Origin: Streptomyces sp. S3(2020)
GTDB lineage: Bacteria; Actinomycetota; Actinomycetes; Streptomycetales; Streptomycetaceae
DNA length: 64,000 nt
Assembly: GCF_013044505.1 (NCBI RefSeq)
Contig: NZ_JABERD010000013.1
Span: 1 to 64,000 of the forward strand
Direction of reading: 5' to 3'
Shown here: positions 1-64,000 of the stretch, one piece after another
Position numbering within the stretch: the first letter of the stretch is position 1
Layout: each line of letters opens with the position of its first letter
Translations under genes and position numbers: made by a program
The notes under the pieces: model-generated
What the model was told of the DNA's origin: nothing
Seen by the model: only the letters and a program-made list of their open reading frames with translations
The model's database searches: none

Positions 1-454
1 TGTTGCATTGGGGAAGGGGTAGGGAATGGTGGTTGTGTGTGCGTGTTAGGTATAAAAGACGAAATGGCGGGTTGTGTAGACGTGGCTGGAGAAGGAACAG
101 TGCGGTATGAGAAGTGGTGTGTTTTTGCATGATACGGCGAGGACCGAGAGATACACTATCGTCTGCGTCGCCAGCGTCAGATGTGTGTAAGGGAGGGGTC
201 GGGCATGGCCGGGCGGCTACGGCAGGTCGGCCACGACATACGGTCGACCGAGGCCAGGTCCGGGGCCGGTATCAGAGCTGGGGCCGGAGCCGGGCTGGAG
301 CCGAGGTCGAGGTCAGGGCTGGGGCTGGCACCGGGGCCCGGGTCGGAGGGCATCTCCCGTGTCGGGGCGGTGGGGTCTGGCGGGAGGCGCTTCCCTCTGT
401 CTGTCTTGTGCGGGACCGGTTCGGAGGTCGGGCGAAGTCCGCTGCGGTTCGGCC
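1..454. other. Intergenic stretch with no supported gene
   Basis: No open frame here has a ribosome site, codon bias or recognisable protein. The first 130 bases are rich in TG and less GC-rich than the rest of the window. Bases about 240-345 are a GGGGCC/GGAGCC-like low-complexity run, so the frames crossing it read as Arg/Gly/Ala strings. Confidence 0.6.
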
Positions 455-532
455 GCGCCCCAAAGGCGCACGGGGCTGTGTCGATGTGCGGCTGCCGCCG
501 CGCGGGCGCGACCGGCCACGAGGGCGCCGCAG
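455..532. repeat. Streptomyces-type interspersed intergenic repeat, copy 1
   Basis: This matches a second copy at 56781-56862. Both have the order GCGCCCCAAAGG, CGGGGCTGT, ATGTGCGGCT and GCCGCGCGGGCGCG. In this copy the hairpin arm is decayed (GCGCCCC-AAA-GGCGC). It lies just beyond the stop of the leftward binding-protein gene, as copy 2 lies beyond a glycosyltransferase gene. From memory, similar short repeats are common between genes in Streptomyces genomes. Confidence 0.65.
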
Positions 533-570
533 CCGGACGACGGCACATCACCGCTCAGCCGGCGGAGCGC

Positions 571-1878
571 TCAGTCCGCGAGCTTGAGGCCGCGCTCCGT
601 GATGCCGGACTCCGCCTTCTCCTGACCCGCTTCGACACCCGCGGTGAAGCCGGACTTGGCGGTGGCGTCCTGGACGGCGGTGTAGACGTCCATCTGGTTC
701 GGGCCCCAGGTCCAGCCGGGCACGATGGTGTCGACCTGCTCGGAGGCGAGCGCGTAGAGGTCCTGGCCGTTCAGGTACGCGGTGTCGAACTCGGCGGCCG
801 CCACCTCACGCATCTCCGGGTTGGCGGGCAGGGCGCTGCTGGGCGACTCCAGGTCGGCGAGCCGGGCCTCGACGCCGGCCTTGTCCGTGGTGAGCCAGGT
901 GATGAACTCGGCCGCGGCCTCGGCGTGGTCGCTGCCCTTGAGGACGCCGTAGGAGGTGCCGCCGTAGTTGCCGCTCGCGGCGGTGCCCCAGTCGGGCATC
1001 GGGGCGGCGGCCCACTTGCCGGAGAGGTCGGGCATCGAGGTCTTCATACCGCCCGCGGACCAGGAGGCGCCGAGGAAGGAGAGGGTCTTGCCGGAGGCGC
1101 GGGCCTTGGTCTCCTCGGGGCTCCAGCCGGTGAAGGTCTGGACGAGGTCGTCCTTGACCAGGCCGTCCCAGTAGGCGGCGACCTTCTTGGTGGCGGCGTC
1201 GTTCACACCGGCCTTCCACGCGTCGCCCTCGGTGGCGAACCACTTGCCGCCGGCCTGCCAGGACAGCGCGGCCAGCAGCGCCGGGTCGCTCTTGGGCATG
1301 GAGGCCAGGCGGACGTCCTTGTCCTCCTTCTTGACCTTCGCCGCGGCCGTCTTGAACTCGTCCCAGGTCTCGGGGACTTCGATGCCGTACTTCTTGAACA
1401 GGTCGGTGCGGTAGTAGTACAGCTGCGGCGCGGCGTCGTAGGGGACGGTCCAGGTCTTGCCGCCGAAGGTCACCAGGCTCTGGATGGACTCCGGGAACTT
1501 CGACTTGACCGTTTCACCGGCGTATTCGGTCAGATCGATCAGGTTCCCCTGGCTCGCGAACTCGGGGACCATCTGGTACTCGATCGTGGCCACGTCGGGC
1601 GCGTTGCCCGCCTTCACCGCGTTGGCCATCTTGCTGTAGCCCTCGGTGCCGCTCGGTATCTCGGTGAACTCGACCTGGATGTCCTTGTGGGTCCTGTTGA
1701 ACGCCTCGACGGTCGACTTGGCGCCGAGTGTCCAGGTCCAGTAGTTCAGCGTGACCGGCTTGCCGTCCGACGCGGAGTCGGACGTGTCACCGTCGCCGCC
1801 GCAGCCGGTGGCGAACAGACCCAGGGCTGCGACGGCGGCTACGGCGGCGGTGCGGAACGAACGTGAAGTGCGCGTCAT
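571..1878 (-). CDS. Extracellular sugar-binding lipoprotein (ABC family 1), apparently orphan
   Basis: This 435-residue protein is a typical carbohydrate ABC substrate-binding lipoprotein. It has a short basic N-terminus, a hydrophobic stretch and a lipobox ending in ATGC, with Cys26 as the lipidated residue. The mature region is in the usual size range for solute-binding family 1. The ATG at 1878 is preceded by TAGGAG about 7 bases upstream. It lies downstream of, and on the same strand as, a DeoR/LacI-type regulator, suggesting sugar-responsive control. No permease genes follow it: the remaining 570 bases to the window edge hold no gene. It may serve permeases encoded elsewhere. The sugar is unknown. 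Confidence 0.85.
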   Translation of the reverse strand: MTRTSRSFRTAAVAAVAALGLFATGCGGDGDTSDSASDGKPVTLNYWTWTLGAKSTVEAFNRTHKDIQVEFTEIPSGTEGYSKMANAVKAGNAPDVATIEYQMVPEFASQGNLIDLTEYAGETVKSKFPESIQSLVTFGGKTWTVPYDAAPQLYYYRTDLFKKYGIEVPETWDEFKTAAAKVKKEDKDVRLASMPKSDPALLAALSWQAGGKWFATEGDAWKAGVNDAATKKVAAYWDGLVKDDLVQTFTGWSPEETKARASGKTLSFLGASWSAGGMKTSMPDLSGKWAAAPMPDWGTAASGNYGGTSYGVLKGSDHAEAAAEFITWLTTDKAGVEARLADLESPSSALPANPEMREVAAAEFDTAYLNGQDLYALASEQVDTIVPGWTWGPNQMDVYTAVQDATAKSGFTAGVEAGQEKAESGITERGLKLAD

Positions 1879-1940
1879 GTACGGCTCCTACGAGACCTCG
1901 TACGGAAAGAGGCGGTCGGAGGACATCTTTTTGCGCGCAC

Positions 1941-1995
1941 ACGATCGAAGTCAAGAGCGTTCGCGCACAACAATCAAAACGATCGAAGAACGCTC
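1941..1995 (-). promoter_or_regulatory. Promoter and putative operator half-sites of the binding-protein gene
   Basis: Read on the minus strand, a TTGACT -35-like box lies at 1954-1949. The 10-mer CTTCGATCGT occurs twice, at 1941-1950 and 1979-1988. The first copy sits in the spacer just behind the -35 box, where a repressor would block transcription. GAGCGTTC (1955-1962) and GAACGCTC (1988-1995) form an additional inverted repeat. The CGATCG core also occurs in the larger palindrome at 3201-3230 in front of the neighbouring regulator, which suggests a shared regulator. Confidence 0.45.
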
Positions 1996-2019
1996 ATTGA
2001 TCGATCACTCGACTTCGAA

Positions 2020-3117
2020 TCACCGAGAAGTCGCCGACGGGTCACCGCCGCAGGACGAGCGGATCCTCAACTCCGGGAGCAGATCGAGGTGTTGACGCGC
2101 CCCCGGCTGCTGACCGCTCCTCCGCTCCGCGAGCCGCTGGAGCAGCAGCTGGGCGGCCAGTTCCCCGACCGAGCGCTTGGGCGGCGCGACGGCGGTGAGC
2201 GGCACGTCGGAGAGGCCGGCCACTTCGTCGTCGTAGGCGATCAGCGCCAGATCGTCCGGCACCCGGATGCCGCACGCCTGGAGCCGGGGCACGAGCACGA
2301 TCGCGTCCTCGTCGCTGTGCACGAGCGCCGCCGTGACACCGCGCTTCTTCACCGCCTCGACCAGGTAGTCGACGCTCGCCTCGTAGTCGCCGTGCTCACG
2401 CACGCTCGGGGCGGCCGTGTCGACGTCGAGCCCCAGGGACTGCACCGCCGCCTGGAACCCCGCCGAGATCTGCACGGCGTGCGGGCCCTCCTGAAGCACG
2501 GCGGTGACCTTGCGGTGCCCGAGCGAGGCGAAGTGGCTCACGGCGACCGCGGCCCCGTGCGCCCGGTCGGTGCGCACCCGGTCGAGCACCGCCGCCGGGT
2601 TCGCTGGTGGTGCCGAGCGCTCGACGAGAACGGCGGGCACATCGTGCTCCAGCAGCCACTTCTCCTGACCGTCGACGGGGACGCCGCCGAACCAGCTGGG
2701 CGCGACCAGCAGCCCCTCGGCCCCGCCCGCCACCAGATGCCCGGCCTGCACCGCGTCCTCGGCGTCGACATAGCCGGTCACCCCGAGCACGAGCCGTGCC
2801 CCCTGCGCGGCGACGGCCTCCCGGGCGCCGCGGACGATGTCGGCGAAGATGTAGTTCGTGGTCGGCACGATCATTCCGATCACCACCCCCTCGGACTCCT
2901 CCACCCGCTCCCGCACCTCGGCCGCGCCCTCCCCCGGCCACACCACCGCACCGTGCAGCCGCTGCACCCGGCCCTGTGCCGCCAGCGCCTCCACATCGCG
3001 CCGCAGGGTGACCGCGGAGACCCCGAGTTCGGCGGCGAGTTCGGCGACCCGGAGGCTGCCCCGCTCCCGGACTAGTTCGAGCACCCGCTCATGACGCTGG
3101 TCGACGTGCAGTCGCAT
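2020..3117 (-). CDS. DeoR-type HTH / LacI-type sensor transcriptional regulator
   Basis: This 365-residue regulator has an N-terminal DeoR-like winged helix (about residues 8-55, with LRVAELAAELGVSAVTLRRD as the recognition region). It is followed from about residue 75 by a LacI/PBP1-type ligand-binding domain. This hybrid is common among Streptomyces sugar regulators. It starts at 3117, divergent from a TetR gene, and ends 142 bases upstream of the sugar-binding lipoprotein on the same strand, so that gene is the likely target. A 13-bp perfect inverted repeat in its own upstream region suggests autoregulation. The ligand is presumably a sugar, which is an inference. Confidence 0.88.
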   Translation of the reverse strand: MRLHVDQRHERVLELVRERGSLRVAELAAELGVSAVTLRRDVEALAAQGRVQRLHGAVVWPGEGAAEVRERVEESEGVVIGMIVPTTNYIFADIVRGAREAVAAQGARLVLGVTGYVDAEDAVQAGHLVAGGAEGLLVAPSWFGGVPVDGQEKWLLEHDVPAVLVERSAPPANPAAVLDRVRTDRAHGAAVAVSHFASLGHRKVTAVLQEGPHAVQISAGFQAAVQSLGLDVDTAAPSVREHGDYEASVDYLVEAVKKRGVTAALVHSDEDAIVLVPRLQACGIRVPDDLALIAYDDEVAGLSDVPLTAVAPPKRSVGELAAQLLLQRLAERRSGQQPGARQHLDLLPELRIRSSCGGDPSATSR

Positions 3118-3200
3118 GGAATCCCCCTGGGGCGAGGCCGGACGGACGATCTACGGGCCGACGCGGAGCGTGATCCCGAATCACTCACTCTACGCCCGCA

Positions 3201-3230
3201 ATCGTATCGATCGCTTCCGATCGATACGAT
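3201..3230. promoter_or_regulatory. Perfect 13-bp inverted repeat, probable operator
   Basis: ATCGTATCGATCG (3201-3213) is followed by CTTC and then the exact reverse complement CGATCGATACGAT (3218-3230). It lies 84 bases upstream of the DeoR/LacI-type gene and 85 bases upstream of the TetR start. CGATCG-containing half-sites recur in front of the binding-protein gene, so the DeoR/LacI-type protein is the likelier ligand. Confidence 0.65.
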
Positions 3231-3248
3231 CATCACGGCAGTCCTGCG

Positions 3249-3283
3249 GCACTCAGTCCCCTCAAAGAAGGGCACTAAGTGCC
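3249..3283. promoter_or_regulatory. TetR operator pair upstream of the TetR gene
   Basis: GGCACTAAGTGCC (3271-3283) has 6-bp arms around one central base. An imperfect second copy, GGCACTCAGTCCC, lies at 3249-3261. The same palindrome, GGCACTCAGTGCC, stands in front of the next gene at 4069-4081. The shared motif flanking a TetR gene strongly suggests self-recognition by this TetR. Confidence 0.65.
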
Positions 3284-3314
3284 GCCAGTGCCTTCCGGTG
3301 CTACGTTCCCGTCC

Positions 3315-4016
3315 ATGAGCGAGAAGACCGAAGCGGCCCCCACCAAGCCGCCCATGCGGGACGCGCTGATCGCGGCCGCTTTCCAGCTGTTCACGGAACG
3401 GGGGTACGAGCAGACCACGGTCGACGACATCGTGGCGCTCGCCGGGGTCGGGCGACGGTCTTTCTTCCGCTACTTCCCCTCCAAGGAGGACGTGGTCTTC
3501 CCCGACCACGAGGGCTGCCTCGCCGATGTGACCGCCTTCCTCGCCGCCGGCGACGACGCGGACGAGCCGGTGCAGCGGGTCTGCGACGCGGTCCGGCTGG
3601 TGCTGCGGATGTACACCGAGAACCCGGCCTTCTCGGTGCAGCGCTATCGGCTCACCAAGCAGGTTCCCGGGCTGCGCGCGTACGAGCTCTCCGTGGTGTG
3701 GCGCTACGAGCGCGCCTTCGCCGAGTACCTCCGCGGACGGCTCGCCGGGCGACGCGACGGGGTCCTCCAGGCCGACGTGGCCGCGGCGGCCGTCGCCGCG
3801 GCGCACAACAACGCGCTGCGCTCCTGGCTGCGCTCGGACGGCGAGGGCGACGTGGGCACGGAGATGGACCACGCGCTCGGGTACGTCCGGTCCGCGTTCG
3901 GCGCGCCGCCCGCCGGCCCCGAGCACACCGAGGACGTCGTGGTCCTCGTCTCCCGGCGCGGGGCGCCCCTGTGGCGGGTCGTCCAGGAGATCGAGACCAC
4001 GCTCGGCGCGGACTGA
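3315..4016 (+). CDS. TetR-family transcriptional regulator
   Basis: This 233-residue TetR regulator has an N-terminal DNA-binding domain (RGYEQTTVDDIVALAG, then RRSFFRYFPSKEDV) and a helical effector domain. The ATG at 3315 is preferred over an upstream in-frame start at 3279 because the latter lies inside the operator region. No clear Shine-Dalgarno site is visible, so translation may be leaderless or weakly initiated. Matching palindromes precede this gene and the zinc-ribbon/OB-fold gene downstream, indicating that both are targets. The effector is unknown; an acyl-CoA-like ligand would fit the OB-fold partner but is only a guess. Confidence 0.88.
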   Translation: MSEKTEAAPTKPPMRDALIAAAFQLFTERGYEQTTVDDIVALAGVGRRSFFRYFPSKEDVVFPDHEGCLADVTAFLAAGDDADEPVQRVCDAVRLVLRMYTENPAFSVQRYRLTKQVPGLRAYELSVVWRYERAFAEYLRGRLAGRRDGVLQADVAAAAVAAAHNNALRSWLRSDGEGDVGTEMDHALGYVRSAFGAPPAGPEHTEDVVVLVSRRGAPLWRVVQEIETTLGAD

Positions 4017-4068
4017 TCCCCTGCGACGGACCGCCGACACATTCAGGGTACGCAGTACCTTTACGAGT

Positions 4069-4088
4069 GGCACTCAGTGCCATACATT
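4069..4088 (+). promoter_or_regulatory. TetR operator and -10 box of the OB-fold gene
   Basis: The perfect palindrome GGCACTCAGTGCC (4069-4081) directly abuts a -10-like TACATT (4083-4088). Binding here would block RNA polymerase. It matches the palindrome at 3271-3283 except for the central base. Confidence 0.6.
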
Positions 4089-4157
4089 GAGGGTGTGCAC
4101 GGTGGCACAGCGAACCGCGCATGTGGGATTCCGCCCGAGCGCAGGGAGTTGACCAGC

Positions 4158-4571
4158 GTGTACCACCACTCAGCAAGCGTTGCCCGTCAGGGATTCGGCT
4201 CGGGAACGGGCCTGCTCGAACCCTCGGTCCCGGGCACCGACGCCATGCACTTCCAGCGCTGCACCTGGTGCGGCACCGCGATGTACCACCGGCTGCTCTG
4301 TCCGGTCTGCCAGGGCAGCGACCTGCGCACGGAGCGCAGCGAGGGCGTGGGGATCGTCCGTCACTCCACGGTGGTGCACCGCAACACCCCCGCCGCGCGC
4401 AATGTGTCGATGATCGAGATGGCCGAGGGGTTCGTCGTGCGCGGCCGGGTCATGGGCCCGCTCATCGGCATCCACAGCGGGGACCGGGTGCGGCTGTCCG
4501 CGGCCAAGGACCCGGTGCGCGGCGAGCCCGTCTTCCAGATGCTCGACGAGCCCTACCGCGCCTGGAACTGA
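4158..4571 (+). CDS. Zinc-ribbon / OB-fold protein (DUF35-like)
   Basis: This 137-residue protein has an N-terminal zinc ribbon (CTWCG ... CPVCQ) followed by an OB-fold with a hydrophobic beta core. That architecture is typical of DUF35 proteins, which partner thiolases or other acyl-CoA enzymes. The GTG at 4158 is chosen because AGGGAG sits 9 bases upstream and the operator/-10 box lies at 4069-4088. An earlier in-frame GTG at 4077 falls inside the operator. No thiolase gene is adjacent, which is unusual for the family. Its role is therefore unassigned beyond probable control by the upstream TetR. Confidence 0.75.
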   Translation: MYHHSASVARQGFGSGTGLLEPSVPGTDAMHFQRCTWCGTAMYHRLLCPVCQGSDLRTERSEGVGIVRHSTVVHRNTPAARNVSMIEMAEGFVVRGRVMGPLIGIHSGDRVRLSAAKDPVRGEPVFQMLDEPYRAWN

Positions 4572-4619
4572 CGGCCCCGCTCCCCCGCCTCCTCCCGGTA
4601 CCCCACCCCGCGCATCACC

Positions 4620-5963
4620 TCAGTCGTCCCACACTCCACGGATCAGCGACCGCACGGCCACGGGCCGCCCCGTCCCGAAGCACCGGTTGGCGGCGAGCCC
4701 GACGGCCAGCGCGAGGGCGCCGTCGCGCTCGGTGGCCGTCGGATGCGTCCCTGCCCCCGCCCCCGTGCCCGGTTCCACGGGACCGAAGAGCGCGTCCAGC
4801 ATCCGCGGATCTCCCCCACCGTGCGCCTCGTGAGCGGTGACGAGCGGCACCTCCACCGGCGGCTCCCACAGCGGCCGCAGTACGAGCCGAGCACCCCCGG
4901 CGTGCTCCGCGGCCGTGTCCCCGTGCAGTGCTCCGGTGGTGGAGGTGAGCCGCGTCGACGGCCGCTGCCAGCGGCTCTCCTCCACCTCCAGCTCCAGCCG
5001 CCCGGCGCTGCCGTTGAACATGACCCGGTAGCCCTCCCAGGGGGAGTAGGCGGTGAGGTGGTACGTCATCGTCGCGCCCCGCGTGTAGCGCACCAGGACC
5101 GCCATGTCGTCCTCGATGGTGACGGGCTCGCCGAAGACATTGCGGTCCCGGACATAACCGTCGTCCTGTTCGGCGTCCAGGTAGAGGGCGCGCAGGGTGT
5201 CGTCTGCCGCCAGGTCCAGGGCGAAGGGGTCGTCGGCGGCCGGTCCGGCGCCGTGGGCCCGTTCGTAGTCGCGGCGCAGCCCGTGGCGTTCGCCCGCCGC
5301 ACTGCCGTAGAAGCCGAGTCGTCCGTAGCCGAAGACCTCGTGCGGTACGTCGGCGAGCCACCAGTTGACCAGGTCGAAGTGGTGGCTCGACTTGTGCACC
5401 ATCAGCCCGCCGCTGCTGAGCTTGTCCCGGTGCCAGCGGCGGAAGTAGTCGGCGCCGTGGCGGGTGTCGAGCAGCCACTCGAAGTGGAGGGAGACGACCT
5501 CGCCGATCGCCCCCTCGGCGAGCAGGGCGCGCACCTTCTCGTGCACGGGGTTGAAGCGGTAGTTGAAGGCGACGGTCAGGGAGTTGCCGGTCTCCCGGAC
5601 GGTGTCCAGGATGCGGGCGCAGCGGTCCGCGTCCACGGTCATCGGTTTCTCGGTGACCACCCGGCAGCCCGCCCGCAGGGCGGGGACGATGTAGTGGTCG
5701 TGGGCCGCGTCGACGGTGGTGACGACGACCTCGTCGATGTCCTCCTTCGCCAGCAGGTCGGTGAAGCGTTCGGGTTCCCAGTGGGTGGCGGCGGGTTCAC
5801 CGGCCTCGGCCAGCAGCCGGTTGTGGAAGGCCATGCGGGTCGGGCTGGGGTCGCACAGGGCGGCGACCCGGTGGCCCGGGCGGGCGGCGAGGGCCCGGGT
5901 GTACATCTGGGCGCGGTGACCGGTGCCGACGACTGCCGTGCGGAGAAAGGGAGTTCGGCTCAT
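4620..5963 (-). CDS. Gfo/Idh/MocA-family oxidoreductase
   Basis: This 447-residue NAD(P)-dependent oxidoreductase has an N-terminal Rossmann fold (VVGTGHRA), the family signature EKP in VVTEKPMTVD, and a catalytic-type segment GGLMVHKSSHHFDLVNWW. The family oxidises or isomerises sugars and cyclitols. The ATG at 5963 is preceded by GGGAAAGG. A longer in-frame extension reaching 6341 is rejected because it overlaps the divergent promoter region and lacks a ribosome site. It is convergent with the OB-fold gene and divergent from a secreted hydrolase. No sugar pathway genes are adjacent, so the substrate is unknown. Confidence 0.85.
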   Translation of the reverse strand: MSRTPFLRTAVVGTGHRAQMYTRALAARPGHRVAALCDPSPTRMAFHNRLLAEAGEPAATHWEPERFTDLLAKEDIDEVVVTTVDAAHDHYIVPALRAGCRVVTEKPMTVDADRCARILDTVRETGNSLTVAFNYRFNPVHEKVRALLAEGAIGEVVSLHFEWLLDTRHGADYFRRWHRDKLSSGGLMVHKSSHHFDLVNWWLADVPHEVFGYGRLGFYGSAAGERHGLRRDYERAHGAGPAADDPFALDLAADDTLRALYLDAEQDDGYVRDRNVFGEPVTIEDDMAVLVRYTRGATMTYHLTAYSPWEGYRVMFNGSAGRLELEVEESRWQRPSTRLTSTTGALHGDTAAEHAGGARLVLRPLWEPPVEVPLVTAHEAHGGGDPRMLDALFGPVEPGTGAGAGTHPTATERDGALALAVGLAANRCFGTGRPVAVRSLIRGVWDD

Positions 5964-6151
5964 TGTGGGGGCCTTTCCCGTCGTACGGCCCACCAGTCCT
6001 GTGCGCGCTCCGCTGGCTTGATCACATCCCTGGGCCGACACTCGCCGCTCCGCACAGACAACCCACAGCCTCTTCTCGCCCGTCCTCTGTGACGCGAGAG
6101 GCTTTCCGGGACCGACGGGACGCCCGCGCTCTGGGTTTTGAGGAGTGAACC

Positions 6152-8932
6152 TTGATCCGTGCCCGGCGAATATGTGTGACCGCCGTGGCGGTGCTGGCGG
6201 CCCTGGCGGGCTCGCCCGGACCGGTACAGGCTCAACAGCCGCCTGTTGCAGGGGCGTTGAGTGCGAGTGCTGACGATGGACTGCCGCCGGGATGGCGGAT
6301 CGACGGCGAAGGGGAGGCGCGCGAGCTGGTCTGGCGCGCACCGAAGCGCGTACCCATGGGGGACTCCCGGGTCGAGTTCCGTGCCGGGGGCCGGCTGCTC
6401 GGTGTGCCGCTGCCGGCGAAGGACGGCCGGACCTTCCGGCTGGACCTGGCGGAGGCCGCCCACCATGGACTGACGGACCTTCAGGTGACGGCCGCGGGGC
6501 GCCGGTTGGACGCCGCGGCCGACGACCGGGGCAAGGCCTCCGGGGCGGCCCCGAAGCGGTCGACCGCGCTGCCGGCGAACTCCGTCGACCCCGGGAAGCC
6601 CGGGTCGTACCGCACGGTGAGCGGGGAGTACGCGCTCGACCCGGTGCGCCTGCCCGGCTACAAGGCGCCGATCGAGATGCGGGCCGAGGTGGTGGCCCCC
6701 AAGGGTGCCACGGGCGCGCGTCCGCTCGCGCTGTTCCTGCACGGCCGCCACTCCACCTGCTACAAGCCGGGCGCCGAGGACGACGTGAGCGGCGAATGGC
6801 CCTGCCCGACCGGCTACAAGTCGATCCCCAGTTACCAGGGTTACGAGCGCGACCAGCAACTCCTGGCCTCCCAGGGCTATGTGACGGTGTCGATCTCGGC
6901 GAACGGCATCAACGCCCAGGACGCGGAGGCCGATGACGCCGGTGCACAGGCACGCTCCTCGCTGGTGCGGCAGCACCTCGCCCGCTGGGCCGACTGGACC
7001 GCCCGGCCGAGCACCGCGCCGGCCGCCGTACGCCAGGGCGCGAAGGCCGATCTCTCCCGCGTCCTGCTCGTCGGGCACTCCCGCGGCGGCGAGGGCGTCA
7101 ACCGGGCCGCCATGGACAGTCTGTACCCGCCGCCCGCGGCCCAGGACGGCTACCGGGGTCCGGTGCGCTGGAAGGTGCGCGGCACCGTGCTCATCGGACC
7201 GACGATCTTCGGCCAGAATCCGGTGGCGGACGTGCCGTCCGTGACATTGCTGCCGGGCTGCGACGGCGATGTGTCCGACCTCCAGGGCGAGGTGTACGCC
7301 GACGGGACGCGCGGGATCGGCAAGGGCGACGCGCTGCACAGCGCGGTCTACATGGTCGGCGCCAACCACAACTACTTCAACAGCGAGTGGACCCCGGGGC
7401 AGGCGAAGGCGCCCGCCTGGGACGACTTCGGGACGGACGAGGAGCGGCCCGACGCGGTGTGCGATCCGGGCACCGCGACCAGGCTGACCGCCGACCAGCA
7501 GCACAAGGCCGGCGCCACCTACATCGCCGCCGCGGCACGGCTGTTCCTCGCCGGGGACGACCGGGTGCGTCCGCTGCTCGACGGCTCCGACAAGCGGGCT
7601 CCGTCGGCCGACCCGGCCCGGGTGCTGACCCACGCGGTCGGCGGCCGGCGCACCGGCGGCTTCCTGCCGGACGGTGACGTGAAGGTGACCGGCGCCCGGC
7701 TGTGCGAGGCGATCGATCCTCGCCCCGCCGTGTCCTGTCTGGCCCCGGAGACAGTGGGGTCCTCGCCGCACTTCGCCTGGTGGGAGACAGAGCGTGAGAC
7801 CGGCCGCCGCGCGGTCGACCTGAAGTGGTCGGCGCCCGGCACGGCAGCGCGGATCACCCCCAAGAAGCCGCTGTCCCTGGCCGGTTCGGACAAGCTCGCG
7901 CTGCGGGTCTTCGTTCCCCCGAACACCACCGGCACCAAGCTCGACGTGTCCGTCACCGACGCCTCCGGCCGCAGGGCCGACCTCGGCCGCGTCAAGGTGG
8001 ACGGCCTGCCGGGCTCCGACCGCACCGCCTCCTACTGGGCGCGCGAGGTACGCGTGCCGCTCACCGCCGCCACCAGCGCGGGACTCGACCTCAAGCACAT
8101 CAAGTCCCTCGCGTTGACCCCGCGTTCCGGCTCCGGACGGGCCTGGCTGATGGACGCCTGGGGCTGGGCCCCCGGCACCCCGGCGGTCAAGGCGGCGGCC
8201 CTGCCGCGCGTCGACGTCGGCCGCACGGTCGTCAAGGAGGGTGACTCGGGCACCGTCACCTACCGGATCCCGGTGCGGGTCTCGGGGCACGGCACCGGCC
8301 AGGTCCGCGTGTACGTCCTCGACCCGGACTCCGCCCCGGGCTCCGGTTCCGGCACGGAGAAGCTGGTCACGGTGAAGCCCGGCAGCGACTCCGTCGACGT
8401 GCCGGTCAAGGTCAAGGGCGACACCGCCTTCGGCTACGACGTGCAGCACGACATCGCGGTGAAGGCGGTACGGGGCGCCGTCGTGGGTGCCCACCGCGGC
8501 GGGATCACCGTCCGGAACGACGACCCCGAGCCGGTCCTCACCCTGACCCCGGTCGCCGACCGGGTGACCGAGGGCGGGACCCTCAAGTGGCGGTTGACGA
8601 TGGCCGAACCGGCGGCCGTGGAGATCTGGCAGCCCGTACGGGTGCTGCCGGTGACGGAGGGCGCCGAGCTGTCCACCAAGGACGTGGACCCGCAGTGGCT
8701 GATGGACTACGCCGGTGACGTGCCGGACCCGGAGCGGCCGCTGTCCCAGGCGAACCTGTGGGTGTGGCTCGGCATCCCGGCCGGGGCCACGAGCGCCGAC
8801 CTCGATGTCGTGACGATCCGGGACCAGCTGGCCGAGCCCACCGAGTCGCTGCGCCTCGCGCTCACCGACTACGACGCCGAGCCGCTGCCGGACCGTCCGA
8901 TGGTGACGGGGACGGTGCTGGACGCGTCATAG
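6152..8932 (+). CDS. Large secreted alpha/beta hydrolase with C-terminal Calx-beta-like region
   Basis: This 926-residue exported protein has a Sec-type signal peptide over about the first 27 residues. A central alpha/beta-hydrolase domain has LFLHGRHS near residue 195 and the nucleophile elbow GHSRGG with Ser310. The C-terminal third contains two beta-rich, Calx-beta-like segments (VVKEGDSGTVTYRIPV and a second VTEGGTLKWRL). The start is TTG at 6152, fixed by GAGGAG six bases upstream. Esterase or lipase-like activity is inferred from the fold; the substrate is unknown. A strong hairpin at 8949-8986 ends the transcript. Confidence 0.82.
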   Translation: MIRARRICVTAVAVLAALAGSPGPVQAQQPPVAGALSASADDGLPPGWRIDGEGEARELVWRAPKRVPMGDSRVEFRAGGRLLGVPLPAKDGRTFRLDLAEAAHHGLTDLQVTAAGRRLDAAADDRGKASGAAPKRSTALPANSVDPGKPGSYRTVSGEYALDPVRLPGYKAPIEMRAEVVAPKGATGARPLALFLHGRHSTCYKPGAEDDVSGEWPCPTGYKSIPSYQGYERDQQLLASQGYVTVSISANGINAQDAEADDAGAQARSSLVRQHLARWADWTARPSTAPAAVRQGAKADLSRVLLVGHSRGGEGVNRAAMDSLYPPPAAQDGYRGPVRWKVRGTVLIGPTIFGQNPVADVPSVTLLPGCDGDVSDLQGEVYADGTRGIGKGDALHSAVYMVGANHNYFNSEWTPGQAKAPAWDDFGTDEERPDAVCDPGTATRLTADQQHKAGATYIAAAARLFLAGDDRVRPLLDGSDKRAPSADPARVLTHAVGGRRTGGFLPDGDVKVTGARLCEAIDPRPAVSCLAPETVGSSPHFAWWETERETGRRAVDLKWSAPGTAARITPKKPLSLAGSDKLALRVFVPPNTTGTKLDVSVTDASGRRADLGRVKVDGLPGSDRTASYWAREVRVPLTAATSAGLDLKHIKSLALTPRSGSGRAWLMDAWGWAPGTPAVKAAALPRVDVGRTVVKEGDSGTVTYRIPVRVSGHGTGQVRVYVLDPDSAPGSGSGTEKLVTVKPGSDSVDVPVKVKGDTAFGYDVQHDIAVKAVRGAVVGAHRGGITVRNDDPEPVLTLTPVADRVTEGGTLKWRLTMAEPAAVEIWQPVRVLPVTEGAELSTKDVDPQWLMDYAGDVPDPERPLSQANLWVWLGIPAGATSADLDVVTIRDQLAEPTESLRLALTDYDAEPLPDRPMVTGTVLDAS

Positions 8933-8948
8933 CCGGTCCACGAAAGAC

Positions 8949-8986
8949 GGTCAGGGGCACGGACCACCCGGTCCGTGCCCCTGACC
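8949..8986. terminator. Strong bidirectional hairpin terminator
   Basis: GGTCAGGGGCACGGACC (8949-8965) pairs perfectly over 17 bp with 8970-8986 across a 4-base loop. It lies between convergent genes ending at 8932 and 9021. Confidence 0.8.
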
Positions 8987-9020
8987 CTGCTTCCGGGTCC
9001 CTGACCCTGTTCCGGGTCCG

Positions 9021-9401
9021 TCACAACGTGACGCGGATACCGACCGTGCCGTCCACGCCCCGCCGCAGCCGGCTGCCGAGGAGGCTGAGCCGGCCGGTGA
9101 TGCCGTACTTGCGGGCGATGAGCCTGCGGTAGTGGGCCGCGGTCTCGGCGTCACAGATCTCGGCGGTGGCCGGGACCGGGTCGCCGGTCGGGTTGCCGCG
9201 CAGGTCGCAGGGGCCGACGAGGATGTCGGCGCGGGCCCGGATCCGCTTGACCTTCCAGGAGTCGGCGACCGTCCACACGCCGAGCGTGTCCCCGTCGCGC
9301 ACCACCCATACCGGGGTGGGTACCGGGCTGCCGTTCTTGCGGTAGCTGGTGATCAGCAGGTACTTGCCGGCACCGAGCCGGTCCAGCGGCGTGTCGCTCA
9401 T
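9021..9401 (-). CDS. PPOX-class F420-dependent oxidoreductase
   Basis: This 126-residue split-barrel flavin/F420-binding protein is a typical PPOX-class F420-dependent oxidoreductase. KYLLITSYRKNGSPVPTPVW is the characteristic first strand pair, and RIRARADILVGPCDLRGNP matches the cofactor-binding region. The ATG at 9401 removes a Pro-rich N-terminal extension found in the longer frame. Family members use deazaflavin F420H2, abundant in actinomycetes, to reduce diverse substrates, but this one's substrate is unknown. It converges on the secreted hydrolase across a shared terminator. Confidence 0.85.
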   Translation of the reverse strand: MSDTPLDRLGAGKYLLITSYRKNGSPVPTPVWVVRDGDTLGVWTVADSWKVKRIRARADILVGPCDLRGNPTGDPVPATAEICDAETAAHYRRLIARKYGITGRLSLLGSRLRRGVDGTVGIRVTL

Positions 9402-9520
9402 GGCGGGGAGTCTAGGCAGCGGCCGCCGGGCCGTGCTGCCGGGGGGCGCGAACAATTCGGTACACCTCTGGTTTCGTCCGGGGGATGCTGGTGGTGACGC
9501 AGCGGACAGGGGGCTTCTCC

Positions 9521-10567
9521 GTGACCTGGAAACCTGAGGACGGCGTACGGGGCACGCTGGAGGTGGTGTGCGACGAGTCGGGGTCGGACGGGGAGAACCT
9601 CACCGGCGGCAACACCGACGTGTTCGCGCACGGCAGTGTGTCCATGCCGACGGAGGTCGCCGCCGCCTACGTCCAGGAGGTCCGGGACCGGATCCGCTCG
9701 CCCGCCACCGAGTACAAGGCGAACCATCTGCTGCGGGAGAAGCACCGGGACGTCCTGGAGTGGCTGCTCTCGCCTTCGGGCCCGATCGACGGGCACGCCC
9801 ATGTCCATCTCACCGAGAAGGCGTACTTCGTCGTGGACCGGGCCGTCGACCTGCTGCTCGGCGACGGGGACGGGCACAGGGACGGAGACAGGCACGGGGA
9901 CGGGACCGAGGCGCTCACGCTGTACCGGCAGGGACGGCGGGAGTTCGGCGGGGAGCGGTGGCGGGACTTCCTCGACGCGGCCAACCGGCTGCTGCGGGTA
10001 CGGGTCGGCGGTGCGGCGGACGGTCCCGTCGACGGGTTCTTCCGCACGGTGGACGAGCTGCGGCACGCGCATCCCGGTACGGAGATCCTGGAGCGCCTCG
10101 CGTCGGCCAGGCCCCGCGCCGACGCCTACCGGGCGGAACTGCTCGAAGGGCCGCCCCTGATCCCCGTACTCAATCCGCTGCTGCCCGCCATCGTGCACAC
10201 GGTCGCGCACTGGAGCGCGGGCGGGTATGCCGTGCGGGTGGTGCACGACCGGCAGAACATGCTCACCGAGCAGCGCGTCGGGTGGATCGGGGAGCAGGCG
10301 GCACGGGCCGGCATCGGGTTCGCCGGTCTGGAGCTGGTGCAGGCGTGCTGGGACCCGCGGATCCTGCTGGCCGACTTCCTCGCCGGGATCGCCCGCAAGC
10401 TGGCCTCCGACGAACTGAACGGGCGGGCGGACCCGGAGCTCATCGCGTTGCTGCGCCCCTTCGTGGGGCCGACGTCGGTGTGGGGCGACGCGCGCAGCTG
10501 GGCCTCGCTCACGAAAAGTACGGAAAGTGCCGCCACCCTCTCAACAAACATCAACTCCGCCGTCTAG
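9521..10567 (+). CDS. DUF3800-like protein of unknown function
   Basis: The 348-residue product opens with a strand ending in CDESGSDGEN, resembling the DES-containing start of DUF3800 proteins (putative nuclease-like fold). A later RVVHDRQNML segment fits the conserved Asp of that group. The GTG at 9521 is chosen because ACAGGGGG lies 7 bases upstream. An ATG at 9485 is in frame but its G-run is too close. A low-complexity Gly/Asp/His patch (GDGDGHRDGDRHGDG) sits about one third of the way in and looks like a slippage expansion. It is followed 60 bases later by a methyltransferase gene. Family assignment is tentative. Confidence 0.6.
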   Translation: MTWKPEDGVRGTLEVVCDESGSDGENLTGGNTDVFAHGSVSMPTEVAAAYVQEVRDRIRSPATEYKANHLLREKHRDVLEWLLSPSGPIDGHAHVHLTEKAYFVVDRAVDLLLGDGDGHRDGDRHGDGTEALTLYRQGRREFGGERWRDFLDAANRLLRVRVGGAADGPVDGFFRTVDELRHAHPGTEILERLASARPRADAYRAELLEGPPLIPVLNPLLPAIVHTVAHWSAGGYAVRVVHDRQNMLTEQRVGWIGEQAARAGIGFAGLELVQACWDPRILLADFLAGIARKLASDELNGRADPELIALLRPFVGPTSVWGDARSWASLTKSTESAATLSTNINSAV

Positions 10568-10627
10568 ATTGCCGGTTGACGTCGTACGCCAAGTACCGCA
10601 CCAGGCATTCCAGGAGACCCGAGCCCT

Positions 10628-11446
10628 GTGACGGACGCCGAGGACCTCGCCGCATCACTGCGCCGGCGCATCAACACGCTCCAGCCGCACACGGCACGGA
10701 TCTGGAACTACTGGCTGGGCGGCGGGGACTACTACGAGGTCGATCGCGCGGCCGGTGACCGGATCCGTGAACTGCACCCGGGCATCGGCGAGTACGCGCG
10801 CGCCGACCGGCTGTTCCTGGGGCGCGCGGTGCGGTATCTCGTCAGGGAGGCCGGGATCCGCCAGTTCCTCGACATCGGTACCGGGCTCCCCACCGCGGAC
10901 AACACGCACGAGGTCGCCCAGCGCCTGGCACCGGAGTCGCGGATCGTCTACGTCGACAACGACCCGCTGGTCCTGGCCCATGCCCGCGCCCTGCTCACCA
11001 GCACACCCCAGGGCGCGACCGACCATCTCGACGAGGACCTGCGCAACGGGGAGGAGATCCTCCGACGGGCCGCCGCCACCCTGGACTTCAGCCGTCCCGT
11101 CGCCCTGCTGCTGCTCGGCGTGGTCATCTTCATCGACGACGGGGAGGACCCGTACGGCATCGTGCGGCGGCTCATGGACGCGTTGCCGGCCGGCAGTCAT
11201 CTCGTGCTGTCGCACACCGTCGTCCATCCGTCGATGCCGGACGTCGACGAGGCCGTGCGGTTCTGGAACGCGCACGGCACGCCCCGGCTGACCCAGCGTC
11301 CGCCCGAGTCGGTGGCCCGGTTCTTCGACGGACTCGACCTGCTGGAGCCGGGGGTGGTGTCGTGCTCGCGCTGGCGTCCCGAGCGCGCGAACGGCGTCGA
11401 GCCGCAGCGGGTGGCCATGTACGGCGGAGTGGGGCGCAAGAGATGA
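10628..11446 (+). CDS. DUF574-family S-adenosylmethionine methyltransferase
   Basis: This 272-residue protein belongs to the actinomycete DUF574/Methyltransf_19 group. The signature ARIWNYWLGGGDYYEVDR is near the N-terminus, followed by a SAM-binding FLDIGTGLPTADNTHEVA motif and an acidic YVDNDPLV strand. The GTG at 10628 follows AGGAGA by 10 bases. These proteins are numerous in Streptomyces; some are linked to conservons or developmental regulation, but substrates are mostly unknown. The gene is monocistronic or weakly linked to the DUF3800-like gene. Confidence 0.88.
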   Translation: MTDAEDLAASLRRRINTLQPHTARIWNYWLGGGDYYEVDRAAGDRIRELHPGIGEYARADRLFLGRAVRYLVREAGIRQFLDIGTGLPTADNTHEVAQRLAPESRIVYVDNDPLVLAHARALLTSTPQGATDHLDEDLRNGEEILRRAAATLDFSRPVALLLLGVVIFIDDGEDPYGIVRRLMDALPAGSHLVLSHTVVHPSMPDVDEAVRFWNAHGTPRLTQRPPESVARFFDGLDLLEPGVVSCSRWRPERANGVEPQRVAMYGGVGRKR

Positions 11447-11543
11447 ACGGAGACGCCCCGGGCCCCGTATGACAGGAGGGTGCTCGACTACCGGAGCGCC
11501 ACGCGGTGTTGATGCCGTGCTGTTCGGGGTTCGGGAGCCATGC

Positions 11544-12926
11544 ATGAGGCACGCACGACGACGGATGGTCCGGCGAGTGACACGGCTGGCCGCCGTCGGC
11601 GGACTCCTTCTGGGGTCGGTGATGGTCACGCGTGCCGTGGCGAGCGAGTCCTCGGACGCCTCCGATCTGCCGCGGACGACCGCGCAGTCGGCCTCCGCCA
11701 AGGGCTCCGACCTGGTCTCGCGGCTCGGCACCTCCCGTACGGCGGGCTCCTGGATCAACGCCGAGGGCCGGCCGGTCGTCGCCGTCACCGACAAGGCGAC
11801 GGCAGCCCAGGTACGCAAGGCGGGCGCCACCGCGAAGGTGGTGCGGCACAGCATGGACGACCTCAAGTCGGCGACCGGCACGCTGCGTTCGGCGCCCCGG
11901 GTGGCGGGCACGTCCTGGGCGGTGGACTACCGGACCAACGAGGTGGTGGTCCGGGCGGACAGCACCGTCTCGGCCGCCGACTGGTCCCGGATGACCGAAC
12001 TGGCCGAGAACATCGGCGGCTTCGTCCGCATGGAGCGCACCGAGGGCACCTTCACGACCCGTGTCAACGGGGCGCAGCCGATCCTGTCGACCGGCGGGCG
12101 CTGCTCGGCGGGCTTCAACGTGACCAACGGGCAGAGCGACTTCATCCTCACCGCCGGGCACTGCGGCCCGACGGGCTCCGTGTGGTTCGCGGACAACCGG
12201 GGCCGGACGCAGATCGGCAAGACCATCGAGCAGAACTTCCCCGGCGCCGACTACTCCCTCGTCCAGTACGACAGCGGAAAGGCGGGGGACGGCGCCGACG
12301 TCGTGGCGATCGGGAACGGCAACGGTGTACGGATCACGGGCGTCGCCGATCCGACCGTGGGACAGCGGGTGTTCCGCAGCGGCAGCACGAGCGGGCTGCG
12401 CGACGGCACGGTCACGGCGCTCAACGCGACGGTGAACTACCCCGAGGGCACGGTCACCGGGCTGATCGAGACGAACGTGTGCGCCGAGCCCGGGGACAGC
12501 GGTGGGCCGATGTTCTCCGAGGGGATCGCGCTCGGGGTGACGTCCGGCGGGAGCGGTGACTGTACGACGGGCGGGACGACGTTCTTCCAGCCGGTGACGA
12601 AGGCGATGACCGAGCTCGGGGTCCAGATGATCGTGTCGCAGCAGCAGGCGGGGGCCGGGCAGCAGAGTGCCTCGCCGGCGCCGTCCGCCGCGGCCTCGCA
12701 GGGCGCAGTCGCCCCGGGTGCGGCTTCGCCGGGCTCCTCGGCTCCCGCCACGGGTGTCGGCACGACCACGCAGACGCTGCTGGCCCGGCTCACGGACACC
12801 CGGAACATCGGTCCGGGGCTGTTGGTGATCGGGGGGAGTCTGATCGCGCTGGTGGCGACGCGGTACATCCGCGCCGAGCAGGACCGCAAGGCGTATCAGC
12901 GGTACTACTCGGCGACCTGGGGCTGA
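11544..12926 (+). CDS. Streptogrisin-like serine protease with C-terminal membrane anchor
   Basis: This 460-residue S1-family protease has a signal peptide (about residues 1-38) and a propeptide-like region to about residue 180. The mature catalytic domain carries His206 (TAGHC), Asp236 (GADYS) and Ser319 (EPGDSGGP). Unlike secreted streptogrisins it continues through a Ser/Ala/Pro-rich linker to a single transmembrane helix (GPGLLVIGGSLIALVATRYI). A basic tail follows, so it is probably tethered with the catalytic domain outside. The ATG at 11544 follows GGGAG. Two hairpins lie downstream. Confidence 0.85.
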   Translation: MRHARRRMVRRVTRLAAVGGLLLGSVMVTRAVASESSDASDLPRTTAQSASAKGSDLVSRLGTSRTAGSWINAEGRPVVAVTDKATAAQVRKAGATAKVVRHSMDDLKSATGTLRSAPRVAGTSWAVDYRTNEVVVRADSTVSAADWSRMTELAENIGGFVRMERTEGTFTTRVNGAQPILSTGGRCSAGFNVTNGQSDFILTAGHCGPTGSVWFADNRGRTQIGKTIEQNFPGADYSLVQYDSGKAGDGADVVAIGNGNGVRITGVADPTVGQRVFRSGSTSGLRDGTVTALNATVNYPEGTVTGLIETNVCAEPGDSGGPMFSEGIALGVTSGGSGDCTTGGTTFFQPVTKAMTELGVQMIVSQQQAGAGQQSASPAPSAAASQGAVAPGAASPGSSAPATGVGTTTQTLLARLTDTRNIGPGLLVIGGSLIALVATRYIRAEQDRKAYQRYYSATWG

Positions 12927-12932
12927 GGGGTG

Positions 12933-12957
12933 GCCCCGGCGCGGCGCCGGCCGGGGC
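12933..12957 (+). terminator. Hairpin terminator after the protease gene
   Basis: GCCCCGGC (12933-12940) pairs with GCCGGGGC (12950-12957), directly after the protease stop codon. Confidence 0.6.
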
Positions 12958-12993
12958 AAGGAGAGCGGGGCAGCGAGACCGGGGCATGAAAAA

Positions 12994-13015
12994 GGCACCC
13001 GTGCGAACGGGTGCC
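12994..13015 (-). terminator. Intrinsic terminator for the small minus-strand gene
   Basis: GGCACCCGT (12994-13002) and ACGGGTGCC (13007-13015) form a 9-bp stem with a 4-base loop. On the minus strand it is followed by a TTTTT run, a textbook rho-independent arrangement for the gene ending at 13041. Confidence 0.8.
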
Positions 13016-13040
13016 GTCGGTGGTCTGCCGAGTGGAGGCG

Positions 13041-13205
13041 TCAGACCGGCTGCGGGGCCGCCGCGGCCCACTCCAGGACGAGCCGCTGGTACTCCTCGCG
13101 CTGCTCGACGCTCAGTGTCCCGCCCGACCGGAGCCACAGGGCCCTGATCTCCTCGTTGACCTCGTCAGCCGTCCTATCGAAGGCGTATTCAACAGTGGTG
13201 GACAT
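13041..13205 (-). CDS. Small conserved-looking hypothetical protein
   Basis: This is a 54-residue acidic, helical protein. The ATG at 13205 is preferred over an upstream in-frame start at 13295 because the extension is Arg-rich and atypical. It contains EVNEEIRALWLRSGG and a C-terminal Glu/Arg-rich helix. No family was recognised. An intrinsic terminator with a T-run immediately downstream supports a real transcript. No Shine-Dalgarno site is obvious. Confidence 0.6.
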   Translation of the reverse strand: MSTTVEYAFDRTADEVNEEIRALWLRSGGTLSVEQREEYQRLVLEWAAAAPQPV

Positions 13206-13342
13206 GATGTGAAGCATACGGCGCCGGAGGTGAAGGCGACGTGAGTAAGTACGAGTAATTCGGGCATTTCGGACCGTGTTGCTGATCACGTCCATCTGTC
13301 AAGGCAATCGGGGCAGTTCGGGCGTCCCGGCCGTGGCGGAAC

Positions 13343-14506
13343 TCACGCTTCCGCCGTGCCCAGCACCAGCACCTGGATCGCCAGGACGGCCGCTCCGCGG
13401 GCCCAGTCGTGAAAGTCGGACACCTTGGTCTCCAGGTCGACGGGGGCGGCCAGCGGGTGCCGCCCGGCGCGGACGGCCTCGGCCACGGACTTCCCGGCGA
13501 CGTCCATCAGGCCGACTCCTTCGCCGGCGAGCAGGATCTTCTGCGGCATCGCGAAGTTGGAGATCTGGGCGACCAGGGTGCCCAGAGCGCCCGCCGCCTC
13601 GTCGATGACCCGGGCGGGCATGGGCTCACCGGCGGCGGCGAGGTCGAGGATCTCCTCGTAGGTGTGGTCGCGGCCGGTGGCGGCATGCACCTGGTAGCGG
13701 ATGTTGGGGATGGTCAGGAACGAGACGGCACTCCCGCGCTCACCCTCGGGAGTGAGTGGGCCGTTCGCGTTGACGATCCAGTGCCGGCCGAAGCCCCGGT
13801 CCTCCTCCGCGTAGGGCACCCGGCGCCCGCCCAGCACCAGTCCGTAGCCGAGCCCCGCGCCGATGGTGAGGACGACGAAGCGATCGAGTCCGCGGCCGGC
13901 GCCGAACCAGGTCTCGGCCTCGACGAGGGCGGCCACGTCGTTCTCCAGCACGACCGGCAACCCCGTGCGCTCCTCGACCAGTTCGGCGAGCGGGACGTCG
14001 CGCCAGTGCAGGAACGGGGACTCCCCCACCACGGCGCGCCGCCGGACCAGGCCGCCCACCCCGATGCCGATACCGGCCAGACGTGAGCCGTGCGCACGGG
14101 CGAGCTCGTCGGTCATCTCCGCGAGCAGGTCGGCGACTTCGGCCGGGTCATGGGTGGCCAGGGGGCGGTCGTGGCGGGCCACGATGTCACTTCTGAGGGT
14201 GGTGACGACGCCGTAGACCATGTCATCGGTGATCTTGAAGCCGATGAAGGAGCGGGACTCGGCGACGACGTCGAGCGGCTGCGAGGGGCGGCCGGTGCGC
14301 ACCTCGGCCGGGGCGCCCGCCTCGGGGACCTCGATCAGCAGACCCGACTCGATGAGGGGTTTGGTGAGCCGGGTGAGACTGCCCGCGGACAGATCCAGCC
14401 TCCGGGCGAGCTCGGTGCGCGAGAGCGGTCCGTTGACGAGCACCTCGATCGCCACCGAGCGTTCACCGGGGCTCAGGGGATGCCAGCTGGCGGCTACTGC
14501 GGTCAT
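13343..14506 (-). CDS. ROK-family transcriptional regulator
   Basis: This 387-residue ROK repressor has an N-terminal MarR-like winged helix (SRTELARRLDLSAGSLTRLT), then an ASKHA sugar-kinase-like domain with GIGIGVGGLV and VVLENDVAAL segments. It diverges from a carbohydrate ABC operon. Two 17-bp sites matching at 15 positions lie between the genes, one over the operon promoter, consistent with sugar-relieved repression. The kinase-like domain lacks the compact CXCGXXGCXE zinc motif in the expected region, as is common for regulatory ROK proteins. Confidence 0.88.
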   Translation of the reverse strand: MTAVAASWHPLSPGERSVAIEVLVNGPLSRTELARRLDLSAGSLTRLTKPLIESGLLIEVPEAGAPAEVRTGRPSQPLDVVAESRSFIGFKITDDMVYGVVTTLRSDIVARHDRPLATHDPAEVADLLAEMTDELARAHGSRLAGIGIGVGGLVRRRAVVGESPFLHWRDVPLAELVEERTGLPVVLENDVAALVEAETWFGAGRGLDRFVVLTIGAGLGYGLVLGGRRVPYAEEDRGFGRHWIVNANGPLTPEGERGSAVSFLTIPNIRYQVHAATGRDHTYEEILDLAAAGEPMPARVIDEAAGALGTLVAQISNFAMPQKILLAGEGVGLMDVAGKSVAEAVRAGRHPLAAPVDLETKVSDFHDWARGAAVLAIQVLVLGTAEA

Positions 14507-14530
14507 GCAGGTCAGTCTCCCCCATCAGGT

Positions 14531-14632
14531 TTCTTTCGCGATAAAAGCAACATGACCACTCTATGTCACCCACGGTGGCCTGGAAAAGATGTTTACCCAC
14601 CTCTTGACGTCTGGATTCTTTCGCTACAAAAG
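14531..14632. promoter_or_regulatory. Two ROK-type operator sites and promoter of the sugar ABC operon
   Basis: TTCTTTCGCGATAAAAG (14531-14547) and TTCTTTCGCTACAAAAG (14616-14632) match at 15 of 17 positions, 85 bases apart. A -35-like TTGACG lies at 14604-14609. The second site covers the expected -10 region, so binding would repress the rightward operon. The first site lies 25 bases from the ROK start codon, suggesting autoregulation. Confidence 0.6.
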
Positions 14633-14676
14633 TAAGTGGCCCGAGGATGAGCCGCCGTAGACGAGGGAGTCTCCCG

Positions 14677-15642
14677 ATGACCATCGCCTCCAGCAGCCCC
14701 CCGTCGCGTCTGCCTTTGGGCGGCGCCGAGGGGGCAGCGACCACACCCAGGACACGGAAGGCGCGGGCCCGCGAGGGCGGGGGCGACGGGCGGCTCGCCG
14801 CGGTGTTCATCGCACCGGCCCTGCTGGGCTTCCTGGTCTTCCTGCTCTGGCCGACGCTGCGGGGCGTCTACCTGAGCTTCACCCGCTTCAACCTGCTGAC
14901 CCCGGCGGAGTGGGTGGGCCTCGACAACTACACGCGGATGGTCCACGACCCCATCTTCTGGGACTCGTTGACGGTGACCGTCGAGTACGTGGCCATCAAC
15001 ATCGGCATCCAGACGGTCTCGGCGCTCGCCATAGCCGTCCTGCTCCAGCGGCTGACGCAGTCGGCGGTACTGCGCGGGATCGTGCTCACGCCGTATCTGA
15101 TGTCGAACGTGGTCGCGGGCATCGTCTGGCTCTGGATCCTGGACACCCAGCTCGGCATCGGCAACGAGATCATCGCGGGGCTCGGCTTCGACCGCATCCC
15201 GTTCCTGGCCGACGAGACCTGGGCGATCCCCACGATCGCCCTGATCAACGTGTGGCGGCACGTCGGGTACACCGCGCTGCTGCTGTTCGCGGGGCTCCAG
15301 GCCATTCCGAACGACATGTACGAGGCCGCCAAGGTGGACGGCGCGAGCGAGTGGCGGATGTTCTGGCGGATCACCATGCCGCTGCTGCGGCCCGTCCTGG
15401 CGGTCGTGCTGATCATGACGGTGATCGGTTCGTTCCAGGTGTTCGACACGGTCGCCGTGACGACCAACGGCGGTCCGGCGAACGCGACCAACGTGCTCCA
15501 GTTCTACATCTACGGCGCCGCGTTCGGCCGCTTCCAGTTCGGCTACGCCTCCGCAATGTCGGTGGCCCTGCTGGTCGTCCTGAGCGCGATCACCTTCCTT
15601 CAGTACCGGCTCACCCGGGCCGGCCAGACGGACCTCGGCTGA
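14677..15642 (+). CDS. Sugar ABC transporter permease (MalF-like)
   Basis: This 321-residue integral membrane permease has six predicted transmembrane segments and the cytoplasmic EAA loop (EAAKVDGASEWRMFWRITMP) near residue 225 that docks the ATPase. The ATG at 14677 follows GAGGGAG; an earlier ATG at 14647 is less well placed. It is the first gene of a ROK-controlled operon with a second permease, a binding lipoprotein and an oxidoreductase. No ATPase gene is present. Streptomyces sugar importers commonly share the multitasking ATPase MsiK, the likely partner. Confidence 0.9.
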   Translation: MTIASSSPPSRLPLGGAEGAATTPRTRKARAREGGGDGRLAAVFIAPALLGFLVFLLWPTLRGVYLSFTRFNLLTPAEWVGLDNYTRMVHDPIFWDSLTVTVEYVAINIGIQTVSALAIAVLLQRLTQSAVLRGIVLTPYLMSNVVAGIVWLWILDTQLGIGNEIIAGLGFDRIPFLADETWAIPTIALINVWRHVGYTALLLFAGLQAIPNDMYEAAKVDGASEWRMFWRITMPLLRPVLAVVLIMTVIGSFQVFDTVAVTTNGGPANATNVLQFYIYGAAFGRFQFGYASAMSVALLVVLSAITFLQYRLTRAGQTDLG

Positions 15643-15661
15643 GGAGAGGGGAGACACCCAC

Positions 15662-16603
15662 ATGACTGCTGTGACCGCTCCGACGACACCTGCGTCACCC
15701 GCGGCGCCCCGGGTACGTCCTGTCCGGCGCCGCCCGTCCCCCGGGCGGGTCCTGGCCTGGGTGGCGATGGCCGCGATGATCCTCGTGACCCTGCTGCCGT
15801 TCTACTGGATCCTGCGCACCGCACTGTCCGCGAACACCGCCCTCGCGGCCCACCCCGGCGACCCGCTGCCGGTGGACTTCACCACCGGCGGCTTCGAGCG
15901 GGCGCTGGGCCTTCAGTCCACCGAGGAGGCGATCGCCCAGGGCGGATCCGGCGGCGGACTGAAGTTCTGGCGCTATCTGGTCAACTCGGTCGTCGTCTCG
16001 ACCCTGATCACCGTCTGCCAGATCTTCTTCTCCGCCATGGCCGCCTACGCCTTCGCCCGGCTGCGGTGGCGCGGACGGGACAAGGTGTTCGGGCTGTTCC
16101 TGGCCGGCCTGATGGTCCCGGCCATCTTCACCCTGCTGCCGAACTTCGTCCTCATCAAGCAACTCGGCCTGGTCGACAACCTGTTGGGCATCGCACTGCC
16201 GACGATGTTCATGACGCCGTTCGCGGTGTTCTTCCTGCGGCAGTTCTTCATGAACGTGCCCCGGGAGGTCGAGGAGGCCGCGCTGCTCGACGGCGCCGGC
16301 AAGATCCGGATCTTCTTCCGGGTGATGCTGCCGATGGCATCCACCCCGATCCTCACCCTCGGGGTGCTGACGTACATCACCTCCTGGAACGACTACTTCT
16401 GGCCGCTGATGGTGTCCTACACCGACAGCTCACGCGTGCTCACCGTGGCGCTCGCCATCTTCCGGGCGCAGACCCCGCAGACCGGCTACGACTGGTCCGG
16501 CCTGATGGCCGCCACGCTCATCGCGGCCCTCCCGATGCTGGTCCTCTTCGGTGCCTTCGCGCGCCGCATCGTCAGCACCATCAGCTTCACCGGCGTCAAG
16601 TAA
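15662..16603 (+). CDS. Sugar ABC transporter permease (MalG-like)
   Basis: This 313-residue permease has about six transmembrane segments and the EAA motif EEAALLDGAGKIRIFFRVML. It follows the MalF-like gene by 19 bases with GGAGAGGGGAG immediately upstream. Together they form the heterodimeric channel for the binding protein encoded next. The N-terminus is Pro/Arg-rich before the first helix. Confidence 0.9.
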   Translation: MTAVTAPTTPASPAAPRVRPVRRRPSPGRVLAWVAMAAMILVTLLPFYWILRTALSANTALAAHPGDPLPVDFTTGGFERALGLQSTEEAIAQGGSGGGLKFWRYLVNSVVVSTLITVCQIFFSAMAAYAFARLRWRGRDKVFGLFLAGLMVPAIFTLLPNFVLIKQLGLVDNLLGIALPTMFMTPFAVFFLRQFFMNVPREVEEAALLDGAGKIRIFFRVMLPMASTPILTLGVLTYITSWNDYFWPLMVSYTDSSRVLTVALAIFRAQTPQTGYDWSGLMAATLIAALPMLVLFGAFARRIVSTISFTGVK

Positions 16604-16613
16604 GGGGACCGGA

Positions 16614-17957
16614 ATGCGAATGCGAACCGTCATGGCGCTCACCGGAGCGCTGACGTTGTCCCTGGTGTCCGGGTGCGCGCAGGGCGGCGCGGCCGGGTCG
16701 GGCGCGAACAGCGTGACGTACTGGCTGTGGGACGCCAACCAGCTGCCCGCCTACCAGGCCTGTGCGAAGGGCTTCGAGAAGGAGAACCCGGGCCTCGACG
16801 TCAAGATCACACAGATGGGCTGGGCCGACTACTGGACCAAGCTCACCGCGAGCTTCATCGCCGGCACCGAGCCGGACGTGTTCACCGACCACATCCAGAA
16901 GTTCGGCCAGTTCGCCGACCTCAAGGTGCTCGAACCACTCGACGACCTCGGCATCGACGACTCCGCCTACCAGGCGGGCCTGGGCGCCAACTGGACGGGT
17001 CAGGACGGCCATCGCTACGGCGCCCCCAAGGACTGGGACACCGTCGCCCTCTTCTACAACCAAAAGCTGGTCAAGGAGGCCGGGCTCACGTCCGAGGAGC
17101 TCAACACGCTCGCCTGGAACCCGAGGGACGGCGGCACCTTCGAGAAGGCGATCGCCCGTCTGACCGTCGACAAGAACGGCAAGCACGGTGACGAGCCCGG
17201 CTTCGACAAGAACAACGTCGAGGTCTACGGCCTCGCCACGGGCGGCGCGGGCGACGGCGACGGGCAGACCACCTGGAGCCCGTTCGTCGAGTCGGCGGGC
17301 TGGCACTACACGGACAAGGCGCGCTGGGGCACCAAGTACCAGTACGACAGCAAGACCTTCCAGTCGGTGATCGACTGGTACTTCGGCCTGGCGAAGAAGG
17401 GCTATCTCGCCCCCTTCACCGACTACACCGACGGCGCCAACCCGGCCAACGCCCAGGTCGCCTCGGGCAGGGCGGCGGCCTCCTTCGACGGGGCCTGGAT
17501 GATCTCGACGTACTACGGCACCAAGGGCCTCCAGGTCGGCACCGCCCCCACGCCGACCGGCCCGAGCGGCAAGCGGGCCACGATGATGAACGGCCTCGCC
17601 GACTCGGTCACCAAGAACGCCCACAACAAGGACGGCGCGAAGAAGTGGGTGAAGTACCTGGCCTCGGACGAGTGCCAGAAGACCGTCGGCGGTTACGGCA
17701 TCGTCTTCCCGGCCACCCCGTCGGGCACCGACGCTGCCGTGGCCGCGTACGAGAAGAAGGGCATCGACGTGTCCGCCTTCACCGAACCGGTCACCGACAA
17801 GAAGGACTCCGCGACCTTCTCCTTCCCGATCACCGACTACGCGGCGGACGTGTACGCCCTGATGCGCCCGGCCATGCAGGACGTCTTCGCCAACGGGGCC
17901 CCCGTGAGCGGCCTGAGCGAGACCAACGACCAGATCAACTTCATCCTCGGCCAGTGA
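16614..17957 (+). CDS. Sugar-binding lipoprotein of the ROK-controlled ABC operon
   Basis: This is a 447-residue family 1 solute-binding protein. A basic N-terminus and hydrophobic segment end in VSGC with Cys21 lipidated. The mature part contains Trp/Tyr-rich ligand-pocket segments (VTYWLWDANQ, TQMGWADYWTKL). The ATG at 16614 follows AGGGGA by 5 bases; an upstream in-frame start at 16551 would overlap the permease and spoil the signal peptide. The sugar is unknown, though the neighbouring oxidoreductase hints at an unusual sugar or cyclitol. Confidence 0.9.
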   Translation: MRMRTVMALTGALTLSLVSGCAQGGAAGSGANSVTYWLWDANQLPAYQACAKGFEKENPGLDVKITQMGWADYWTKLTASFIAGTEPDVFTDHIQKFGQFADLKVLEPLDDLGIDDSAYQAGLGANWTGQDGHRYGAPKDWDTVALFYNQKLVKEAGLTSEELNTLAWNPRDGGTFEKAIARLTVDKNGKHGDEPGFDKNNVEVYGLATGGAGDGDGQTTWSPFVESAGWHYTDKARWGTKYQYDSKTFQSVIDWYFGLAKKGYLAPFTDYTDGANPANAQVASGRAAASFDGAWMISTYYGTKGLQVGTAPTPTGPSGKRATMMNGLADSVTKNAHNKDGAKKWVKYLASDECQKTVGGYGIVFPATPSGTDAAVAAYEKKGIDVSAFTEPVTDKKDSATFSFPITDYAADVYALMRPAMQDVFANGAPVSGLSETNDQINFILGQ

Positions 17958-17971
17958 AAGGCACTTACTCC

Positions 17972-19171
17972 ATGACGTTCTCCCTCGGCATCGTCGGCGC
18001 CGGGCAGTTCTCGGGCCAGTTCGCGAAACTGTTCCTGGCCCATCCCGGAGTCAGCGACGTCCACGTCACCGATCTCCTCCCGGAGAGGGCCGAACGACTC
18101 TGCGCCGCCGAAGGCCTGTCGGGCACCTTCCCCTCGTACGAGGCGATGCTGGAGTCGAAGGCGGTCGACGCGGTCGCGATCTTCACCCAGCGCTGGACGC
18201 ACGGGCCGCTGGTGGTGCAGGGCCTCAACGCGGGCAAGCACGTGTACTCCGCGGTCCCCATGGCGATCACCACGGAGGAGATCGCGGCGATCATCGACGC
18301 GGTCCGGGCGACCGGACTGACGTACATGATGGGCGAGACCAGCCAGTACAACCCGGCGACCGTGCACGCCCGCAACCAGATCGCCGAGGGCTCCTTCGGC
18401 CGGATCTTCTACGCCGAGGGCGACTACGTCCACGACATGGACCTCGGGTTCTACGAGGCGTACCAGTACAGCGGCGGCGACAACTGGAAGGCGACCGCCA
18501 GCTATCCGCCGCTGCTGTACCCGACGCACTCGGTGGGCGGGGTGCTGGGCGCCTGGCAGACGCATGCGGTGAGCGTGTCGGCGATCGGGGTGGTCGACGA
18601 CCGCGGCGACGGCGTCTTCGACAAGGAGGTCAGCCAGTTCGGCAACGACATCTCCAACGCCAGCGCGCTGTTCGAGGTGGCGGGCGGCGGTTCGTTCCGC
18701 ACCAACGAGTTCCGGCGGGTGGGCTATCCCTCCCACATCCGTGAGTCCCGTTTCCGGTTCTTCGGCACGGAGGGAAGCATGGAGCAGCTCGCCACCTTCG
18801 CGCTGTGGCAGGACAAGAACGGTGTGAAGGACATCAGCGAACTGCTGGAACCCAAGCCCACCCTGTCCCCTGACGACCCGTCACTCCAGCACATCGCGCC
18901 GGACCTGCGGGCCGCCTTCACCTCCGGCTCGGCCCCCGTCCACGACCGCTCCCGGCTGCCCCGGGAGTTCGACAACCTCCACAACGGGCACGAGGGCAGC
19001 CACCACTTCCTCGTGGACGACTTCGTCACCGCGGTCAACACCCGCACGCTGCCGTCGGTGAACGCGTGGGTGGCGGCCCGCTACACCCTGCCGGGCATCG
19101 TCGCGCACGACTCCGCGCGGCAGGGCGGGGCCCGACTGGAGATCCCGGACTTCGGGGACGCCCCTCGGTGA
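17972..19171 (+). CDS. Gfo/Idh/MocA-type protein lacking the EKP motif
   Basis: This 399-residue Rossmann-fold protein begins LGIVGAGQFSGQFAKLF. It is the last gene of the sugar ABC operon, 14 bases after the binding-protein gene with GAAAGG upstream. The position normally occupied by the EKP signature reads YSAVPMAI. The conserved lysine that usually contacts cofactor and substrate is therefore missing. The rest of the fold (HVHDMD and LLYPTHSVGGVLG segments) is intact. It may be an active enzyme with altered chemistry or a sugar-derivative-binding protein. Confidence 0.82.
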   Translation: MTFSLGIVGAGQFSGQFAKLFLAHPGVSDVHVTDLLPERAERLCAAEGLSGTFPSYEAMLESKAVDAVAIFTQRWTHGPLVVQGLNAGKHVYSAVPMAITTEEIAAIIDAVRATGLTYMMGETSQYNPATVHARNQIAEGSFGRIFYAEGDYVHDMDLGFYEAYQYSGGDNWKATASYPPLLYPTHSVGGVLGAWQTHAVSVSAIGVVDDRGDGVFDKEVSQFGNDISNASALFEVAGGGSFRTNEFRRVGYPSHIRESRFRFFGTEGSMEQLATFALWQDKNGVKDISELLEPKPTLSPDDPSLQHIAPDLRAAFTSGSAPVHDRSRLPREFDNLHNGHEGSHHFLVDDFVTAVNTRTLPSVNAWVAARYTLPGIVAHDSARQGGARLEIPDFGDAPR

Positions 19172-19200
19172 CGGGCTGACGGCGAGCCGAGTACCGACGG

Positions 19201-19899
19201 TCAGGTGCCCGGCTTGCGGCCGTACACGTACACGTCGTCGCCCTTCTTCAGCAGCGACCAGTACTTCTTGGCGGTCGTCTTGGTCATGTTGACGCAGCCG
19301 TGGGAGCCCGGCGGGTTCCACATGCTGAGGTTGACCGAGTGGAAGGCCTGGCCGCCGTCGAAGAACTGGCTGTAGGGCATGGGCACGTCGTAGATGTTCG
19401 AGACGTGGTCGATGTCGCGCCAGTAGATCTTCTTCAGACCGGTGCGGGTCTCGTAGCCGTTGCGGCCGGTGCGCACGGGCACCGGACCGTAGACGAGGGT
19501 GTTCCCGTCCTGGATCCAGCTCAGCTGGAGCGTCAGGTTGACGCAGGCGATGCGGCCCTTGTTCGTCGGGCACTTGCCGTCCTTGTTGGGCTTGTTCCCG
19601 ACGGCCTTCTGCTTGTTCATCAGGTCCATCACGCCCCAGGTGACGGGGCCCGCGTAGCCGGCGTTCGGCGTGATGCCGTGCTTGTTCTGGAAGGCCTGGA
19701 TGGCCTTGCAGTCGGCGGCGGACTGCTTGCCGTCGACGGGGCGGCCGAGGAACTTCTCGACCTGCTTCTGGTACGGCCCGGTCTGTGTGGTGCAGGCGGT
19801 GGCCGCCTGTGCGGGCGCGGTGCCCAGCGCGAGGGTGAGCGGCGCTATCAGTCCGGTGATTCCGAGGGCGACGGCCCCTCGTCTGCGTATGTCCCCCAT
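19201..19899 (-). CDS. Secreted L,D-transpeptidase with peptidoglycan-binding domain
   Basis: This 232-residue exported protein has a signal peptide (about residues 1-32, ending AQA), a peptidoglycan-binding helix bundle (DCKAIQAFQNKHGITPNAGY) and a C-terminal YkuD catalytic domain. The active-site motif is SHGCVNM, with the nucleophilic Cys. It probably forms 3-3 crosslinks or attaches proteins in the cell wall. The ATG at 19899 gives a sound signal peptide. It is convergent with the sugar operon. Confidence 0.9.
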   Translation of the reverse strand: MGDIRRRGAVALGITGLIAPLTLALGTAPAQAATACTTQTGPYQKQVEKFLGRPVDGKQSAADCKAIQAFQNKHGITPNAGYAGPVTWGVMDLMNKQKAVGNKPNKDGKCPTNKGRIACVNLTLQLSWIQDGNTLVYGPVPVRTGRNGYETRTGLKKIYWRDIDHVSNIYDVPMPYSQFFDGGQAFHSVNLSMWNPPGSHGCVNMTKTTAKKYWSLLKKGDDVYVYGRKPGT

Positions 19900-19980
19900 G
19901 GCGGGCCCTTCCGTTGCACGTGTCCTGTCCGGTGATCTGCCTGCTAGACCGGTACACGGGGGCCTCGGTTGTATGCCGGG

Positions 19981-21378
19981 TCAGGCTGTGACGAAACGGT
20001 GAACTTCCCGCTCGGAACAGCGGCGCAGCAGGTGTACCGCGCGGCCGAGGACATCCGGCGTCGCCGTGAACGGCAGGCGCAGACGGTGGGTGAGTGTGGT
20101 GCGGTCGGCGGCGAAGTGCGGGCCGGGTGTCACCGCCAGGCCCAGCCGGGCGGCCCGGGCCGCGAGGTCCGTCGCCGACGAGGCCGGGCCGAGGTGCGGC
20201 CACAGCGACAGCCCACCGTCCGGGATCGTGTACGTCCATCCCGTCCCGTCGAGGAGTGCGGCGAGGTGGTCGCGCTGGGCGCGGAGTCTGGCCCGGCGGT
20301 CCGCGAGGATCCCGTCCAGCGCGTCGCCGAGCAGTTCGACGGCGATGAGCTGTTCCAGGGGTGGTGGCGACAGCTGTGCCTGGAGGGGGCTCTGGCGCAG
20401 TCGTCGTACGAGATCGGCGGTGGCGCGGATCCAGCCGACCCGCAGCCCGCTCCACACGGTCTTGCTCGCCGAGCCGATCTGGATCACCCGGGGTCCCGAC
20501 AGGTGGGGTTCGGTGCCGGGCCGCGTCCTCAGGTCGAGGTCGCGCATCGTCTCGTCGGCGATGACCGTGAGCGGGAGGCGGGCGATCTCCGCGCGGGTCG
20601 CGGCGTCCATGTGGGCGCCGGTGGGGTTCTGGAAGTCGGGGATCAGATAGGCGAGCCGGGGGTCGCGGGTGCGGACGGCACTGGCGAGGTGGGCGGTGTC
20701 CCATCCGGCGTCGGACGTCACGGGGACGGGGAGGAGACGGGCCTTGCGGGCGCGCAGGACCGCCAGGGCGCCCGGGTAGGACGGGCTCTCCACCACGACG
20801 GGGCGTCTGCGGTCGGTGTGGAGGTGGTCGAGGAGCAGGGTGAGGGCGGCCTGGGCGCCGGAGGTGACGAGGATCTGTTCGGGGCGGGTGGCGAGGCCCT
20901 CGCGGGTGTAGCGGTCGGCGAGCAGTTCACGCAGGCGTGGCAGCCCTGCGGTGGCGATGCCGGAGTCGACGAGGAGGGCCGCGCTGCGTCCGGTGGCCCG
21001 GGCGAGGGCGGCGAGGTAGGCCTCGTGGGGTGCGGCGGTGAGGGCGAGGGTGAGGTCGAGGTCCGCGTCGCCCGCTCCGCCGCGGTCCAGGGACCAGGGC
21101 GTGGTGCGTTCGGTGAGCCGGGCGGGGAGCCGGACCTGGCTGCCGCTGCCGTGCCGGGTGTGCAGCCAGCCCTCGTCCCGCAGCAGGGTCAGGGCGGCGA
21201 CGACCGTGCCGCGGCTGATACCGAGGACGCGGGCGAGTTCCCGCTCGGAGGGCAGTGCGGTCCCGGCGGGCAGCCGGCCGTCGACGACCGCCTCGCGCAC
21301 GGCCGCTGCCAGCGTCCGTGCCAGTGGGCCGCGTCGGTCGCGCCAGGCGCCGAGTGCGGCGGCGAATCCAGTCGTCAC
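19981..21378 (-). CDS. MocR-type (GntR-aminotransferase) regulator
   Basis: This 465-residue MocR regulator has an N-terminal GntR winged helix (ALPSERELARVLGISRGTVV) joined to a fold-type I aminotransferase domain. The PLP-lysine region reads IQIGSASKTVWSGLRVGWIR. Such proteins sense PLP or an amino-acid adduct. The GTG at 21378 is preferred; a TTG at 21396 is also in frame but lies inside the operator-like dyad. It diverges from a PLP-dependent decarboxylase-like gene, which is the probable target. Confidence 0.88.
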   Translation of the reverse strand: MTTGFAAALGAWRDRRGPLARTLAAAVREAVVDGRLPAGTALPSERELARVLGISRGTVVAALTLLRDEGWLHTRHGSGSQVRLPARLTERTTPWSLDRGGAGDADLDLTLALTAAPHEAYLAALARATGRSAALLVDSGIATAGLPRLRELLADRYTREGLATRPEQILVTSGAQAALTLLLDHLHTDRRRPVVVESPSYPGALAVLRARKARLLPVPVTSDAGWDTAHLASAVRTRDPRLAYLIPDFQNPTGAHMDAATRAEIARLPLTVIADETMRDLDLRTRPGTEPHLSGPRVIQIGSASKTVWSGLRVGWIRATADLVRRLRQSPLQAQLSPPPLEQLIAVELLGDALDGILADRRARLRAQRDHLAALLDGTGWTYTIPDGGLSLWPHLGPASSATDLAARAARLGLAVTPGPHFAADRTTLTHRLRLPFTATPDVLGRAVHLLRRCSEREVHRFVTA

Positions 21379-21379
21379 C

Positions 21380-21403
21380 GGTCCAGTTTGACCCAAGTGG
21401 ACC
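21380..21403. promoter_or_regulatory. Dyad operator between the MocR gene and the decarboxylase gene
   Basis: GGTCCA (21380-21385) and TGGACC (21398-21403) are inverted 6-mers separated by 12 bases, one helical turn or so centre to centre. The site lies in the 62-base divergent spacer and fits binding by the adjacent MocR dimer. Confidence 0.5.
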
Positions 21404-21440
21404 AGAGCGGGGACGGCGACCGGCTCCTACGCTGCCTCTC

Positions 21441-22823
21441 ATGCACCGTACTCTCGCCGACGACCTCTCCCGGCTCCCCGCACTCCTCCAGTCGGCCCGC
21501 GACCTCGCCGCCCGTGAGCTGGCCGGTCTGTCCGAGCGGCCCGTCGTCCACCTCGACGAGGCACCCGACCACGAGGCCCTGCCGGCCGGGGGCGTCGGGG
21601 CCGAGGGCGCTCTCGCACGGTTCGGCGAACGCTGGGCGCCCGGCTTCTCGGGCTCGGCGGGACCGCGCTACCTCGGCTTCGTCACGGGCGGCGCCACGCC
21701 CGCCTCCGTCGCCGGGGACTGGCTGACCAGCGCCTACGACCAGAACGGCTCGGGGGCGGTGGGGTCCTGGGCGACGGCTCTGGAACGGGAGACGGTGGGC
21801 TGGCTGCGCGAGCTGTTCGGGCTGGGCGAGGCACACAGCGGGGCGTTCGTCACCGGGGCCACGGCGTCCAACACGGTCGGCCTCGCCCTCGCCCGCGAGT
21901 GGCTGGGCGAGCGGCTCGGTGTGTCCGTGTCACGCGACGGAACGGCCGCCCTCGGCCCGGTCCATGTGCTTTCCGGGAGCCCGCACTCCAGTATCGGCAA
22001 GGCCCTGTCCGTGCTCGGCATCGGCCGCGACCGGCTGCGGCCCGTGCCGGTGCTGCCCGGCAACCGGGAGGCCGTCGACGTCGCCGCGCTGGACACCGCG
22101 CTGTCCGCACTGGAGGGCCCCGCGATCGTGGTGGCCAACGCCGGCACCGTGAACACCGTCGACTTCGACGATCTGCGGGCCGTCGCCGCGCTCAGGGAGC
22201 GGCACGACTTCTGGCTGCACGTGGACGCCGCGTTCGGCGGCTTCGCCGCGCTCTCCCCGTCGTACGCCGGTCTCGTCGACGGTCTGGACGCCGCCGACTC
22301 GGTCTGTGTCGACCTGCACAAGTGGCTCAACGTGCCCTACGACGCCGCCGTCCAGTTCACCCGCCGCCGTGATCTTCAGGTGGCGGTCTTCCACAACGCC
22401 TCGCCGTATCTCGGACTGCCGGTCGGCGAGCCCGACTTCGTGCATCTCACGCCCGAGAACTCACGGCGGCTGCGGGCCCTTCCGGCGTGGTTCTCGCTGA
22501 TGGCGTACGGCCGTGACGGGCATCGCGAGATCGTCGAGCGGAACGTGGCACTGGCCCGGGAACTCGGCGAGCGGATCGCCGCGACCGACGGGCTGCGGCT
22601 GCTCGCCCCGGTCCGGCTGAACGTCGTCTGCTTCACCCTGGCCGACGACCCGACGCAGGAGCGGGTCGACGCGCTGGCGCGGGCCGTGGCGGCCGGCGGC
22701 GAGGCGTTCCTGACATCGACCGTGTACGACGGGACTCCCGGGTTGCGGGCGGCGTTCAGCAACTGGCGTACGTCCGCGGACGACGTGGACCGGATCAGCG
22801 GGGCTGTGGCGCGGGCGCTGTGA
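21441..22823 (+). CDS. PLP-dependent group II decarboxylase-like protein
   Basis: This 460-residue fold-type I PLP enzyme resembles aromatic-L-amino-acid/glutamate decarboxylases. GATASNTVGLALAR anchors PLP phosphate, HVDAAFGGFAAL supplies the ring-stacking His and Asp, and CVDLHKWLNVPYD carries the Schiff-base lysine. No Shine-Dalgarno site precedes the ATG at 21441, and a TACGCT -10-like box lies about 9 bases upstream, so the mRNA may be leaderless. It diverges from a MocR regulator that probably responds to its substrate or PLP. The 3' end overlaps the convergent MFS gene by 29 bases. The substrate is unknown. Confidence 0.83.
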   Translation: MHRTLADDLSRLPALLQSARDLAARELAGLSERPVVHLDEAPDHEALPAGGVGAEGALARFGERWAPGFSGSAGPRYLGFVTGGATPASVAGDWLTSAYDQNGSGAVGSWATALERETVGWLRELFGLGEAHSGAFVTGATASNTVGLALAREWLGERLGVSVSRDGTAALGPVHVLSGSPHSSIGKALSVLGIGRDRLRPVPVLPGNREAVDVAALDTALSALEGPAIVVANAGTVNTVDFDDLRAVAALRERHDFWLHVDAAFGGFAALSPSYAGLVDGLDAADSVCVDLHKWLNVPYDAAVQFTRRRDLQVAVFHNASPYLGLPVGEPDFVHLTPENSRRLRALPAWFSLMAYGRDGHREIVERNVALARELGERIAATDGLRLLAPVRLNVVCFTLADDPTQERVDALARAVAAGGEAFLTSTVYDGTPGLRAAFSNWRTSADDVDRISGAVARAL

Positions 22824-24060
22824 CCGGGGCGGGCTGCGGGAGTTCACGTCGGGCGCGCACCGGGGAGAGGAAGACCGGCAGGAAGGCCGCCGCCAGCAGC
22901 GCCCCGCCGACCCACAGCGTGGCGCGCACTCCGGCCAGTTCGCCGAGCAGGCCCGAGACCGCGGCGCCGAGCGCGAGCGCTCCGGTCAGGACGAAGCGGA
23001 ACGTGGCGTTCATGCGGCCGAGGAGGTCGTCCGAGGTCATCCGCTGGCGCAGGCTGACACCGAGGACGTTGTCCGTGCCGGTCTTGAACAGGGCCAGCGT
23101 CCAGCCCGCACCGGCGACCCACAGCCACACACCTCGGTCGACGAGCGGCACCAGCAGCGCGGCGGGCGCCAGGACGACACCGGCCATTCCGAGGGACCGG
23201 CCGTAGCCCAGACGTCCGGCGAGGGGGCGGGCACAGCGGGCGCCGAGCAGGAGGCCGAGGCCGCCCGCCGCCCAGAAGAGTCCCAACGCGCCGGCGGGTA
23301 GCGAGAGTTCGCGGACGAAGAGGACGGGCAGCATGGTGTTGATGATCTGCATGCCCAGGTTGGTGAGGGCGGCGGTGAGGGCGAGGGCGCGCAGTTCCGG
23401 GTTGCCGAAGACGTGCCGCAGGCCTTCGGCGATCTGGGCCTTCAGGCTCGCCTTCTGGTTCCGGCCCTTCGGTTCCTCCTGGTGGCGGATGGCGGTGAGC
23501 TGGAGGGCGGAGGCCAGATAGGCCCCCGCGGTGCACACGACGGCCACGGGGGCGGTGAGGAACTGGACCAGCGCGCCGCCCGCGCCTCGCCCGGCGACGT
23601 TGCTCACCGCCTGGAGCCCGACCATGGCGGCGTTCGCCGGCACGAGGGCCTCGCGGCCGACCAGGCGGGGCAGGGTGCTCTGGGAGGTGACGTCGAAGAA
23701 GACGGTCGCGGCACCGTTCAGCAGGACCACTGCGTACAGCTGGCCGAGGGTGAGCGTGTCCGTCCACCAGGCGAGCGGCACGGAGGCGTACAGGACCGCT
23801 CGGGCCAGGTCCGCGGCGATCAGCACCCGGCGGTGCCGCATCCGGTCCACCCAGGCGCCGGCGGGCAGCCCGATGAGCAGGAACGCCAGTGTGCTCAGGG
23901 TGGCCAGCGCGCCGACCTGTCCGGGACCGGCGTCCAGCGCGGTGACGGCGATCAGCGGGACGGCGACGTAGCTGACGTTCGTGCCGAGCTGGCTGAGGGT
24001 GCTCGCGGCGAAGAGGACGCGGAAGTCGGCCGTACGCCATGGGGAGTCGGTGTCTGACAC
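22795..24060 (-). CDS. MFS transporter
   Basis: This is a 421-residue major facilitator with about twelve hydrophobic segments. It is of the type annotated as enterobactin/macrolide-like exporters in actinomycetes (SQLGTNVSYVAVPLIAVTALDAGPGQ near the start, in the first helix pair). The GTG at 24060 is preferred to a TTG at 24096. It overlaps the convergent decarboxylase gene by 29 bases. Substrate and direction are unknown; export is likelier. Confidence 0.85.
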   Translation of the reverse strand: MSDTDSPWRTADFRVLFAASTLSQLGTNVSYVAVPLIAVTALDAGPGQVGALATLSTLAFLLIGLPAGAWVDRMRHRRVLIAADLARAVLYASVPLAWWTDTLTLGQLYAVVLLNGAATVFFDVTSQSTLPRLVGREALVPANAAMVGLQAVSNVAGRGAGGALVQFLTAPVAVVCTAGAYLASALQLTAIRHQEEPKGRNQKASLKAQIAEGLRHVFGNPELRALALTAALTNLGMQIINTMLPVLFVRELSLPAGALGLFWAAGGLGLLLGARCARPLAGRLGYGRSLGMAGVVLAPAALLVPLVDRGVWLWVAGAGWTLALFKTGTDNVLGVSLRQRMTSDDLLGRMNATFRFVLTGALALGAAVSGLLGELAGVRATLWVGGALLAAAFLPVFLSPVRARRELPQPAPVTAPAPQPR

Positions 24061-24118
24061 ACACAAAAGCTGCCCGACACCGTCCGTGCAGGACAAGTGA
24101 AAAGATCTACATCAACCG

Positions 24119-24907
24119 TTAAGCATTCCTGCGAAATCGACGGAACCCCGAGTCCACGGCGGTGATCCCGCCGTCGACGGGCAGGGTGACCCCGGTGATC
24201 CAGGACGCCTCACGGGAGGCCAGGAAGAGGATGGCCGCGGCGATGTCCTCGGGCTCGCCCACGCGTCCCAGGGGATACAGCTCGCTCGCTTTCACGAGGT
24301 CGTCCTCGCGCCCCTCCCAGGCGGCGGTGCGGACGGTGCCGGGGGCCACGAGGTTGACGCGGACGCCACGGGCGGCGGCGTGGCCTGCGAGGGTACGGGT
24401 CAGGGAGCCGAGGCCGGCCTTGGCGGCGCTGTAGGCGTGGTTGCCGAAGTCGTTCAGGCCGTTGACGGAGCCGACGTTGACGATCGCGCCACGGCCGGAG
24501 GCCGCCAGGTGCGGGAGGGCGGCGCGGCAGCAGCGGTAGGCGCCGGTGAGGGTGATGTCGAGGTCGCGGGCCCACTCGTCGTCCGGTTCGTCCTCGAAGA
24601 GCGGGGCGTCCGGGGTGCAGTGGCAGGCGTTGTTGACCAGGACGTCCAGCGAGCCGAAGGCGTCGACGGCATGCCCGACGGCCGCCTCGACGGCGTGCCG
24701 GTCCCCCACGTCGCACCCGAACGCATGTGCCGTCAGGCCCTGTTCGCGGAGGCTCGCCGCGGTCTTCTCCGCCGCCGGCACGTCGATGTCGGTCACCAGC
24801 ACCCGCGCCCCCTCCACGGCGAACCGTCGCGCGGTCGCGGCGCCGATGCCGCGGGCCGCGCCGGTGACGAGAACCCCGTATCCCTCGAAGCGTGTTGTGT
24901 CCGTCAT
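24119..24907 (-). CDS. Short-chain dehydrogenase/reductase
   Basis: This 262-residue classical SDR has the NAD(P)-binding TGAARGIGAATAR motif near residue 14, the NNACH strand, the catalytic Ser region GAIVNVGSVNG and the YSAAK active site. The C-terminal PVDGGITAVDSG matches 3-oxoacyl-ACP-reductase-like SDRs. The ATG at 24907 gives the compact N-terminus. It stands alone, downstream of a scrambled pseudogene on the other strand. The substrate is unknown. Confidence 0.9.
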   Translation of the reverse strand: MTDTTRFEGYGVLVTGAARGIGAATARRFAVEGARVLVTDIDVPAAEKTAASLREQGLTAHAFGCDVGDRHAVEAAVGHAVDAFGSLDVLVNNACHCTPDAPLFEDEPDDEWARDLDITLTGAYRCCRAALPHLAASGRGAIVNVGSVNGLNDFGNHAYSAAKAGLGSLTRTLAGHAAARGVRVNLVAPGTVRTAAWEGREDDLVKASELYPLGRVGEPEDIAAAILFLASREASWITGVTLPVDGGITAVDSGFRRFRRNA

Positions 24908-24958
24908 GGGATCGCACCGTAGTGCCCTGCCGATCAACTGGGCAGATACCGTGCGCCC

Positions 24959-25400
24959 ATGTCCGCGTTCATGCAGCAACTGCCCGCGCTCATAGGCGTC
25001 GTGATCAGCGCGCTCGGTTCGTACATGGCGGTCGTCCGCAGCGACGGCGCCCGCGGGAGAGGGGATGCGGATGAGGATCGTTGCCCAGGTGGGACGCCGC
25101 CCGGCAGACCGGCGTGACGGTACATGAGTGCCTGCCAGGCCGCCGGATCACGTGTCCCGTCTCGTAAGGAACCGCTCCGCCTCCAGCACCACCGTGACTC
25201 ACGCCCGCGCCTTTCGCCGTGAGCAGACGGCCCGTCGTGAGAAGCGACGGCACTCGGTGTACGCCGACTACGCGAGCACGCCGGCGAAGACGCGCCATCG
25301 CGTCGGACGTGACGGCTACTACTCCGCCGTACGCGATGATCTGGCGCTGCCACCGGGCCTCGCGGTGCGGTGGCAGCTGCCGTCGGTGGATCAGCCCTGA
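24959..25400 (+). pseudogene. Scrambled pseudogene of a small membrane-anchored protein, middle segments inverted
   Basis: The plus strand starts with an intact N-terminus (MSAFMQQLPALIGVVISALG, one membrane helix) at 24959. It resumes at about 25203 as AFRREQTARREKRRHSVYAD and ends with YYSAVRDDLALPPG and a stop at 25398-25400. Between these lie 154 bases bounded by the 8-mer CGCCCGCG at 25048-25055 and 25202-25209. Removing one repeat unit plus the insert restores a single 95-codon frame. The minus strand of the insert reads ERFL, then RDGTRDPAAWQALM (25186-25123, one frameshift), then ASHLGNDPHPHPLS (25095-25057). From memory of this Streptomyces family, these resemble the middle absent from the restored frame. 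Confidence 0.65.
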
Positions 25401-25402
25401 GC

Positions 25403-26317
25403 TCAGCGGTAGCCGGTCGTGTCCGCCGGCTTGCCCGCGTCCTGGACCTCCACGAGATAGCGCCAGGCGTCCGGGCGGCTGCCGTCGAGGTCGGTGAAGC
25501 CGTAGGTCCGGGCCAGGCCGCCGCTGGAGAGGGACGTGCCGTTGAGGCGGGCCACATCGGGGTCGGCGGCGAGGGCGGCGACGGCACGGCCCACGTAACG
25601 CGGGGTCTCCGAGATGGCGAAGTGGGGGACGCGGTCGAGGGCGTCGCGCCAGTTGTCCTCGCCCACCCCGAAGTGCTCCAGCATCATCTCCGACCGGAGC
25701 CAGCCCGGGGTCAGCGCGACGGCGGTGGCGCCGCGCGGGCCCAGTTCGTGGCCCAGGGAGAAGCCCATCCGCAGGACCGACGTCTTGGCGAGGTCGTAGA
25801 AGAAGGAGGTGCGGTAGGTCGTGCCGTTGTACTCGGCGGTGCCGTCCGTCACCTCGACCACCAGTCCCCCGGGGTTGCGCAGCAGCAGGGGCAGGGCGTG
25901 GTGGCTGGTGATCGCGTGGGTCTCCACCGCGAGCCGCAGCAGCCTGAGCCCGTCGTCGAGGTCGTGCTCCCAGACGGGGCTGTCCCACGCGAAGAGTTTC
26001 TCGCCGCCCCAGATGTTGTTCACGAGGATGTCGAGGCGGCCCTCGGCGTCCGCGATCCGGTCGACGAGCGTGCGGACCTGCGCCGGGTCGAGGTGGTCGG
26101 TGGGGACGGCGATGCCCTCACCGCCCGCCTCGCTCACCAGGTCGGCGGTGTCCTCGATGGTCTCGGGGCGGTCGTACTCCGAGCGCTGTTCCCGGGTGCT
26201 GCGCCCCGTCACGTAGACGATGGCGCCGGCCGCCCCGAGTTCCACGGCGATCCCTCGCCCGGCTCCTCGGGTCGCTCCGGCGACCAGTGCGACCTTGCCC
26301 TTGAGCGGTTGTGACAT
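25403..26317 (-). CDS. Short-chain dehydrogenase (DHRS1-like)
   Basis: This 304-residue SDR has the nucleotide-binding GATRGAGRGIAVELG motif, the NNIWGG strand and the active-site YDLAK preceded by a VEVTDG strand. The pattern resembles DHRS1-like SDRs. The ATG at 26317 is adopted. Just upstream, two near-identical copies of TTTTCGACGGGTC (about 26399-26412 and 26417-26430) form a direct repeat in the promoter region whose role is unknown. The substrate is unknown. Confidence 0.88.
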   Translation of the reverse strand: MSQPLKGKVALVAGATRGAGRGIAVELGAAGAIVYVTGRSTREQRSEYDRPETIEDTADLVSEAGGEGIAVPTDHLDPAQVRTLVDRIADAEGRLDILVNNIWGGEKLFAWDSPVWEHDLDDGLRLLRLAVETHAITSHHALPLLLRNPGGLVVEVTDGTAEYNGTTYRTSFFYDLAKTSVLRMGFSLGHELGPRGATAVALTPGWLRSEMMLEHFGVGEDNWRDALDRVPHFAISETPRYVGRAVAALAADPDVARLNGTSLSSGGLARTYGFTDLDGSRPDAWRYLVEVQDAGKPADTTGYR

Positions 26318-26455
26318 GTCCGGCTCCCGTGTGTCCGTCGTGTCCGTCGTACGTCGTCCACTCCACGGTCCCCGGTAAGCCGGACATCTTCTGTCACCTT
26401 TTTCGACGGGTCACCCCTTTTCGACGGGTCGGACTTTTCTACGAGTCGGCGTCCG

Positions 26456-27085
26456 TCAGTGGCCTCGCGCGATCCACTCCTCCAGGTGCGGGGCCTCGGC
26501 ACCGATGGTCGTGGCGTCACCGTGGCCGGTGAGGACCTTCGTCTCCGGCGGCAGGGTGAGCAGCCGGTCGCGGATCGAGTCCACGATCGTGGGGAAGTGC
26601 GAGAAGGAGCGGCCGGTGGCGCCGGGGCCGCCCTGGAAGAGGGTGTCGCCGGTGAAGACCACGGCCAGGCCGGGGTCGTGGAGGCAGACCGCGCCGGGGG
26701 CGTGGCCCGGGGTGTGCAGCACCCTCAGGTCGACGCCGGCCGCCTCGATCACCTGGCCGTCCTGGAGGTGGGCGTCGGGTTCGCGGTCGGGGTGGGTCTG
26801 CTTCCACAGCGGCAGGTCGTCGGGGTGCAGCCAGATGGTGGCACCCGTGAGGTCGGCCAGGGCGGGCGCGGCGTCGATGTGGTCGTTGTGGGCGTGGGTG
26901 CACACGATCGCGGTCACCCGGCGCTCCCCGACGGCGGCGGCGATGGCCTCGGCGTCGTGCGCGGCGTCGATGACGATCACCTCGTGGTCGTCGCCGACGA
27001 TCCACACGTTGTTGTCGACGTCCCAGGTGCCGCCGTCGAGGCTGAACTGCCCGGACGTCACGAGGCGTTCGATGCGGGCGGCCAT
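26456..27085 (-). CDS. MBL-fold hydrolase coupled to mycothiol formaldehyde oxidation
   Basis: This 209-residue metallo-beta-lactamase-fold protein has the metal-binding HAHNDH motif near residue 83, HTPGHAPG, and FTGDTLFQGG with the bridging Asp, as in glyoxalase II-type thioester hydrolases. Its ATG shares one base with the stop of the mycothiol dehydrogenase gene (TGATG), indicating translational coupling. In actinobacteria this partner is thought to hydrolyse S-formylmycothiol to formate and mycothiol, finishing the detoxification begun by the dehydrogenase. Confidence 0.88.
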   Translation of the reverse strand: MAARIERLVTSGQFSLDGGTWDVDNNVWIVGDDHEVIVIDAAHDAEAIAAAVGERRVTAIVCTHAHNDHIDAAPALADLTGATIWLHPDDLPLWKQTHPDREPDAHLQDGQVIEAAGVDLRVLHTPGHAPGAVCLHDPGLAVVFTGDTLFQGGPGATGRSFSHFPTIVDSIRDRLLTLPPETKVLTGHGDATTIGAEAPHLEEWIARGH

Positions 27086-28173
27086 CAGAACACCACCACC
27101 GAGCGCAGGACGTCGCCGCCGTGCATCCGCTCGAAGGCCTTCTCGACCTCGTCGAGCCGGATGGTCTCGGTGACGAACGCCCCGAGGTCCAGGCGGCCTT
27201 GGAGGTGGAGGTCGATCAGCATCGGGAAGTCCCTGCTCGGCAGGCAGTCGCCGTACCAGGAGGACTTCAGCGAACCGCCGCGGCCGAAGACGTCCAGGAG
27301 GGGGAGTTCGAGCTTCATCTCCGGGGTGGGCACACCGACCAGGACGACCGTGCCGGCGAGGTCGCGGGCGTAGAAGGCCTGCTGGTACGTCTCCGGGCGG
27401 CCGACCGCCTCGATGACGACGTCGGCGCCGAAGCCACCGGTCAGCTCACGGATCGCCTCCACCGGGTCGCTCTCGCGGGAGTTCACCGTGTGCGTGGCGC
27501 CCATCGAGCGGGCCGTGTCCAGCTTGCGGTCGTCGATGTCGACGGCGATGATCCGCGACGCGCCCGCCAGCCGGGAACCGGCGATCGCCGCGTCCCCGAC
27601 CCCGCCGCAGCCGATCACCGCGACGGTGTCGCCCCGGCCCACATTGCCGGTGTTGATCGCGGCGCCGATCCCGGCCATGACCCCGCAGCCCAGCAGCCCG
27701 GCGACCTGCGGCGCCACCGACGCGTCCACCTTGGTGCACTGCCCGGCCGCGACGAGTGTCTTCTCCGCGAACGCCCCGATCCCCAGCGCGGGCGAGAGCT
27801 CCTGCCCGGTCGAGGCGAGCGTCATCTTCTGCTTCGCGTTGTGGGTGTTGAAGCAGTACCAGGGACGACCCCGCAGACAGGCCCGACAATTACCGCACAC
27901 GGCCCGCCAGTTGAGGATCACGAAGTCACCCGGGGCGACATCGGTCACGCCCTCGCCGACCGCCTCCACGACACCCGCCGCCTCATGACCGAGCAGGAAC
28001 GGGAAGTCGTCGTTGATGCCGCCCTGCTTGTAGTGCAGGTCGGTATGGCACACCCCGCAGGCCTGCACCTGTACGACCGCTTCGCCCGGGCCGGGGTCGG
28101 GCACCAGGATCGTCTCCACCCGGACCGGCTCGTCCTTGCCCGGTGCGATCACGCCGCGAACTTCCTGCGCCAT
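27085..28173 (-). CDS. mscR: S-(hydroxymethyl)mycothiol dehydrogenase
   Basis: This 362-residue zinc medium-chain dehydrogenase has catalytic-zinc Cys and His in [14 protein letters not shown] and GHEAAGVVE, structural-zinc cysteines in [15 protein letters not shown], and an NAD-binding [12 protein letters not shown]. Sequence and length match the mycothiol-dependent formaldehyde dehydrogenase / S-nitrosomycothiol reductase of actinobacteria. It oxidises the formaldehyde-mycothiol adduct with NAD. The overlapping MBL hydrolase downstream supports the assignment. A palindrome lies about 50 bases upstream of the start. Confidence 0.9.
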
Positions 28174-28224
28174 GGTGGTGAACCTTTCCTTCCGCCGGTG
28201 TCCGTCCCCTCGACCCTACGTGCA

Positions 28225-28234
28225 ACTGATCAGT
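28225..28234. promoter_or_regulatory. Palindrome upstream of the mycothiol dehydrogenase gene
   Basis: ACTGATCAGT is a perfect 10-bp palindrome about 52 bases upstream of the start. It could be an operator for an aldehyde- or thiol-responsive regulator, but no regulator gene is adjacent. Confidence 0.3.
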
Positions 28235-28307
28235 AGCGGCACGGGAGCGGATCCGTCGCCTTCCGCCACCTCATCCATCACCTTCCGTTACCTTCCGTTA
28301 CCTCCCG

Positions 28308-28886
28308 TCACCGGAGGAAGCCCCGGATCGCCCGGCCCAGCGTCTCCTCGTCCCGGATGTCCGTGCCGCCCAGGGCCAGCAGCCGGTGCGGCACATGGAC
28401 CAGTGTCTCGGCGACCTGCCGGGCCGAGGTCCCCGGAAGACCCGGTTCGACCAGGACGACATCCGCCCGGTCGGCGGCGAGGGCGGCCGTGCGCAGGCCG
28501 ATCTCGTCGAAGGGCCGGACGGTGGTCGTGTAGAGGACGGCCAGGTCGAGGCCCGCGGTGGCGCGCAGCACCGGGTCGAGGGTGGAGCCGACCGCGAGGA
28601 CCACGCCGTCGAGGCCTTCCCGGACGAGTTCGCACCCTTCCGTCGCCCCGCGCGGCTCGGCGTTGGAGTCGGCGCCGACATGGATGTACGCCCGTCCGCC
28701 GCCCGCCACCGCGGCCAGGACGGCTCGGCGCACTTCGGCGGGATGGCCGGGGACATGCACGGTCCAGCCCGGGGTGGCGGCGAATCTGCTCAGCTCCTCC
28801 ACCGCTCCGTAGCCGACGAGGACGGTGCCGCCCGCCGTGGACTCCGGAAGGGACTCGGCGGCGGCGATCAGCATGTCGGAGTGCAC
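28308..28886 (-). CDS. Shortened transketolase C-terminal-domain protein
   Basis: This 192-residue protein resembles the C-terminal half of stand-alone transketolase-like proteins. VHVPGHPAEVRRAVLAAV and the Rossmann-like VREGLDGVVLAVGSTLDPVL and YTTTVRPFD segments are conserved. The N-terminal pyrimidine-binding part is missing and the usual C-terminal extension is short. The GTG at 28886 follows a perfect AGGAGG, so translation is expected despite the reduced size. It diverges from the cytokinin operon across 256 bases. The fas locus of Rhodococcus fascians also includes TPP-enzyme-type genes, but relationship is unproven. It may be decayed. Confidence 0.6.
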   Translation of the reverse strand: MHSDMLIAAAESLPESTAGGTVLVGYGAVEELSRFAATPGWTVHVPGHPAEVRRAVLAAVAGGGRAYIHVGADSNAEPRGATEGCELVREGLDGVVLAVGSTLDPVLRATAGLDLAVLYTTTVRPFDEIGLRTAALAADRADVVLVEPGLPGTSARQVAETLVHVPHRLLALGGTDIRDEETLGRAIRGFLR

Positions 28887-29142
28887 GGGACGACCTCCTG
28901 GTGAGGATATTCTTCCGGCACGTCAAGAATTCGTTAGGAAACAGTCTCGACGCTCGCTCATATCGCTCTGGATTCCCCGCACTTGAGCCACTCACCCCGG
29001 GTAATTCAACCTTTAACAGGCTCACAGGAATGTGGACGTCTCTTTGCCGGGTCCAGATGTCCGCCTGGTTCTTGACGATGGCCGCCGCGTTTACCTTGAC
29101 ACTCATCTCTCCTGTAGATGAAGCGGAAGGGGACACCCCGCC
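28887..29142. other. AT-richer divergent spacer before the cytokinin operon
   Basis: This spacer is visibly richer in A and T than its surroundings and holds no supported gene. TTGACG and TTGACA -35-like boxes occur at about 29072 and 29097. GGAAGGGGA at 29125-29133 is the ribosome site for the first rightward gene. Lower GC content than the chromosome background is a mild sign of acquired DNA. Confidence 0.5.
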
Positions 29143-29949
29143 ATGGCCCAGAGCGACACGCGTCCGACGTCAGGCCCGTTGGTCCATCTCATCGCCGGGC
29201 CGACCGGGGTCGGCAAGAGCGCGGCGGCCACGCGGCTGGCCCGGGCGACCGGTGTCCCGATCGTGGTCGCCGATCGTCTCCAGTGCTTCACGGACCTCGC
29301 CACCACGAGCGCCCGCGCGGGTGCCGATGTGCCGGGGGTGCGCCGGTACTGGCTCGGGGACCGCACCTTCGCCGACGGTGACCTGTCCGCGGCGGAGGCG
29401 GCGGACGCCCTGGTCGCGCTGGTGGAGCGTCTTGGCGCCCTGCACCGGTCGGTGATCGTCGAGGGTGGCTCGATCTCGCTGCTGCGGGAGCTGGCCGCCC
29501 GCCGGGCCGACCTGTCCTGGCGGCTGTCGGTCCGCCTTCTGTCCCCGCCCGGGCGGGACGAGTACGTCGCCGCGCTGGCCCGCCGGGCCCGCGAGATGCT
29601 CGCCCCGCAGGCTCCGGGCGACAGCCTGCTCCAGGAACTGGCGGCGCTGTGGCGCGAGCCGCGGCAGCGGCTGCTCGCGGCCTCCGTCAACGGCTTCGAG
29701 GCCGTCCTCGAATGCTGCGCCAAGTACGCGCTGGAGGTGGAGTCCGTCGACCGGCAACCTCTTTCGGAACACGTACTGGACCGGATGGCCGCACTGATCG
29801 CCGAACGGCACGCCGAACACGGTTTTCTCCAGCATCGCGTGTTCTCCGAAATTTTCGACAGTCCAATAGCGGGCCCGGAATTCGACGGATTCGATGGACT
29901 CGACGGATCTGACGGATCCGACGGCGACTTTCTGGAGCGTGTGGCGTGA
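29143..29949 (+). CDS. Adenylate isopentenyltransferase (cytokinin synthase, FasD/Tzs-like)
   Basis: This 268-residue protein is an isopentenyltransferase of the bacterial cytokinin class. It transfers a prenyl group from DMAPP to the N6 of AMP. The P-loop GPTGVGKS (residues 19-26), VVADRLQCFTDLATTSAR and GVRRYWLGDR segments fit the Tzs/FasD group rather than tRNA-modifying MiaA, which is longer. The ATG at 29143 follows GGAAGGGGA. The C-terminus ends in an unusual Asp/Gly/Ser-rich tail (FDGFDGLDGSDGSDGDF) encoded by near-tandem GACGGATC units. The stop overlaps the region of the next start, so it is co-transcribed with a cytokinin-dehydrogenase-like gene and a LOG fusion. Confidence 0.85.
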   Translation: MAQSDTRPTSGPLVHLIAGPTGVGKSAAATRLARATGVPIVVADRLQCFTDLATTSARAGADVPGVRRYWLGDRTFADGDLSAAEAADALVALVERLGALHRSVIVEGGSISLLRELAARRADLSWRLSVRLLSPPGRDEYVAALARRAREMLAPQAPGDSLLQELAALWREPRQRLLAASVNGFEAVLECCAKYALEVESVDRQPLSEHVLDRMAALIAERHAEHGFLQHRVFSEIFDSPIAGPEFDGFDGLDGSDGSDGDFLERVA

Positions 29950-29972
29950 ATGCGATCCGGGAGGACGAGGAC

Positions 29973-31322
29973 ATGGCACTCGCCTCGCACGATTTCGGCC
30001 ACATCGTGGAATCCCGCCCGCTCGGTGTTCTGGCGGCGCGTTCCTGTGCCGCGGTCGGGGAACTCGTCGCCTTCGCCGGGACGCAAGGGGTGCCGGTCGC
30101 CGCCCGCGGCTGTGGACACGCCCCGTACGGGCAGGGCCAGGCGGACGGCGGATACGTCGTCGACATGGGCGGACTCGACGAGGTGCGCTGTGTGCCGGGC
30201 GACCGGACGCTGGTCGCCGGGGCGGGCGCGACCTGGGGCGAGGTCGTACGGGTCGGGCTCGCCGAGGGGCTGGTGCCGCCGGTGCTCCCCGACCATCTGG
30301 GCGCGAGTGTCGGCGGGGTGCTGAGCACCGGCGGGTTCGGCGGATCGAGCCACCGCCGCGGCCTTGTCGCCGACTGGGTGCGGGAACTGGAGGTGGTCAC
30401 CGGCACCGGCGAGCGGCTGGTCTGTTCGCCCGAGCGGCATCCGGACCTGTTCGGCGCGGTCCTGGCGGGACTCGGCCAGTGCGCCCTGATCGTCCGCGCC
30501 GCGCTCCGGCTGGTGCCCGCACCTGTACGCGTCCGCCGCTACCGCCTCTACCACGAGGATCCCGCCGGCTTCTTCACGGACCAGCGCAGACTGGCCCGCG
30601 ACGGCCGGTTCAGCCATGTCGCGGGCCGGGCCCGCCCGGCGCTCGGTGGCACCTGGAGCTACATGATCGAGGCGGTGGCGCCGTACGGCGGTGAACTCCC
30701 CCGCGTGGACGACCGGTTGACCGGTGACGAGCTGTCGCCCGGTGACGAACTGTCCCTCCGTGACGACCTGTTGATCGGTGATCTGGACCACGACCGGGAC
30801 AGCGAGGAGATCGAGGACCTGTCGTACGTGGAGTACCTTCACCGCCCGGACCGCGACGAGCGGCTGCTGCGTGCCACGGGTGAATGGGACCGTCCGCATC
30901 CCTGGCTCACGCTGCTGCTCCCGGAGGCGGCGGCCGCGGCCTTCGTCCCGGCGGTGCTGGCCGAGGCCGACCAACAGGGCCTCAGGTTCTGCGGAGTGGT
31001 GCAGCTGCGTCCGCTCTCCGGGCGCGTGCTCGGCGCACCGCTGCTGCGCAGGCCGCCCGGCGAACTCCTGTGCCTGCTCTCCCTGATGCGCACCGCACCG
31101 CCCACCGATCCGGGCACCGTACAGCGCATGGTCGCCGCCAATCGCGCCCTGTACGAGCGGGCCAGGGCCGTGGGCGGAGTCCTCCATCCCGTCAGCGCGC
31201 TGCCGATGACGGGAGAGGACTGGCGGGCCCATTTCGGCCCCGACTGGGCGGACTTCGCCCGCGTCAAGGAGCAGTACGACCCCCAGCACATCCTGACCAG
31301 GGGGTACGGGCTGTGGGCGTGA
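29973..31322 (+). CDS. FAD-linked oxidoreductase, cytokinin-dehydrogenase-like (FasE-like)
   Basis: This 449-residue flavoprotein has a VAO/PCMH-type FAD-binding N-terminal domain. [11 protein letters not shown] contains His49 in the position that carries covalent FAD in cytokinin dehydrogenases (GHS/GQ motif). [20 protein letters not shown] is the second FAD-contact loop. The C-terminal end [14 protein letters not shown] is typical. The ATG at 29973 follows GGGAGGAC. A GTG at 29946 that overlaps the upstream stop as GTGA is an alternative. In fas loci such enzymes cleave or remodel isopentenyladenine-type cytokinins. The Asp/Glu-rich insertion [20 protein letters not shown] is unusual. Confidence 0.8.
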
Positions 31323-32821
31323 GCGCCGTGACCGTCTTCTGCGGTGCGTCCACCGGGCACCGTCCCGCCCCGCTGCACGCCGCCGCCGATCTGGGCCGCG
31401 CCCTGGGAGCGGCCGGGATACGGCTGGTCTACGGCGGCGCCCGCACCGGGCTGATGGGCGCCGTCGCGGACGGGGCGCTGGGCGCGGGAGGCTCAGTGAC
31501 CGGGGTCGTGCCCCGCGCGATGCTGCCGTACGAGATCACCCATACGGGACTGACCGACCTCGAAGTGGTCGCGGACCTCCATGAGCGCAAGGCGCGGATG
31601 GCCGAGTCGGGCGACGCGTTCGTGGCGCTGCCGGGCGGTCTGGGCACGGCGGAGGAGCTCCTTGAGGCGTTGGCCTGGGCGCAGTTGGGCCTGCACCGCA
31701 AACCGTGCCTCCTGCTCGATCCGTCCGGTTTCTTCCGTCCGCTGCTGTCCTTCCTGGAGCATGCCAGGGACGAGGGCTTCCTGCATGCCGGTGATCTGGA
31801 GCGGATCGTGGTGTGCCGGTCGGCCGAGGAGGTGCTCGCGCGGCTGGCGAGCGCACCGGCCGCCGACGCTCCGGTGCGGGTGCCGCGGGGCCGGACCGCG
31901 TTCCTGTTCTCGGCGGCCGGCTCGCAGCAGCCGCGGATGGGGCGTGAACTCCACGCCACGTCACCGGTGTTCGCCGATGCCCTCGACGAGGTGTGCGGGC
32001 TGCTCACCCCCTACCTGGACCTGCCGCTGCGGGACGTGATGTTCGCCCCGCCCGGGACACGCACCGCGGCGCTGCTCGACCAGGTCGCGTACGGGTTCCC
32101 GGCGATCTTCGCGCTCCAGGTCGCCCAGTACCGGCTGCTGGAGAGCCAGGGACTGCGCCCCGACGTGCTGTTCGGCTACTCGGCCGGGCACATGGCGGCG
32201 GCCCACGCGGCGGGGGTGTTCTCGCTGGCGGACGCCTGTCGTGCGGTCGGCACGCTGTCGCGACTGGTGCGGACCCTGCCGGAGGGCGGATGCATGGCCG
32301 CGGTGGAGGCTGCGCCACAGGAACTGCACCTGGGGCCGGGCGCGGTGGTCGCGGCGGTCAACGGACCCCGGTCCGTCGTCGTGGCCGGGGACCGCGAGGC
32401 AGTGACGGCGGTGTGCGCGCGGTGGACGGCCCGGGGGCGCCGCACCCATGTGCTGCGCGTGGACGCGGCTCCCCACTCCCCGCGCTTCGAGCCCCTCCTC
32501 GCCGACTACCACCGGACCCTGCTCACGATGGAACTCCACGTTCCCCGTATCCCCCTCCTGTCCGACACCACGGCCGCACCGGTCACCAGGGCGGCCACCG
32601 AACCCGGTTACTGGGTACGCGCGCTGCGCCGGCCCGTCCGCTTCGCGGACGCGGTCGCCCGTCTGCACGCCGAGGGCACGACCACCTACCTCGAACTCGG
32701 ACCGGGCGAGGTCCTGACCGGCATGCTCGACGCCTGTCTGCCCCGCGGAGCCGACCGTCCGCTGCTCCTGTCCGTGACACGGAACTGGCGAGCGCTCCGC
32801 AAGGAGACGGACGCGGCCTGA
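31319..32821 (+). CDS. LOG phosphoribohydrolase fused to an acyltransferase domain
   Basis: This is a two-domain protein of 500 residues. Residues 1-185 form a LOG-type cytokinin-nucleotide phosphoribohydrolase with [16 protein letters not shown] and PGGLGTAEE (105-112). From about residue 195 to the end runs a FabD/PKS-type acyltransferase: [14 protein letters not shown], nucleophile Ser288 in GYSAGH, His386 in APHSP, and [15 protein letters not shown]. In the alignment I made by eye, the Arg that binds malonyl carboxylate is Leu (GTLSRLVR). A monocarboxylic acyl group is therefore more likely. The GTG overlaps the previous stop as GTGA. No acyl carrier protein is encoded nearby. Confidence 0.83.
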
Positions 32822-32824
32822 AGG

Positions 32825-32840
32825 CGCCAGCCGCCTGGCG
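32825..32840. terminator. Short hairpin at the end of the cytokinin operon
   Basis: CGCCAG (32825-32830) and CTGGCG (32835-32840) form a 6-bp stem with a 4-base loop just after the LOG-acyltransferase stop, between convergent genes. Confidence 0.45.
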
Positions 32841-32892
32841 GATGCCAACGCGGCGCCGGGAGCCGCCGGACTCCTGTCGGTCCTCCGGGTCG

Positions 32893-33729
32893 CTACGGCG
32901 TCTCCAGCCTGCGCAGCCGCTCCGCGTCTCCCGTGCGCGGGCAGGTGGAGCAGGCCTCGGCCGGGCGGATCGCGTAGAACATGCAGCAGCCGGTGCGGGT
33001 ACGGGTGGCGTGGCGGGTGCCGTCGTCGCCGACCAGGTAGCGGAAGTCGGCGCCGCTGGGGTACGGGGGCACGGGGATCGGCAGCACCTCGGTGGCGGCC
33101 CTGATCGCGGCGCCCTCCTGGCCCAGCATCCGGCCGAGGTACCAGAGGGCCGACACCAGGTCGTCGGAGACCATGCCCCACAGGGCGCGCGAGCGGCGGC
33201 GCGCGACCGGCCCGATCGCGGCCAGCAGGGGGCGCATGTGCTCGGCGAGGGACATGCGCAACTGGGCGCGCAGCTGGTCCTCCTGAGGGAGCGTCAGCAC
33301 GCCGGGGAGTGCGGCCACGGGGTCGCCGGGGAGGCAGGCGAGTTCGGTGCCGGGTGTGATCTCGTACGTTCCCGAGGCGAGGTCGAGACGGAGGTCCTCG
33401 GGCCGGATGCGGGGCACCCTCCGTTCGAGGTACCAGGTGCCGCCCATGAGGACGCCGACGGACCAGGCGTAGTCGTGCAGGGCGCGGGAGGCAGCGACGT
33501 CCGGGCGTACGGCGACTCCGTAGCGGTCGCGGATGCGGGCCGACTCGGCTTCGACGAACGCGTCCAGCACGGCTCGATCGGACGCCAACAGGTCGGCCGT
33601 CACACCTGTTCGGCCCTCTTCCGCGACTCTCGCGTCCAGCGCTGCGCAGATGCCGGCCAGTCGTCGGTAGACGTCACCGAGGGCTCGCGATACGGCACCG
33701 TCCGGCGTGGTCTTGAGGGCCAGGGACAT
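32893..33729 (-). CDS. FhuF-like 2Fe-2S ferric-siderophore reductase
   Basis: This 278-residue protein carries the FhuF C-terminal cluster motif, CCMFYAI followed by CSTCP. Its four cysteines bind a 2Fe-2S centre used to reduce ferric siderophores in the cytoplasm. The ATG at 33729 follows GGAG by 7 bases; a longer frame start at 33777 would overlap the iron box. It diverges from the siderophore import/biosynthesis operon across two iron boxes, so it should be induced under iron limitation together with the transporter. Confidence 0.83.
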   Translation of the reverse strand: MSLALKTTPDGAVSRALGDVYRRLAGICAALDARVAEEGRTGVTADLLASDRAVLDAFVEAESARIRDRYGVAVRPDVAASRALHDYAWSVGVLMGGTWYLERRVPRIRPEDLRLDLASGTYEITPGTELACLPGDPVAALPGVLTLPQEDQLRAQLRMSLAEHMRPLLAAIGPVARRRSRALWGMVSDDLVSALWYLGRMLGQEGAAIRAATEVLPIPVPPYPSGADFRYLVGDDGTRHATRTRTGCCMFYAIRPAEACSTCPRTGDAERLRRLETP

Positions 33730-33769
33730 CGACGTGCTCCAGGTGCAGGGGAGATCCAGAAGAGGTTTA

Positions 33770-33788
33770 ATAGGCAAGCCTTACCTTA
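33770..33788. promoter_or_regulatory. Iron box 1 (IdeR/DmdR1-type)
   Basis: The 19-bp sequence ATAGGCAAGCCTTACCTTA matches the actinobacterial iron-box palindrome TWAGGTTAGSCTWACCTWA at 16 positions. It lies 41 bases upstream of the FhuF-like start and is expected to bind the Fe(II)-loaded DtxR-family repressor. Confidence 0.75.
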
Positions 33789-33849
33789 CCTCGATCAAGG
33801 GACCCGCATGTCAACGCATCTCAAAGGAATCACACAGTCAGTTGAAAAC

Positions 33850-33868
33850 TAAAGCAAGCCTCACCTAA
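33850..33868 (+). promoter_or_regulatory. Iron box 2 (IdeR/DmdR1-type)
   Basis: TAAAGCAAGCCTCACCTAA matches the iron-box consensus TTAGGTTAGGCTCACCTAA at 14 of 19 positions, with a perfect right arm. It lies 12 bases upstream of the GTG of the first permease gene, where repressor binding would silence the operon. Confidence 0.72.
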
Positions 33869-33879
33869 GCTCACGCCTC

Positions 33880-34911
33880 GTGACTGCGATCCATCGGGAC
33901 GCACCCCCCACAGGTGTGCCCTTTCGTGCCTTCAGGCGCATACCGCTCTTCCTGACCGGCCTCGCGGCCCTGACCCTCTGCATCGCCCTGAGCCTCGCCC
34001 TCGGCGCCCGCTCGATCCCCCTGTCCACCGTGGCCGACGCCCTGTTCGGCCACACCCACGGACGCGACGCCCTCGTCGTGACCGGGCTGCGACTCCCGCG
34101 CACCGTCATCGGCCTCGCAGTCGGCGCCGCGCTCGGCGCCGCCGGAGCCGTCGCCCAGGGCATCACCCGCAACCCGCTCGCCTCCCCCACGACCCTCGGC
34201 ATCAACGCGGGCGCGGGCTTCGCGGTCGTCGTCGCGATCTACGCACTGAAGCTCGACGACCCCGTCGAGTACGTGTGGTTCGCGTTCGCCGGAGCCGCGG
34301 CCGCCGCCGTCCTCGCCCAGGCGCTGGCCCGCCGCGCCGGCGACATCGATCCCGTACGGCTCGCCCTCGGCGGCACCGTGCTCCAACTCGTGCTGCTGTC
34401 CTGGACGTCCGCGGTGATGCTGCTCAACCAGCGCACCCTCGACGAGGCCCGCTTCTGGCTCGCCGGCTCCCTGTCCGGACGCCCCCTCGACACACTGTGG
34501 CCGGTCCTGCCGACCCTGCTGCTCGGCGTCGTCATCGCGCTGGCCGTCTCCCCCGCCCTCAACGCCCTTGCCCTGGGCGACGATTCGGCGCAGGCCCTCG
34601 GTGTCCCGGTGGCCCGGATCCGACTGGCCGGCGGTGTCGCGGTCGTCCTGCTCGCCGGTTCGGCGGTCGCGGTGGCCGGGCCGATCGCCTTCATCGGGCT
34701 CGCCGCACCCCATCTCGTACGTCCGCTGCTCGGCGGCGACCACCGGCTGCTGGTGCCCGGCTGTCTGATCGCCGGTCCGCTGCTGCTGCTCGCGGCCGAT
34801 GTGCTCGGCCGCATGGTGATCCGCCCCTCGGAGCTGGAGGTCGGCATCGTGACCGCGTTCCTGGGCGCGCCCCTGCTGGCGCTGCTGGCCCGGAAGGTGG
34901 CGACCCGGTGA
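33880..34911 (+). CDS. Iron-siderophore ABC permease (FecCD), subunit 1
   Basis: This 343-residue FecCD-type permease has about ten transmembrane segments. The hallmark GLRLPRTVIGLAVGAALGAAG and the GITRNPLASPTTLGINAG loop near residues 85-110 are present. The start is GTG at 33880. It is the first gene of an iron-box-controlled operon with the second permease, ATPase and binding lipoprotein. Its stop overlaps the next start as GTGA. Confidence 0.9.
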   Translation: MTAIHRDAPPTGVPFRAFRRIPLFLTGLAALTLCIALSLALGARSIPLSTVADALFGHTHGRDALVVTGLRLPRTVIGLAVGAALGAAGAVAQGITRNPLASPTTLGINAGAGFAVVVAIYALKLDDPVEYVWFAFAGAAAAAVLAQALARRAGDIDPVRLALGGTVLQLVLLSWTSAVMLLNQRTLDEARFWLAGSLSGRPLDTLWPVLPTLLLGVVIALAVSPALNALALGDDSAQALGVPVARIRLAGGVAVVLLAGSAVAVAGPIAFIGLAAPHLVRPLLGGDHRLLVPGCLIAGPLLLLAADVLGRMVIRPSELEVGIVTAFLGAPLLALLARKVATR

Positions 34912-35921
34912 ACCGGTCCAGGACCCGTGGGCGCGTCCTCGTCTTCGCCGGCTCCGGCCTCGTGGCGCTGTTCGTGCTGCTCACCGTCTCCCTGACGACC
35001 GGTGAGATGCGGATCCCCGCCACCACCGCGCTGCGCGCCCTGGTCGGGCTCGGCGACGCGGGAGACGTCCTCGTGGTGCAGCAGTTCCGCGCGCCCCGGT
35101 CCCTCGCCGCGATCGCCGGTGGCGCCGGGCTCGGTGTGGCGGGCTGTGTGCTGCAACGGCTGTTCCGCAACCCCCTGGCCTCCCCGGACGTCATGGGGGT
35201 GACCGGCGGTGCCTCGCTCGGCGCGGTCGCGCTGATCGCGGCCGGGGCCTCCCAGACGCTGATCCCGCTCGGGGCACTGGGCGGCGGCCTCCTCGCGGCC
35301 CTGCTCCTGGGCGTGTTCGCCTGGGGTTCCGGGCTCGCCGTCACCCGCCTGGTGCTCACCGGGCTGGCCGTGCAGGCGGGGCTCGCCGCCGCCGTGAACC
35401 TGATGATCGTGCGCTTCCCGGCCGAGCTGGCCGGATCGGCGCTCCAGTGGACCACGGGTTCGGTGTACGGGCGGACGTGGACGGAGGTGTGGGGAGCGGG
35501 CGGCGCCATGGCGGGCGCGCTCGCCGCCGCCTTCGTCCTGCATCGCCGGCTGGCCGTGCTCGACCTCGGCGACGACTCCGCGGGCGCCCTCGGGCTCGAC
35601 ACCTCCAGGGCACGCCTCCAACTGCTCGTCCTCGCGGTCGTGCTGGCCTCGCTCGCCGCCGCGCTCGCCGGTCCGGTGACTTTCGTGGCGCTCGCGGTGC
35701 CGCACATCGTGCGGTTCGTCACCGGGCCGCCCACCGCCGCCTCGCTCGCGCTGGCGGGCCTCACCGGGGCGGTGCTGCTGCTCGCCTCCGACCTGGTGGT
35801 GCAGCACCTGCTGCCGATCGAGGGGCTGCCGGTGGGCGCGGTCACCGCGACGCTCGGGGCGCCCTGGCTGCTGGTGCTGATGTTCCGGCAGAGCTCGCCC
35901 GTGCAGAGGAGCCACGCATGA
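34908..35921 (+). CDS. Iron-siderophore ABC permease (FecCD), subunit 2
   Basis: This 337-residue FecCD permease pairs with the preceding gene product. RAPRSLAAIAGGAGLGVAGC and LFRNPLASPDVMGVTGGASLG mark the conserved segment. The GTG overlaps the upstream stop by four bases and its own stop overlaps the ATPase ATG. The hydrophobic profile shows about nine to ten helices. Confidence 0.9.
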   Translation: MNRSRTRGRVLVFAGSGLVALFVLLTVSLTTGEMRIPATTALRALVGLGDAGDVLVVQQFRAPRSLAAIAGGAGLGVAGCVLQRLFRNPLASPDVMGVTGGASLGAVALIAAGASQTLIPLGALGGGLLAALLLGVFAWGSGLAVTRLVLTGLAVQAGLAAAVNLMIVRFPAELAGSALQWTTGSVYGRTWTEVWGAGGAMAGALAAAFVLHRRLAVLDLGDDSAGALGLDTSRARLQLLVLAVVLASLAAALAGPVTFVALAVPHIVRFVTGPPTAASLALAGLTGAVLLLASDLVVQHLLPIEGLPVGAVTATLGAPWLLVLMFRQSSPVQRSHA

Positions 35922-36757
35922 CCGCCGGACCGGAGACCCATGTGAACACGCCCAACCAACTCGCCACCGAGTCCCTCGACCTCCGCTACGGCGACCGGCT
36001 CGTCGTCGGCGGCCTCGACCTCACCCTGCCGGGCGGCGCGGTGACCGCGATCGTCGGGCCCAACGCCTGCGGCAAGTCCACGCTGCTGCGCGCACTGAGC
36101 CGGCTCCTGGCCCCCGCCGCCGGCACCGTCACCCTCGACGGCTCCGACATCCACCGCATGCCGGCGAAGGCCCTGGCCCTGCGCATGGGTCTGCTGCCGC
36201 AGCAGCCGGTCACCCCCGAGGCGATCACCGTCGAGGCGCTCGTCCGGCTGGGCCGCTATCCGCATCAGCGGCTGCTGAGCCCCTGGTCGGCCGCCGACCA
36301 GAGGGCGGTGGACGCGGCCCTGGAGCGCACCGGGACCGCGGCCCTGCGCGACCAGCCGGTGGACCGGCTCTCCGGCGGCCAGCGCCAACGCGCCTGGATC
36401 GCCCTGGCGTTGGCCCAGGACACCGAGCTGCTCCTGCTCGACGAGCCCACGACCTTCCTCGATCTGCGCCACCAGCTCGACGTACTCGACCTGGTGGCCG
36501 CCCTGCACGCCGAGGCGGGCCGCACCGTGGTGATGGTGCTGCACGACCTCGGACAGGCCGCCCGTTACGCGGACCACATGGTGGTCCTCAAGGACGGCCG
36601 GCTCGCCGCCGCCGGAGCCCCGGCGGACGTCCTCGACGCGGAGCTGGTGAGGTCCGTGTTCGACGTGGACTGCCGGGTCATCCCCGACCCGGAGACCGGC
36701 ACCCCGCTGGTCGTCCCGAAAGGCAGCGCGGTACGGCACTCCGCCGCCACCGCTTGA
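35918..36757 (+). CDS. Iron-siderophore ABC ATPase (FecE/FepC-like)
   Basis: This is a 279-residue ABC ATPase. Walker A is GPNACGKST, the signature LSGGQRQR and Walker B LLLLDEPTTFLDL are intact, and the switch His lies in VLHDLGQAARYADH. It energises the two FecCD permeases upstream. The ATGA overlap with the permease indicates coupled translation. The extended C-terminal tail after residue 250 is common in siderophore ATPases. Confidence 0.92.
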   Translation: MTAGPETHVNTPNQLATESLDLRYGDRLVVGGLDLTLPGGAVTAIVGPNACGKSTLLRALSRLLAPAAGTVTLDGSDIHRMPAKALALRMGLLPQQPVTPEAITVEALVRLGRYPHQRLLSPWSAADQRAVDAALERTGTAALRDQPVDRLSGGQRQRAWIALALAQDTELLLLDEPTTFLDLRHQLDVLDLVAALHAEAGRTVVMVLHDLGQAARYADHMVVLKDGRLAAAGAPADVLDAELVRSVFDVDCRVIPDPETGTPLVVPKGSAVRHSAATA

Positions 36758-36788
36758 TCAGTACCTACCAGGAAAGAACCAACCCCCC

Positions 36789-37808
36789 ATGTCCCACCGC
36801 TTTGCCATGCCCGGAATCCGCCGGATTCTGGCCTCTCTGCTGTCCGTGACACTCGGTACCGCCGTTCTGGTCGCGTGCGGCGGCTCGGAGTCCGACGACT
36901 CCGCCGCCGCGAAGCCCGCCTCCGACACGGGCGGCGCCTTCCCCCGCACCCTCAAGACCGCCATGGGCGACGTCGAGATCCCGTCCCAGCCCAAGCGGGT
37001 CGTCGTGCTCGACACCGGTGAGCTGGACGACGTGACGCTGCTCGGCATCGACCCGGTCGGCGCGGTCGCCCCGCACTTCAAGACGGAGGGCGGCTTCCCG
37101 ACGTACCTCAAGGGCGAGTTGAAGAACACCGCCGACGTCGGCCCGCTCCTTGAGCCCGACCTGGAGAAGATCGCCTCGCTCAAGCCCGATCTGATCCTGT
37201 CCTCCAAGGTCCGGCACGAGAAGGTCTACGACAAGCTCAACGCCATCGCCCCGACCGTCTTCACCGAGACCACCGGCGGTGTGTGGAAGGAGAACCTGAA
37301 GGTCCACGCCGAGGCGCTCGGCCTGGAGAAGGAGGCCGCGGCCAAGCTCACGGCGTACGAGACGCGGGCCAAGGCGCTGGGCGAGGCCATCAAGAAGAAG
37401 GACGGCGGCACGATGCCGACCGCGTCCGTGGTCCGCTTCATCGCCGGTCCGACGCGGCTGTACCAGTCCAACTCCTACAGCGGTGTCGTCCTGAACGACA
37501 TCGGCTTCAAGCGGCCGTCCTCGCAGGTCTCGAACGACCCCGAGGTCACGATGAAGGACGTCAGCCCGGAGCAGATCGACCAGGCCGACGCCGACCTGAT
37601 CTTCGTCACCTCCGCGGACGTGGACGACAAGACGCAGAAGAAGCAGGTCACCTCGAACCCGGTGTGGAAGTCCCTGCCCGCCGTGAAGGACGGCAAGGTC
37701 TTCGAGGTCCCGGACGAGACGTGGATGTCCGGCATCGGTGTCCAGGCCGCCGAGCAGATGCTCGCGGACGTGGCCAAGGCCACCGGCGTGCCTCTTCCCA
37801 CCGAGTAA
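36789..37808 (+). CDS. Siderophore-binding lipoprotein (FecB/FhuD-like)
   Basis: This 339-residue periplasmic-binding-type lipoprotein has a signal peptide ending in the lipobox LVAC, with Cys30 lipidated. A TroA/BtuF-fold body follows with PKRVVVLDTGELDDVTLLGI and PDLEKIASLKPDLIL. AGGAAAG lies upstream at a slightly long distance. It completes the importer and captures the ferric siderophore presumably made by the genes downstream. A hairpin with a T-run follows, likely reducing read-through into biosynthesis. Confidence 0.9.
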   Translation: MSHRFAMPGIRRILASLLSVTLGTAVLVACGGSESDDSAAAKPASDTGGAFPRTLKTAMGDVEIPSQPKRVVVLDTGELDDVTLLGIDPVGAVAPHFKTEGGFPTYLKGELKNTADVGPLLEPDLEKIASLKPDLILSSKVRHEKVYDKLNAIAPTVFTETTGGVWKENLKVHAEALGLEKEAAAKLTAYETRAKALGEAIKKKDGGTMPTASVVRFIAGPTRLYQSNSYSGVVLNDIGFKRPSSQVSNDPEVTMKDVSPEQIDQADADLIFVTSADVDDKTQKKQVTSNPVWKSLPAVKDGKVFEVPDETWMSGIGVQAAEQMLADVAKATGVPLPTE

Positions 37809-37822
37809 CTCCCGCTGAATCG

Positions 37823-37854
37823 GGGCGGGCCGCGGTCATGGCCCGGGCCCGCCC
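37823..37854 (+). terminator. Hairpin between uptake and biosynthesis genes
   Basis: GGGCGGGCC (37823-37831) pairs with GGCCCGCCC (37846-37854) and is followed by TTT. It may act as a partial terminator separating uptake from synthesis genes within one operon. Confidence 0.55.
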
Positions 37855-37894
37855 TTTCAACCCCCCACCCGCTAGCGGAAGTTCTCCTCCACCC

Positions 37895-39073
37895 ATGCGT
37901 CTGTACCTGCTTGCCCTCAACCCGACCGACTCCGTCACCGAGGGCTTCCTGCCCGCGGCCGCCCGCCTGGGCCTGGACGTCAGCGTCCTCACCGACCAGC
38001 CCGACGCCCACCGCGCCGCCTACCCGGACATCGAGATCCTTCCGTGCGACGTCCGCGACTTCCGGGCGGTCGTCACCCGTATCTCCACCCACCACCGGCC
38101 CGACGCGGTCTTCACCAACAGCGACCACCTCCAGACCCAGGCCGCCCTGGCCGCCGCCTACTTCGGGCTCCCCGGCAAGGACTGGCGGGCCACCCTGCGC
38201 TGCAAGGACAAGGCCGAGATGCGCCGCCGGCTCGCCGACGCGGGCGTGGACACGGTCTGGTCGACCGAGCTCACCGAACCGGCCGCCGCCCCGCCGGACG
38301 CCCCGTACCCCTGTGTCGTCAAGCCGCGCGAGGGGGTGGCCAGCGAGGACGTCGTCCTCGTCGACAACGCCGAGGACCTCATGACGCGGTCCAAGGAGAT
38401 CTTCGACCGGCGCCCCGGCACCGTCCTGGTCGTCGAGGAGTACCTTCCCGGCGAGCTCTACACCCTGGAGACCCTGGGCGACGGGCGGACCCGGCACGTC
38501 CTGGGCGGCTTCCACACCGAGCTGTCGCCGCCGCCGTACTTCATCGAGGAGTGCCTCACCTTCGTGCCGGCCCACCCCGGGCCGGTCGTCGCGCAGGTCC
38601 TCGCCCAACTGGACGCGCTCGGCGTCGGGTTCGGCGCCTGCCACACCGAGTTCGTGGTGTACGAGGGCCGGGCGAGGATCATCGAGGTCAACTACCGGGC
38701 CATCGGCGACCAGTGCGATCTGCTGCTGGCCCGACTGCTGGAGATCCCGCTCTTCGAGCACATCCTCCGCGCCCACCTGGGTGAGCCGCTCCCCGCCGAC
38801 CTGGGCGCCCGCCGCGACGGCGCCGCCCGGCTGGAGTACCCCTGCGCCGAGCGCCCCGGCACCCTCACCGAGGCTCCGGCGGCCACGGAACTGGACGTCG
38901 ACGGTGTGCACTTGACGTACCGTCCGCTGCGCCAGCCGGGCGAGCGGCACGAGCTGTACGGCACCAATCGCGACTACCTCGGCGTCCTGCGTGCCACGGG
39001 CACCGACCAGCCGACGGTGGACCGGGTGACGGCCGACTTCCTTGCCGGGCTGCGCTGGGAGATCCAGCCGTGA
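37895..39073 (+). CDS. ATP-grasp enzyme of the siderophore cluster
   Basis: This 392-residue protein has an ATP-grasp core: PCVVKPREGVASEDVVLVDN (ATP-binding lysine), VVEEYLPGELYTLE, and the metal-binding ARIIEVNYRAIGDQCD. ATP-grasp enzymes ligate a carboxylate to an amine via acyl phosphate. The ATG at 37895 fits the N-terminal Rossmann-like fold. Its stop overlaps the following NIS synthetase start (GTGA), so it belongs to the biosynthetic set. It may add an extra amide to the siderophore or make a precursor. The exact role is unknown. Confidence 0.78.
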   Translation: MRLYLLALNPTDSVTEGFLPAAARLGLDVSVLTDQPDAHRAAYPDIEILPCDVRDFRAVVTRISTHHRPDAVFTNSDHLQTQAALAAAYFGLPGKDWRATLRCKDKAEMRRRLADAGVDTVWSTELTEPAAAPPDAPYPCVVKPREGVASEDVVLVDNAEDLMTRSKEIFDRRPGTVLVVEEYLPGELYTLETLGDGRTRHVLGGFHTELSPPPYFIEECLTFVPAHPGPVVAQVLAQLDALGVGFGACHTEFVVYEGRARIIEVNYRAIGDQCDLLLARLLEIPLFEHILRAHLGEPLPADLGARRDGAARLEYPCAERPGTLTEAPAATELDVDGVHLTYRPLRQPGERHELYGTNRDYLGVLRATGTDQPTVDRVTADFLAGLRWEIQP

Positions 39074-40764
39074 CGGCCGTGACAGACGGGACGGCCGCGG
39101 CGGCCGACACCTGCGCGCAGGAACTGCTCACGCGCGTGCTCAGCGCCCTGCTCCGCGAGGACGTGGTGGGGCTACGCACCGCCAGCACGCTCGTGCACCG
39201 GCCGGACGGCCCCTGGCTGCGGTTGCCGGACAGGGACTCCGGGGCCGACGCGCTGCTCCTGCCCGTCGTCGAGGACGGCTTCCAGTGCGAGTACGCGGCC
39301 CGGCTGCCCCTGCTCGTCCGCGAGTCGGACGGCGCCGAGCTGACCTCGTACGACACCGTCCTCAGCGCACTGCGCGCACTCGCCGACCCCGTCGACCGCG
39401 AGGGCTACGACGCCTTCGCCGAGGAGTGCCGGCAGACGCTGGCCACCCTGCGGCTGCACACGGCCACCCGGTCCGAGGTCGAGGGGAGGTTCGGCGGCGA
39501 CTCGACACGCTGGCCCGCACTGGCCTACGACACCCTCGCCGCCCGGCTCGACCATCCCGTCTATCCGACCGCGCGCGGCCGCTCCGGCCTCGACGAGCCG
39601 CAACTACAGGCCTACGCACCGGAGTTCCACCCCCGTTTCGCGCTGCGCTGGATCGCCCTGCGCCGCGAGACCGTCACCCTGACCGGTACGCTCCCCGCCT
39701 TCTGGCCCACCCCCCGGCAGCTCGGCCTCGCCGAGGTGGAGGGCACCCATGTGGTCCTGCCGGTGCATCCGTTGACGGTCGACGCCCTGTGGGACGCCGG
39801 GCTCCCGGACGGGGCGGTGTTCGCCGACCGGACCCACCTGGAGGTCGTACCGACCCTGTCGATGCGTACGGTGGCCGTGAACACGTCGGTGCACCTCAAA
39901 CTCCCGCTGGCCACGGCCACGTTGGGGCTGCGCAACAAGCGGACCGTCAAGCCCGGCACGCTCGTGGACGGCGCCGCGGGACAGCGGCTGCTGGAAGCCG
40001 TGATCGCCAGGGAGCCCCGGTTCCAGGGCATCATCCTGCACGCCGACGAGGCGACGTACGCCCATGCCGGGCACGAGCTGCTGGCCGTCCTGTGCCGGCG
40101 CTTCCCGGCCGCCGTGGACGGCGCCGAGGTCGTACCGCTGGCCGCCCTGCTCGCCGACGCCCCGGACGGGCGGCTGGTCATCGACCATCTGGCCGACCGC
40201 TTCTACGGCGGCGACCCGCTCGCCCTGCTGGACGCCTTCCTGACGCTGCTGTTCGACTGGCAGACCACACTGTTCGGGTACGGCATCGCGCTGGAGTCGC
40301 ATCAGCAGAACATCTCGCTCGTGCTGCGGCCGGGCGATCTGCGGCTGCTGTTCAAGGACAACGACGGGCCCCGCGTCAACGCGAAGCGGCTCGGCGCGGT
40401 GCTTCCCGGCCCGTGGGGCTTCGACGACGCACGGACCTGCGTCTCCGGGGACGGGCCGGTCGCCGACCTGTTCGCCACCATCACCGTCCATCTGTGCGCG
40501 GGCGCCTACGCGTTCGGCCTCCCTGGGCACCGGCGGGCACTCCTCGGCCTCCTGCGCGACCGGCTGGCCGAGTCCGTGGACCGGCTCGGCGGGGACGCGG
40601 CCGCCGTGCTGCGCGAGCGGGTCCTTGACGCGCCGCGGCTGCCGGTGAAGGCGATGGTCACGGCCGGCTCGCTGCTGTCCAAGGAGCGGTCCGGCGCGGC
40701 CGACATCAACAAGCACTACACGACCGGCCCCAACTACCTGTTGCGACAAGGCGGTTCGGCATGA
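39070..40764 (+). CDS. IucA/IucC-family NIS siderophore synthetase 1
   Basis: This 564-residue IucA/IucC protein carries the adenylation signatures of NRPS-independent siderophore synthetases: VLPVHPLTVDALW (in place of the common HPWQ), MRTVAVNTSVHLKLPLATA, and ESHQQNISLVLRPGDLRLLF with FKDNDGPR. It activates a carboxylic acid such as citrate as the adenylate and condenses it with an amine. The GTG overlaps the ATP-grasp stop. Two synthetases in one operon suggest two successive amide formations. Confidence 0.9.
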   Translation: MTAVTDGTAAAADTCAQELLTRVLSALLREDVVGLRTASTLVHRPDGPWLRLPDRDSGADALLLPVVEDGFQCEYAARLPLLVRESDGAELTSYDTVLSALRALADPVDREGYDAFAEECRQTLATLRLHTATRSEVEGRFGGDSTRWPALAYDTLAARLDHPVYPTARGRSGLDEPQLQAYAPEFHPRFALRWIALRRETVTLTGTLPAFWPTPRQLGLAEVEGTHVVLPVHPLTVDALWDAGLPDGAVFADRTHLEVVPTLSMRTVAVNTSVHLKLPLATATLGLRNKRTVKPGTLVDGAAGQRLLEAVIAREPRFQGIILHADEATYAHAGHELLAVLCRRFPAAVDGAEVVPLAALLADAPDGRLVIDHLADRFYGGDPLALLDAFLTLLFDWQTTLFGYGIALESHQQNISLVLRPGDLRLLFKDNDGPRVNAKRLGAVLPGPWGFDDARTCVSGDGPVADLFATITVHLCAGAYAFGLPGHRRALLGLLRDRLAESVDRLGGDAAAVLRERVLDAPRLPVKAMVTAGSLLSKERSGAADINKHYTTGPNYLLRQGGSA

Positions 40765-41951
40765 GCGCCGGGGCTCTGCGGATCCCGCGGTCCGCCTCCG
40801 GCCGCGGTCAGGTGCACGCGGTGGCCGCCTGCTATTTCGTGGCGTCCTTCGCGGCCCTGGGCCTGCCGCCCTACCTCACCGAGATCCTGCCGGAACTCGG
40901 CGACCGCGAGGCCCGCTGGGCGGGGGTGCTCTATGTCGTCCCGACCGTGTTCGGAGGTCTGGCGGCCCCGATGTGGGGGCGGCTCGCCGACCGCTACGGC
41001 CGTAAACGGCTGCTGCTGCGCGCCCAGTTGGGGCTCGCGGTGGCGTTCCTGCTCGCCGGGTGGGCCGACTCGCTGGCCACCTTCACGGTCGCGCTCGTCC
41101 TCCAGGGCGTCCTGGGCGGCACCTTCGCCGCCTCCAACGGCTATCTGGGCGCGGCCCTGGAGGGCCCGGCCCTGTCGAAGGCGCTCACGCTGATGCAGGG
41201 CAGCGCCCGGGCGGCCCTGGTCTTCGCGCCGATCGTGGTCGGCGCGCTGTCCGGCTGGCTGTCCCCGCACCGCCAGTACGCGCTCCTGGCCGTACTCCCC
41301 CTCACGGCCGCGCTGTTGCTGGCGGCCCTGCCCGAACCGGAGCCGGTCGCCCGCACCACGGACGAGGCCGTCACCGCGGATCGCACGTCCCCGGTGATGT
41401 CGCTCAAGGCGCTCTACGCGATCGAGTTCGCCTTCGTCTTCTCCACCGTCATCTCCTTCCCCTATCTCATCGCCCTGGTCGACGACCGGCTCCCGGGCAC
41501 CTCGCCGACGCTGTCCGGAGTGCTCTTCGCCCTCCCCCACCTGTGCTATCTGGTGGCGGCGCTGGCCGTGCACTCCAGGTTCCGCGGCCGTCCCAGGGCC
41601 GGGATCGTGCTCGGTTTCGTCCTGATCGCGCTCGGTCTCGCCGGACACGGCGTCGTCGACTCGCTGCCCGCGCTGATCGCCGTACGGCTGCTGCTCGGCG
41701 CTGGGCTCACGCTCGGTCTGGTGTGTCTCCAGGTGCTCGCCGCGGACTGCGCCAAGGGCCGGGCGCCCGGCGGGCTGTTCGGTTCGCTGGAGTTCTTCTC
41801 CAAGGCCGGCGCGGTCGCCGCCGGCCTCGTCGCGGCCGCCGGCAGTGTCCGCTTCGGCCCCGCCGCCCCCGCGCTGACCGGCGCCGCCGCTGCCGCCGTC
41901 ACCGCCGTGGCGGCCCTCGTCCCCTCCATGACCCCCCGCTGGAGCCGCTGA
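40761..41951 (+). CDS. MFS exporter of the siderophore cluster
   Basis: This 396-residue MFS transporter has about twelve helices and the A-motif-like GRLADRYGRKRLLL near residue 75. It lies between the two NIS synthetase genes with one- and four-base overlaps, the position of siderophore exporters such as SbnD or SfaA in staphylococcal operons. Export of the apo-siderophore is the likely job. Confidence 0.87.
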   Translation: MSAGALRIPRSASGRGQVHAVAACYFVASFAALGLPPYLTEILPELGDREARWAGVLYVVPTVFGGLAAPMWGRLADRYGRKRLLLRAQLGLAVAFLLAGWADSLATFTVALVLQGVLGGTFAASNGYLGAALEGPALSKALTLMQGSARAALVFAPIVVGALSGWLSPHRQYALLAVLPLTAALLLAALPEPEPVARTTDEAVTADRTSPVMSLKALYAIEFAFVFSTVISFPYLIALVDDRLPGTSPTLSGVLFALPHLCYLVAALAVHSRFRGRPRAGIVLGFVLIALGLAGHGVVDSLPALIAVRLLLGAGLTLGLVCLQVLAADCAKGRAPGGLFGSLEFFSKAGAVAAGLVAAAGSVRFGPAAPALTGAAAAAVTAVAALVPSMTPRWSR

Positions 41952-43678
41952 TGCCCTCGCTCACCCGCACCCAGACCTCGCCTGCCCGGACCCGTCCGCC
42001 CGGGCGCACCGACCTGCCCACCGCCGACGACGTGGTGGCCCACACCCTCCTGAACTGTCTGCTGCGCGAGGTCTCCGGCCCCGAGCACCAGAGCGTCGTC
42101 GCCGACGGCCGGCTCCTGCTGCGGCTGCCCCGCCGCGGGGTGCTGCTCCGGGTGTCCCTGCGCCGCGCCTCGCTGCTCGGCGCGCACCGGTTCACGGGTC
42201 CCGTGCAGGAACAGCGCAACGGCGACTGGGCGGAGCTGGACTGGCGCCGCCTCGCCGAGTACACGCACGACGAGCTGTCGCTGCGGACCGGGGTGCGCAA
42301 CGACGAGTTCCTGGAGCAGGTCGCCTCCAGCCACGAGGCCGTGACGACGGCCCTCACCGCGACCGTCACCTCGCGGGGCGGCGACCCCTACCTCGCCTCC
42401 GAGCAGTCCCTGTTCTTCGGCCACCGCTTCCACCCCACGCCCAAGGCCCGCACCGGCGACCCGCGCGCCTGGTCGGCGTACGCGCCGGAGGTGGGGGCCG
42501 TCTTCCCGCTGCGGCACCTCGCCGTGCGGGAACATCTGCTGGCGGAGGAGGCCGCGGAGCCGTCGGCCACCGCCGCCCTGGACCGGCTGCGCGCCGACGT
42601 CCCGGCCGGATACCGGCTGCTGCCCGCCCACCCGTGGCAGTACGACACACTCCGCGAGCACCCGGCGCTCAGCGCGGCGCTGGAGAACGGCGACGTCCTC
42701 GACCTCGGTCCGGGCGGCCGGCCCTTCGCGGCGACCGCGTCCGTGCGCACGCTCTACGACGGGGAGACCTTCCTCAAGTTCAGCCTGAACGTGCGGATCA
42801 CCAACTGCCTGCGCAAGAACAGCAGTTACGAGCTGTCCGGTGCCGTCGCCCTGACCCGTGTGCTGGCCCCGGCGCTGGCCGACCTCGCCGAGCGCTTCCC
42901 CGGCAGCGCGGTGCTCCGAGAGCCCGCCTACCGCACGCTCGCCCTGCCGGGACCCGACGGCGGCCCGGACCAGGCGCTGTTCGAGGGCTTCGGCGTGATC
43001 GTCCGTGAGGGCCTGCCCGAGCGGCTCGCGCCCGGTACCACTCCCCTCCTGGCGGCCGCCGTCGCCGACGAGTACCCGAGCAGCGGCGCCCACATCTCCC
43101 GTCTGCTCGACGGGGCCGACGCGCAGGTGGCCCTCGACTGGTGGTCGGCGTACCTCGATCTGCTCGTCCCGCCGGTCCTGGCCGCCTATTTCGACCACGG
43201 TCTGGTCCTGGAACCCCACCTCCAGAACGTCCTGGTGTGCGTGGACGGCGACGGCATGCCCGCCCAGGTGCTCTTCCGTGATCTGGAGGGCACCAAGCTC
43301 GTCCCCGAGCACCACGCCGACACCCTCGCGGCGCTGCCGCCCGAGGTCGCGGGTCCGATGACGTACGACGCGCAGCGCGGCTGGGACCGGGTCGTCTACT
43401 GCCTCCTGGTCAACCACATCGCGGAGCTGCTCGCCGCCCTGGCCGATCTGCACCCGCGGACGGAGGCCGAGCTGTGGGGCCGGGTCCGCTCGACGCTCCG
43501 GTCGTACGCCGACCGCCTCGGCTGTCCGCCGCGTCTGTCCGCCCTGCTCGCCGGTGTCCCGCTGCCCGCGAAGGCGAACCTGCTGACCCGCTGGGAGCGC
43601 AAGGCCGACCGCGAGGCCGGTTACGTCCCTCTGCCGTCCCCGCTCGCCGGGGACATCCTGACCGGGAGCACCCGATGA
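41951..43678 (+). CDS. IucA/IucC-family NIS siderophore synthetase 2
   Basis: This 575-residue NIS synthetase has the canonical LLPAHPWQYDTL motif, the ATP-site segment RTLYDGETFLKFSLNVRITN and EPHLQNVLVCVDGDGMPAQV followed by FRDLEGTKLV. It shares the fold with the first synthetase but is clearly a different subgroup. The ATG shares one base with the MFS stop (TGATG). It probably performs the second condensation. Confidence 0.9.
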   Translation: MPSLTRTQTSPARTRPPGRTDLPTADDVVAHTLLNCLLREVSGPEHQSVVADGRLLLRLPRRGVLLRVSLRRASLLGAHRFTGPVQEQRNGDWAELDWRRLAEYTHDELSLRTGVRNDEFLEQVASSHEAVTTALTATVTSRGGDPYLASEQSLFFGHRFHPTPKARTGDPRAWSAYAPEVGAVFPLRHLAVREHLLAEEAAEPSATAALDRLRADVPAGYRLLPAHPWQYDTLREHPALSAALENGDVLDLGPGGRPFAATASVRTLYDGETFLKFSLNVRITNCLRKNSSYELSGAVALTRVLAPALADLAERFPGSAVLREPAYRTLALPGPDGGPDQALFEGFGVIVREGLPERLAPGTTPLLAAAVADEYPSSGAHISRLLDGADAQVALDWWSAYLDLLVPPVLAAYFDHGLVLEPHLQNVLVCVDGDGMPAQVLFRDLEGTKLVPEHHADTLAALPPEVAGPMTYDAQRGWDRVVYCLLVNHIAELLAALADLHPRTEAELWGRVRSTLRSYADRLGCPPRLSALLAGVPLPAKANLLTRWERKADREAGYVPLPSPLAGDILTGSTR

Positions 43679-44877
43679 CCCCTGCCGTCCACGACCGCGC
43701 CCTCGCCCTCACGTCGGCCGAACTGCCCGCCTACCTGTACGACTTGGCGGCGCTGCGCACGCACGCCGCCGCCGTACGGTCCGCTCTGCCCGAGCGGGTC
43801 GAGCTGTACTACGCCGCCAAGGCCAACCCCGAGCCGGAGATCCTCGCCGCGCTCGGTCCGTACGTCGACGGCTACGAGGTCTCCTCGGGCGGTGAACTCG
43901 CCCATGTGGCCGCGGCGGTGCCAGGGCGTCCGCTGGCTTTCGGCGGCCCCGGCAAGACGCCGGACGAGGTGACGGCCGCGCTGGAGCTGGGGGTCGAGCG
44001 CTTCCACGTCGAGAGCGGGTACGAGCTGCGGATGCTGGGCGAGCTGGCGCGGCGGGCCGGGCGGCGGGTGGGGGTGCTGCCGCGGGTCAACCTCGCCCTG
44101 TCCGACGGTTCACTGGCGGGCAGTTCGCTGGCGATGGGCGGGCGTCCGACACCGTTCGGCATGGACCCGGCCCAGGCCGCGGAATTGGTCCACGCGCTCA
44201 CGGACGGTGCCTATCCGCACCTCGAACTGCGGGGCGTGCACGCCCACTTGGCCAGCGGTCTCGAAGCCCCGGAACAGCTCGCGGTGGCCGAGGCGATCGT
44301 GGCCTGGGCCACCGGACTCGGGGTCCGGATCGGGGAGGTGAATGTCGGTGGCGGTATGCACGTCGACTACGCGGACCCGGACCGCCGCTTCGACTGGGCC
44401 GCGTTCGGCGAGGGGCTCGCGCGACTCGGCGCGGCGCACCCGGAGTTGACGCTGCGCATCGAGCCGGGGCGGGCACTTACGGCGTACTGCGGCTGGTACG
44501 CCACGGAGGTGCTGGACGTGAAGCGGAGCCACGGCGAGGAGTTCGGTGTGGTCCGGGGCGGTACCCACCATCTGCGGACCCCGGCCACGAAGGGCCACGA
44601 CCAGCCCTGTTCCGTCCTGACGGTGGACCGCTGGCCGCACCCCTGGGAGCGGCCGGCGACCGAGGGCGAACACATCACGCTGGCCGGGCAGTTGTGCACA
44701 CCGAAGGACGTCCTCGCCCGCCGGGTCCCCGCGGCGGGGCTGCGGGCGGGTGACCGGGTGGTGTTCGCGCTCGCGGGTGCCTACGCGTGGAACATCTCCC
44801 ACCACGACTTCCTGATGCACCCCCGGCCCGGCTTCCACTTCCTGGACGCCGGCCCGGAGGTCGTCGGCCGGTCCTAG
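43675..44877 (+). CDS. LysA-like PLP decarboxylase of the siderophore cluster
   Basis: This 400-residue fold-type III PLP enzyme is of the diaminopimelate/ornithine decarboxylase group. The PLP lysine is in YYAAKANPEPEI, the glycine-rich phosphate site in EVNVGGGMHVDYAD, and the EPGRAL motif is present. In staphyloferrin B clusters a similar protein (SbnH) decarboxylates a precursor, so a diamine or decarboxylated intermediate is expected here. It is the last gene of the operon. Its TAG stop is formed by the CTAG end of a MITE-like element. Confidence 0.85.
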   Translation: MTPAVHDRALALTSAELPAYLYDLAALRTHAAAVRSALPERVELYYAAKANPEPEILAALGPYVDGYEVSSGGELAHVAAAVPGRPLAFGGPGKTPDEVTAALELGVERFHVESGYELRMLGELARRAGRRVGVLPRVNLALSDGSLAGSSLAMGGRPTPFGMDPAQAAELVHALTDGAYPHLELRGVHAHLASGLEAPEQLAVAEAIVAWATGLGVRIGEVNVGGGMHVDYADPDRRFDWAAFGEGLARLGAAHPELTLRIEPGRALTAYCGWYATEVLDVKRSHGEEFGVVRGGTHHLRTPATKGHDQPCSVLTVDRWPHPWERPATEGEHITLAGQLCTPKDVLARRVPAAGLRAGDRVVFALAGAYAWNISHHDFLMHPRPGFHFLDAGPEVVGRS

Positions 44878-45105
44878 GGCCTGTCGTCACATTCCCTCCC
44901 CCAGAGGGGGTGCCCCCAGCCGCGCGGCGCCATGCACGCTCCCCCACTGCCTTGAGGGCGTGGGAGGTGCCCCCACTCGCCGTACCGGGCACAGACCCAC
45001 GTACCAGCAGTACGAGGGCCTGCGCCCGGCACGCCGAGAGCACGCACCTGACGCCGCGCGGCCCGCCCTCCGGGCGGACGACGGGAAGGTGACGACAGGC
45101 CCTAG
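44874..45105. mobile_element. MITE-like element with 17-bp perfect terminal inverted repeats
   Basis: CTAGGGCCTGTCGTCAC (44874-44890) is exactly inverted at 45089-45105. The 232-bp interior has no coding frame but is rich in inverted symmetry: CCGCGCGG near both ends, and a central CGTACC/AGTACG pair. Flanking CTAG is consistent with a TA or CTAG target duplication. Both convergent genes use the terminal TAG as stop codon. Removing the element and one CTAG leaves them sharing a single CTAG. From memory, similar GGGCCTGTCGTCAC-ended repeats recur in Streptomyces genomes. The mobilising transposase is unknown; an IS5-like type is a guess. Confidence 0.75.
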
Positions 45106-46562
45106 AACGGGTAGTGCGCCTGCTGGGTGGCGATGGTCACCCAGCGGGTGTTGGAGAAGGCCTCGATGCCCCAGCGTCCGCCGAAGCGGCCGTATCCGGA
45201 GGCCTTGAAGCCGCCGAAGGGGGCCTGTGGCTCGTCGGCCACCGACTGGTCGTTGATGTGCACGATGCCGGTACGGATCCGGCGGGCGACGGCCAGGCCA
45301 TGCGTGGCGTTCTCGGTGATGATGCCGCAGGTCAGGCCGTTCTCCGTGTCGTTGGCGACGGTCACGGCGGTGTCGTCGTCGGAGAACGTCTCGACCACGC
45401 ACACCGGCCCGAACGCCTCGGCGTGGTAGATCTCGGCGTCCTTGGGCACATCGGTGAGCACGGTCGCCGGGTGCACCGCTCCGTCGGGCTTCCCGCCGCC
45501 GGTGAGGACCTTCGCGCCCTTGGCGACGGCGTCCTCGACCAGTCCTGCCACGCGCTGCGCGGCGGAGGCGGCGACGAGCGGTCCGACCACGGTGTGCGGG
45601 TCGTTCGGGTCACCGGCCTGGAGCGAGGCCGTCTTGGCGGTGAGCTTCCGGGTGAACTCCTCGGCCAGTGACTCGTGGACGAGGATCCGGTCGCCGGACA
45701 TGCAGATCTGTCCGGCGTTCATGAACACGCTGAAGGTGACGGCGTCCACCGCGTAGTCGACGTCCGCGTCGGCGAGCACGATCACCGAGTTCTTGCCGCC
45801 CAACTCCAGTACCGCGGGCTTGAGATGACGGGCCGCGTGCTCGCCGATGATCCGGCCGACACCGGTGGAGCCGGTGAAGTTGACCGCGCGGACGCGCGGG
45901 TCGGCGATCAGCGCCTCGGCTATCTCCGCCGCGTCCTCACGGGCGTTGGTGACCACGTTCAGCACACCGTCCGGCAGCCCGGCCTCGCGCAGCACGTCGG
46001 CCACGAACAGGCCGCAGGCGATGGGAGCGTCCTCGCTGGTCTTGACGACGACGGTGTTCCCGGCGGCCAGCGGCGCCGCGACCGCGCGGACGCCGAGGAT
46101 GACCGGCGCGTTCCACGGCGCGAACGCGGCGACGACGCCGACCGGTTCACGGACCGCGAGGCCGAGCGCGCCCTGTTCCTGGGCGGTGAGGACCTCGCCT
46201 CGCGGGGCCGTCACGGCGGCGGCGGCCTCGCGCAGCATGTTCGCCGCGAGGTAGACGTTGAAGTGCGCCCACGGCCGGGTTCCGCCTGCCTCGTGGGCCA
46301 TGAGTTCGGCGACCTGGTCGCCCTTGCCGTCGAGGAGGTCGGCGGCCTTCAGCAGGATCGCGCGCCGGGCGAACGGGGCCAGCGCGGCCCATTCGGGGAA
46401 CGCCGCGTCGGCCGCGTCCACGGCCCGCCGTACGTCCTCCGGGCCCGCGGCCGCGACGGTCGCGTACACCTCGCCGGTGTAGGGGTTGACGTCCTCCGCC
46501 CTACGGCCGGAGGCGGCGGGCACGTCCTTGCCGCCGATGAACAGTTCGCGGGTGATGGGCAT
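45102..46562 (-). CDS. Aldehyde dehydrogenase (benzaldehyde/vanillin-type)
   Basis: This 486-residue NAD(P)-dependent aldehyde dehydrogenase has VLELGGKNSVIVLADAD (catalytic Glu) and the nucleophilic Cys in NAGQICMSGDRI. The C-terminus ATQQAHYPF is typical of actinomycete benzaldehyde/vanillin-type ALDHs. The ATG at 46562 follows AGAGG by 9 bases, better than an upstream in-frame start at 46595. The stop codon TAG lies in the terminal CTAG of the MITE-like element. The natural aldehyde is unknown. Confidence 0.9.
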   Translation of the reverse strand: MPITRELFIGGKDVPAASGRRAEDVNPYTGEVYATVAAAGPEDVRRAVDAADAAFPEWAALAPFARRAILLKAADLLDGKGDQVAELMAHEAGGTRPWAHFNVYLAANMLREAAAAVTAPRGEVLTAQEQGALGLAVREPVGVVAAFAPWNAPVILGVRAVAAPLAAGNTVVVKTSEDAPIACGLFVADVLREAGLPDGVLNVVTNAREDAAEIAEALIADPRVRAVNFTGSTGVGRIIGEHAARHLKPAVLELGGKNSVIVLADADVDYAVDAVTFSVFMNAGQICMSGDRILVHESLAEEFTRKLTAKTASLQAGDPNDPHTVVGPLVAASAAQRVAGLVEDAVAKGAKVLTGGGKPDGAVHPATVLTDVPKDAEIYHAEAFGPVCVVETFSDDDTAVTVANDTENGLTCGIITENATHGLAVARRIRTGIVHINDQSVADEPQAPFGGFKASGYGRFGGRWGIEAFSNTRWVTIATQQAHYPF

Positions 46563-46640
46563 GATGCGGACCTCTTTGTTCGCCACGTGAACCAAGATTC
46601 ATTTCTAAGCGCATGCTCTGTTCACCCGGCAACAATGTCA

Positions 46641-46685
46641 AGGGCCGCCCGGCCGCGCTGGACTTCTGGCGGGCCGGGCGGCCCT
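46641..46685. terminator. Long-stem hairpin terminator
   Basis: AGGGCCGCCCGGCC (46641-46654) pairs over 14 bp with 46672-46685. It follows the small secreted-protein gene on the minus strand and precedes a TTG/TTGTTG stretch in that direction. Confidence 0.65.
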
Positions 46686-46707
46686 CGGTGTGGACGTACG
46701 CGTGTGA

Positions 46708-46998
46708 CTACTGGATTCCTGGCAGCACCTGGGTGACGGGGGCGGCCAGGTCGGTCACCTGGCTCAGCTGGTTGAGGTCGTTCAGCTTGTTGAGCTCCGC
46801 CAGCTGCGCGGAGGGCCGCGGGAGGGCGTCCTTGTACTCCGCGGGCAGGTCGCTCACGGTGAGCGAGTCGAGCATGGCCATCGGGCTCAGAGGGGCGGCG
46901 CCCTTGGCCTCGGGAGCGGCGCTCGCCATCGGGGCGGCGAGACCGGTGACGCCGACGGCGAGACCGACGACGGCGGCGATACGTCGAGTGGAGATCAT
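46708..46998 (-). CDS. Small secreted protein of unknown function
   Basis: This 96-residue precursor has a clear signal peptide (MISTRRIAAVVGLAVGVTGL, cleavage after ASA near residue 28). The small mature protein, about 68 residues, is rich in Leu, Ala and Asn (AELNKLNDLNQLSQV). No catalytic motif is visible. Short secreted proteins with this amphipathic heptad-like pattern are common in Streptomyces, but I do not recognise a named family. It is followed by a strong hairpin. Confidence 0.72.
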   Translation of the reverse strand: MISTRRIAAVVGLAVGVTGLAAPMASAAPEAKGAAPLSPMAMLDSLTVSDLPAEYKDALPRPSAQLAELNKLNDLNQLSQVTDLAAPVTQVLPGIQ

Positions 46999-47170
46999 GT
47001 TGTCAGCAACGCCACCGGGCCCGCGCCGGACACGGGCACCTGGCGCCGCTCACCCGTCAGGAGGAGTGTCGCGGTTGCGCTTGCCGAGCCCGGCGGGGCG
47101 GAGGAGTCTCGAAGGAGAGGCTCGCGCGGCCCGCTCCCCCTTCCACCGCGGGCCTCGTCGGAGGTCAGTC

Positions 47171-47524
47171 ATGGGCACCGCGTTCACCACCGAAACACTG
47201 CGCCAGAGCATCGAGGGAAACACCGCGACGAACCTGCTGTCGCTCTACGCGGACGACGCGGAACTGCGCGTCGTGGACCGCAACACCCAGCCCAGCAGTC
47301 CAAGGATCCTGCACGGCCGCGACGAGATCGGCGCACTCCTCGAGGACGTCTACAGCCGCGACATGACGCACAAGGTAGAACGCTGCGTCATGGACGGCGA
47401 CACCGTCGCGTACAGCGAGTCCTGCCTGTACTCGGACGGGGTGCGGGTCCTCTCCGAGTCGATGATCACGCTGCGGGACGGCAAGATCGCCGAACAGATC
47501 ATGATCCAGGCATGGGACGAGTAA
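47171..47524 (+). CDS. SnoaL-like (NTF2-fold) protein
   Basis: This 117-residue protein has the NTF2/SnoaL pattern: an N-terminal helix, NLLSLYADDAELRVVDRNTQ, HGRDEIGALLEDVYSR, and C-terminal strands ending GKIAEQIMIQAWDE. The fold serves as polyketide cyclase, isomerase or ligand-binding protein. The ATG at 47171 follows GGAGG by 6 bases. It is convergent with a MarR gene; a hairpin lies between. No pathway genes are adjacent, so the function is open. Confidence 0.8.
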   Translation: MGTAFTTETLRQSIEGNTATNLLSLYADDAELRVVDRNTQPSSPRILHGRDEIGALLEDVYSRDMTHKVERCVMDGDTVAYSESCLYSDGVRVLSESMITLRDGKIAEQIMIQAWDE

Positions 47525-47536
47525 GGAGCCGGTTGC

Positions 47537-47575
47537 CGAAGGTCCAGATCACGACCCGGTTGACCTGGACCTTCG
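47537..47575. terminator. Terminator overlapping the MarR 3' end
   Basis: CGAAGGTCCAG (47537-47547) pairs perfectly with CTGGACCTTCG (47565-47575). The right arm lies within the last codons of the convergent MarR gene. Confidence 0.65.
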
Positions 47576-48124
47576 CGGTGCGGGCCGGTCCGGTCCGCAC
47601 TCCGCGGCCACGACCAGTTTCCGCAGCAGGTCGGCTAGCGTCCGTTGCTCTTCTGCGGTCAGTGCTGCGAGGAGCGCGACCTCGTCCGCTTCCTCCGCCG
47701 CCGCGTGCTGTTCGAAGGCTGCGTATCCGGCCCCGGTGAGCCGGACCAGCACCCTTCGCCGGTCGGCGCTCTCGTGCGTGCGCCCGATCAGCCCGGCCTC
47801 CTCCAGCGGCGCCAGCCGTGCCGACAGGGCGCCCCGCGTCAGCCCGAGCCGGTCGGCGAGCTCCGAGGGGCTCGCGGTGTAGGGCGGACCGTGCCGGCGC
47901 AGGGTCAGCAGCACCTTGTACTGCCAGTGCCGCAGCCCGTCGGAGTCGAGGGCGTCGCGACGCGCCTGGGACGCGTGCCGGGCGAGCTTCGCCAGCCGTG
48001 CGTAGATCGCCTCCTTGACCGGGTCCATCCAGTCGAGTTCCTTCGACCACGCCTCGACATGCCGGTCGACCGAGTCCTGCGTCGTCTGCTCCCCGCAGTG
48101 ATTTTCTCGTGGATGGTTTTTCAT
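47549..48124 (-). CDS. MarR-family transcriptional regulator
   Basis: This 191-residue MarR regulator has a winged helix (SPSELADRLGLTRGALSARL) and a wing with HESADRRRVLVRLT, followed by the dimerisation helix. The ATG at 48124 is fixed by GGGGAAGG upstream; an ATG at 48145 overlaps the divergent gene's start. It diverges from a TPR-like gene with only 19 bases between start codons. Binding would therefore affect both. Confidence 0.85.
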   Translation of the reverse strand: MKNHPRENHCGEQTTQDSVDRHVEAWSKELDWMDPVKEAIYARLAKLARHASQARRDALDSDGLRHWQYKVLLTLRRHGPPYTASPSELADRLGLTRGALSARLAPLEEAGLIGRTHESADRRRVLVRLTGAGYAAFEQHAAAEEADEVALLAALTAEEQRTLADLLRKLVVAAECGPDRPAPRRSRSTGS

Positions 48125-48143
48125 CTCACTACCTTCCCCTGCC

Positions 48144-48974
48144 ATGACGAACACCACGAGCACATTCGTCGACCTCGACGAACTTCTCGCCTCCGCAAGG
48201 GACTTGTCACTGGCGGGACGGTGGGACCGAGCGCTGCGCCTGTTGGACGCGACGACGTCCGACGTGCCCGAGGACCGCGCACGCCTGGCCCTGGCGGCGG
48301 CCGAAGTCGCCCTGGAGAGCGACTGGTTCGCCGGCACGCGGCTCGCCGCAGCCCGCGCCGAGCAGGCGGAGAAGGAGTCACCGGGCGGTGACTGGGACCT
48401 GGACTTCGTGCGGCTGCGCCACGACTACCTGCGGCTGTTCCGCCCCGACGGCACGTCCCGGCACGGTGCCGAGGGCAAGGACCCGCGGGCGCTCGTGGCG
48501 ATCCGCAGCCGCGGACACGAGCTGCGCGAGGCCGCCCCCGACGAGGTGCGGCGGGGCTGGGCCTCGATGTACCTGGGGCTGATCGCCGACAACCTCTTCG
48601 GCGAGCGCTCCGCGGCGCCCGCCCACTACGAGGCCGCCCTGCGCGCCGGTGAGTCGGGCGACGACCTCCTGGTCCGCGAGGCGCTGCGGCACCTCGGTGA
48701 CCACGACCACGACGCCGGCGATCACGAGCGGGCCCTGGAGCACTGGCGGCGGGCCACCGCGCTGGGCGCACGCGCGGGCATGATCCCGGGTGTCCTCACC
48801 CAGCAGATGCTGCTGGCGGTGCTGGCCCGCGACGCGGGTGACGAGGGCGGCGCGACCGCGCTGGCGGCGGAGATCGCCCGCTGGGCCGAGGCGATCGGCG
48901 CGGGCCATCTCCACGCCCAGGCGACCGGCTTCCTGGCCGGGGTCGACCCGACCGCCCCGCCACCGAAGGGTTAG
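48144..48974 (+). CDS. TPR-like repeat protein
   Basis: This 276-residue helical protein has TPR-like helix pairs (DLSLAGRWDRALRLLDATTS; ALRHLGDHDHDAGDHERALE). Such proteins mediate protein-protein contacts or act as regulators. Only 19 bases separate its ATG from the divergent MarR start and no Shine-Dalgarno site fits. A TACCTT -10-like box lies 7 bases upstream, so the mRNA is probably leaderless. Its stop codon overlaps the likely -10 of the ZTP-riboswitch transcript. Confidence 0.75.
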   Translation: MTNTTSTFVDLDELLASARDLSLAGRWDRALRLLDATTSDVPEDRARLALAAAEVALESDWFAGTRLAAARAEQAEKESPGGDWDLDFVRLRHDYLRLFRPDGTSRHGAEGKDPRALVAIRSRGHELREAAPDEVRRGWASMYLGLIADNLFGERSAAPAHYEAALRAGESGDDLLVREALRHLGDHDHDAGDHERALEHWRRATALGARAGMIPGVLTQQMLLAVLARDAGDEGGATALAAEIARWAEAIGAGHLHAQATGFLAGVDPTAPPPKG

Positions 48975-48982
48975 GCTGAGGG

Positions 48983-49075
48983 CGGGCCGTGACTGGCGCT
49001 GAGGTGGAGCACCACCGGGGAGCGGTCCGTGGAACCTGATGCCGTGCGCCTGGGCGAACCGACTACCAGCCCAGG
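48983..49075 (+). promoter_or_regulatory. ZTP (pfl) riboswitch controlling folD
   Basis: The leader contains GGGCCGTGACTGGCG, then GTGGAGCACCACCGGGGAGC and, after a variable loop, GCGCCTGGGCGA. These are the conserved parts of the pfl motif, which senses ZTP/ZMP when 10-formyl-tetrahydrofolate is low. CCTGGGC (49049-49055) can pair instead with GCCCAGG (49069-49075). The latter overlaps the AGGAG ribosome site of folD, suggesting that ligand binding frees translation. A -10-like TAGGCT (48972-48977) lies just upstream. Confidence 0.85.
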
Positions 49076-49083
49076 AGTGGATC

Positions 49084-49932
49084 ATGTCTCAGGCCCGGCT
49101 CATGGACGGCACGGCACTCGCCCGGCGGATCGTGGAGGAGACCGGCAAGCGCGCCGCCGACCTCACCGAACGCACCGGCAGTACACCGTGTCTCGCGACC
49201 GTACTGGTCGGGGCGGACCCCGCCTCGGTGACCTACGTCCGGATGAAGCAGAACCGCTGCCGCAAGGCCGGTATCGCCTCCCGGCATGTGGAGCTGCCCG
49301 CGGCGACCACGACCGAGGAGCTGGTGGGCACCCTCAGGGCGCTCTCCGCCGATCCCGCCGTGCACGGCATCCTGCTCCAGCACCCGATGGGCGAGCACAT
49401 CGACGAGCGGGCCGCGTTCGAGGCGATCGCGCCCGAGAAGGACGTCGACGGTGTCACCTTCGCCTCGTTCGCGACGATGAGCTTCGGTCTGCCGGGCTTC
49501 GTGTCGTGCACGCCCGGCGGGATCATGCGGCTGCTCGACGAGTACGGCGTCGACCCGTCCGGGAAGCGGGCCGTGGTCGTCGGCCGCAGCGCGATCCTCG
49601 GCAAGCCGGCCGGCATGCTGCTGCTCGCGCGCGACGCGACGGTGACGTACTGCCACTCGCGGACCGCGGACCTGTCCGCGGCCGTGCGCGAGGCGGACAT
49701 CGTCGTCGCCGCCGTGGGCCGGGCGCGGCTCATCAAGGGCCAGGACATCAAGCCCGGCGCCGTGGTGCTCGACGCCGGGTACAACGAGGGCAACGTCGGC
49801 GACGTCGACTTCGACTCCGCCGCGGAGCGGGCCTCGCTGATCACGCCGGTGCCGGGCGGCGTCGGTCCGATGACGATCGCCACGCTGCTGGAGCAGACGG
49901 TGGACGCCGCCGCCCGGCAGCTCGGGGTCTGA
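49084..49932 (+). CDS. folD: Bifunctional methylenetetrahydrofolate dehydrogenase/cyclohydrolase
   Basis: This 282-residue FolD converts 5,10-methylene-THF to 10-formyl-THF. The catalytic lysine is in YVRMKQNRC, the Rossmann region in GRSAILGKPAGMLLL, and the C-terminal PVPGGVGPMT motif is intact. The common QLPLP motif reads QHPMGEHID, marking a divergent paralogue. The ATG at 49084 follows AGGAG, the element sequestered by the ZTP riboswitch. Its product relieves the shortage that the riboswitch reports, a simple feedback loop. Confidence 0.92.
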   Translation: MSQARLMDGTALARRIVEETGKRAADLTERTGSTPCLATVLVGADPASVTYVRMKQNRCRKAGIASRHVELPAATTTEELVGTLRALSADPAVHGILLQHPMGEHIDERAAFEAIAPEKDVDGVTFASFATMSFGLPGFVSCTPGGIMRLLDEYGVDPSGKRAVVVGRSAILGKPAGMLLLARDATVTYCHSRTADLSAAVREADIVVAAVGRARLIKGQDIKPGAVVLDAGYNEGNVGDVDFDSAAERASLITPVPGGVGPMTIATLLEQTVDAAARQLGV

Positions 49933-49933
49933 A

Positions 49934-50830
49934 TCAGCGCATCCAGGCGCTGTAGTCCATGACGTCCCCGGCCTTGACGCCGTACTCGGGGTCCGCCTCG
50001 GTGAAGGTGGTCTCCAGACCGAGTACGGCGCCGGTGGCCGGGTCCATGATCAGCATCTGCCGGCTGACGGACTGCTCGTACACGTACGCCTGCCCGCGCC
50101 GCCCCAACCGGTCCGTCACCTGCCCCACGGGCTTCAACCCTTCGGCGTCCGCGAGGAGTTGGACCAGCACCGCCGACTCGCGGGCACCGAGGGTCCAGTG
50201 GTCCAGGAGCACCCCGACACCGTCGAGGAGCTGGCCGGTGTCGGGTGCCGTGTCGATGTGCAGGGTTTCCTGGAGATAGGCGCGCAGGCGGGTGACGTCG
50301 AGCGGGGGCGGCGACTGCGGCGGGGCGTCGCTCCAACTGGGCGGATAGGTCCGCGTGGTGCGGTCGTGGCCGTCGTCGACGGTCTCCGTGTGGCTGTCGT
50401 CGGCGTTCCACCGCACGATGCGCTCCTCCGGGTAGGTGATCGGCGGCTTGTCCTCGCTCATGCCCATGCTCCACGACTTCACATGGGTGCCCTTGCGGAG
50501 CGCGGGCGAACCGCCGGCCGCCCGCGCCCGCGCCCGCGCCGCCAGGGTTTCCAGGGATACGGGGGTGGAGTCGGCCTGCACGACGAGCGGGCGGGGCGCG
50601 GCGACCGCCGGCGCGGTGGTCTGGTCGGTGAACAGCAGGGCCGCCACCAGCGCACCGACGACGGCCGTGGCCGCCAGGCCCCAGAGCAGCCGGGGCCGGC
50701 GGGACGTGCGTTGCCGCATGAGCCGGTTCAGCCGCCGCTCGGCGTGGTGGTCGAGAGGGCCGTCGCCGAAGTGGGGTGCGTCGGCGGGCACCGGGTTGGC
50801 GCGGCGCAGGAGTTCGAGTTCGTCAGCCAT
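49934..50830 (-). CDS. CU044_5270-type membrane protein, possible sigma-factor partner
   Basis: This 298-residue protein has a cytoplasmic N-terminus of about 50 residues, one transmembrane helix ([20 protein letters not shown]) and an extracytoplasmic domain. The arrangement matches CU044_5270-type proteins found with ECF sigma factors. Its ATG overlaps the sigma gene by 8 bases, so they are co-translated. It may act as an anti-sigma factor or sensor, but no zinc-binding anti-sigma motif is visible. Confidence 0.75.
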
Positions 50831-51362
50831 GGCCGTTCTCCTTCAGGGCGGCGGCGGTCGGGGGGACCATGCGGTCGATCTCCGCTCTCAGCCGGCGCCG
50901 GGCGCGGTGCAGCCGCATGGCCGCGGCCCGTCGGCCGCAGCCGAGGACGACGGCGACCTCGTCGATGCCGAGTTCCTCCCAGGCCGTCAGCCGCAGCACC
51001 TCCTGGTCGCCCGGGGAGAGCCGCGCGAGCGCGTCGTGCACCCAGGCGCCGGGCGTCTCCGTCTCGGGTCCGGCCTCGATGTGCCGTCCGTGTGCCGTGT
51101 CGTCGTTGCCCAGCCGGTCCACCAGCCGCCGCCTGCGCCCCTGTCCGCGCACCGCGTTGGCCAGGCAGTTCCGTGCCACCCCGTACAGCCAGGGCAGGGA
51201 GGTGTCCGGGAGGTCGGTCCGGCGGCGCCAGGCGACGGTGAAGACCTCCGCCACCACTTCCTCCACGTCGTTCGTACGCCCGTCCAGTCGCCGCGCGACA
51301 TAGCGGCTGACCGCCCAGTAGTGCTCGCGATAGGCAGCGGCGAAGTCGTCGTCGTCGCTCAT
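50823..51362 (-). CDS. ECF-family RNA polymerase sigma factor
   Basis: This 179-residue ECF sigma factor has region 2 ([20 protein letters not shown], then [14 protein letters not shown] and [10 protein letters not shown]) and region 4 ([20 protein letters not shown], then a helix ending [11 protein letters not shown]). Only sigma2 and sigma4 are present, with no C-terminal extension. It overlaps its probable membrane partner by 8 bases. No close downstream target promoter was identified; the divergent ctaD gene is a candidate. Confidence 0.9.
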
Positions 51363-51467
51363 GTTCCGTTCGTGTCCGGCACCTTCGGGATCGTCACAGC
51401 CGTTTCCGTGATTCTCGTCGCGTCCCTGAAGTGTGACGCGGGGGCCGGGCGCGGACACAGGCGGGGC

Positions 51468-53069
51468 ATGAGGCACCTGAAGTGGCTGACGACCACGGAT
51501 CACAAGACGATCGGCACGCTGTATCTGGTCACGTCGTTCGCGTTCTTCTGCGTCGGTGGTCTGCTGGCGCTGTTCATGCGCGCCGAGCTGGCCCGGCCCG
51601 GTCTGCAGATCATGTCGAACGAGCAGTTCAACCAGGCGTTCACGATGCACGGCACGATCATGCTGCTGATGTTCGCGACGCCGCTGTTCGCCGGCTTCGC
51701 GAACTGGATCATGCCGCTCCAGATCGGCGCCCCCGACGTGGCGTTCCCGCGGCTGAACATGTTCGCCTACTGGCTGTACCTGTTCGGCTCGCTCATCGCG
51801 GTCGGTGGCTTCCTCACCCCGCAGGGCGCGGCCGACTTCGGCTGGTTCGCCTACAGCCCGCTGTCCGACGCGGTCCGCTCCCCGGGCATCGGCGCCGACC
51901 TGTGGATCATGGGCCTGGCCTTCTCCGGCTTCGGCACCATCCTCGGCTCGGTCAACTTCATCACCACCATCATCTGCATGCGCGCACCCGGCATGACCAT
52001 GTTCCGCATGCCGATCTTCACCTGGAACGTGCTGCTGACCGGTGTCCTCGTGCTGCTGGCCTTCCCGGTACTGGCCGCCGCACTGTTCGCCCTGGAGGCG
52101 GACCGGAAGTTCGGGGCGCAGATCTTCGACGCGGCCAACGGCGGCGCGCTGCTCTGGCAGCACCTGTTCTGGTTCTTCGGCCACCCGGAGGTGTACATCA
52201 TCGCGCTGCCGTTCTTCGGGATCATCTCCGAGGTGATCCCGGTCTTCTCCCGTAAGCCGATGTTCGGCTACATGGGTCTGGTGGCCGCGACCATCTCGAT
52301 CGCCGGTCTGTCCGTGACGGTGTGGGCGCACCACATGTACGTCACCGGCGGCGTGCTCCTGCCGTTCTTCTCCTTCATGACGTTCCTCATCGCCGTACCG
52401 ACCGGTGTGAAGTTCTTCAACTGGATCGGAACGATGTGGAAGGGCTCGTTGTCCTTCGAGACACCGATGCTCTGGGCCACCGGCTTCCTGATCACCTTCG
52501 TGTTTGGCGGTCTGACCGGCGTGATGCTCGCCTCGCCGCCGCTCGACTTCCCGACCTCCGACACGTACTTCGTGGTGGCGCACTTCCACTACGTGGTGTT
52601 CGGCACCGTGGTGTTCGCGATGTTCTCCGGCTTCCACTTCTGGTGGCCGAAGTTCACCGGCAGGATGCTCGACGAACGCCTCGGCAAGATGACCTTCTGG
52701 ACGTTGTTCATCGGCTTCCACGGCACGTTCCTGGTCCAGCACTGGCTGGGCGTGAACGGGATGCAGCGCCGGATTCCCGACTATCTGGCGGTGGAGGGCC
52801 TCACCCCGCTGAACACGCTGTCGAGTGTCTTCTCGTTCGTGCTCGGCGCGTCGCTGCTGCCCTTCTTCTACAACGTGTGGAAGACGGCCAAGTACGGCGA
52901 GAAGGTCGAGGTCGACGACCCGTGGGGCTACGGCCGTTCGCTGGAGTGGGCGACGTCCTGCCCGCCGCCACGGCACAACTTCGTCGCCCTGCCGCGGATC
53001 CGCAGCGAGTCCCCGGCGTTCGACCTGCACCACGCCGACGTGCCGGAGAGGGAGCTGACGACACGGTGA
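51468..53069 (+). CDS. ctaD: Cytochrome c oxidase subunit I, orphan paralogue
   Basis: This 533-residue haem-copper oxidase subunit I has FTMHGTIM (haem a ligand), [13 protein letters not shown] (Cu-B His with cross-linked Tyr), [10 protein letters not shown] (Cu-B histidines) and HFHYVVFG (haem ligands). About twelve helices are present. The ATG at 51468 follows AGGCGGGGC. In Streptomyces the main ctaD sits with ctaC, ctaE and qcr genes. Here only a small membrane protein follows, so this is probably a second CtaD that shares other subunits or serves special conditions. Confidence 0.93.
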
Positions 53070-53383
53070 GCGGCTTCCTCAACGACATCGAGGGGCATCT
53101 GCTGCTCGCCGCGACCCGCGAGGAGGGACGTACGGCCGCCGAGCGCTTCACGGCACCGCTGGACTGGCTCACGGATGCCCAACGGGCCGAGGTGGAGCGG
53201 CGGTTCGAGGCGGAGTACCTCGCACTCGCCCGCTCCTCCTGGCAGCGCACCGCGGTGCGTGCCGGGAGGCTGCGGGACGAGTACGAGTCGGCCTACCGAG
53301 GGCTACGGCGCCGTCTGCTGGCCGGTTGGCTGCTCGGGTGCGCGATGGCCCTCGGTGTCCTCGTGCCGTGTCTCGCCCGGTAG
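53066..53383 (+). CDS. Small membrane protein co-transcribed with ctaD
   Basis: This 105-residue protein has a soluble, charged N-terminal region ([40 protein letters not shown]) and a single C-terminal helix ([20 protein letters not shown]). The GTG overlaps the ctaD stop as GTGA, implying coupled synthesis. No family is recognised. It may be a small accessory or assembly subunit of the alternative oxidase. Confidence 0.68.
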
Positions 53384-53387
53384 CGGA

Positions 53388-55340
53388 CTAGCTCTGCGTC
53401 CACTTCTGGTTGTTCTGGCCGTTGCACGTCCACAGCACCATCTGTGTGCCGTTGGCCGTGCCCGCGCCGTAGGCGTCCAGGCAGAGCCCGGCGTTCACGT
53501 TGGTGAGGGTGCCGTCGCTGTTGACGTTCCACTTCTGGTTGTTCTGGCCGTTGCAGTCCCAGATGACGACCTTGGTGCCGTTGGTGGTGCCGAGGTTGTA
53601 GGCGTCCAGGCACTTGTTGCCGTACAGCACGAGTTCCTTGCGGGAGGTGTACGTCCACTGCTGGTTCTGCCCGCCGTTGCAGTCCCACAGCTCGGCCTGG
53701 GTGCCGTTGGTGATGGTGTTGTTGTAGATGTCGAGGCAGCGGCTGGAGGCCGTTCCGACGATCAGGGTGCTGTTGGCGCCCGGCAGCGGGCGGACGGTGA
53801 TGTCGGCCAGGGTGGGCGCGTTGCTGAAGGTCAGCGTGTTCGAGGAGCCCTTGGACAGGCCGACCTGGACGGAGATCGTGCCCTGTGCGGAGCCGGTCGG
53901 CGGGAAGGAGACCGCCGTCGAGCCCTGGCCGTTGACCTGGAGGGTCGCGGTACGGGCGGTGGAGGTGTTGTTGGTGTAGGCGACGTCGACGGTCTTGATG
54001 CCAGTGCTTCCGGCGACCACACCGGAGAAGCTCGACGAGCCCGTGTAGACGCTGCTCGCCGCCTCGGTCCCGCCGGTCACCGTGAGCATCACCGAGCCGC
54101 CCGCCGGGACGCTGGTGGTGTAACCCGTGCCGTACGAGCCGATGTTCGAGCGGGTCCACAGGTCACGGACGGTCGCGTTCGCGTTGGTCAGGCCGAGGTC
54201 GGACCAGCGGGCGGTGATGTTCTGGGCGGAGGAGGTCCGGTTGAGCAGGAGGACGGCACGGTTGCCGCTGCCGGACAGGACCTTGCCGTAGACCTGGAGA
54301 CCGGAGGTGTCCTCGGCGACCTTGACGCCCTGGAGGCCGCGCGCGTCCTGGTCGACGGCGATGACCTCGGGGTTCTTGAGGATGTTCGCAGTCTCGGTGG
54401 TCATGGTGGAGAGGTTGTTGCCCGCGAGGAGGGGTGCGCCGGAGATCGCCCAGAGGTTCATGTGGGTGCGGTTCTGGGCGGCCGTGAAGCCGGTCATGCC
54501 GACCATCAGCATGTCCGGGTCGTTGTAGTAGCCGGTGTGCTGGGCGAGCGGGTGCAGGCCCTGGTCGAAGTTGGACAGCATGTTCGCCGTCGAGGGGTTG
54601 TTGCCCCAGAAGATGATGTCGGTGCTGGTCCGGTACATCGGCGCGAGACCGGGGGCCCAGTTCCAGGTGTTCTGGTAGCCCCAGTTGCAGATGGAGAGGG
54701 TCAGCGGGCGCCCGGTGGTGGCCGTCGCCGCGGCCACGGCGTCGCTGATGGACTTGTACGTGGTCGGCGCGTCGAGGCCCTCGGCGTCGCCGCCGCACCA
54801 GTCGACCTTCACGAAGTCGAAGCCCCACTGCGAGAACTGGAGCATGTCCTGCGCGTAGTGGCCCTCGCTGCCGGAGCCGGGTGCGGCGGGGCGGCCGGTC
54901 GGGTAGTAGTAGCCGCAGCCGTCCTTGCCCGCGTCGGTGTAGATGCCGGCCTTGAGCCCCTTGCTGTGGATGTAGTCGGCGATGGCCTTCATGCCACCGG
55001 GCCACTCGGCCTCGTCGACGGTGATGTTGCCGGCACTGTCACGGGTGCCCTGCCACCACCCCTCGTCGATGTTGATGTGGTTGTAGCCCGCCTCCGGCAG
55101 ACCGGCCGCCACGAACGCGTCGACCTGCTGCTTGATCACGTCGTAGTCGATGACGGCGGCGAAGCTGTTCCAGGAGGCCCAGCCCATCGGGGCGGTGGGC
55201 ACCGCTATCTGACGGCTCGTCGCCGCCTGCGCCTGGTTCGGCTGGGCGAACAGCAGAGCCGCGGTGGCAACCAGGGCGAGGACCAGTGCGCGTACGGCTG
55301 CGGCTCTGACACGGCGTACGAAACGCGGTGGGGGGTACAT
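53388..55340 (-). CDS. Secreted GH27 alpha-galactosidase with ricin-type CBM
   Basis: This 650-residue secreted enzyme has a signal peptide (about residues 1-40, ending AQA). The GH27 barrel has MGWASWNSFAA, the nucleophile Asp in FVKVDWCGGD and the acid/base Asp in YYNDPDML. A galactose-binding beta module follows. Three ricin-type beta-trefoil repeats (NQQW, NQKW, NQKW motifs) lie at the C-terminus and target the enzyme to polysaccharide. The ATG at 55340 follows GGAG. It probably releases galactose from galactomannan or similar plant glycans. Confidence 0.92.
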   Translation of the reverse strand: MYPPPRFVRRVRAAAVRALVLALVATAALLFAQPNQAQAATSRQIAVPTAPMGWASWNSFAAVIDYDVIKQQVDAFVAAGLPEAGYNHINIDEGWWQGTRDSAGNITVDEAEWPGGMKAIADYIHSKGLKAGIYTDAGKDGCGYYYPTGRPAAPGSGSEGHYAQDMLQFSQWGFDFVKVDWCGGDAEGLDAPTTYKSISDAVAAATATTGRPLTLSICNWGYQNTWNWAPGLAPMYRTSTDIIFWGNNPSTANMLSNFDQGLHPLAQHTGYYNDPDMLMVGMTGFTAAQNRTHMNLWAISGAPLLAGNNLSTMTTETANILKNPEVIAVDQDARGLQGVKVAEDTSGLQVYGKVLSGSGNRAVLLLNRTSSAQNITARWSDLGLTNANATVRDLWTRSNIGSYGTGYTTSVPAGGSVMLTVTGGTEAASSVYTGSSSFSGVVAGSTGIKTVDVAYTNNTSTARTATLQVNGQGSTAVSFPPTGSAQGTISVQVGLSKGSSNTLTFSNAPTLADITVRPLPGANSTLIVGTASSRCLDIYNNTITNGTQAELWDCNGGQNQQWTYTSRKELVLYGNKCLDAYNLGTTNGTKVVIWDCNGQNNQKWNVNSDGTLTNVNAGLCLDAYGAGTANGTQMVLWTCNGQNNQKWTQS

Positions 55341-55530
55341 GCGGCTCCTTCATGCGGTGAGGAACACTCACGATGTCGATATTTCGAACAAGGATCGGCG
55401 AACCGAACACATCGCGGGCCGAAAGTAGAGCCACGGGAGGGGGAAGTCAACGGATGTGACAGGCGTGAAGTAGCCGTTCCGCGCGGGCCGTTCGCCCCGG
55501 AGGGCGCGGCGCCGGGCCATACTGGCGGAC

Positions 55531-56775
55531 GTGCGCGTAGCGATCATGACGGCGGGATCCCGGGGCGACGTCGCCCCGTTCACCGGACTGGGACACGGCC
55601 TCGTACAGGCGGGACACGAGGTCACCCTGGTCACCCATGGCTCCTTCGAGCCGTTGGTGGCGGGATCGGGGGTCGGATTCCATCCGCTGCCGGTGGATCC
55701 GCGCGACGTGCTGAGGTCCGAGCAGGGGCTGGGACTGCACCGAAGCGCCTCAGGACCCGGCAAACTCTGGCGGGCGATCGGGATGGCGCGGGCGCTGGCC
55801 GGTTCCATGACCGACGATCTGCTGACCGCCGCCCGGGCCTGCGACGTACTGCTCCTGTCCGCCTCGGTCGCCCCCCTGGGGTACGCCATCGGGGAGGGAC
55901 TGTCCCTGCCGAGCGTCGGCCTGTGTCTGCAACCGGTCGCCCCCACACGGGAGTTCGCACCCCCGATGCTCGGCGGCGGGTCCTGGGGCGCGGTCGGGAA
56001 CCGGGCCGCCGGGCACGGCGTGGGGCTGGCCGTCGAGCATGTCTTCGCCGCGGCCGTCCCCGAGGTGCGCACCCGGCTGGGCCTGGGCCGCAGACGCGGC
56101 GGCGCGGCGCTGCGGGACCGGGAGCGACGCGGGTGGCCCGTCCTGCACGGCTTCAGTCCGCTGGTGGTGGCCCGGCCGCGCGACTGGCGGGCGGGGCTGG
56201 ACGTCACCGGCTACTGGTGGCCGTACGACGTCAGGACCGAACTCCCGCCCGAGCTGCGGGACTTCCTCGACGCGGGTGAACCGCCGGTGTTCGTCGGTCT
56301 GGGCAGCGCCACCGTCCCGCACCCCGAGCGGCTCAGCGCCGCCGTCGTGCGGGCCCTGCGCCGGGCCGGGCTGCGGGGAGTGATCCAGCAGGGCTGGGCC
56401 GGCCTCGCCGCCGACGGCGACGACATGCTGACCGTCGGCGAGGTCGCCCACTCGGCGCTCTTCCCGCACATGGCGGCACTCGTCCATCACGCGGGCGCGG
56501 GCACGACCGCGGCGGGACTGCGGGCCGGGGTGCCCGCGGTGCCGGTGCCGGTCCAGTTCGACGCGGGCTTCTGGTCGGCGCGCCTGGTGGCCCTGGGCGT
56601 GGCCCCGCGGTCGGTGCCCCTGCGCCACCTGACCACGGGCGCCCTGTCCTCGGCGCTGGAGCGGGTCACCAGCGATCCGGGCTACCGGGATCGGGCCCGC
56701 GCACTGGGCGCACGCATCCGGGAGGAGGACGGAGTAGGCCCGGTACTGAACACACTGAACCGACTGGGAACCTGA
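55531..56775 (+). CDS. UGT-like glycosyltransferase (GT1/GT28-like)
   Basis: This 414-residue GT-B glycosyltransferase begins MRVAIMTAGSRGDVAPFTGL, the N-terminal acceptor-domain signature. It carries the nucleotide-sugar motif HHAGAGTTAAGLRAGVPAVP in the C-terminal domain. Such enzymes glycosylate natural products, lipids or drugs. A CATACT -10-like box lies about 8 bases before the GTG at 55531, so the mRNA is likely leaderless. A decayed minus-strand relative lies 2.2 kb downstream at 58955-59192. The acceptor is unknown. Confidence 0.85.
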   Translation: MRVAIMTAGSRGDVAPFTGLGHGLVQAGHEVTLVTHGSFEPLVAGSGVGFHPLPVDPRDVLRSEQGLGLHRSASGPGKLWRAIGMARALAGSMTDDLLTAARACDVLLLSASVAPLGYAIGEGLSLPSVGLCLQPVAPTREFAPPMLGGGSWGAVGNRAAGHGVGLAVEHVFAAAVPEVRTRLGLGRRRGGAALRDRERRGWPVLHGFSPLVVARPRDWRAGLDVTGYWWPYDVRTELPPELRDFLDAGEPPVFVGLGSATVPHPERLSAAVVRALRRAGLRGVIQQGWAGLAADGDDMLTVGEVAHSALFPHMAALVHHAGAGTTAAGLRAGVPAVPVPVQFDAGFWSARLVALGVAPRSVPLRHLTTGALSSALERVTSDPGYRDRARALGARIREEDGVGPVLNTLNRLGT

Positions 56776-56780
56776 CAGAA

Positions 56781-56862
56781 CGCGCCCCAAAGGGGCGCGG
56801 GGCTGTATCCATGTGCGGCTCCGCCGCGCGGGCGCGCCCGGCCCCCACCGGCCCGCGGGCTC
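56781..56862. repeat. Streptomyces-type interspersed repeat, copy 2, with terminator hairpin
   Basis: CGCGCCCC-AAA-GGGGCGCG (56781-56799) is an 8-bp perfect hairpin. It is followed by the conserved CGGGGCTGT, ATGTGCGGCT and GCCGCGCGGGCGCG blocks shared with copy 1 at 455-532. It fills the gap between the convergent glycosyltransferase and TetR genes and can terminate both. Confidence 0.75.
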
Positions 56863-56863
56863 T

Positions 56864-57511
56864 TCACCACCCAACGGGCCGCAGAATCGCCAACAACTGC
56901 CGCACCAGTTCCTCCACCACCTCGTCCAACGTCGCGTCCACCCACCCCGCACTCCAGTCGTGCAGCAACCCGTTCACCGCACCGATGAACGCCGCCGCCG
57001 GCAGCCGATAGTCCCGCGCCACCGCCTCCCCCCGCACCACGGCCGCGTTCGCCTCGGCACACAGCAGGTCGATCCACCCGGCGCGGCGGGCAAGGCGCTG
57101 TTCCTCCAGCCGCGGACTGACCCCGATGATCTCGACGAACGTGATCCGCACCCGGCGTGGATCTGCGGTGACGTTCGCGGCGTACGCGCGGAAGATCGCC
57201 TCCACGCGCTCGGCCAGCGGCAGCGACCCCGCGTCGGCCACCGCGGTGACGACCGCCGCCTCGGCCCAGCCGTTGACCTGGAGGTGGAGGGCGGCGAGGA
57301 CGTCCTCGATGGTGCGGAACTCCTCGTAGAACTGCCGGGTCGACAGGCCCGCGGCCTCGCTGAGCGCGGCGACCGTGGTGTTGCGGTAGCCGGGGGTGTC
57401 GCCGAACAGCTGGAGCGCGGCGTCCAGGAATCTCCCGCGCCGCAGCGCCTGCCGTTCTTCGGCGGTCTTGCCGCCGTAGCGGCCGGTCGGCGCCTTGAGC
57501 CTGCCCGCCAC
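56864..57511 (-). CDS. TetR-family transcriptional regulator
   Basis: This 215-residue TetR regulator has the HTH region GYRNTTVAALSEAAGLSTRQ followed by FYEEFRTIEDVLAAL, and a helical effector domain. The GTG at 57511 is chosen because GGAGG ends 5 bases upstream; the GTG at 57515 would overlap it. It diverges from a beta-propeller gene. A palindrome CTTACT-4-AGTAAG between the genes is the likely operator. The ligand is unknown. Confidence 0.87.
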   Translation of the reverse strand: MAGRLKAPTGRYGGKTAEERQALRRGRFLDAALQLFGDTPGYRNTTVAALSEAAGLSTRQFYEEFRTIEDVLAALHLQVNGWAEAAVVTAVADAGSLPLAERVEAIFRAYAANVTADPRRVRITFVEIIGVSPRLEEQRLARRAGWIDLLCAEANAAVVRGEAVARDYRLPAAAFIGAVNGLLHDWSAGWVDATLDEVVEELVRQLLAILRPVGW

Positions 57512-57585
57512 TGTCACCTCCGTTGATCGTCCTCCGACTGGGCAAGTTTGTCGTGTGCGCAGTCTTGTGGACAGGGCGCCCCTTC

Positions 57586-57601
57586 CTTACTTTTCAGTAA
57601 G
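57586..57601. promoter_or_regulatory. TetR operator between the TetR and YncE-like genes
   Basis: CTTACT (57586-57591), four bases, then AGTAAG (57596-57601) form a perfect dyad in the divergent spacer. A second dyad, TCTGAA (57607-57612) and TTCAGA (57623-57628), lies just beyond it. Confidence 0.55.
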
Positions 57602-57688
57602 TTGATTCTGAAAGCGTCTGTATTCAGATTCACGAGCTCCGTCTTGGCATGTCCTACTCATGAACCCCACTCGGAGGAGAGAGCCGTC

Positions 57689-58930
57689 ATGCCTGCCTTC
57701 AGACCCCGGCACCTTTGCGCCCTGGCCGCCGCCGTCGCCCTGACCGTCACCGCCCCGGCGACCGCCGGCGCCGCGGACGCCGCCGCGCTGCGCGAGGTGC
57801 TGTTCGTCGGCAACAACTGGGACGGCACCGCCGACGTCCTCAAGTCGACGGGCGACCTGGCGAAGATCGGCCGGATCAACGTCATCCCCGACAAGGACGC
57901 GCGGATGGCGGAGATCAACGCCGATCCGATCAAGTGGATCTACTTCATGGCCATCCGCAACGGTGTCGGCGAGGGCCATGACCAGTTCGTCGACGACATG
58001 TACACCACGCCGGACGGGGCGTCGGTCGTCGTCTCCCGGCCGAGCTTCGCCGACGTCGTGTCGATCAACCTGTCCACCGGGGCCATCAACTGGCGCTTCC
58101 CCGTGTCGGGTTACCGCTCGGACCACATGGCGGTCTCCCCCGACGGCACCCGGGTCGCGGTGTCCGCCTCGACCTCGAACACCGTGCACGTGCTGGACAT
58201 CAACACCGGCAAGCAGCTCGGCAAGTTCACCACCGGCGACAAGCCGCACGAGAACATCTTCACCAAGGACGGCAAGTACATCTACAACATGGCGATCGGT
58301 GACGTGAACACCGACACCGACGCCCCCTGGCTGGACTGGACGAAGGGCGACCGGCACATCACGGTCGTCGACGCCACCACGTACCAGCAGGTCAAGATCA
58401 TCGACATGCGGCCGAAGCTGGACGCGATCGGCCTCACGGACTACTCCGACGCGGTCCGCCCGGCCGTGTTCTCCCCGGACGAGTCCAAGCTCTACTTCCA
58501 GGTGTCGTTCTTCAACGGCTTCTTCGAGTACGACCTCGCCACCGACACGATCACCCGCACCAAGACCCTCCCGAAGAACCCGGCGACCAGCGACGACCGC
58601 ACCACGTTCGTCAACGACTCCCGCCATCACGGCATCTCGATGAGCCCCGACGGCACCAAGCTGTGCGTCGCCGGGACCATGGACGACTACGCGACCGTCG
58701 TCAACCGCACCACGCTCCAGGAGGGCCCGCTCGTCACCGCCTCCAAGCCCTACTGGGCCACGGTCAGCGGCGACGGCAAGCTCTGCGTGGTCTCCGAGAG
58801 CGGCACCGACCAGGTCACGGCCATCGACTTCGCCACCGGCCAGAAGACGGTGTCCGTCCCGGTCGGCGACCACCCCCAGCGCGTCCGTCTGGGCCATGTC
58901 GCGACGAACTGGACGAGCCCGGCCTCCTGA
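57689..58930 (+). CDS. Secreted YncE-like beta-propeller protein
   Basis: This 413-residue exported protein has a signal peptide (about residues 1-29, ending AGA) and a seven-bladed YVTN/YncE-like propeller. Blade units such as HMAVSPDGTRVAVSASTSNT and VFSPDESKLYFQVSF recur. The ATG at 57689 follows GGAGGAGAG. It probably binds a ligand or protein outside the cell. Expression may be repressed by the divergent TetR. No enzymatic residues are apparent. Confidence 0.83.
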   Translation: MPAFRPRHLCALAAAVALTVTAPATAGAADAAALREVLFVGNNWDGTADVLKSTGDLAKIGRINVIPDKDARMAEINADPIKWIYFMAIRNGVGEGHDQFVDDMYTTPDGASVVVSRPSFADVVSINLSTGAINWRFPVSGYRSDHMAVSPDGTRVAVSASTSNTVHVLDINTGKQLGKFTTGDKPHENIFTKDGKYIYNMAIGDVNTDTDAPWLDWTKGDRHITVVDATTYQQVKIIDMRPKLDAIGLTDYSDAVRPAVFSPDESKLYFQVSFFNGFFEYDLATDTITRTKTLPKNPATSDDRTTFVNDSRHHGISMSPDGTKLCVAGTMDDYATVVNRTTLQEGPLVTASKPYWATVSGDGKLCVVSESGTDQVTAIDFATGQKTVSVPVGDHPQRVRLGHVATNWTSPAS

Positions 58931-58954
58931 ACACGGTCGAGCGCGCCGGCCGTG

Positions 58955-59192
58955 AGCGACCGGAACGGCTGGTCCGCCGTCACCGGCCCGGGAATCGCGG
59001 GCACCCCGGCACGCAGTCCCGCCGCGGTGCCCGCTCCGGGGTGCTGGACCCAGGGCCGCGACCCGCGGGAACGGCGGAGTACGCGGCACCGACCCGACGG
59101 TCAGGACGTCATCGGCGTCGGACGCGAGTCCGGCCCCGCCGTTCTTCAGGTCGCCGCGCAGCCGGGTCCGCCGCAGGGCCCGTGGCGTAGCC
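58955..59192 (-). pseudogene. Remnant of a UGT-like glycosyltransferase C-terminal domain
   Basis: The minus strand encodes RALRRTRLRGDLKNGG and GLASDADDVLTVGSV, then after a frame change PGAGTAAGLRAGVPAI and VTADQPF. The intact glycosyltransferase at 55531-56775 has RALRRAGLRGVIQQGW, GLAADGDDMLTVGEV and AGAGTTAAGLRAGVPAV in the same order. The fragment lacks the N-terminal domain, changes frame and has no start. It is cut at its 5' side by a 15-bp hairpin and at its 3' side by the end of the YncE-like gene. Confidence 0.72.
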
Positions 59193-59235
59193 GGGCCGGG
59201 TACCGCCTCGTCGTAGAGGTGGTACCCGGCCCGGC
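59190..59235. terminator. Large hairpin in the pseudogene spacer
   Basis: GCCGGGCCGGGTACC (59190-59204) pairs perfectly with 59221-59235 across a 16-base loop. It may terminate rightward transcription from the YncE-like gene or leftward transcription from the GH5 gene. Confidence 0.6.
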
Positions 59236-59264
59236 CGTGGGTGCCGGCGTGAGGACGCTGCCCT

Positions 59265-59295
59265 TACGTCGGGGTCCGGCCTCGACCCCGACGTA
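59265..59295 (-). terminator. Terminator hairpin after the GH5 gene
   Basis: TACGTCGGGGTC (59265-59276) and GACCCCGACGTA (59284-59295) form a 12-bp stem with a 7-base loop, ten bases past the GH5 stop codon. Confidence 0.7.
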
Positions 59296-59304
59296 CGGAG
59301 CAGG

Positions 59305-61155
59305 TCAGGCGAACTTCGCCGCCATCCACGCCGCCAGTTCGGACTTGGCGGCGTTCAGCACGGTGGCCGAGGGCGCGGTGGCCCCGTTGGTGACCAGTGC
59401 GTAGTGCAGGGTGCCGCTGTCGGTGTCGGTGAGCAGGAGGCGGCGGCTTCCGGTGCCGCCCGGTTCGGCGGTCGTGCCGACCGGGGTGGTGGAGGTGTAC
59501 GCCGGCGGGGCGTACGCCGTGCCGAGGTCGGAGACCACGGTGGTGGAGGCGTTCGGGAAGGACGCCGGGAGGTGCAGTTCGGTGGGTGCCGAGCCGCTGC
59601 CCGAGCGCCAGACCTGCAGCGAGTACTGGCCTGAGCCCACCAGGCTGGACACGTTGGGCAGGCTGCTCGGGACCGGGTTCCAGGTCAGGGTCGTGGAGCC
59701 GTCGCGGGAGCGGTCCTCGTAGGTGAAGGCGAGGGTGCTGCCCGAGGTGGCGCTCGGGTAGATCCGGTCGAGGAGCCGGGCGTCCTGCCGCAGCACCGCC
59801 GTACCGGAGTCGTCGAGGCGGACCGCGGACAGATCCTCGTCGTTCCAGGCGTCCCCGGTGGTGAGCACCTTGTCGGGGTTGCCGTTCATGAGCTCGCTGT
59901 GACGGCCGTTGTAGATGTCCCACTGCCACTGCGAGCCGGACAGTACCGGTCCTGAAGTGGCGGGCGTGGTCCACCAGTTGGCCCCCTTCACCCGGGAGTC
60001 CAGGGCCTGGTACATCGCCTTGAGCACCGTCGGCGCCTTACCGGCGGTGGAGCCGTTCAGCGGGTGGCCGAACTCGCTGACGACGGCCGTGGTGCCGAGC
60101 GCCGAGGCCCGGTCGCGGACCGTGCCGAAGTCGGTCGTGTACTGGCCGTCTGCGGCGTTGCCCCACATGAGGATGCCGGAGATGGCCTTCTGGTCGTAGA
60201 AGTGGGTGTTGAAGACGTACCGGGAGCCGATGCTGCCCGCGTCGAGGAGGCCGCCCTCCTCCTTGCTGACGTTGCCGTTCCAGAAGAGGTTCGGCTCGAC
60301 GAAGGCGGGTTTGTCGGTCCAGCCGGCCGCGTCCATCCGGGCCCGGAACTTCACGTAGAAGGGCCACAGCAGATCGCGTTCCCAGGTGCGGCTGGCCTGG
60401 CCGGATTCGTAGGTGCCGGCGTAGGGCTCGTTGTAGGGGTCGAAGCCGACGACGCCCGTGAACTGCTCGGTGGTGAGGTTCTGCTTGATGTACGCCATGG
60501 TCTTCTGGGCCATGGTGAGGAAGGAGTCCTGAAGGCCGTAGGCGTTGTGCCAGAAGTCGTACTGGGCGGCCTTCACCGCGCCGTTCTGGGTGATGTTCTG
60601 GCCCCAGAGGAAGCAGATCCCGCAGGATTCGTCCGGATAGTTGCCGAGGTCCACCGCCCATTGCGGGGCGCCGTCGCCCGTGTACCAGCTGTCCGGGTCG
60701 AAGAGGTAGCGGGAGTAGAGGTCCTGGTGGAAGTCGGGATAGACGCGGATGCCCGCGTCCAGGAAGGCGCCCATCTGTGCGGTGGCCGCGGCCAGGTAGG
60801 CCGTGTCCACCTGGCCGCGCACCGGCTCGGCGTACGCCCAGGAGAGCAGGAAGCGGACCGAGTTGCCGCCGCCGAGGGCTCTGAGGGCGGTCGCCGACTT
60901 CTTGGCGTCGGCCACGGAGGCGAAGGGGAGTCCGTGGTTCTCGTCGAGCTTGGTCTCGCCGGAGACGTTGTATCCACGGAGGACCACCTCACGGCCTTGG
61001 CCGTCGACGAAGCGGCCGTTCGACACGGTCAGCGCCGTGCCGTCGAACCAGAGGGAGTTGGGAACGGCGGCGGTGGCGGGCCCGGCACCCGCCACCGTCA
61101 GGGATCCGAAGAGGACGACCAGAACAGCCAGCAGACGCAACCGGATATTCGGCAT
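59305..61155 (-). CDS. Secreted GH5 glycosidase (endoglycoceramidase-like)
   Basis: This 616-residue exported hydrolase has a signal peptide (about residues 1-30). The GH5 barrel has VLRGYNVSGETK, VYPDFHQDLYSRYL, the acid/base Glu in GFDPYNEPYAG and the nucleophile Glu in VVSEFGHPLNG. A C-terminal beta domain follows. The pattern is closest to endoglycoceramidase-like GH5 enzymes that act on glycolipids, rather than ordinary cellulases. The ATG at 61155 gives a proper signal peptide; no strong ribosome site is visible. Confidence 0.85.
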   Translation of the reverse strand: MPNIRLRLLAVLVVLFGSLTVAGAGPATAAVPNSLWFDGTALTVSNGRFVDGQGREVVLRGYNVSGETKLDENHGLPFASVADAKKSATALRALGGGNSVRFLLSWAYAEPVRGQVDTAYLAAATAQMGAFLDAGIRVYPDFHQDLYSRYLFDPDSWYTGDGAPQWAVDLGNYPDESCGICFLWGQNITQNGAVKAAQYDFWHNAYGLQDSFLTMAQKTMAYIKQNLTTEQFTGVVGFDPYNEPYAGTYESGQASRTWERDLLWPFYVKFRARMDAAGWTDKPAFVEPNLFWNGNVSKEEGGLLDAGSIGSRYVFNTHFYDQKAISGILMWGNAADGQYTTDFGTVRDRASALGTTAVVSEFGHPLNGSTAGKAPTVLKAMYQALDSRVKGANWWTTPATSGPVLSGSQWQWDIYNGRHSELMNGNPDKVLTTGDAWNDEDLSAVRLDDSGTAVLRQDARLLDRIYPSATSGSTLAFTYEDRSRDGSTTLTWNPVPSSLPNVSSLVGSGQYSLQVWRSGSGSAPTELHLPASFPNASTTVVSDLGTAYAPPAYTSTTPVGTTAEPGGTGSRRLLLTDTDSGTLHYALVTNGATAPSATVLNAAKSELAAWMAAKFA

Positions 61156-61199
61156 GTCCACTACAGTCGGGCGATTTCCGGCCACCGTCAACACTTGTG

Positions 61200-61209
61200 A
61201 CTCATGAGT
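61200..61209. promoter_or_regulatory. Palindrome upstream of the GH5 gene
   Basis: ACTCATGAGT is a perfect 10-bp palindrome 45 bases upstream of the GH5 start. It may be an operator, but no regulator is adjacent. Confidence 0.3.
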
Positions 61210-61248
61210 AAGTCTCAGGTTTTCTTCACACGTTCTTTCTCAGCCACC

Positions 61249-63213
61249 TCAACTCCCCACTCGTCGCATCACGTTCAACAGGTACTCCTTGCGGTTCAGC
61301 GGGTTGTGGTCGGTGCGCGGACGGCGCGGCACATCACCGCGCACGACGGGCGCGTAGTGGTCGAACCCGCTCTCCAGCTCGCCTTCTCCCCGCGTGAGTC
61401 CGGGCAGTCGCTGCTCCAGTCCGTGCACCCGGGCCGCCGGCACCGCACCCTTGAGGACGCAGCTCCCGCCGCGCGTCTCGGTGGTCCGCGGCACGGCCTG
61501 GAGTGCGGCCAGCACCGGCAGCAGGGCGCCCAGGGTGTCCGCCGGGGCCTCGATCCGGAAGCGGTGCATCGGCTCGTACACCTGGCTCCCGGCCTGGCGC
61601 AGCGCCTCGGTCAGCACCAGCGGTGTCAGGCCGCGGAAGTCGGCTCCGGTGCTGGACATGCTCTTGTCGAAGCCCTGGTGGGCGTGGCTCTGGCGGGGCC
61701 AGTAGCCGGAGTGGGTCATGGTGACCGTGCAGTCGGTGACCTGCCAGCCGTTGAGGCCCTGGCCGAGGGTCTCGCGGACGGTGTCCTCGACGGCCTTGAA
61801 GAAGGCGTACGGCATGGCGCCCAGCTCCACCTCCAGCCGGAAGGCGACTCCCGACCCGGCCGGCGCGGGGTCGACGCGCAGGCCGACGGTCGCGAGGAAC
61901 GGGTTGGCGTCCTTCTTGATGAACTCGGCGGCGGCCCCTGTCCCCGCCAGTCTCTCGATGCACAGCGGCGTGGTCTCCCGGAAGCCGACGGCGAGCCCGA
62001 ACTCCTCCGCGAGAGTGGCTTGAATGACCTCCTTCTGAACCTCCCCGTAGAGGGAGACGGAGGTCTCCTGGCGTACCTCGTCGTGGCGCAGCGCGATCAG
62101 CGGGTCCTGCTCGGCGAGTTGGGCGAGCGCGAGGTGCAGGGCCCTGCGGTCCGTGTCCGGGCCCGGCACGACCACGGTCTCCAGGGTCGGCGGGGCGAAG
62201 AAGTGCCCGTGCGCCTCGCGGGGGTCTCCGACGGCGTCGCCGATCATGACATCGGTGAGGCCCCACAGCCGCGCGATCCGCCCCGCCACCACCGCGTCCT
62301 CGCGGACGTCCGTCCCGTGGTCGAAGACACTGACCGCGGTGACCCGGCCCTCGTCCCGCGCCTCACCGAACAGGACGCGGTCCCGGGTGCGCAGGGTGCC
62401 GGAGAACATCCGCACGTAGGCCACCTTCTCCCCCGCCGGACCCCGCTCGACCTTGAAGACGGTCCCGGAGACCGGACCGTCCGGGTCGCCGTCGGCACGC
62501 GGCAGCAACTCCCTGATCCCGGCGACGAGTTCGGGAACGCCCGCACCGGTGACCGCGGAGCCGAAGAACACCGGGTGGACGAGGGCCTGCCGGGTCCGGG
62601 CGACGAGAGCCGTGCGCACCCGGTCCTGCGAGAGCGTCCCCTCGACATAGGCCGCGAGCAGCTCGTCGTCATGGTCGGCGAGGACGTCGACGGGAACGCG
62701 GTCCGGGGCGAACGCGGCCTGCCGGGTGCCGAGCCCGACGGCCCGCCCCATCGGGACGACCGCGGGCGTGAGCCGCTCGGAGAGAGCGCGCAGGACACCG
62801 TCGTAGCGCGCCCCGCGACGGTCGATCTTGTTGACGAAGATCAGCGTGGGGATCTTCAGCCGCTGGAGGGTGCGCATCAGGACGCGGGTCTGCGCCTGGA
62901 CACCCTCGACGGCCGACACCACAAGCACGGCGCCGTCGAGCACGCCGAGCACCCGCTCCACCTCGGCGATGAAGTCCGGGTGGCCGGGGGTGTCGATGAG
63001 GTTGACGGTGACGTCGTCGACCGCGAAGGAGACCACGGCGGACTTGATGGTGATGCCGCGCTGCCGCTCCAGCGCGAGGGAATCGGTCCGAGTGCTGCCG
63101 GCGTCCACGCTGCCGAGCTCGTCGATGACTCCGACGGAGTGCAGCAGCCGCTCGGTGAGGCTGGTCTTACCGGCGTCGACGTGGGCGAGAATTCCGAGGT
63201 TGAGCACGTGCAC
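61249..63213 (-). CDS. Tet(M)/OtrA-type ribosomal protection GTPase
   Basis: This 654-residue EF-G paralogue has an N-terminal GTPase domain: LGILAHVDAGKTSLTERLL (P-loop), RGITIKSAVVSF, IDTPGHPDF and NKIDR are intact. C-terminal EF-G-like domains end in a Tet(M)-like tail. Sequence and length match the tetracycline ribosomal protection family, including OtrA of tetracycline producers. It dislodges tetracycline from the ribosome, or has a housekeeping role in non-producers. The GTG at 63213 is bounded upstream by an in-frame stop. Confidence 0.88.
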   Translation of the reverse strand: MHVLNLGILAHVDAGKTSLTERLLHSVGVIDELGSVDAGSTRTDSLALERQRGITIKSAVVSFAVDDVTVNLIDTPGHPDFIAEVERVLGVLDGAVLVVSAVEGVQAQTRVLMRTLQRLKIPTLIFVNKIDRRGARYDGVLRALSERLTPAVVPMGRAVGLGTRQAAFAPDRVPVDVLADHDDELLAAYVEGTLSQDRVRTALVARTRQALVHPVFFGSAVTGAGVPELVAGIRELLPRADGDPDGPVSGTVFKVERGPAGEKVAYVRMFSGTLRTRDRVLFGEARDEGRVTAVSVFDHGTDVREDAVVAGRIARLWGLTDVMIGDAVGDPREAHGHFFAPPTLETVVVPGPDTDRRALHLALAQLAEQDPLIALRHDEVRQETSVSLYGEVQKEVIQATLAEEFGLAVGFRETTPLCIERLAGTGAAAEFIKKDANPFLATVGLRVDPAPAGSGVAFRLEVELGAMPYAFFKAVEDTVRETLGQGLNGWQVTDCTVTMTHSGYWPRQSHAHQGFDKSMSSTGADFRGLTPLVLTEALRQAGSQVYEPMHRFRIEAPADTLGALLPVLAALQAVPRTTETRGGSCVLKGAVPAARVHGLEQRLPGLTRGEGELESGFDHYAPVVRGDVPRRPRTDHNPLNRKEYLLNVMRRVGS

Positions 63214-63262
63214 GAAGCGTCATGTCCTTAGAAGAGGGGGTCGTTCCTTCTTGGGTGGACAT
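63167..63262 (-). CDS. Possible leader peptide overlapping the ribosomal-protection gene start
   Basis: An ATG at 63262 with GAGGAG six bases upstream opens a 31-codon frame, beginning MSTQEGTTPSSKDMTLRARA. It runs past the GTG of the protection gene in a different frame and stops inside it. Ribosome stalling on such a leader could couple or attenuate expression in response to tetracycline. No family is recognised; it may be incidental. Confidence 0.35.
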   Translation of the reverse strand: MSTQEGTTPSSKDMTLRARAQPRNSRPRRRR

Positions 63263-63485
63263 GCGTGCTCCTCGCATTACCGCGCTCCTCCGTCGATCGA
63301 CTGTCGGTCCCCCGCAGTGCAGCAGACCCCCGCACCGGACGCCAACGAATTAACGGTCAACAAAGCCGCGTCCCAGCTCTCGCCCCCTCCCCTGGCCGGT
63401 CCTAGAGTGACGCCCATCACGTCAGGTGGCCGATTTTCCCCGCCAGCCCCCTGCTATCCCCTCGCACGGTTCCCTGGGAGGGCAC

Positions 63486-63961
<476 letters not shown>

Positions 63962-63965
<4 letters not shown>

Positions 63966-64000
63966 GCGAGACCGTCGAGCGCGAGGTCGGCCGCTCCCGC
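63962..64000 (+). CDS. Probable molybdenum hydroxylase large subunit, cut by window edge
   Basis: The ATG at 63962 overlaps the CoxS-like stop by four bases. The visible residues MSETVEREVGRSR fit the start of a CoxL-type large subunit, but only 13 codons are in the window. The identification rests on position. Confidence 0.5.

What the first reader, a model, noticed from the sequence alone, without database searches (positions are those of the whole stretch)
28887..32821. Compact cytokinin-type operon ending in a LOG-acyltransferase fusion
Sequence shows an isopentenyltransferase, a GH/GQ-motif FAD oxidoreductase and a LOG domain encoded in one strand with start/stop overlaps. The LOG protein continues into a complete FabD/PKS-type acyltransferase with Ser288 and His386. 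Known fas loci use IPT, CKX and LOG with P450 and TPP-enzyme partners. A LOG-acyltransferase fusion without carrier protein is, as far as I know, unusual. The operon may make an acylated cytokinin or adenine derivative. I cannot verify whether known FasF proteins carry a similar C-terminus.
Basis: partly seen in the sequence, partly recalled or inferred. Interest (0 to 1): 0.86.

Follow-up and report, generated by a model that had tools for sequence, protein, structure and literature searches.

The report
Fas-like cytokinin operon with LOG-acyltransferase fusion
Some Streptomyces carry a remodelled relative of the plant-hormone operon of leafy-gall bacteria in which the hormone-activating enzyme is fused to a captured polyketide acyltransferase that kept its catalytic residues but lost those that grip malonate, so the operon may release a modified cytokinin that has not been looked for.

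Summary
In a Streptomyces genome, 29143-32821 (+) encodes IPT, a CKX-like flavoprotein and a 500-aa LOG-acyltransferase (LOG-AT), with GTGA overlaps. It is a fas-type locus: 40, 38 and 52% identity to R. fascians FasD, FasE and FasF, and an unnoticed FasC relative lies divergently at 28308-28886. R. fascians FasF has no AT. Near-full-length LOG-AT occurs in 10 of 392 Streptomyces genomes and in no other genus of the class and family samples. In 17 distinct copies the AT keeps Ser and His (17/17) and has lost the malonyl-anchoring Arg, GQG Gln, GHS His and HAFH Phe (17/17 each); 17 close PKS ATs keep all four. AT dN/dS resembles that of neighbouring genes. Two syntenic loci have LOG alone. In 14 of the 17, an ABC exporter follows; the window strain lacks it. 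FasC has lost its GIREQ stretch and 18 of 20 CKXs the FAD-linking His. Best reading: a diverged cytokinin-type pathway whose LOG gained an AT for a non-malonyl acyl group. Activity, substrate and product are inferred. New variant of a known kind.

The parts
28308..28886 (-). FasC-like mini-protein (192 aa), divergently transcribed; keeps the FasC C-terminal half, lacks the stretch that holds GIREQ in FasC
   Evidence: 47% identity to FasC residues 93-260; same internal deletion in 14 of 14 locus copies aligned, not in FasC or L060; weak Pfam Transketolase_C and Transket_pyr, both below cut-off
28887..29142 (.). divergent intergenic region, presumed promoter region
   Evidence: 256 bp here and in 9 of 17 loci, 254-256 in 12 of 17; no promoter was tested
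29143..29949 (+). isopentenyltransferase (FasD homologue, 268 aa)
   Evidence: Pfam IPT 1.5e-54; 40% to FasD; P-loop, VADRLQC and EGGSISLL kept
29946..31322 (+). cytokinin dehydrogenase-like flavoprotein (FasE homologue, 458 aa); GHA in place of GHS, DHL in place of DYL, catalytic Asp kept
   Evidence: Pfam, PDB matches to plant CKX 1.2e-54, motif table
31319..32821 (+). LOG-acyltransferase fusion (500 aa)
31319..31846 (+). LOG domain, residues 1-176, with PGGLGTAEE
   Evidence: Pfam Lysine_decarbox 1.9e-41, 52% to FasF
31889..32788 (+). acyltransferase domain, residues 191-490
   Evidence: Pfam Acyl_transf_1 4.1e-53; AT fold
32180..32182 (+). codon of Ser288, presumed nucleophile in GYSAG
   Evidence: kept in 17 of 17
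32255..32257 (+). codon of Leu313, at the place of FabD Arg117
   Evidence: alignment with PKS ATs; Leu 14, Gln 2, Met 1 of 17
32474..32476 (+). codon of His386, presumed catalytic His in AAPH
   Evidence: kept in 17 of 17
32822..32892 (.). place where 14 of the 17 LOG-AT copies have an ABC exporter gene of about 584 aa; absent here

Best explanation
A chromosomal, remodelled fas-type cytokinin locus. IPT prenylates AMP and the LOG domain cleaves the prenylated nucleotide to the free base plus ribose 5-phosphate (both by homology to characterised families). The AT domain, captured once from malonyl-type modular PKS stock and fused in frame to the LOG C-terminus, forms an acyl-Ser288 intermediate from a donor that is not a dicarboxylic acyl group and passes it to a small acceptor of the same pathway, most simply the cytokinin base or a hydroxylated form of it. 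In most relatives an ABC exporter would secrete the product. Shown: the fusion, its conservation, the kept Ser-His dyad, the lost malonyl-binding residues, purifying selection, operon and synteny. Likely from trees: one origin. Inferred: that the AT is active, its donor and acceptor, and export.
For: IPT and LOG signature motifs intact. Over 17 LOG-ATs: Ser 17, His 17; FabD-Arg117 position Leu 14, Gln 2, Met 1; GQG Gln lost 17; GHS to GYS 17; HAFH Phe to Pro 10, Ala 5, Gly 1, Met 1; 17 of 17 PKS ATs compared keep all four. Arg117 salt-bridges malonyl in FabD, and Arg-to-Gln in PedD allowed acetylation of the Ser (PMC11775670, passages). Median dN/dS: LOG 0.22, AT 0.36 (136 pairs), IPT 0.31, CKX 0.36, FasC-like 0.40. 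LOG-AT domains are one clade against the 17 PKS ATs, SH-aLRT 100. Syntenic LOG-only L062 lies outside the LOG-AT loci on the CKX tree (SH-aLRT 82). The exporter (ABC_membrane, ABC_tran) follows in 14 of 17 and has dN/dS 0.13.
Against: No activity, substrate or product data. The AT is absent at L041 and L062, has a large deletion in S. geranii (L069) and is frame-broken in G097 (L040), so it is dispensable; the S. turgidiscabies copy (L067) is open but reads in a shifted frame over a short stretch near the C-terminus. In G1013 LOG-AT stands alone about 445 kb from a FasC-like-IPT-CKX-exporter locus without LOG; G182 has LOG-AT and no IPT. No carrier-protein domain found nearby. Isopentenyladenine has no hydroxyl to acylate, and no FasA-like P450 was found in the window. 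Loss of the Gln and Phe that ATs and acyl hydrolases share could mean loss of activity. The window strain lacks the exporter.
Confidence: 0.42

Rival explanations
1. The AT half is no longer catalytic: it is a structural or sensing module of a LOG enzyme, and the operon makes an ordinary isopentenyladenine-type cytokinin.
For: Four pocket residues lost in 17 of 17; AT lost or degraded in several relatives where LOG stays; AT dN/dS above that of LOG.
Against: The Ser-His dyad is kept in 17 of 17, and AT dN/dS equals that of the CKX gene.
Confidence: 0.22
2. The AT half is an acyl hydrolase-like editing domain that takes acyl groups off thioesters to water, as PksD and PedC do in trans-AT PKSs, without making an acylated product.
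For: Loss of the malonyl Arg is called diagnostic of acyl hydrolases, which also lack the GHS His (PMC11775670, passages); Gln at that place in 2 of 17.
Against: The same paper calls the Phe before the His and the oxyanion Gln (or His) strictly conserved; both are lost in 17 of 17. No assembly line lies beside the locus to be edited.
Confidence: 0.13
3. The AT acts in trans on a carrier protein of another pathway and its fusion to LOG is incidental.
For: LOG-AT stands alone in G1013; Streptomyces genomes are rich in PKSs, as the many AT matches show.
Against: At the other copies it is tied to IPT and CKX genes; no carrier-protein gene travels with it in the neighbourhoods read.
Confidence: 0.08
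4. The locus is a decaying fas operon: FasC, CKX and the AT are all on the way to loss, and no defined product is made.
For: FasC internal deletion, CKX FAD His lost in 18 of 20, exporter lost in the window, broken LOG-AT in G097 and S. geranii.
Against: Every gene of the operon has median dN/dS 0.13-0.40 across many species; the same FasC deletion is kept in 14 of 14 copies.
Confidence: 0.15

Closest known systems
fas operon of Rhodococcus fascians D188 (pFiD188)
   Same: IPT-CKX-LOG in the same order on one strand and a FasC homologue next door; 40, 38, 52 and 47% identity to FasD, FasE, FasF and FasC
   Different: No significant match to FasA or FasB in the window; FasC divergent and internally deleted; CKX FAD His lost in 18 of 20 scorable locus copies and the DYL Tyr replaced by His in all; FasF has no AT; an ABC exporter follows in most relatives
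island fas operon of Streptomyces turgidiscabies Car8
   Same: fas type, in Streptomyces
   Different: Has Mtr1, Mtr2 and FasA to FasE by tblastn and no LOG in the 12 kb read; the LOG-AT locus of the same genome is a second, separate one
IPT-LOG fusion of R. fascians A21d2
   Same: A LOG fused to another enzyme of a cytokinin pathway (PMC4092121, passages)
   Different: The partner is IPT, not an acyltransferase; no CKX
malonyl-type AT domains of modular PKSs (e.g. 6iyo, GfsA AT)
   Same: Fold, Ser-His dyad, 47-54% identity to 17 Streptomyces PKS ATs
   Different: Lacks Arg, GQG Gln, GHS His and HAFH Phe; fused to LOG; no KS or ACP beside it
acyl hydrolases PksD and PedC of trans-AT PKSs
   Same: Malonyl Arg and GHS His lost, Ser-His kept (PMC11775670, passages)
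   Different: Gln and Phe that the paper calls strictly conserved are absent; much closer in sequence to cis PKS ATs
AgmA of angustmycin biosynthesis
   Same: LOG-type phosphoribohydrolase in a Streptomyces pathway to a compound with cytokinin activity (PMC8599513, passages)
   Different: The passages describe it as an AMP phosphoribohydrolase in a pathway with other partners; not compared by sequence here

Membership tests
fas-type cytokinin operon | IPT of the FasD type | tested here: met
   Pfam IPT 1.5e-54, 40% to FasD
fas-type cytokinin operon | LOG of the FasF type | tested here: met
   52% over 178 residues; carries an extra AT
fas-type cytokinin operon | CKX of the FasE type with GHS and DYL | tested here: inconclusive
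   38% to FasE; window has GHA (His kept) and DHL (Tyr lost); 18 of 20 scorable locus copies lack the His
fas-type cytokinin operon | FasB and full-length FasC (split TPP enzyme) | tested here: not met
   FasB: no match in the window; FasC internally deleted
fas-type cytokinin operon | P450 FasA | tested here: not met
   tblastn of FasA against the window: only E 0.39 over 32 residues
fas-type cytokinin operon | Mtr1 and Mtr2 methyltransferases | not tested
   not searched in the window
LOG phosphoribohydrolase | PGGxGTxxE and the catalytic Arg | tested here: met
   both in 17 of 17; which Arg is catalytic is taken from the family by position
malonyl or methylmalonyl AT (FabD/PKS) | AT fold with Ser-His dyad | tested here: met
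malonyl or methylmalonyl AT (FabD/PKS) | Arg that binds the malonyl carboxylate | tested here: not met
   Leu 14, Gln 2, Met 1 of 17
malonyl or methylmalonyl AT (FabD/PKS) | HAFH or YASH specificity motif | tested here: not met
   x-A-(P/A/G/M)-H in 17 of 17
acyl hydrolase (PksD/PedC) | malonyl Arg replaced, usually by Gln or His | tested here: inconclusive
   replaced in 17 of 17, but by Leu in 14
acyl hydrolase (PksD/PedC) | strictly conserved Phe before the His, and oxyanion Gln (or His) | tested here: not met
   both absent in 17 of 17 (feature from PMC11775670)
any of these | measured activity | not testable with these tools
   none

The most novel reading that the evidence does not exclude
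LOG-AT is a bifunctional enzyme of a new type: a cytokinin phosphoribohydrolase with its own acyltransferase, which gives the freed base or a hydroxylated form of it a non-malonyl acyl group. The result would be an acylated cytokinin-like molecule, exported by a dedicated ABC transporter: a new class of purine signal from a chromosomal Streptomyces pathway, built from a fas operon whose CKX and FasC were remodelled too.
Probability: 0.27. Interest if true: 0.82.

Novelty: new variant of a known kind. Interest (0 to 1): 0.62.

Why it matters
Bacterial cytokinin genes are best known from plant pathogens; one review calls R. fascians FasE the only characterised functional bacterial CKX, then mentions active cyanobacterial enzymes as partly unpublished (PMC8234997, passages). 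Here a fas relative sits at a fixed chromosomal site in a set of Streptomyces, with three of its proteins remodelled, one by capture of a PKS domain. If the AT is active, it adds a tailoring step to cytokinin-type purines and shows how a PKS AT is turned to another donor or acceptor. Syntenic LOG-only loci are a natural control, so the product question can be tested directly.

Tried and rejected
Rejected: (1) 'Known FasF proteins carry this C-terminus': R. fascians D188 FasF is LOG only, and so are the LOGs of L041, L059 and L062. (2) Chance or assembly fusion: 17 distinct open copies. (3) An ordinary malonyl AT: its binding residues are lost. (4) Presence outside Streptomyces: none at E <= 1e-85 in the class sample (2 of 394 genomes match, both Streptomyces; 1 of 137 genera) or the family sample (8 of 394, all Streptomyces; 1 of 17 genera).

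Led nowhere: papers on LOG-AT fusions or acylated bacterial cytokinins (listings of an open-access library, passages where cited). tblastn of LOG-AT in plasmids: 0 records with one place covering 80% of it. Two searches on the arginine of loading ATs gave no passage on it. The intergenic region was only aligned.

Dropped before counts: L157 (identical to L070) and L162 (the same locus) from sequence comparisons; PKS locus L019 (no usable open frame in the stretch my script took), which leaves 17 of 18 PKS loci fetched; from the CKX His count, L040 (gap at the motif), L060 (true fas) and L162, which leaves 20 of 23 called CKXs; L040 and L069 from the open LOG-AT set. G182 (L038), G292 (L037) and a few others were left out of the dN/dS sets, which used 15 or 16 genes each. 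L067 was kept although a short C-terminal stretch is out of frame.

Results against the reading: on the LOG tree LOG-only L041 falls just outside the LOG-AT copies (SH-aLRT 84), against the CKX tree, where it nests inside beside S. bicolor (99). Support for L062 outside the LOG-AT loci is 82, on a long branch.

Full report
Observation. The window lies at G000:C13:1-64000. Its genus follows from named relatives with the same locus, all Streptomyces. IPT 29143-29949, CKX-like 29946-31322 and LOG-AT 31319-32821 are on the plus strand with 4-bp GTGA overlaps. Pfam gives IPT; FAD_binding_4 and Cytokin-bind; and Lysine_decarbox (residues 46-175) plus Acyl_transf_1 (195-470). The AlphaFold model (10-sequence alignment, mean pLDDT 82.1, pTM 0.69, below 50 at 108-112 and 120-126) has an AT fold in its second half: best Foldseek match a salinomycin PKS AT (6iyo), E 1.6e-30; 4rl1 and 8czc align with TM-scores of 0.81 and 0.85 by target length. 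The LOG half matches solved LOG proteins by sequence at 2.5e-51.

It is a fas-type locus. Against R. fascians D188 the window proteins are 40% (FasD), 38% (FasE), 52% (FasF) and 47% (FasC) identical. Alignment A2 shows that it keeps an N-terminal start and the C-terminal half but lacks the stretch with GIREQ in 14 of 14 locus copies; FasC and L060, a true fas locus, have it. That this Glu activates TPP is recalled family knowledge. FasA and FasB have no significant match in the window. FasF itself is a 193-aa LOG without AT.

Distribution. A match over at least 490 of 500 residues occurs in 10 of 392 Streptomyces genomes, the window's included. Of the same 392, 14 have an IPT: nine of those ten, plus G097 (LOG-AT frame-broken), G001 and G014 (same locus, LOG alone), and G120 and G315, whose IPT loci have LOG alone (L059, L060, L061) or no LOG called (L058). 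The tenth, G182, has LOG-AT and CKX but no IPT. The family sample adds G1015, G1006, G1019, G911 and G1013; the class sample adds nothing outside Streptomyces. Named carriers: S. turgidiscabies Car8, S. bicolor, S. cyaneus, Streptomyces sp. NRRL WC-3618 and LUP47B; S. geranii has an AT with a large deletion. Seventeen distinct open sequences were compared; G1006 is identical to S. bicolor. The S. turgidiscabies copy reads in a shifted frame over a short stretch after the dyad.

Context. In 14 of the 17 the next gene is an ABC exporter of about 584 aa (ABC_membrane, ABC_tran); not in the window, G292 or G1013. The spacer is 28 nt in 7 of the 14, 26-31 nt in 10 and 63-229 nt in 4, and 28 nt also at LOG-only L062 (starts as called by my script). 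The window's nearest relative, G1015 (LOG-AT 95% identical), has the exporter; the window does not, and in its genome the matches listed at E <= 1e-60 are 30-35% identical. Upstream, at the usual site and where the contig reaches, lie a mycothiol-dependent formaldehyde dehydrogenase and an MBL-fold protein: a fixed chromosomal site. Exceptions: G292 has the operon elsewhere, the exporter being left at the old site; G1013 keeps FasC-like, IPT, CKX and exporter at the site and has LOG-AT alone about 445 kb away.

Origin of the AT. The LOG-AT domains form one clade against 17 PKS ATs (SH-aLRT 100), to which the window AT is 47-54% identical. On the CKX tree LOG-only L062 lies outside all LOG-AT loci (SH-aLRT 82, long branch) and LOG-only L041 nests inside, beside S. 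bicolor (99). On the LOG tree, with 180 columns, L041 falls just outside the LOG-AT copies (84). One gain with one later loss is the simplest history on the first tree, but the second does not bear out the loss.

What changed in the AT. Ser288 and His386 are kept in 17 of 17. The FabD Arg117 position is Leu in 14, Gln in 2, Met in 1; the GQG Gln is Ala 10, Gly 4, Ser 2, Thr 1; GHS is GYS in 17; the HAFH Phe is Pro 10, Ala 5, Gly 1, Met 1. The 17 PKS ATs compared keep all four. The PksD paper says that Arg117 salt-bridges malonyl, that its absence is diagnostic of acyl hydrolases, that Arg-to-Gln in PedD gave acetyl loading without hydrolysis, and that the Phe and the oxyanion Gln (or His) are strictly conserved (PMC11775670, passages). 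LOG-AT fits neither class. Median dN/dS (Nei-Gojobori): LOG 0.22 and AT 0.36 over 136 pairs; IPT 0.31, CKX 0.36, FasC-like 0.40, exporter 0.13 over 105-120 pairs. The AT is about as constrained as IPT, CKX and FasC-like, less than LOG and the exporter.

CKX. A review states that all active CKXs bind FAD through the His of GHS, that mutating it costs structural integrity, and that flavinylation needs a Tyr beside the catalytic Asp (PMC8234997, passages). FasE and L060 have GHS and DYL. In the LOG-AT-type loci the Asp stays and the Tyr is His in all; the FAD His is kept in 2 of 20 scorable copies (window and G1015, as GHA), Gln in 9, Tyr in 8, Leu in 1. LOG-only L062 shares these changes, so they do not depend on the AT. 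The protein may hold FAD without a covalent link and may no longer degrade cytokinins; this is inference.

Mechanism. IPT and LOG are canonical by motif, so a prenylated adenine base is the likely core product. The AT most likely makes an acyl-Ser from a monoacyl donor in a less polar, more open pocket (inferred from the replacements, not from a structure) and hands it to a small acceptor. The acceptor is the weakest step: isopentenyladenine has no hydroxyl, but Tzs-type IPTs can use the hydroxylated MEP-pathway donor (recalled, not tested), which would give zeatin and an ester site. Confidence is 0.42 for an active AT in this pathway, lower for any named product.

Known or new. No paper in the listings is on a LOG fused to an acyltransferase, as far as titles, abstract starts and the passages read show. 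The nearest published fusion seen is IPT-LOG in R. fascians A21d2 (PMC4092121, passages). I rate this a new variant of a known kind.

Noticed in passing
L155 (S. turgidiscabies Car8, island fas operon) and L067: Mtr1, Mtr2 and FasA to FasE are found on the island but no FasF/LOG in the 12 kb read; the same genome has a chromosomal LOG-AT locus, which could supply LOG activity.
   Followed up: partly
window 29946-31322 and CKX genes of relatives: The CKX-like family of this locus lost the FAD-linking His in 18 of 20 scorable copies and the Tyr beside the catalytic Asp in all, but keeps that Asp and, with few variations, the PHPWL and HFG motifs.
   Followed up: partly
window 28308-28886: A mini-FasC with a shared internal deletion, median dN/dS 0.40, no FasB match in the window: a former half of a TPP enzyme with an unknown role.
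   Followed up: partly
window 32893-44877: A FhuF-like gene, transport genes (named by eye from the translations), an ATP-grasp protein, two IucA/IucC synthetases, an MFS protein and a PLP decarboxylase: an NRPS-independent siderophore cluster. In G1015 (L161) only fragments of its last genes lie beside the exporter.
   Followed up: partly
L031 2725-6197 and equivalents in relatives: An MBL-rhodanese, a TauE-like, a metal-sensing repressor and a YgaP-like gene lie between the mycothiol dehydrogenase and the FasC-like gene in many relatives; not in the window.
   Followed up: no
window 59305-61161: ORF of 618 aa called by my script, with no Pfam match at 1e-5.
   Followed up: no
window 61249-63213: EF-G-like GTPase of 654 aa by Pfam; whether a second EF-G or a ribosome-protection-type protein was not tested.
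   Followed up: no
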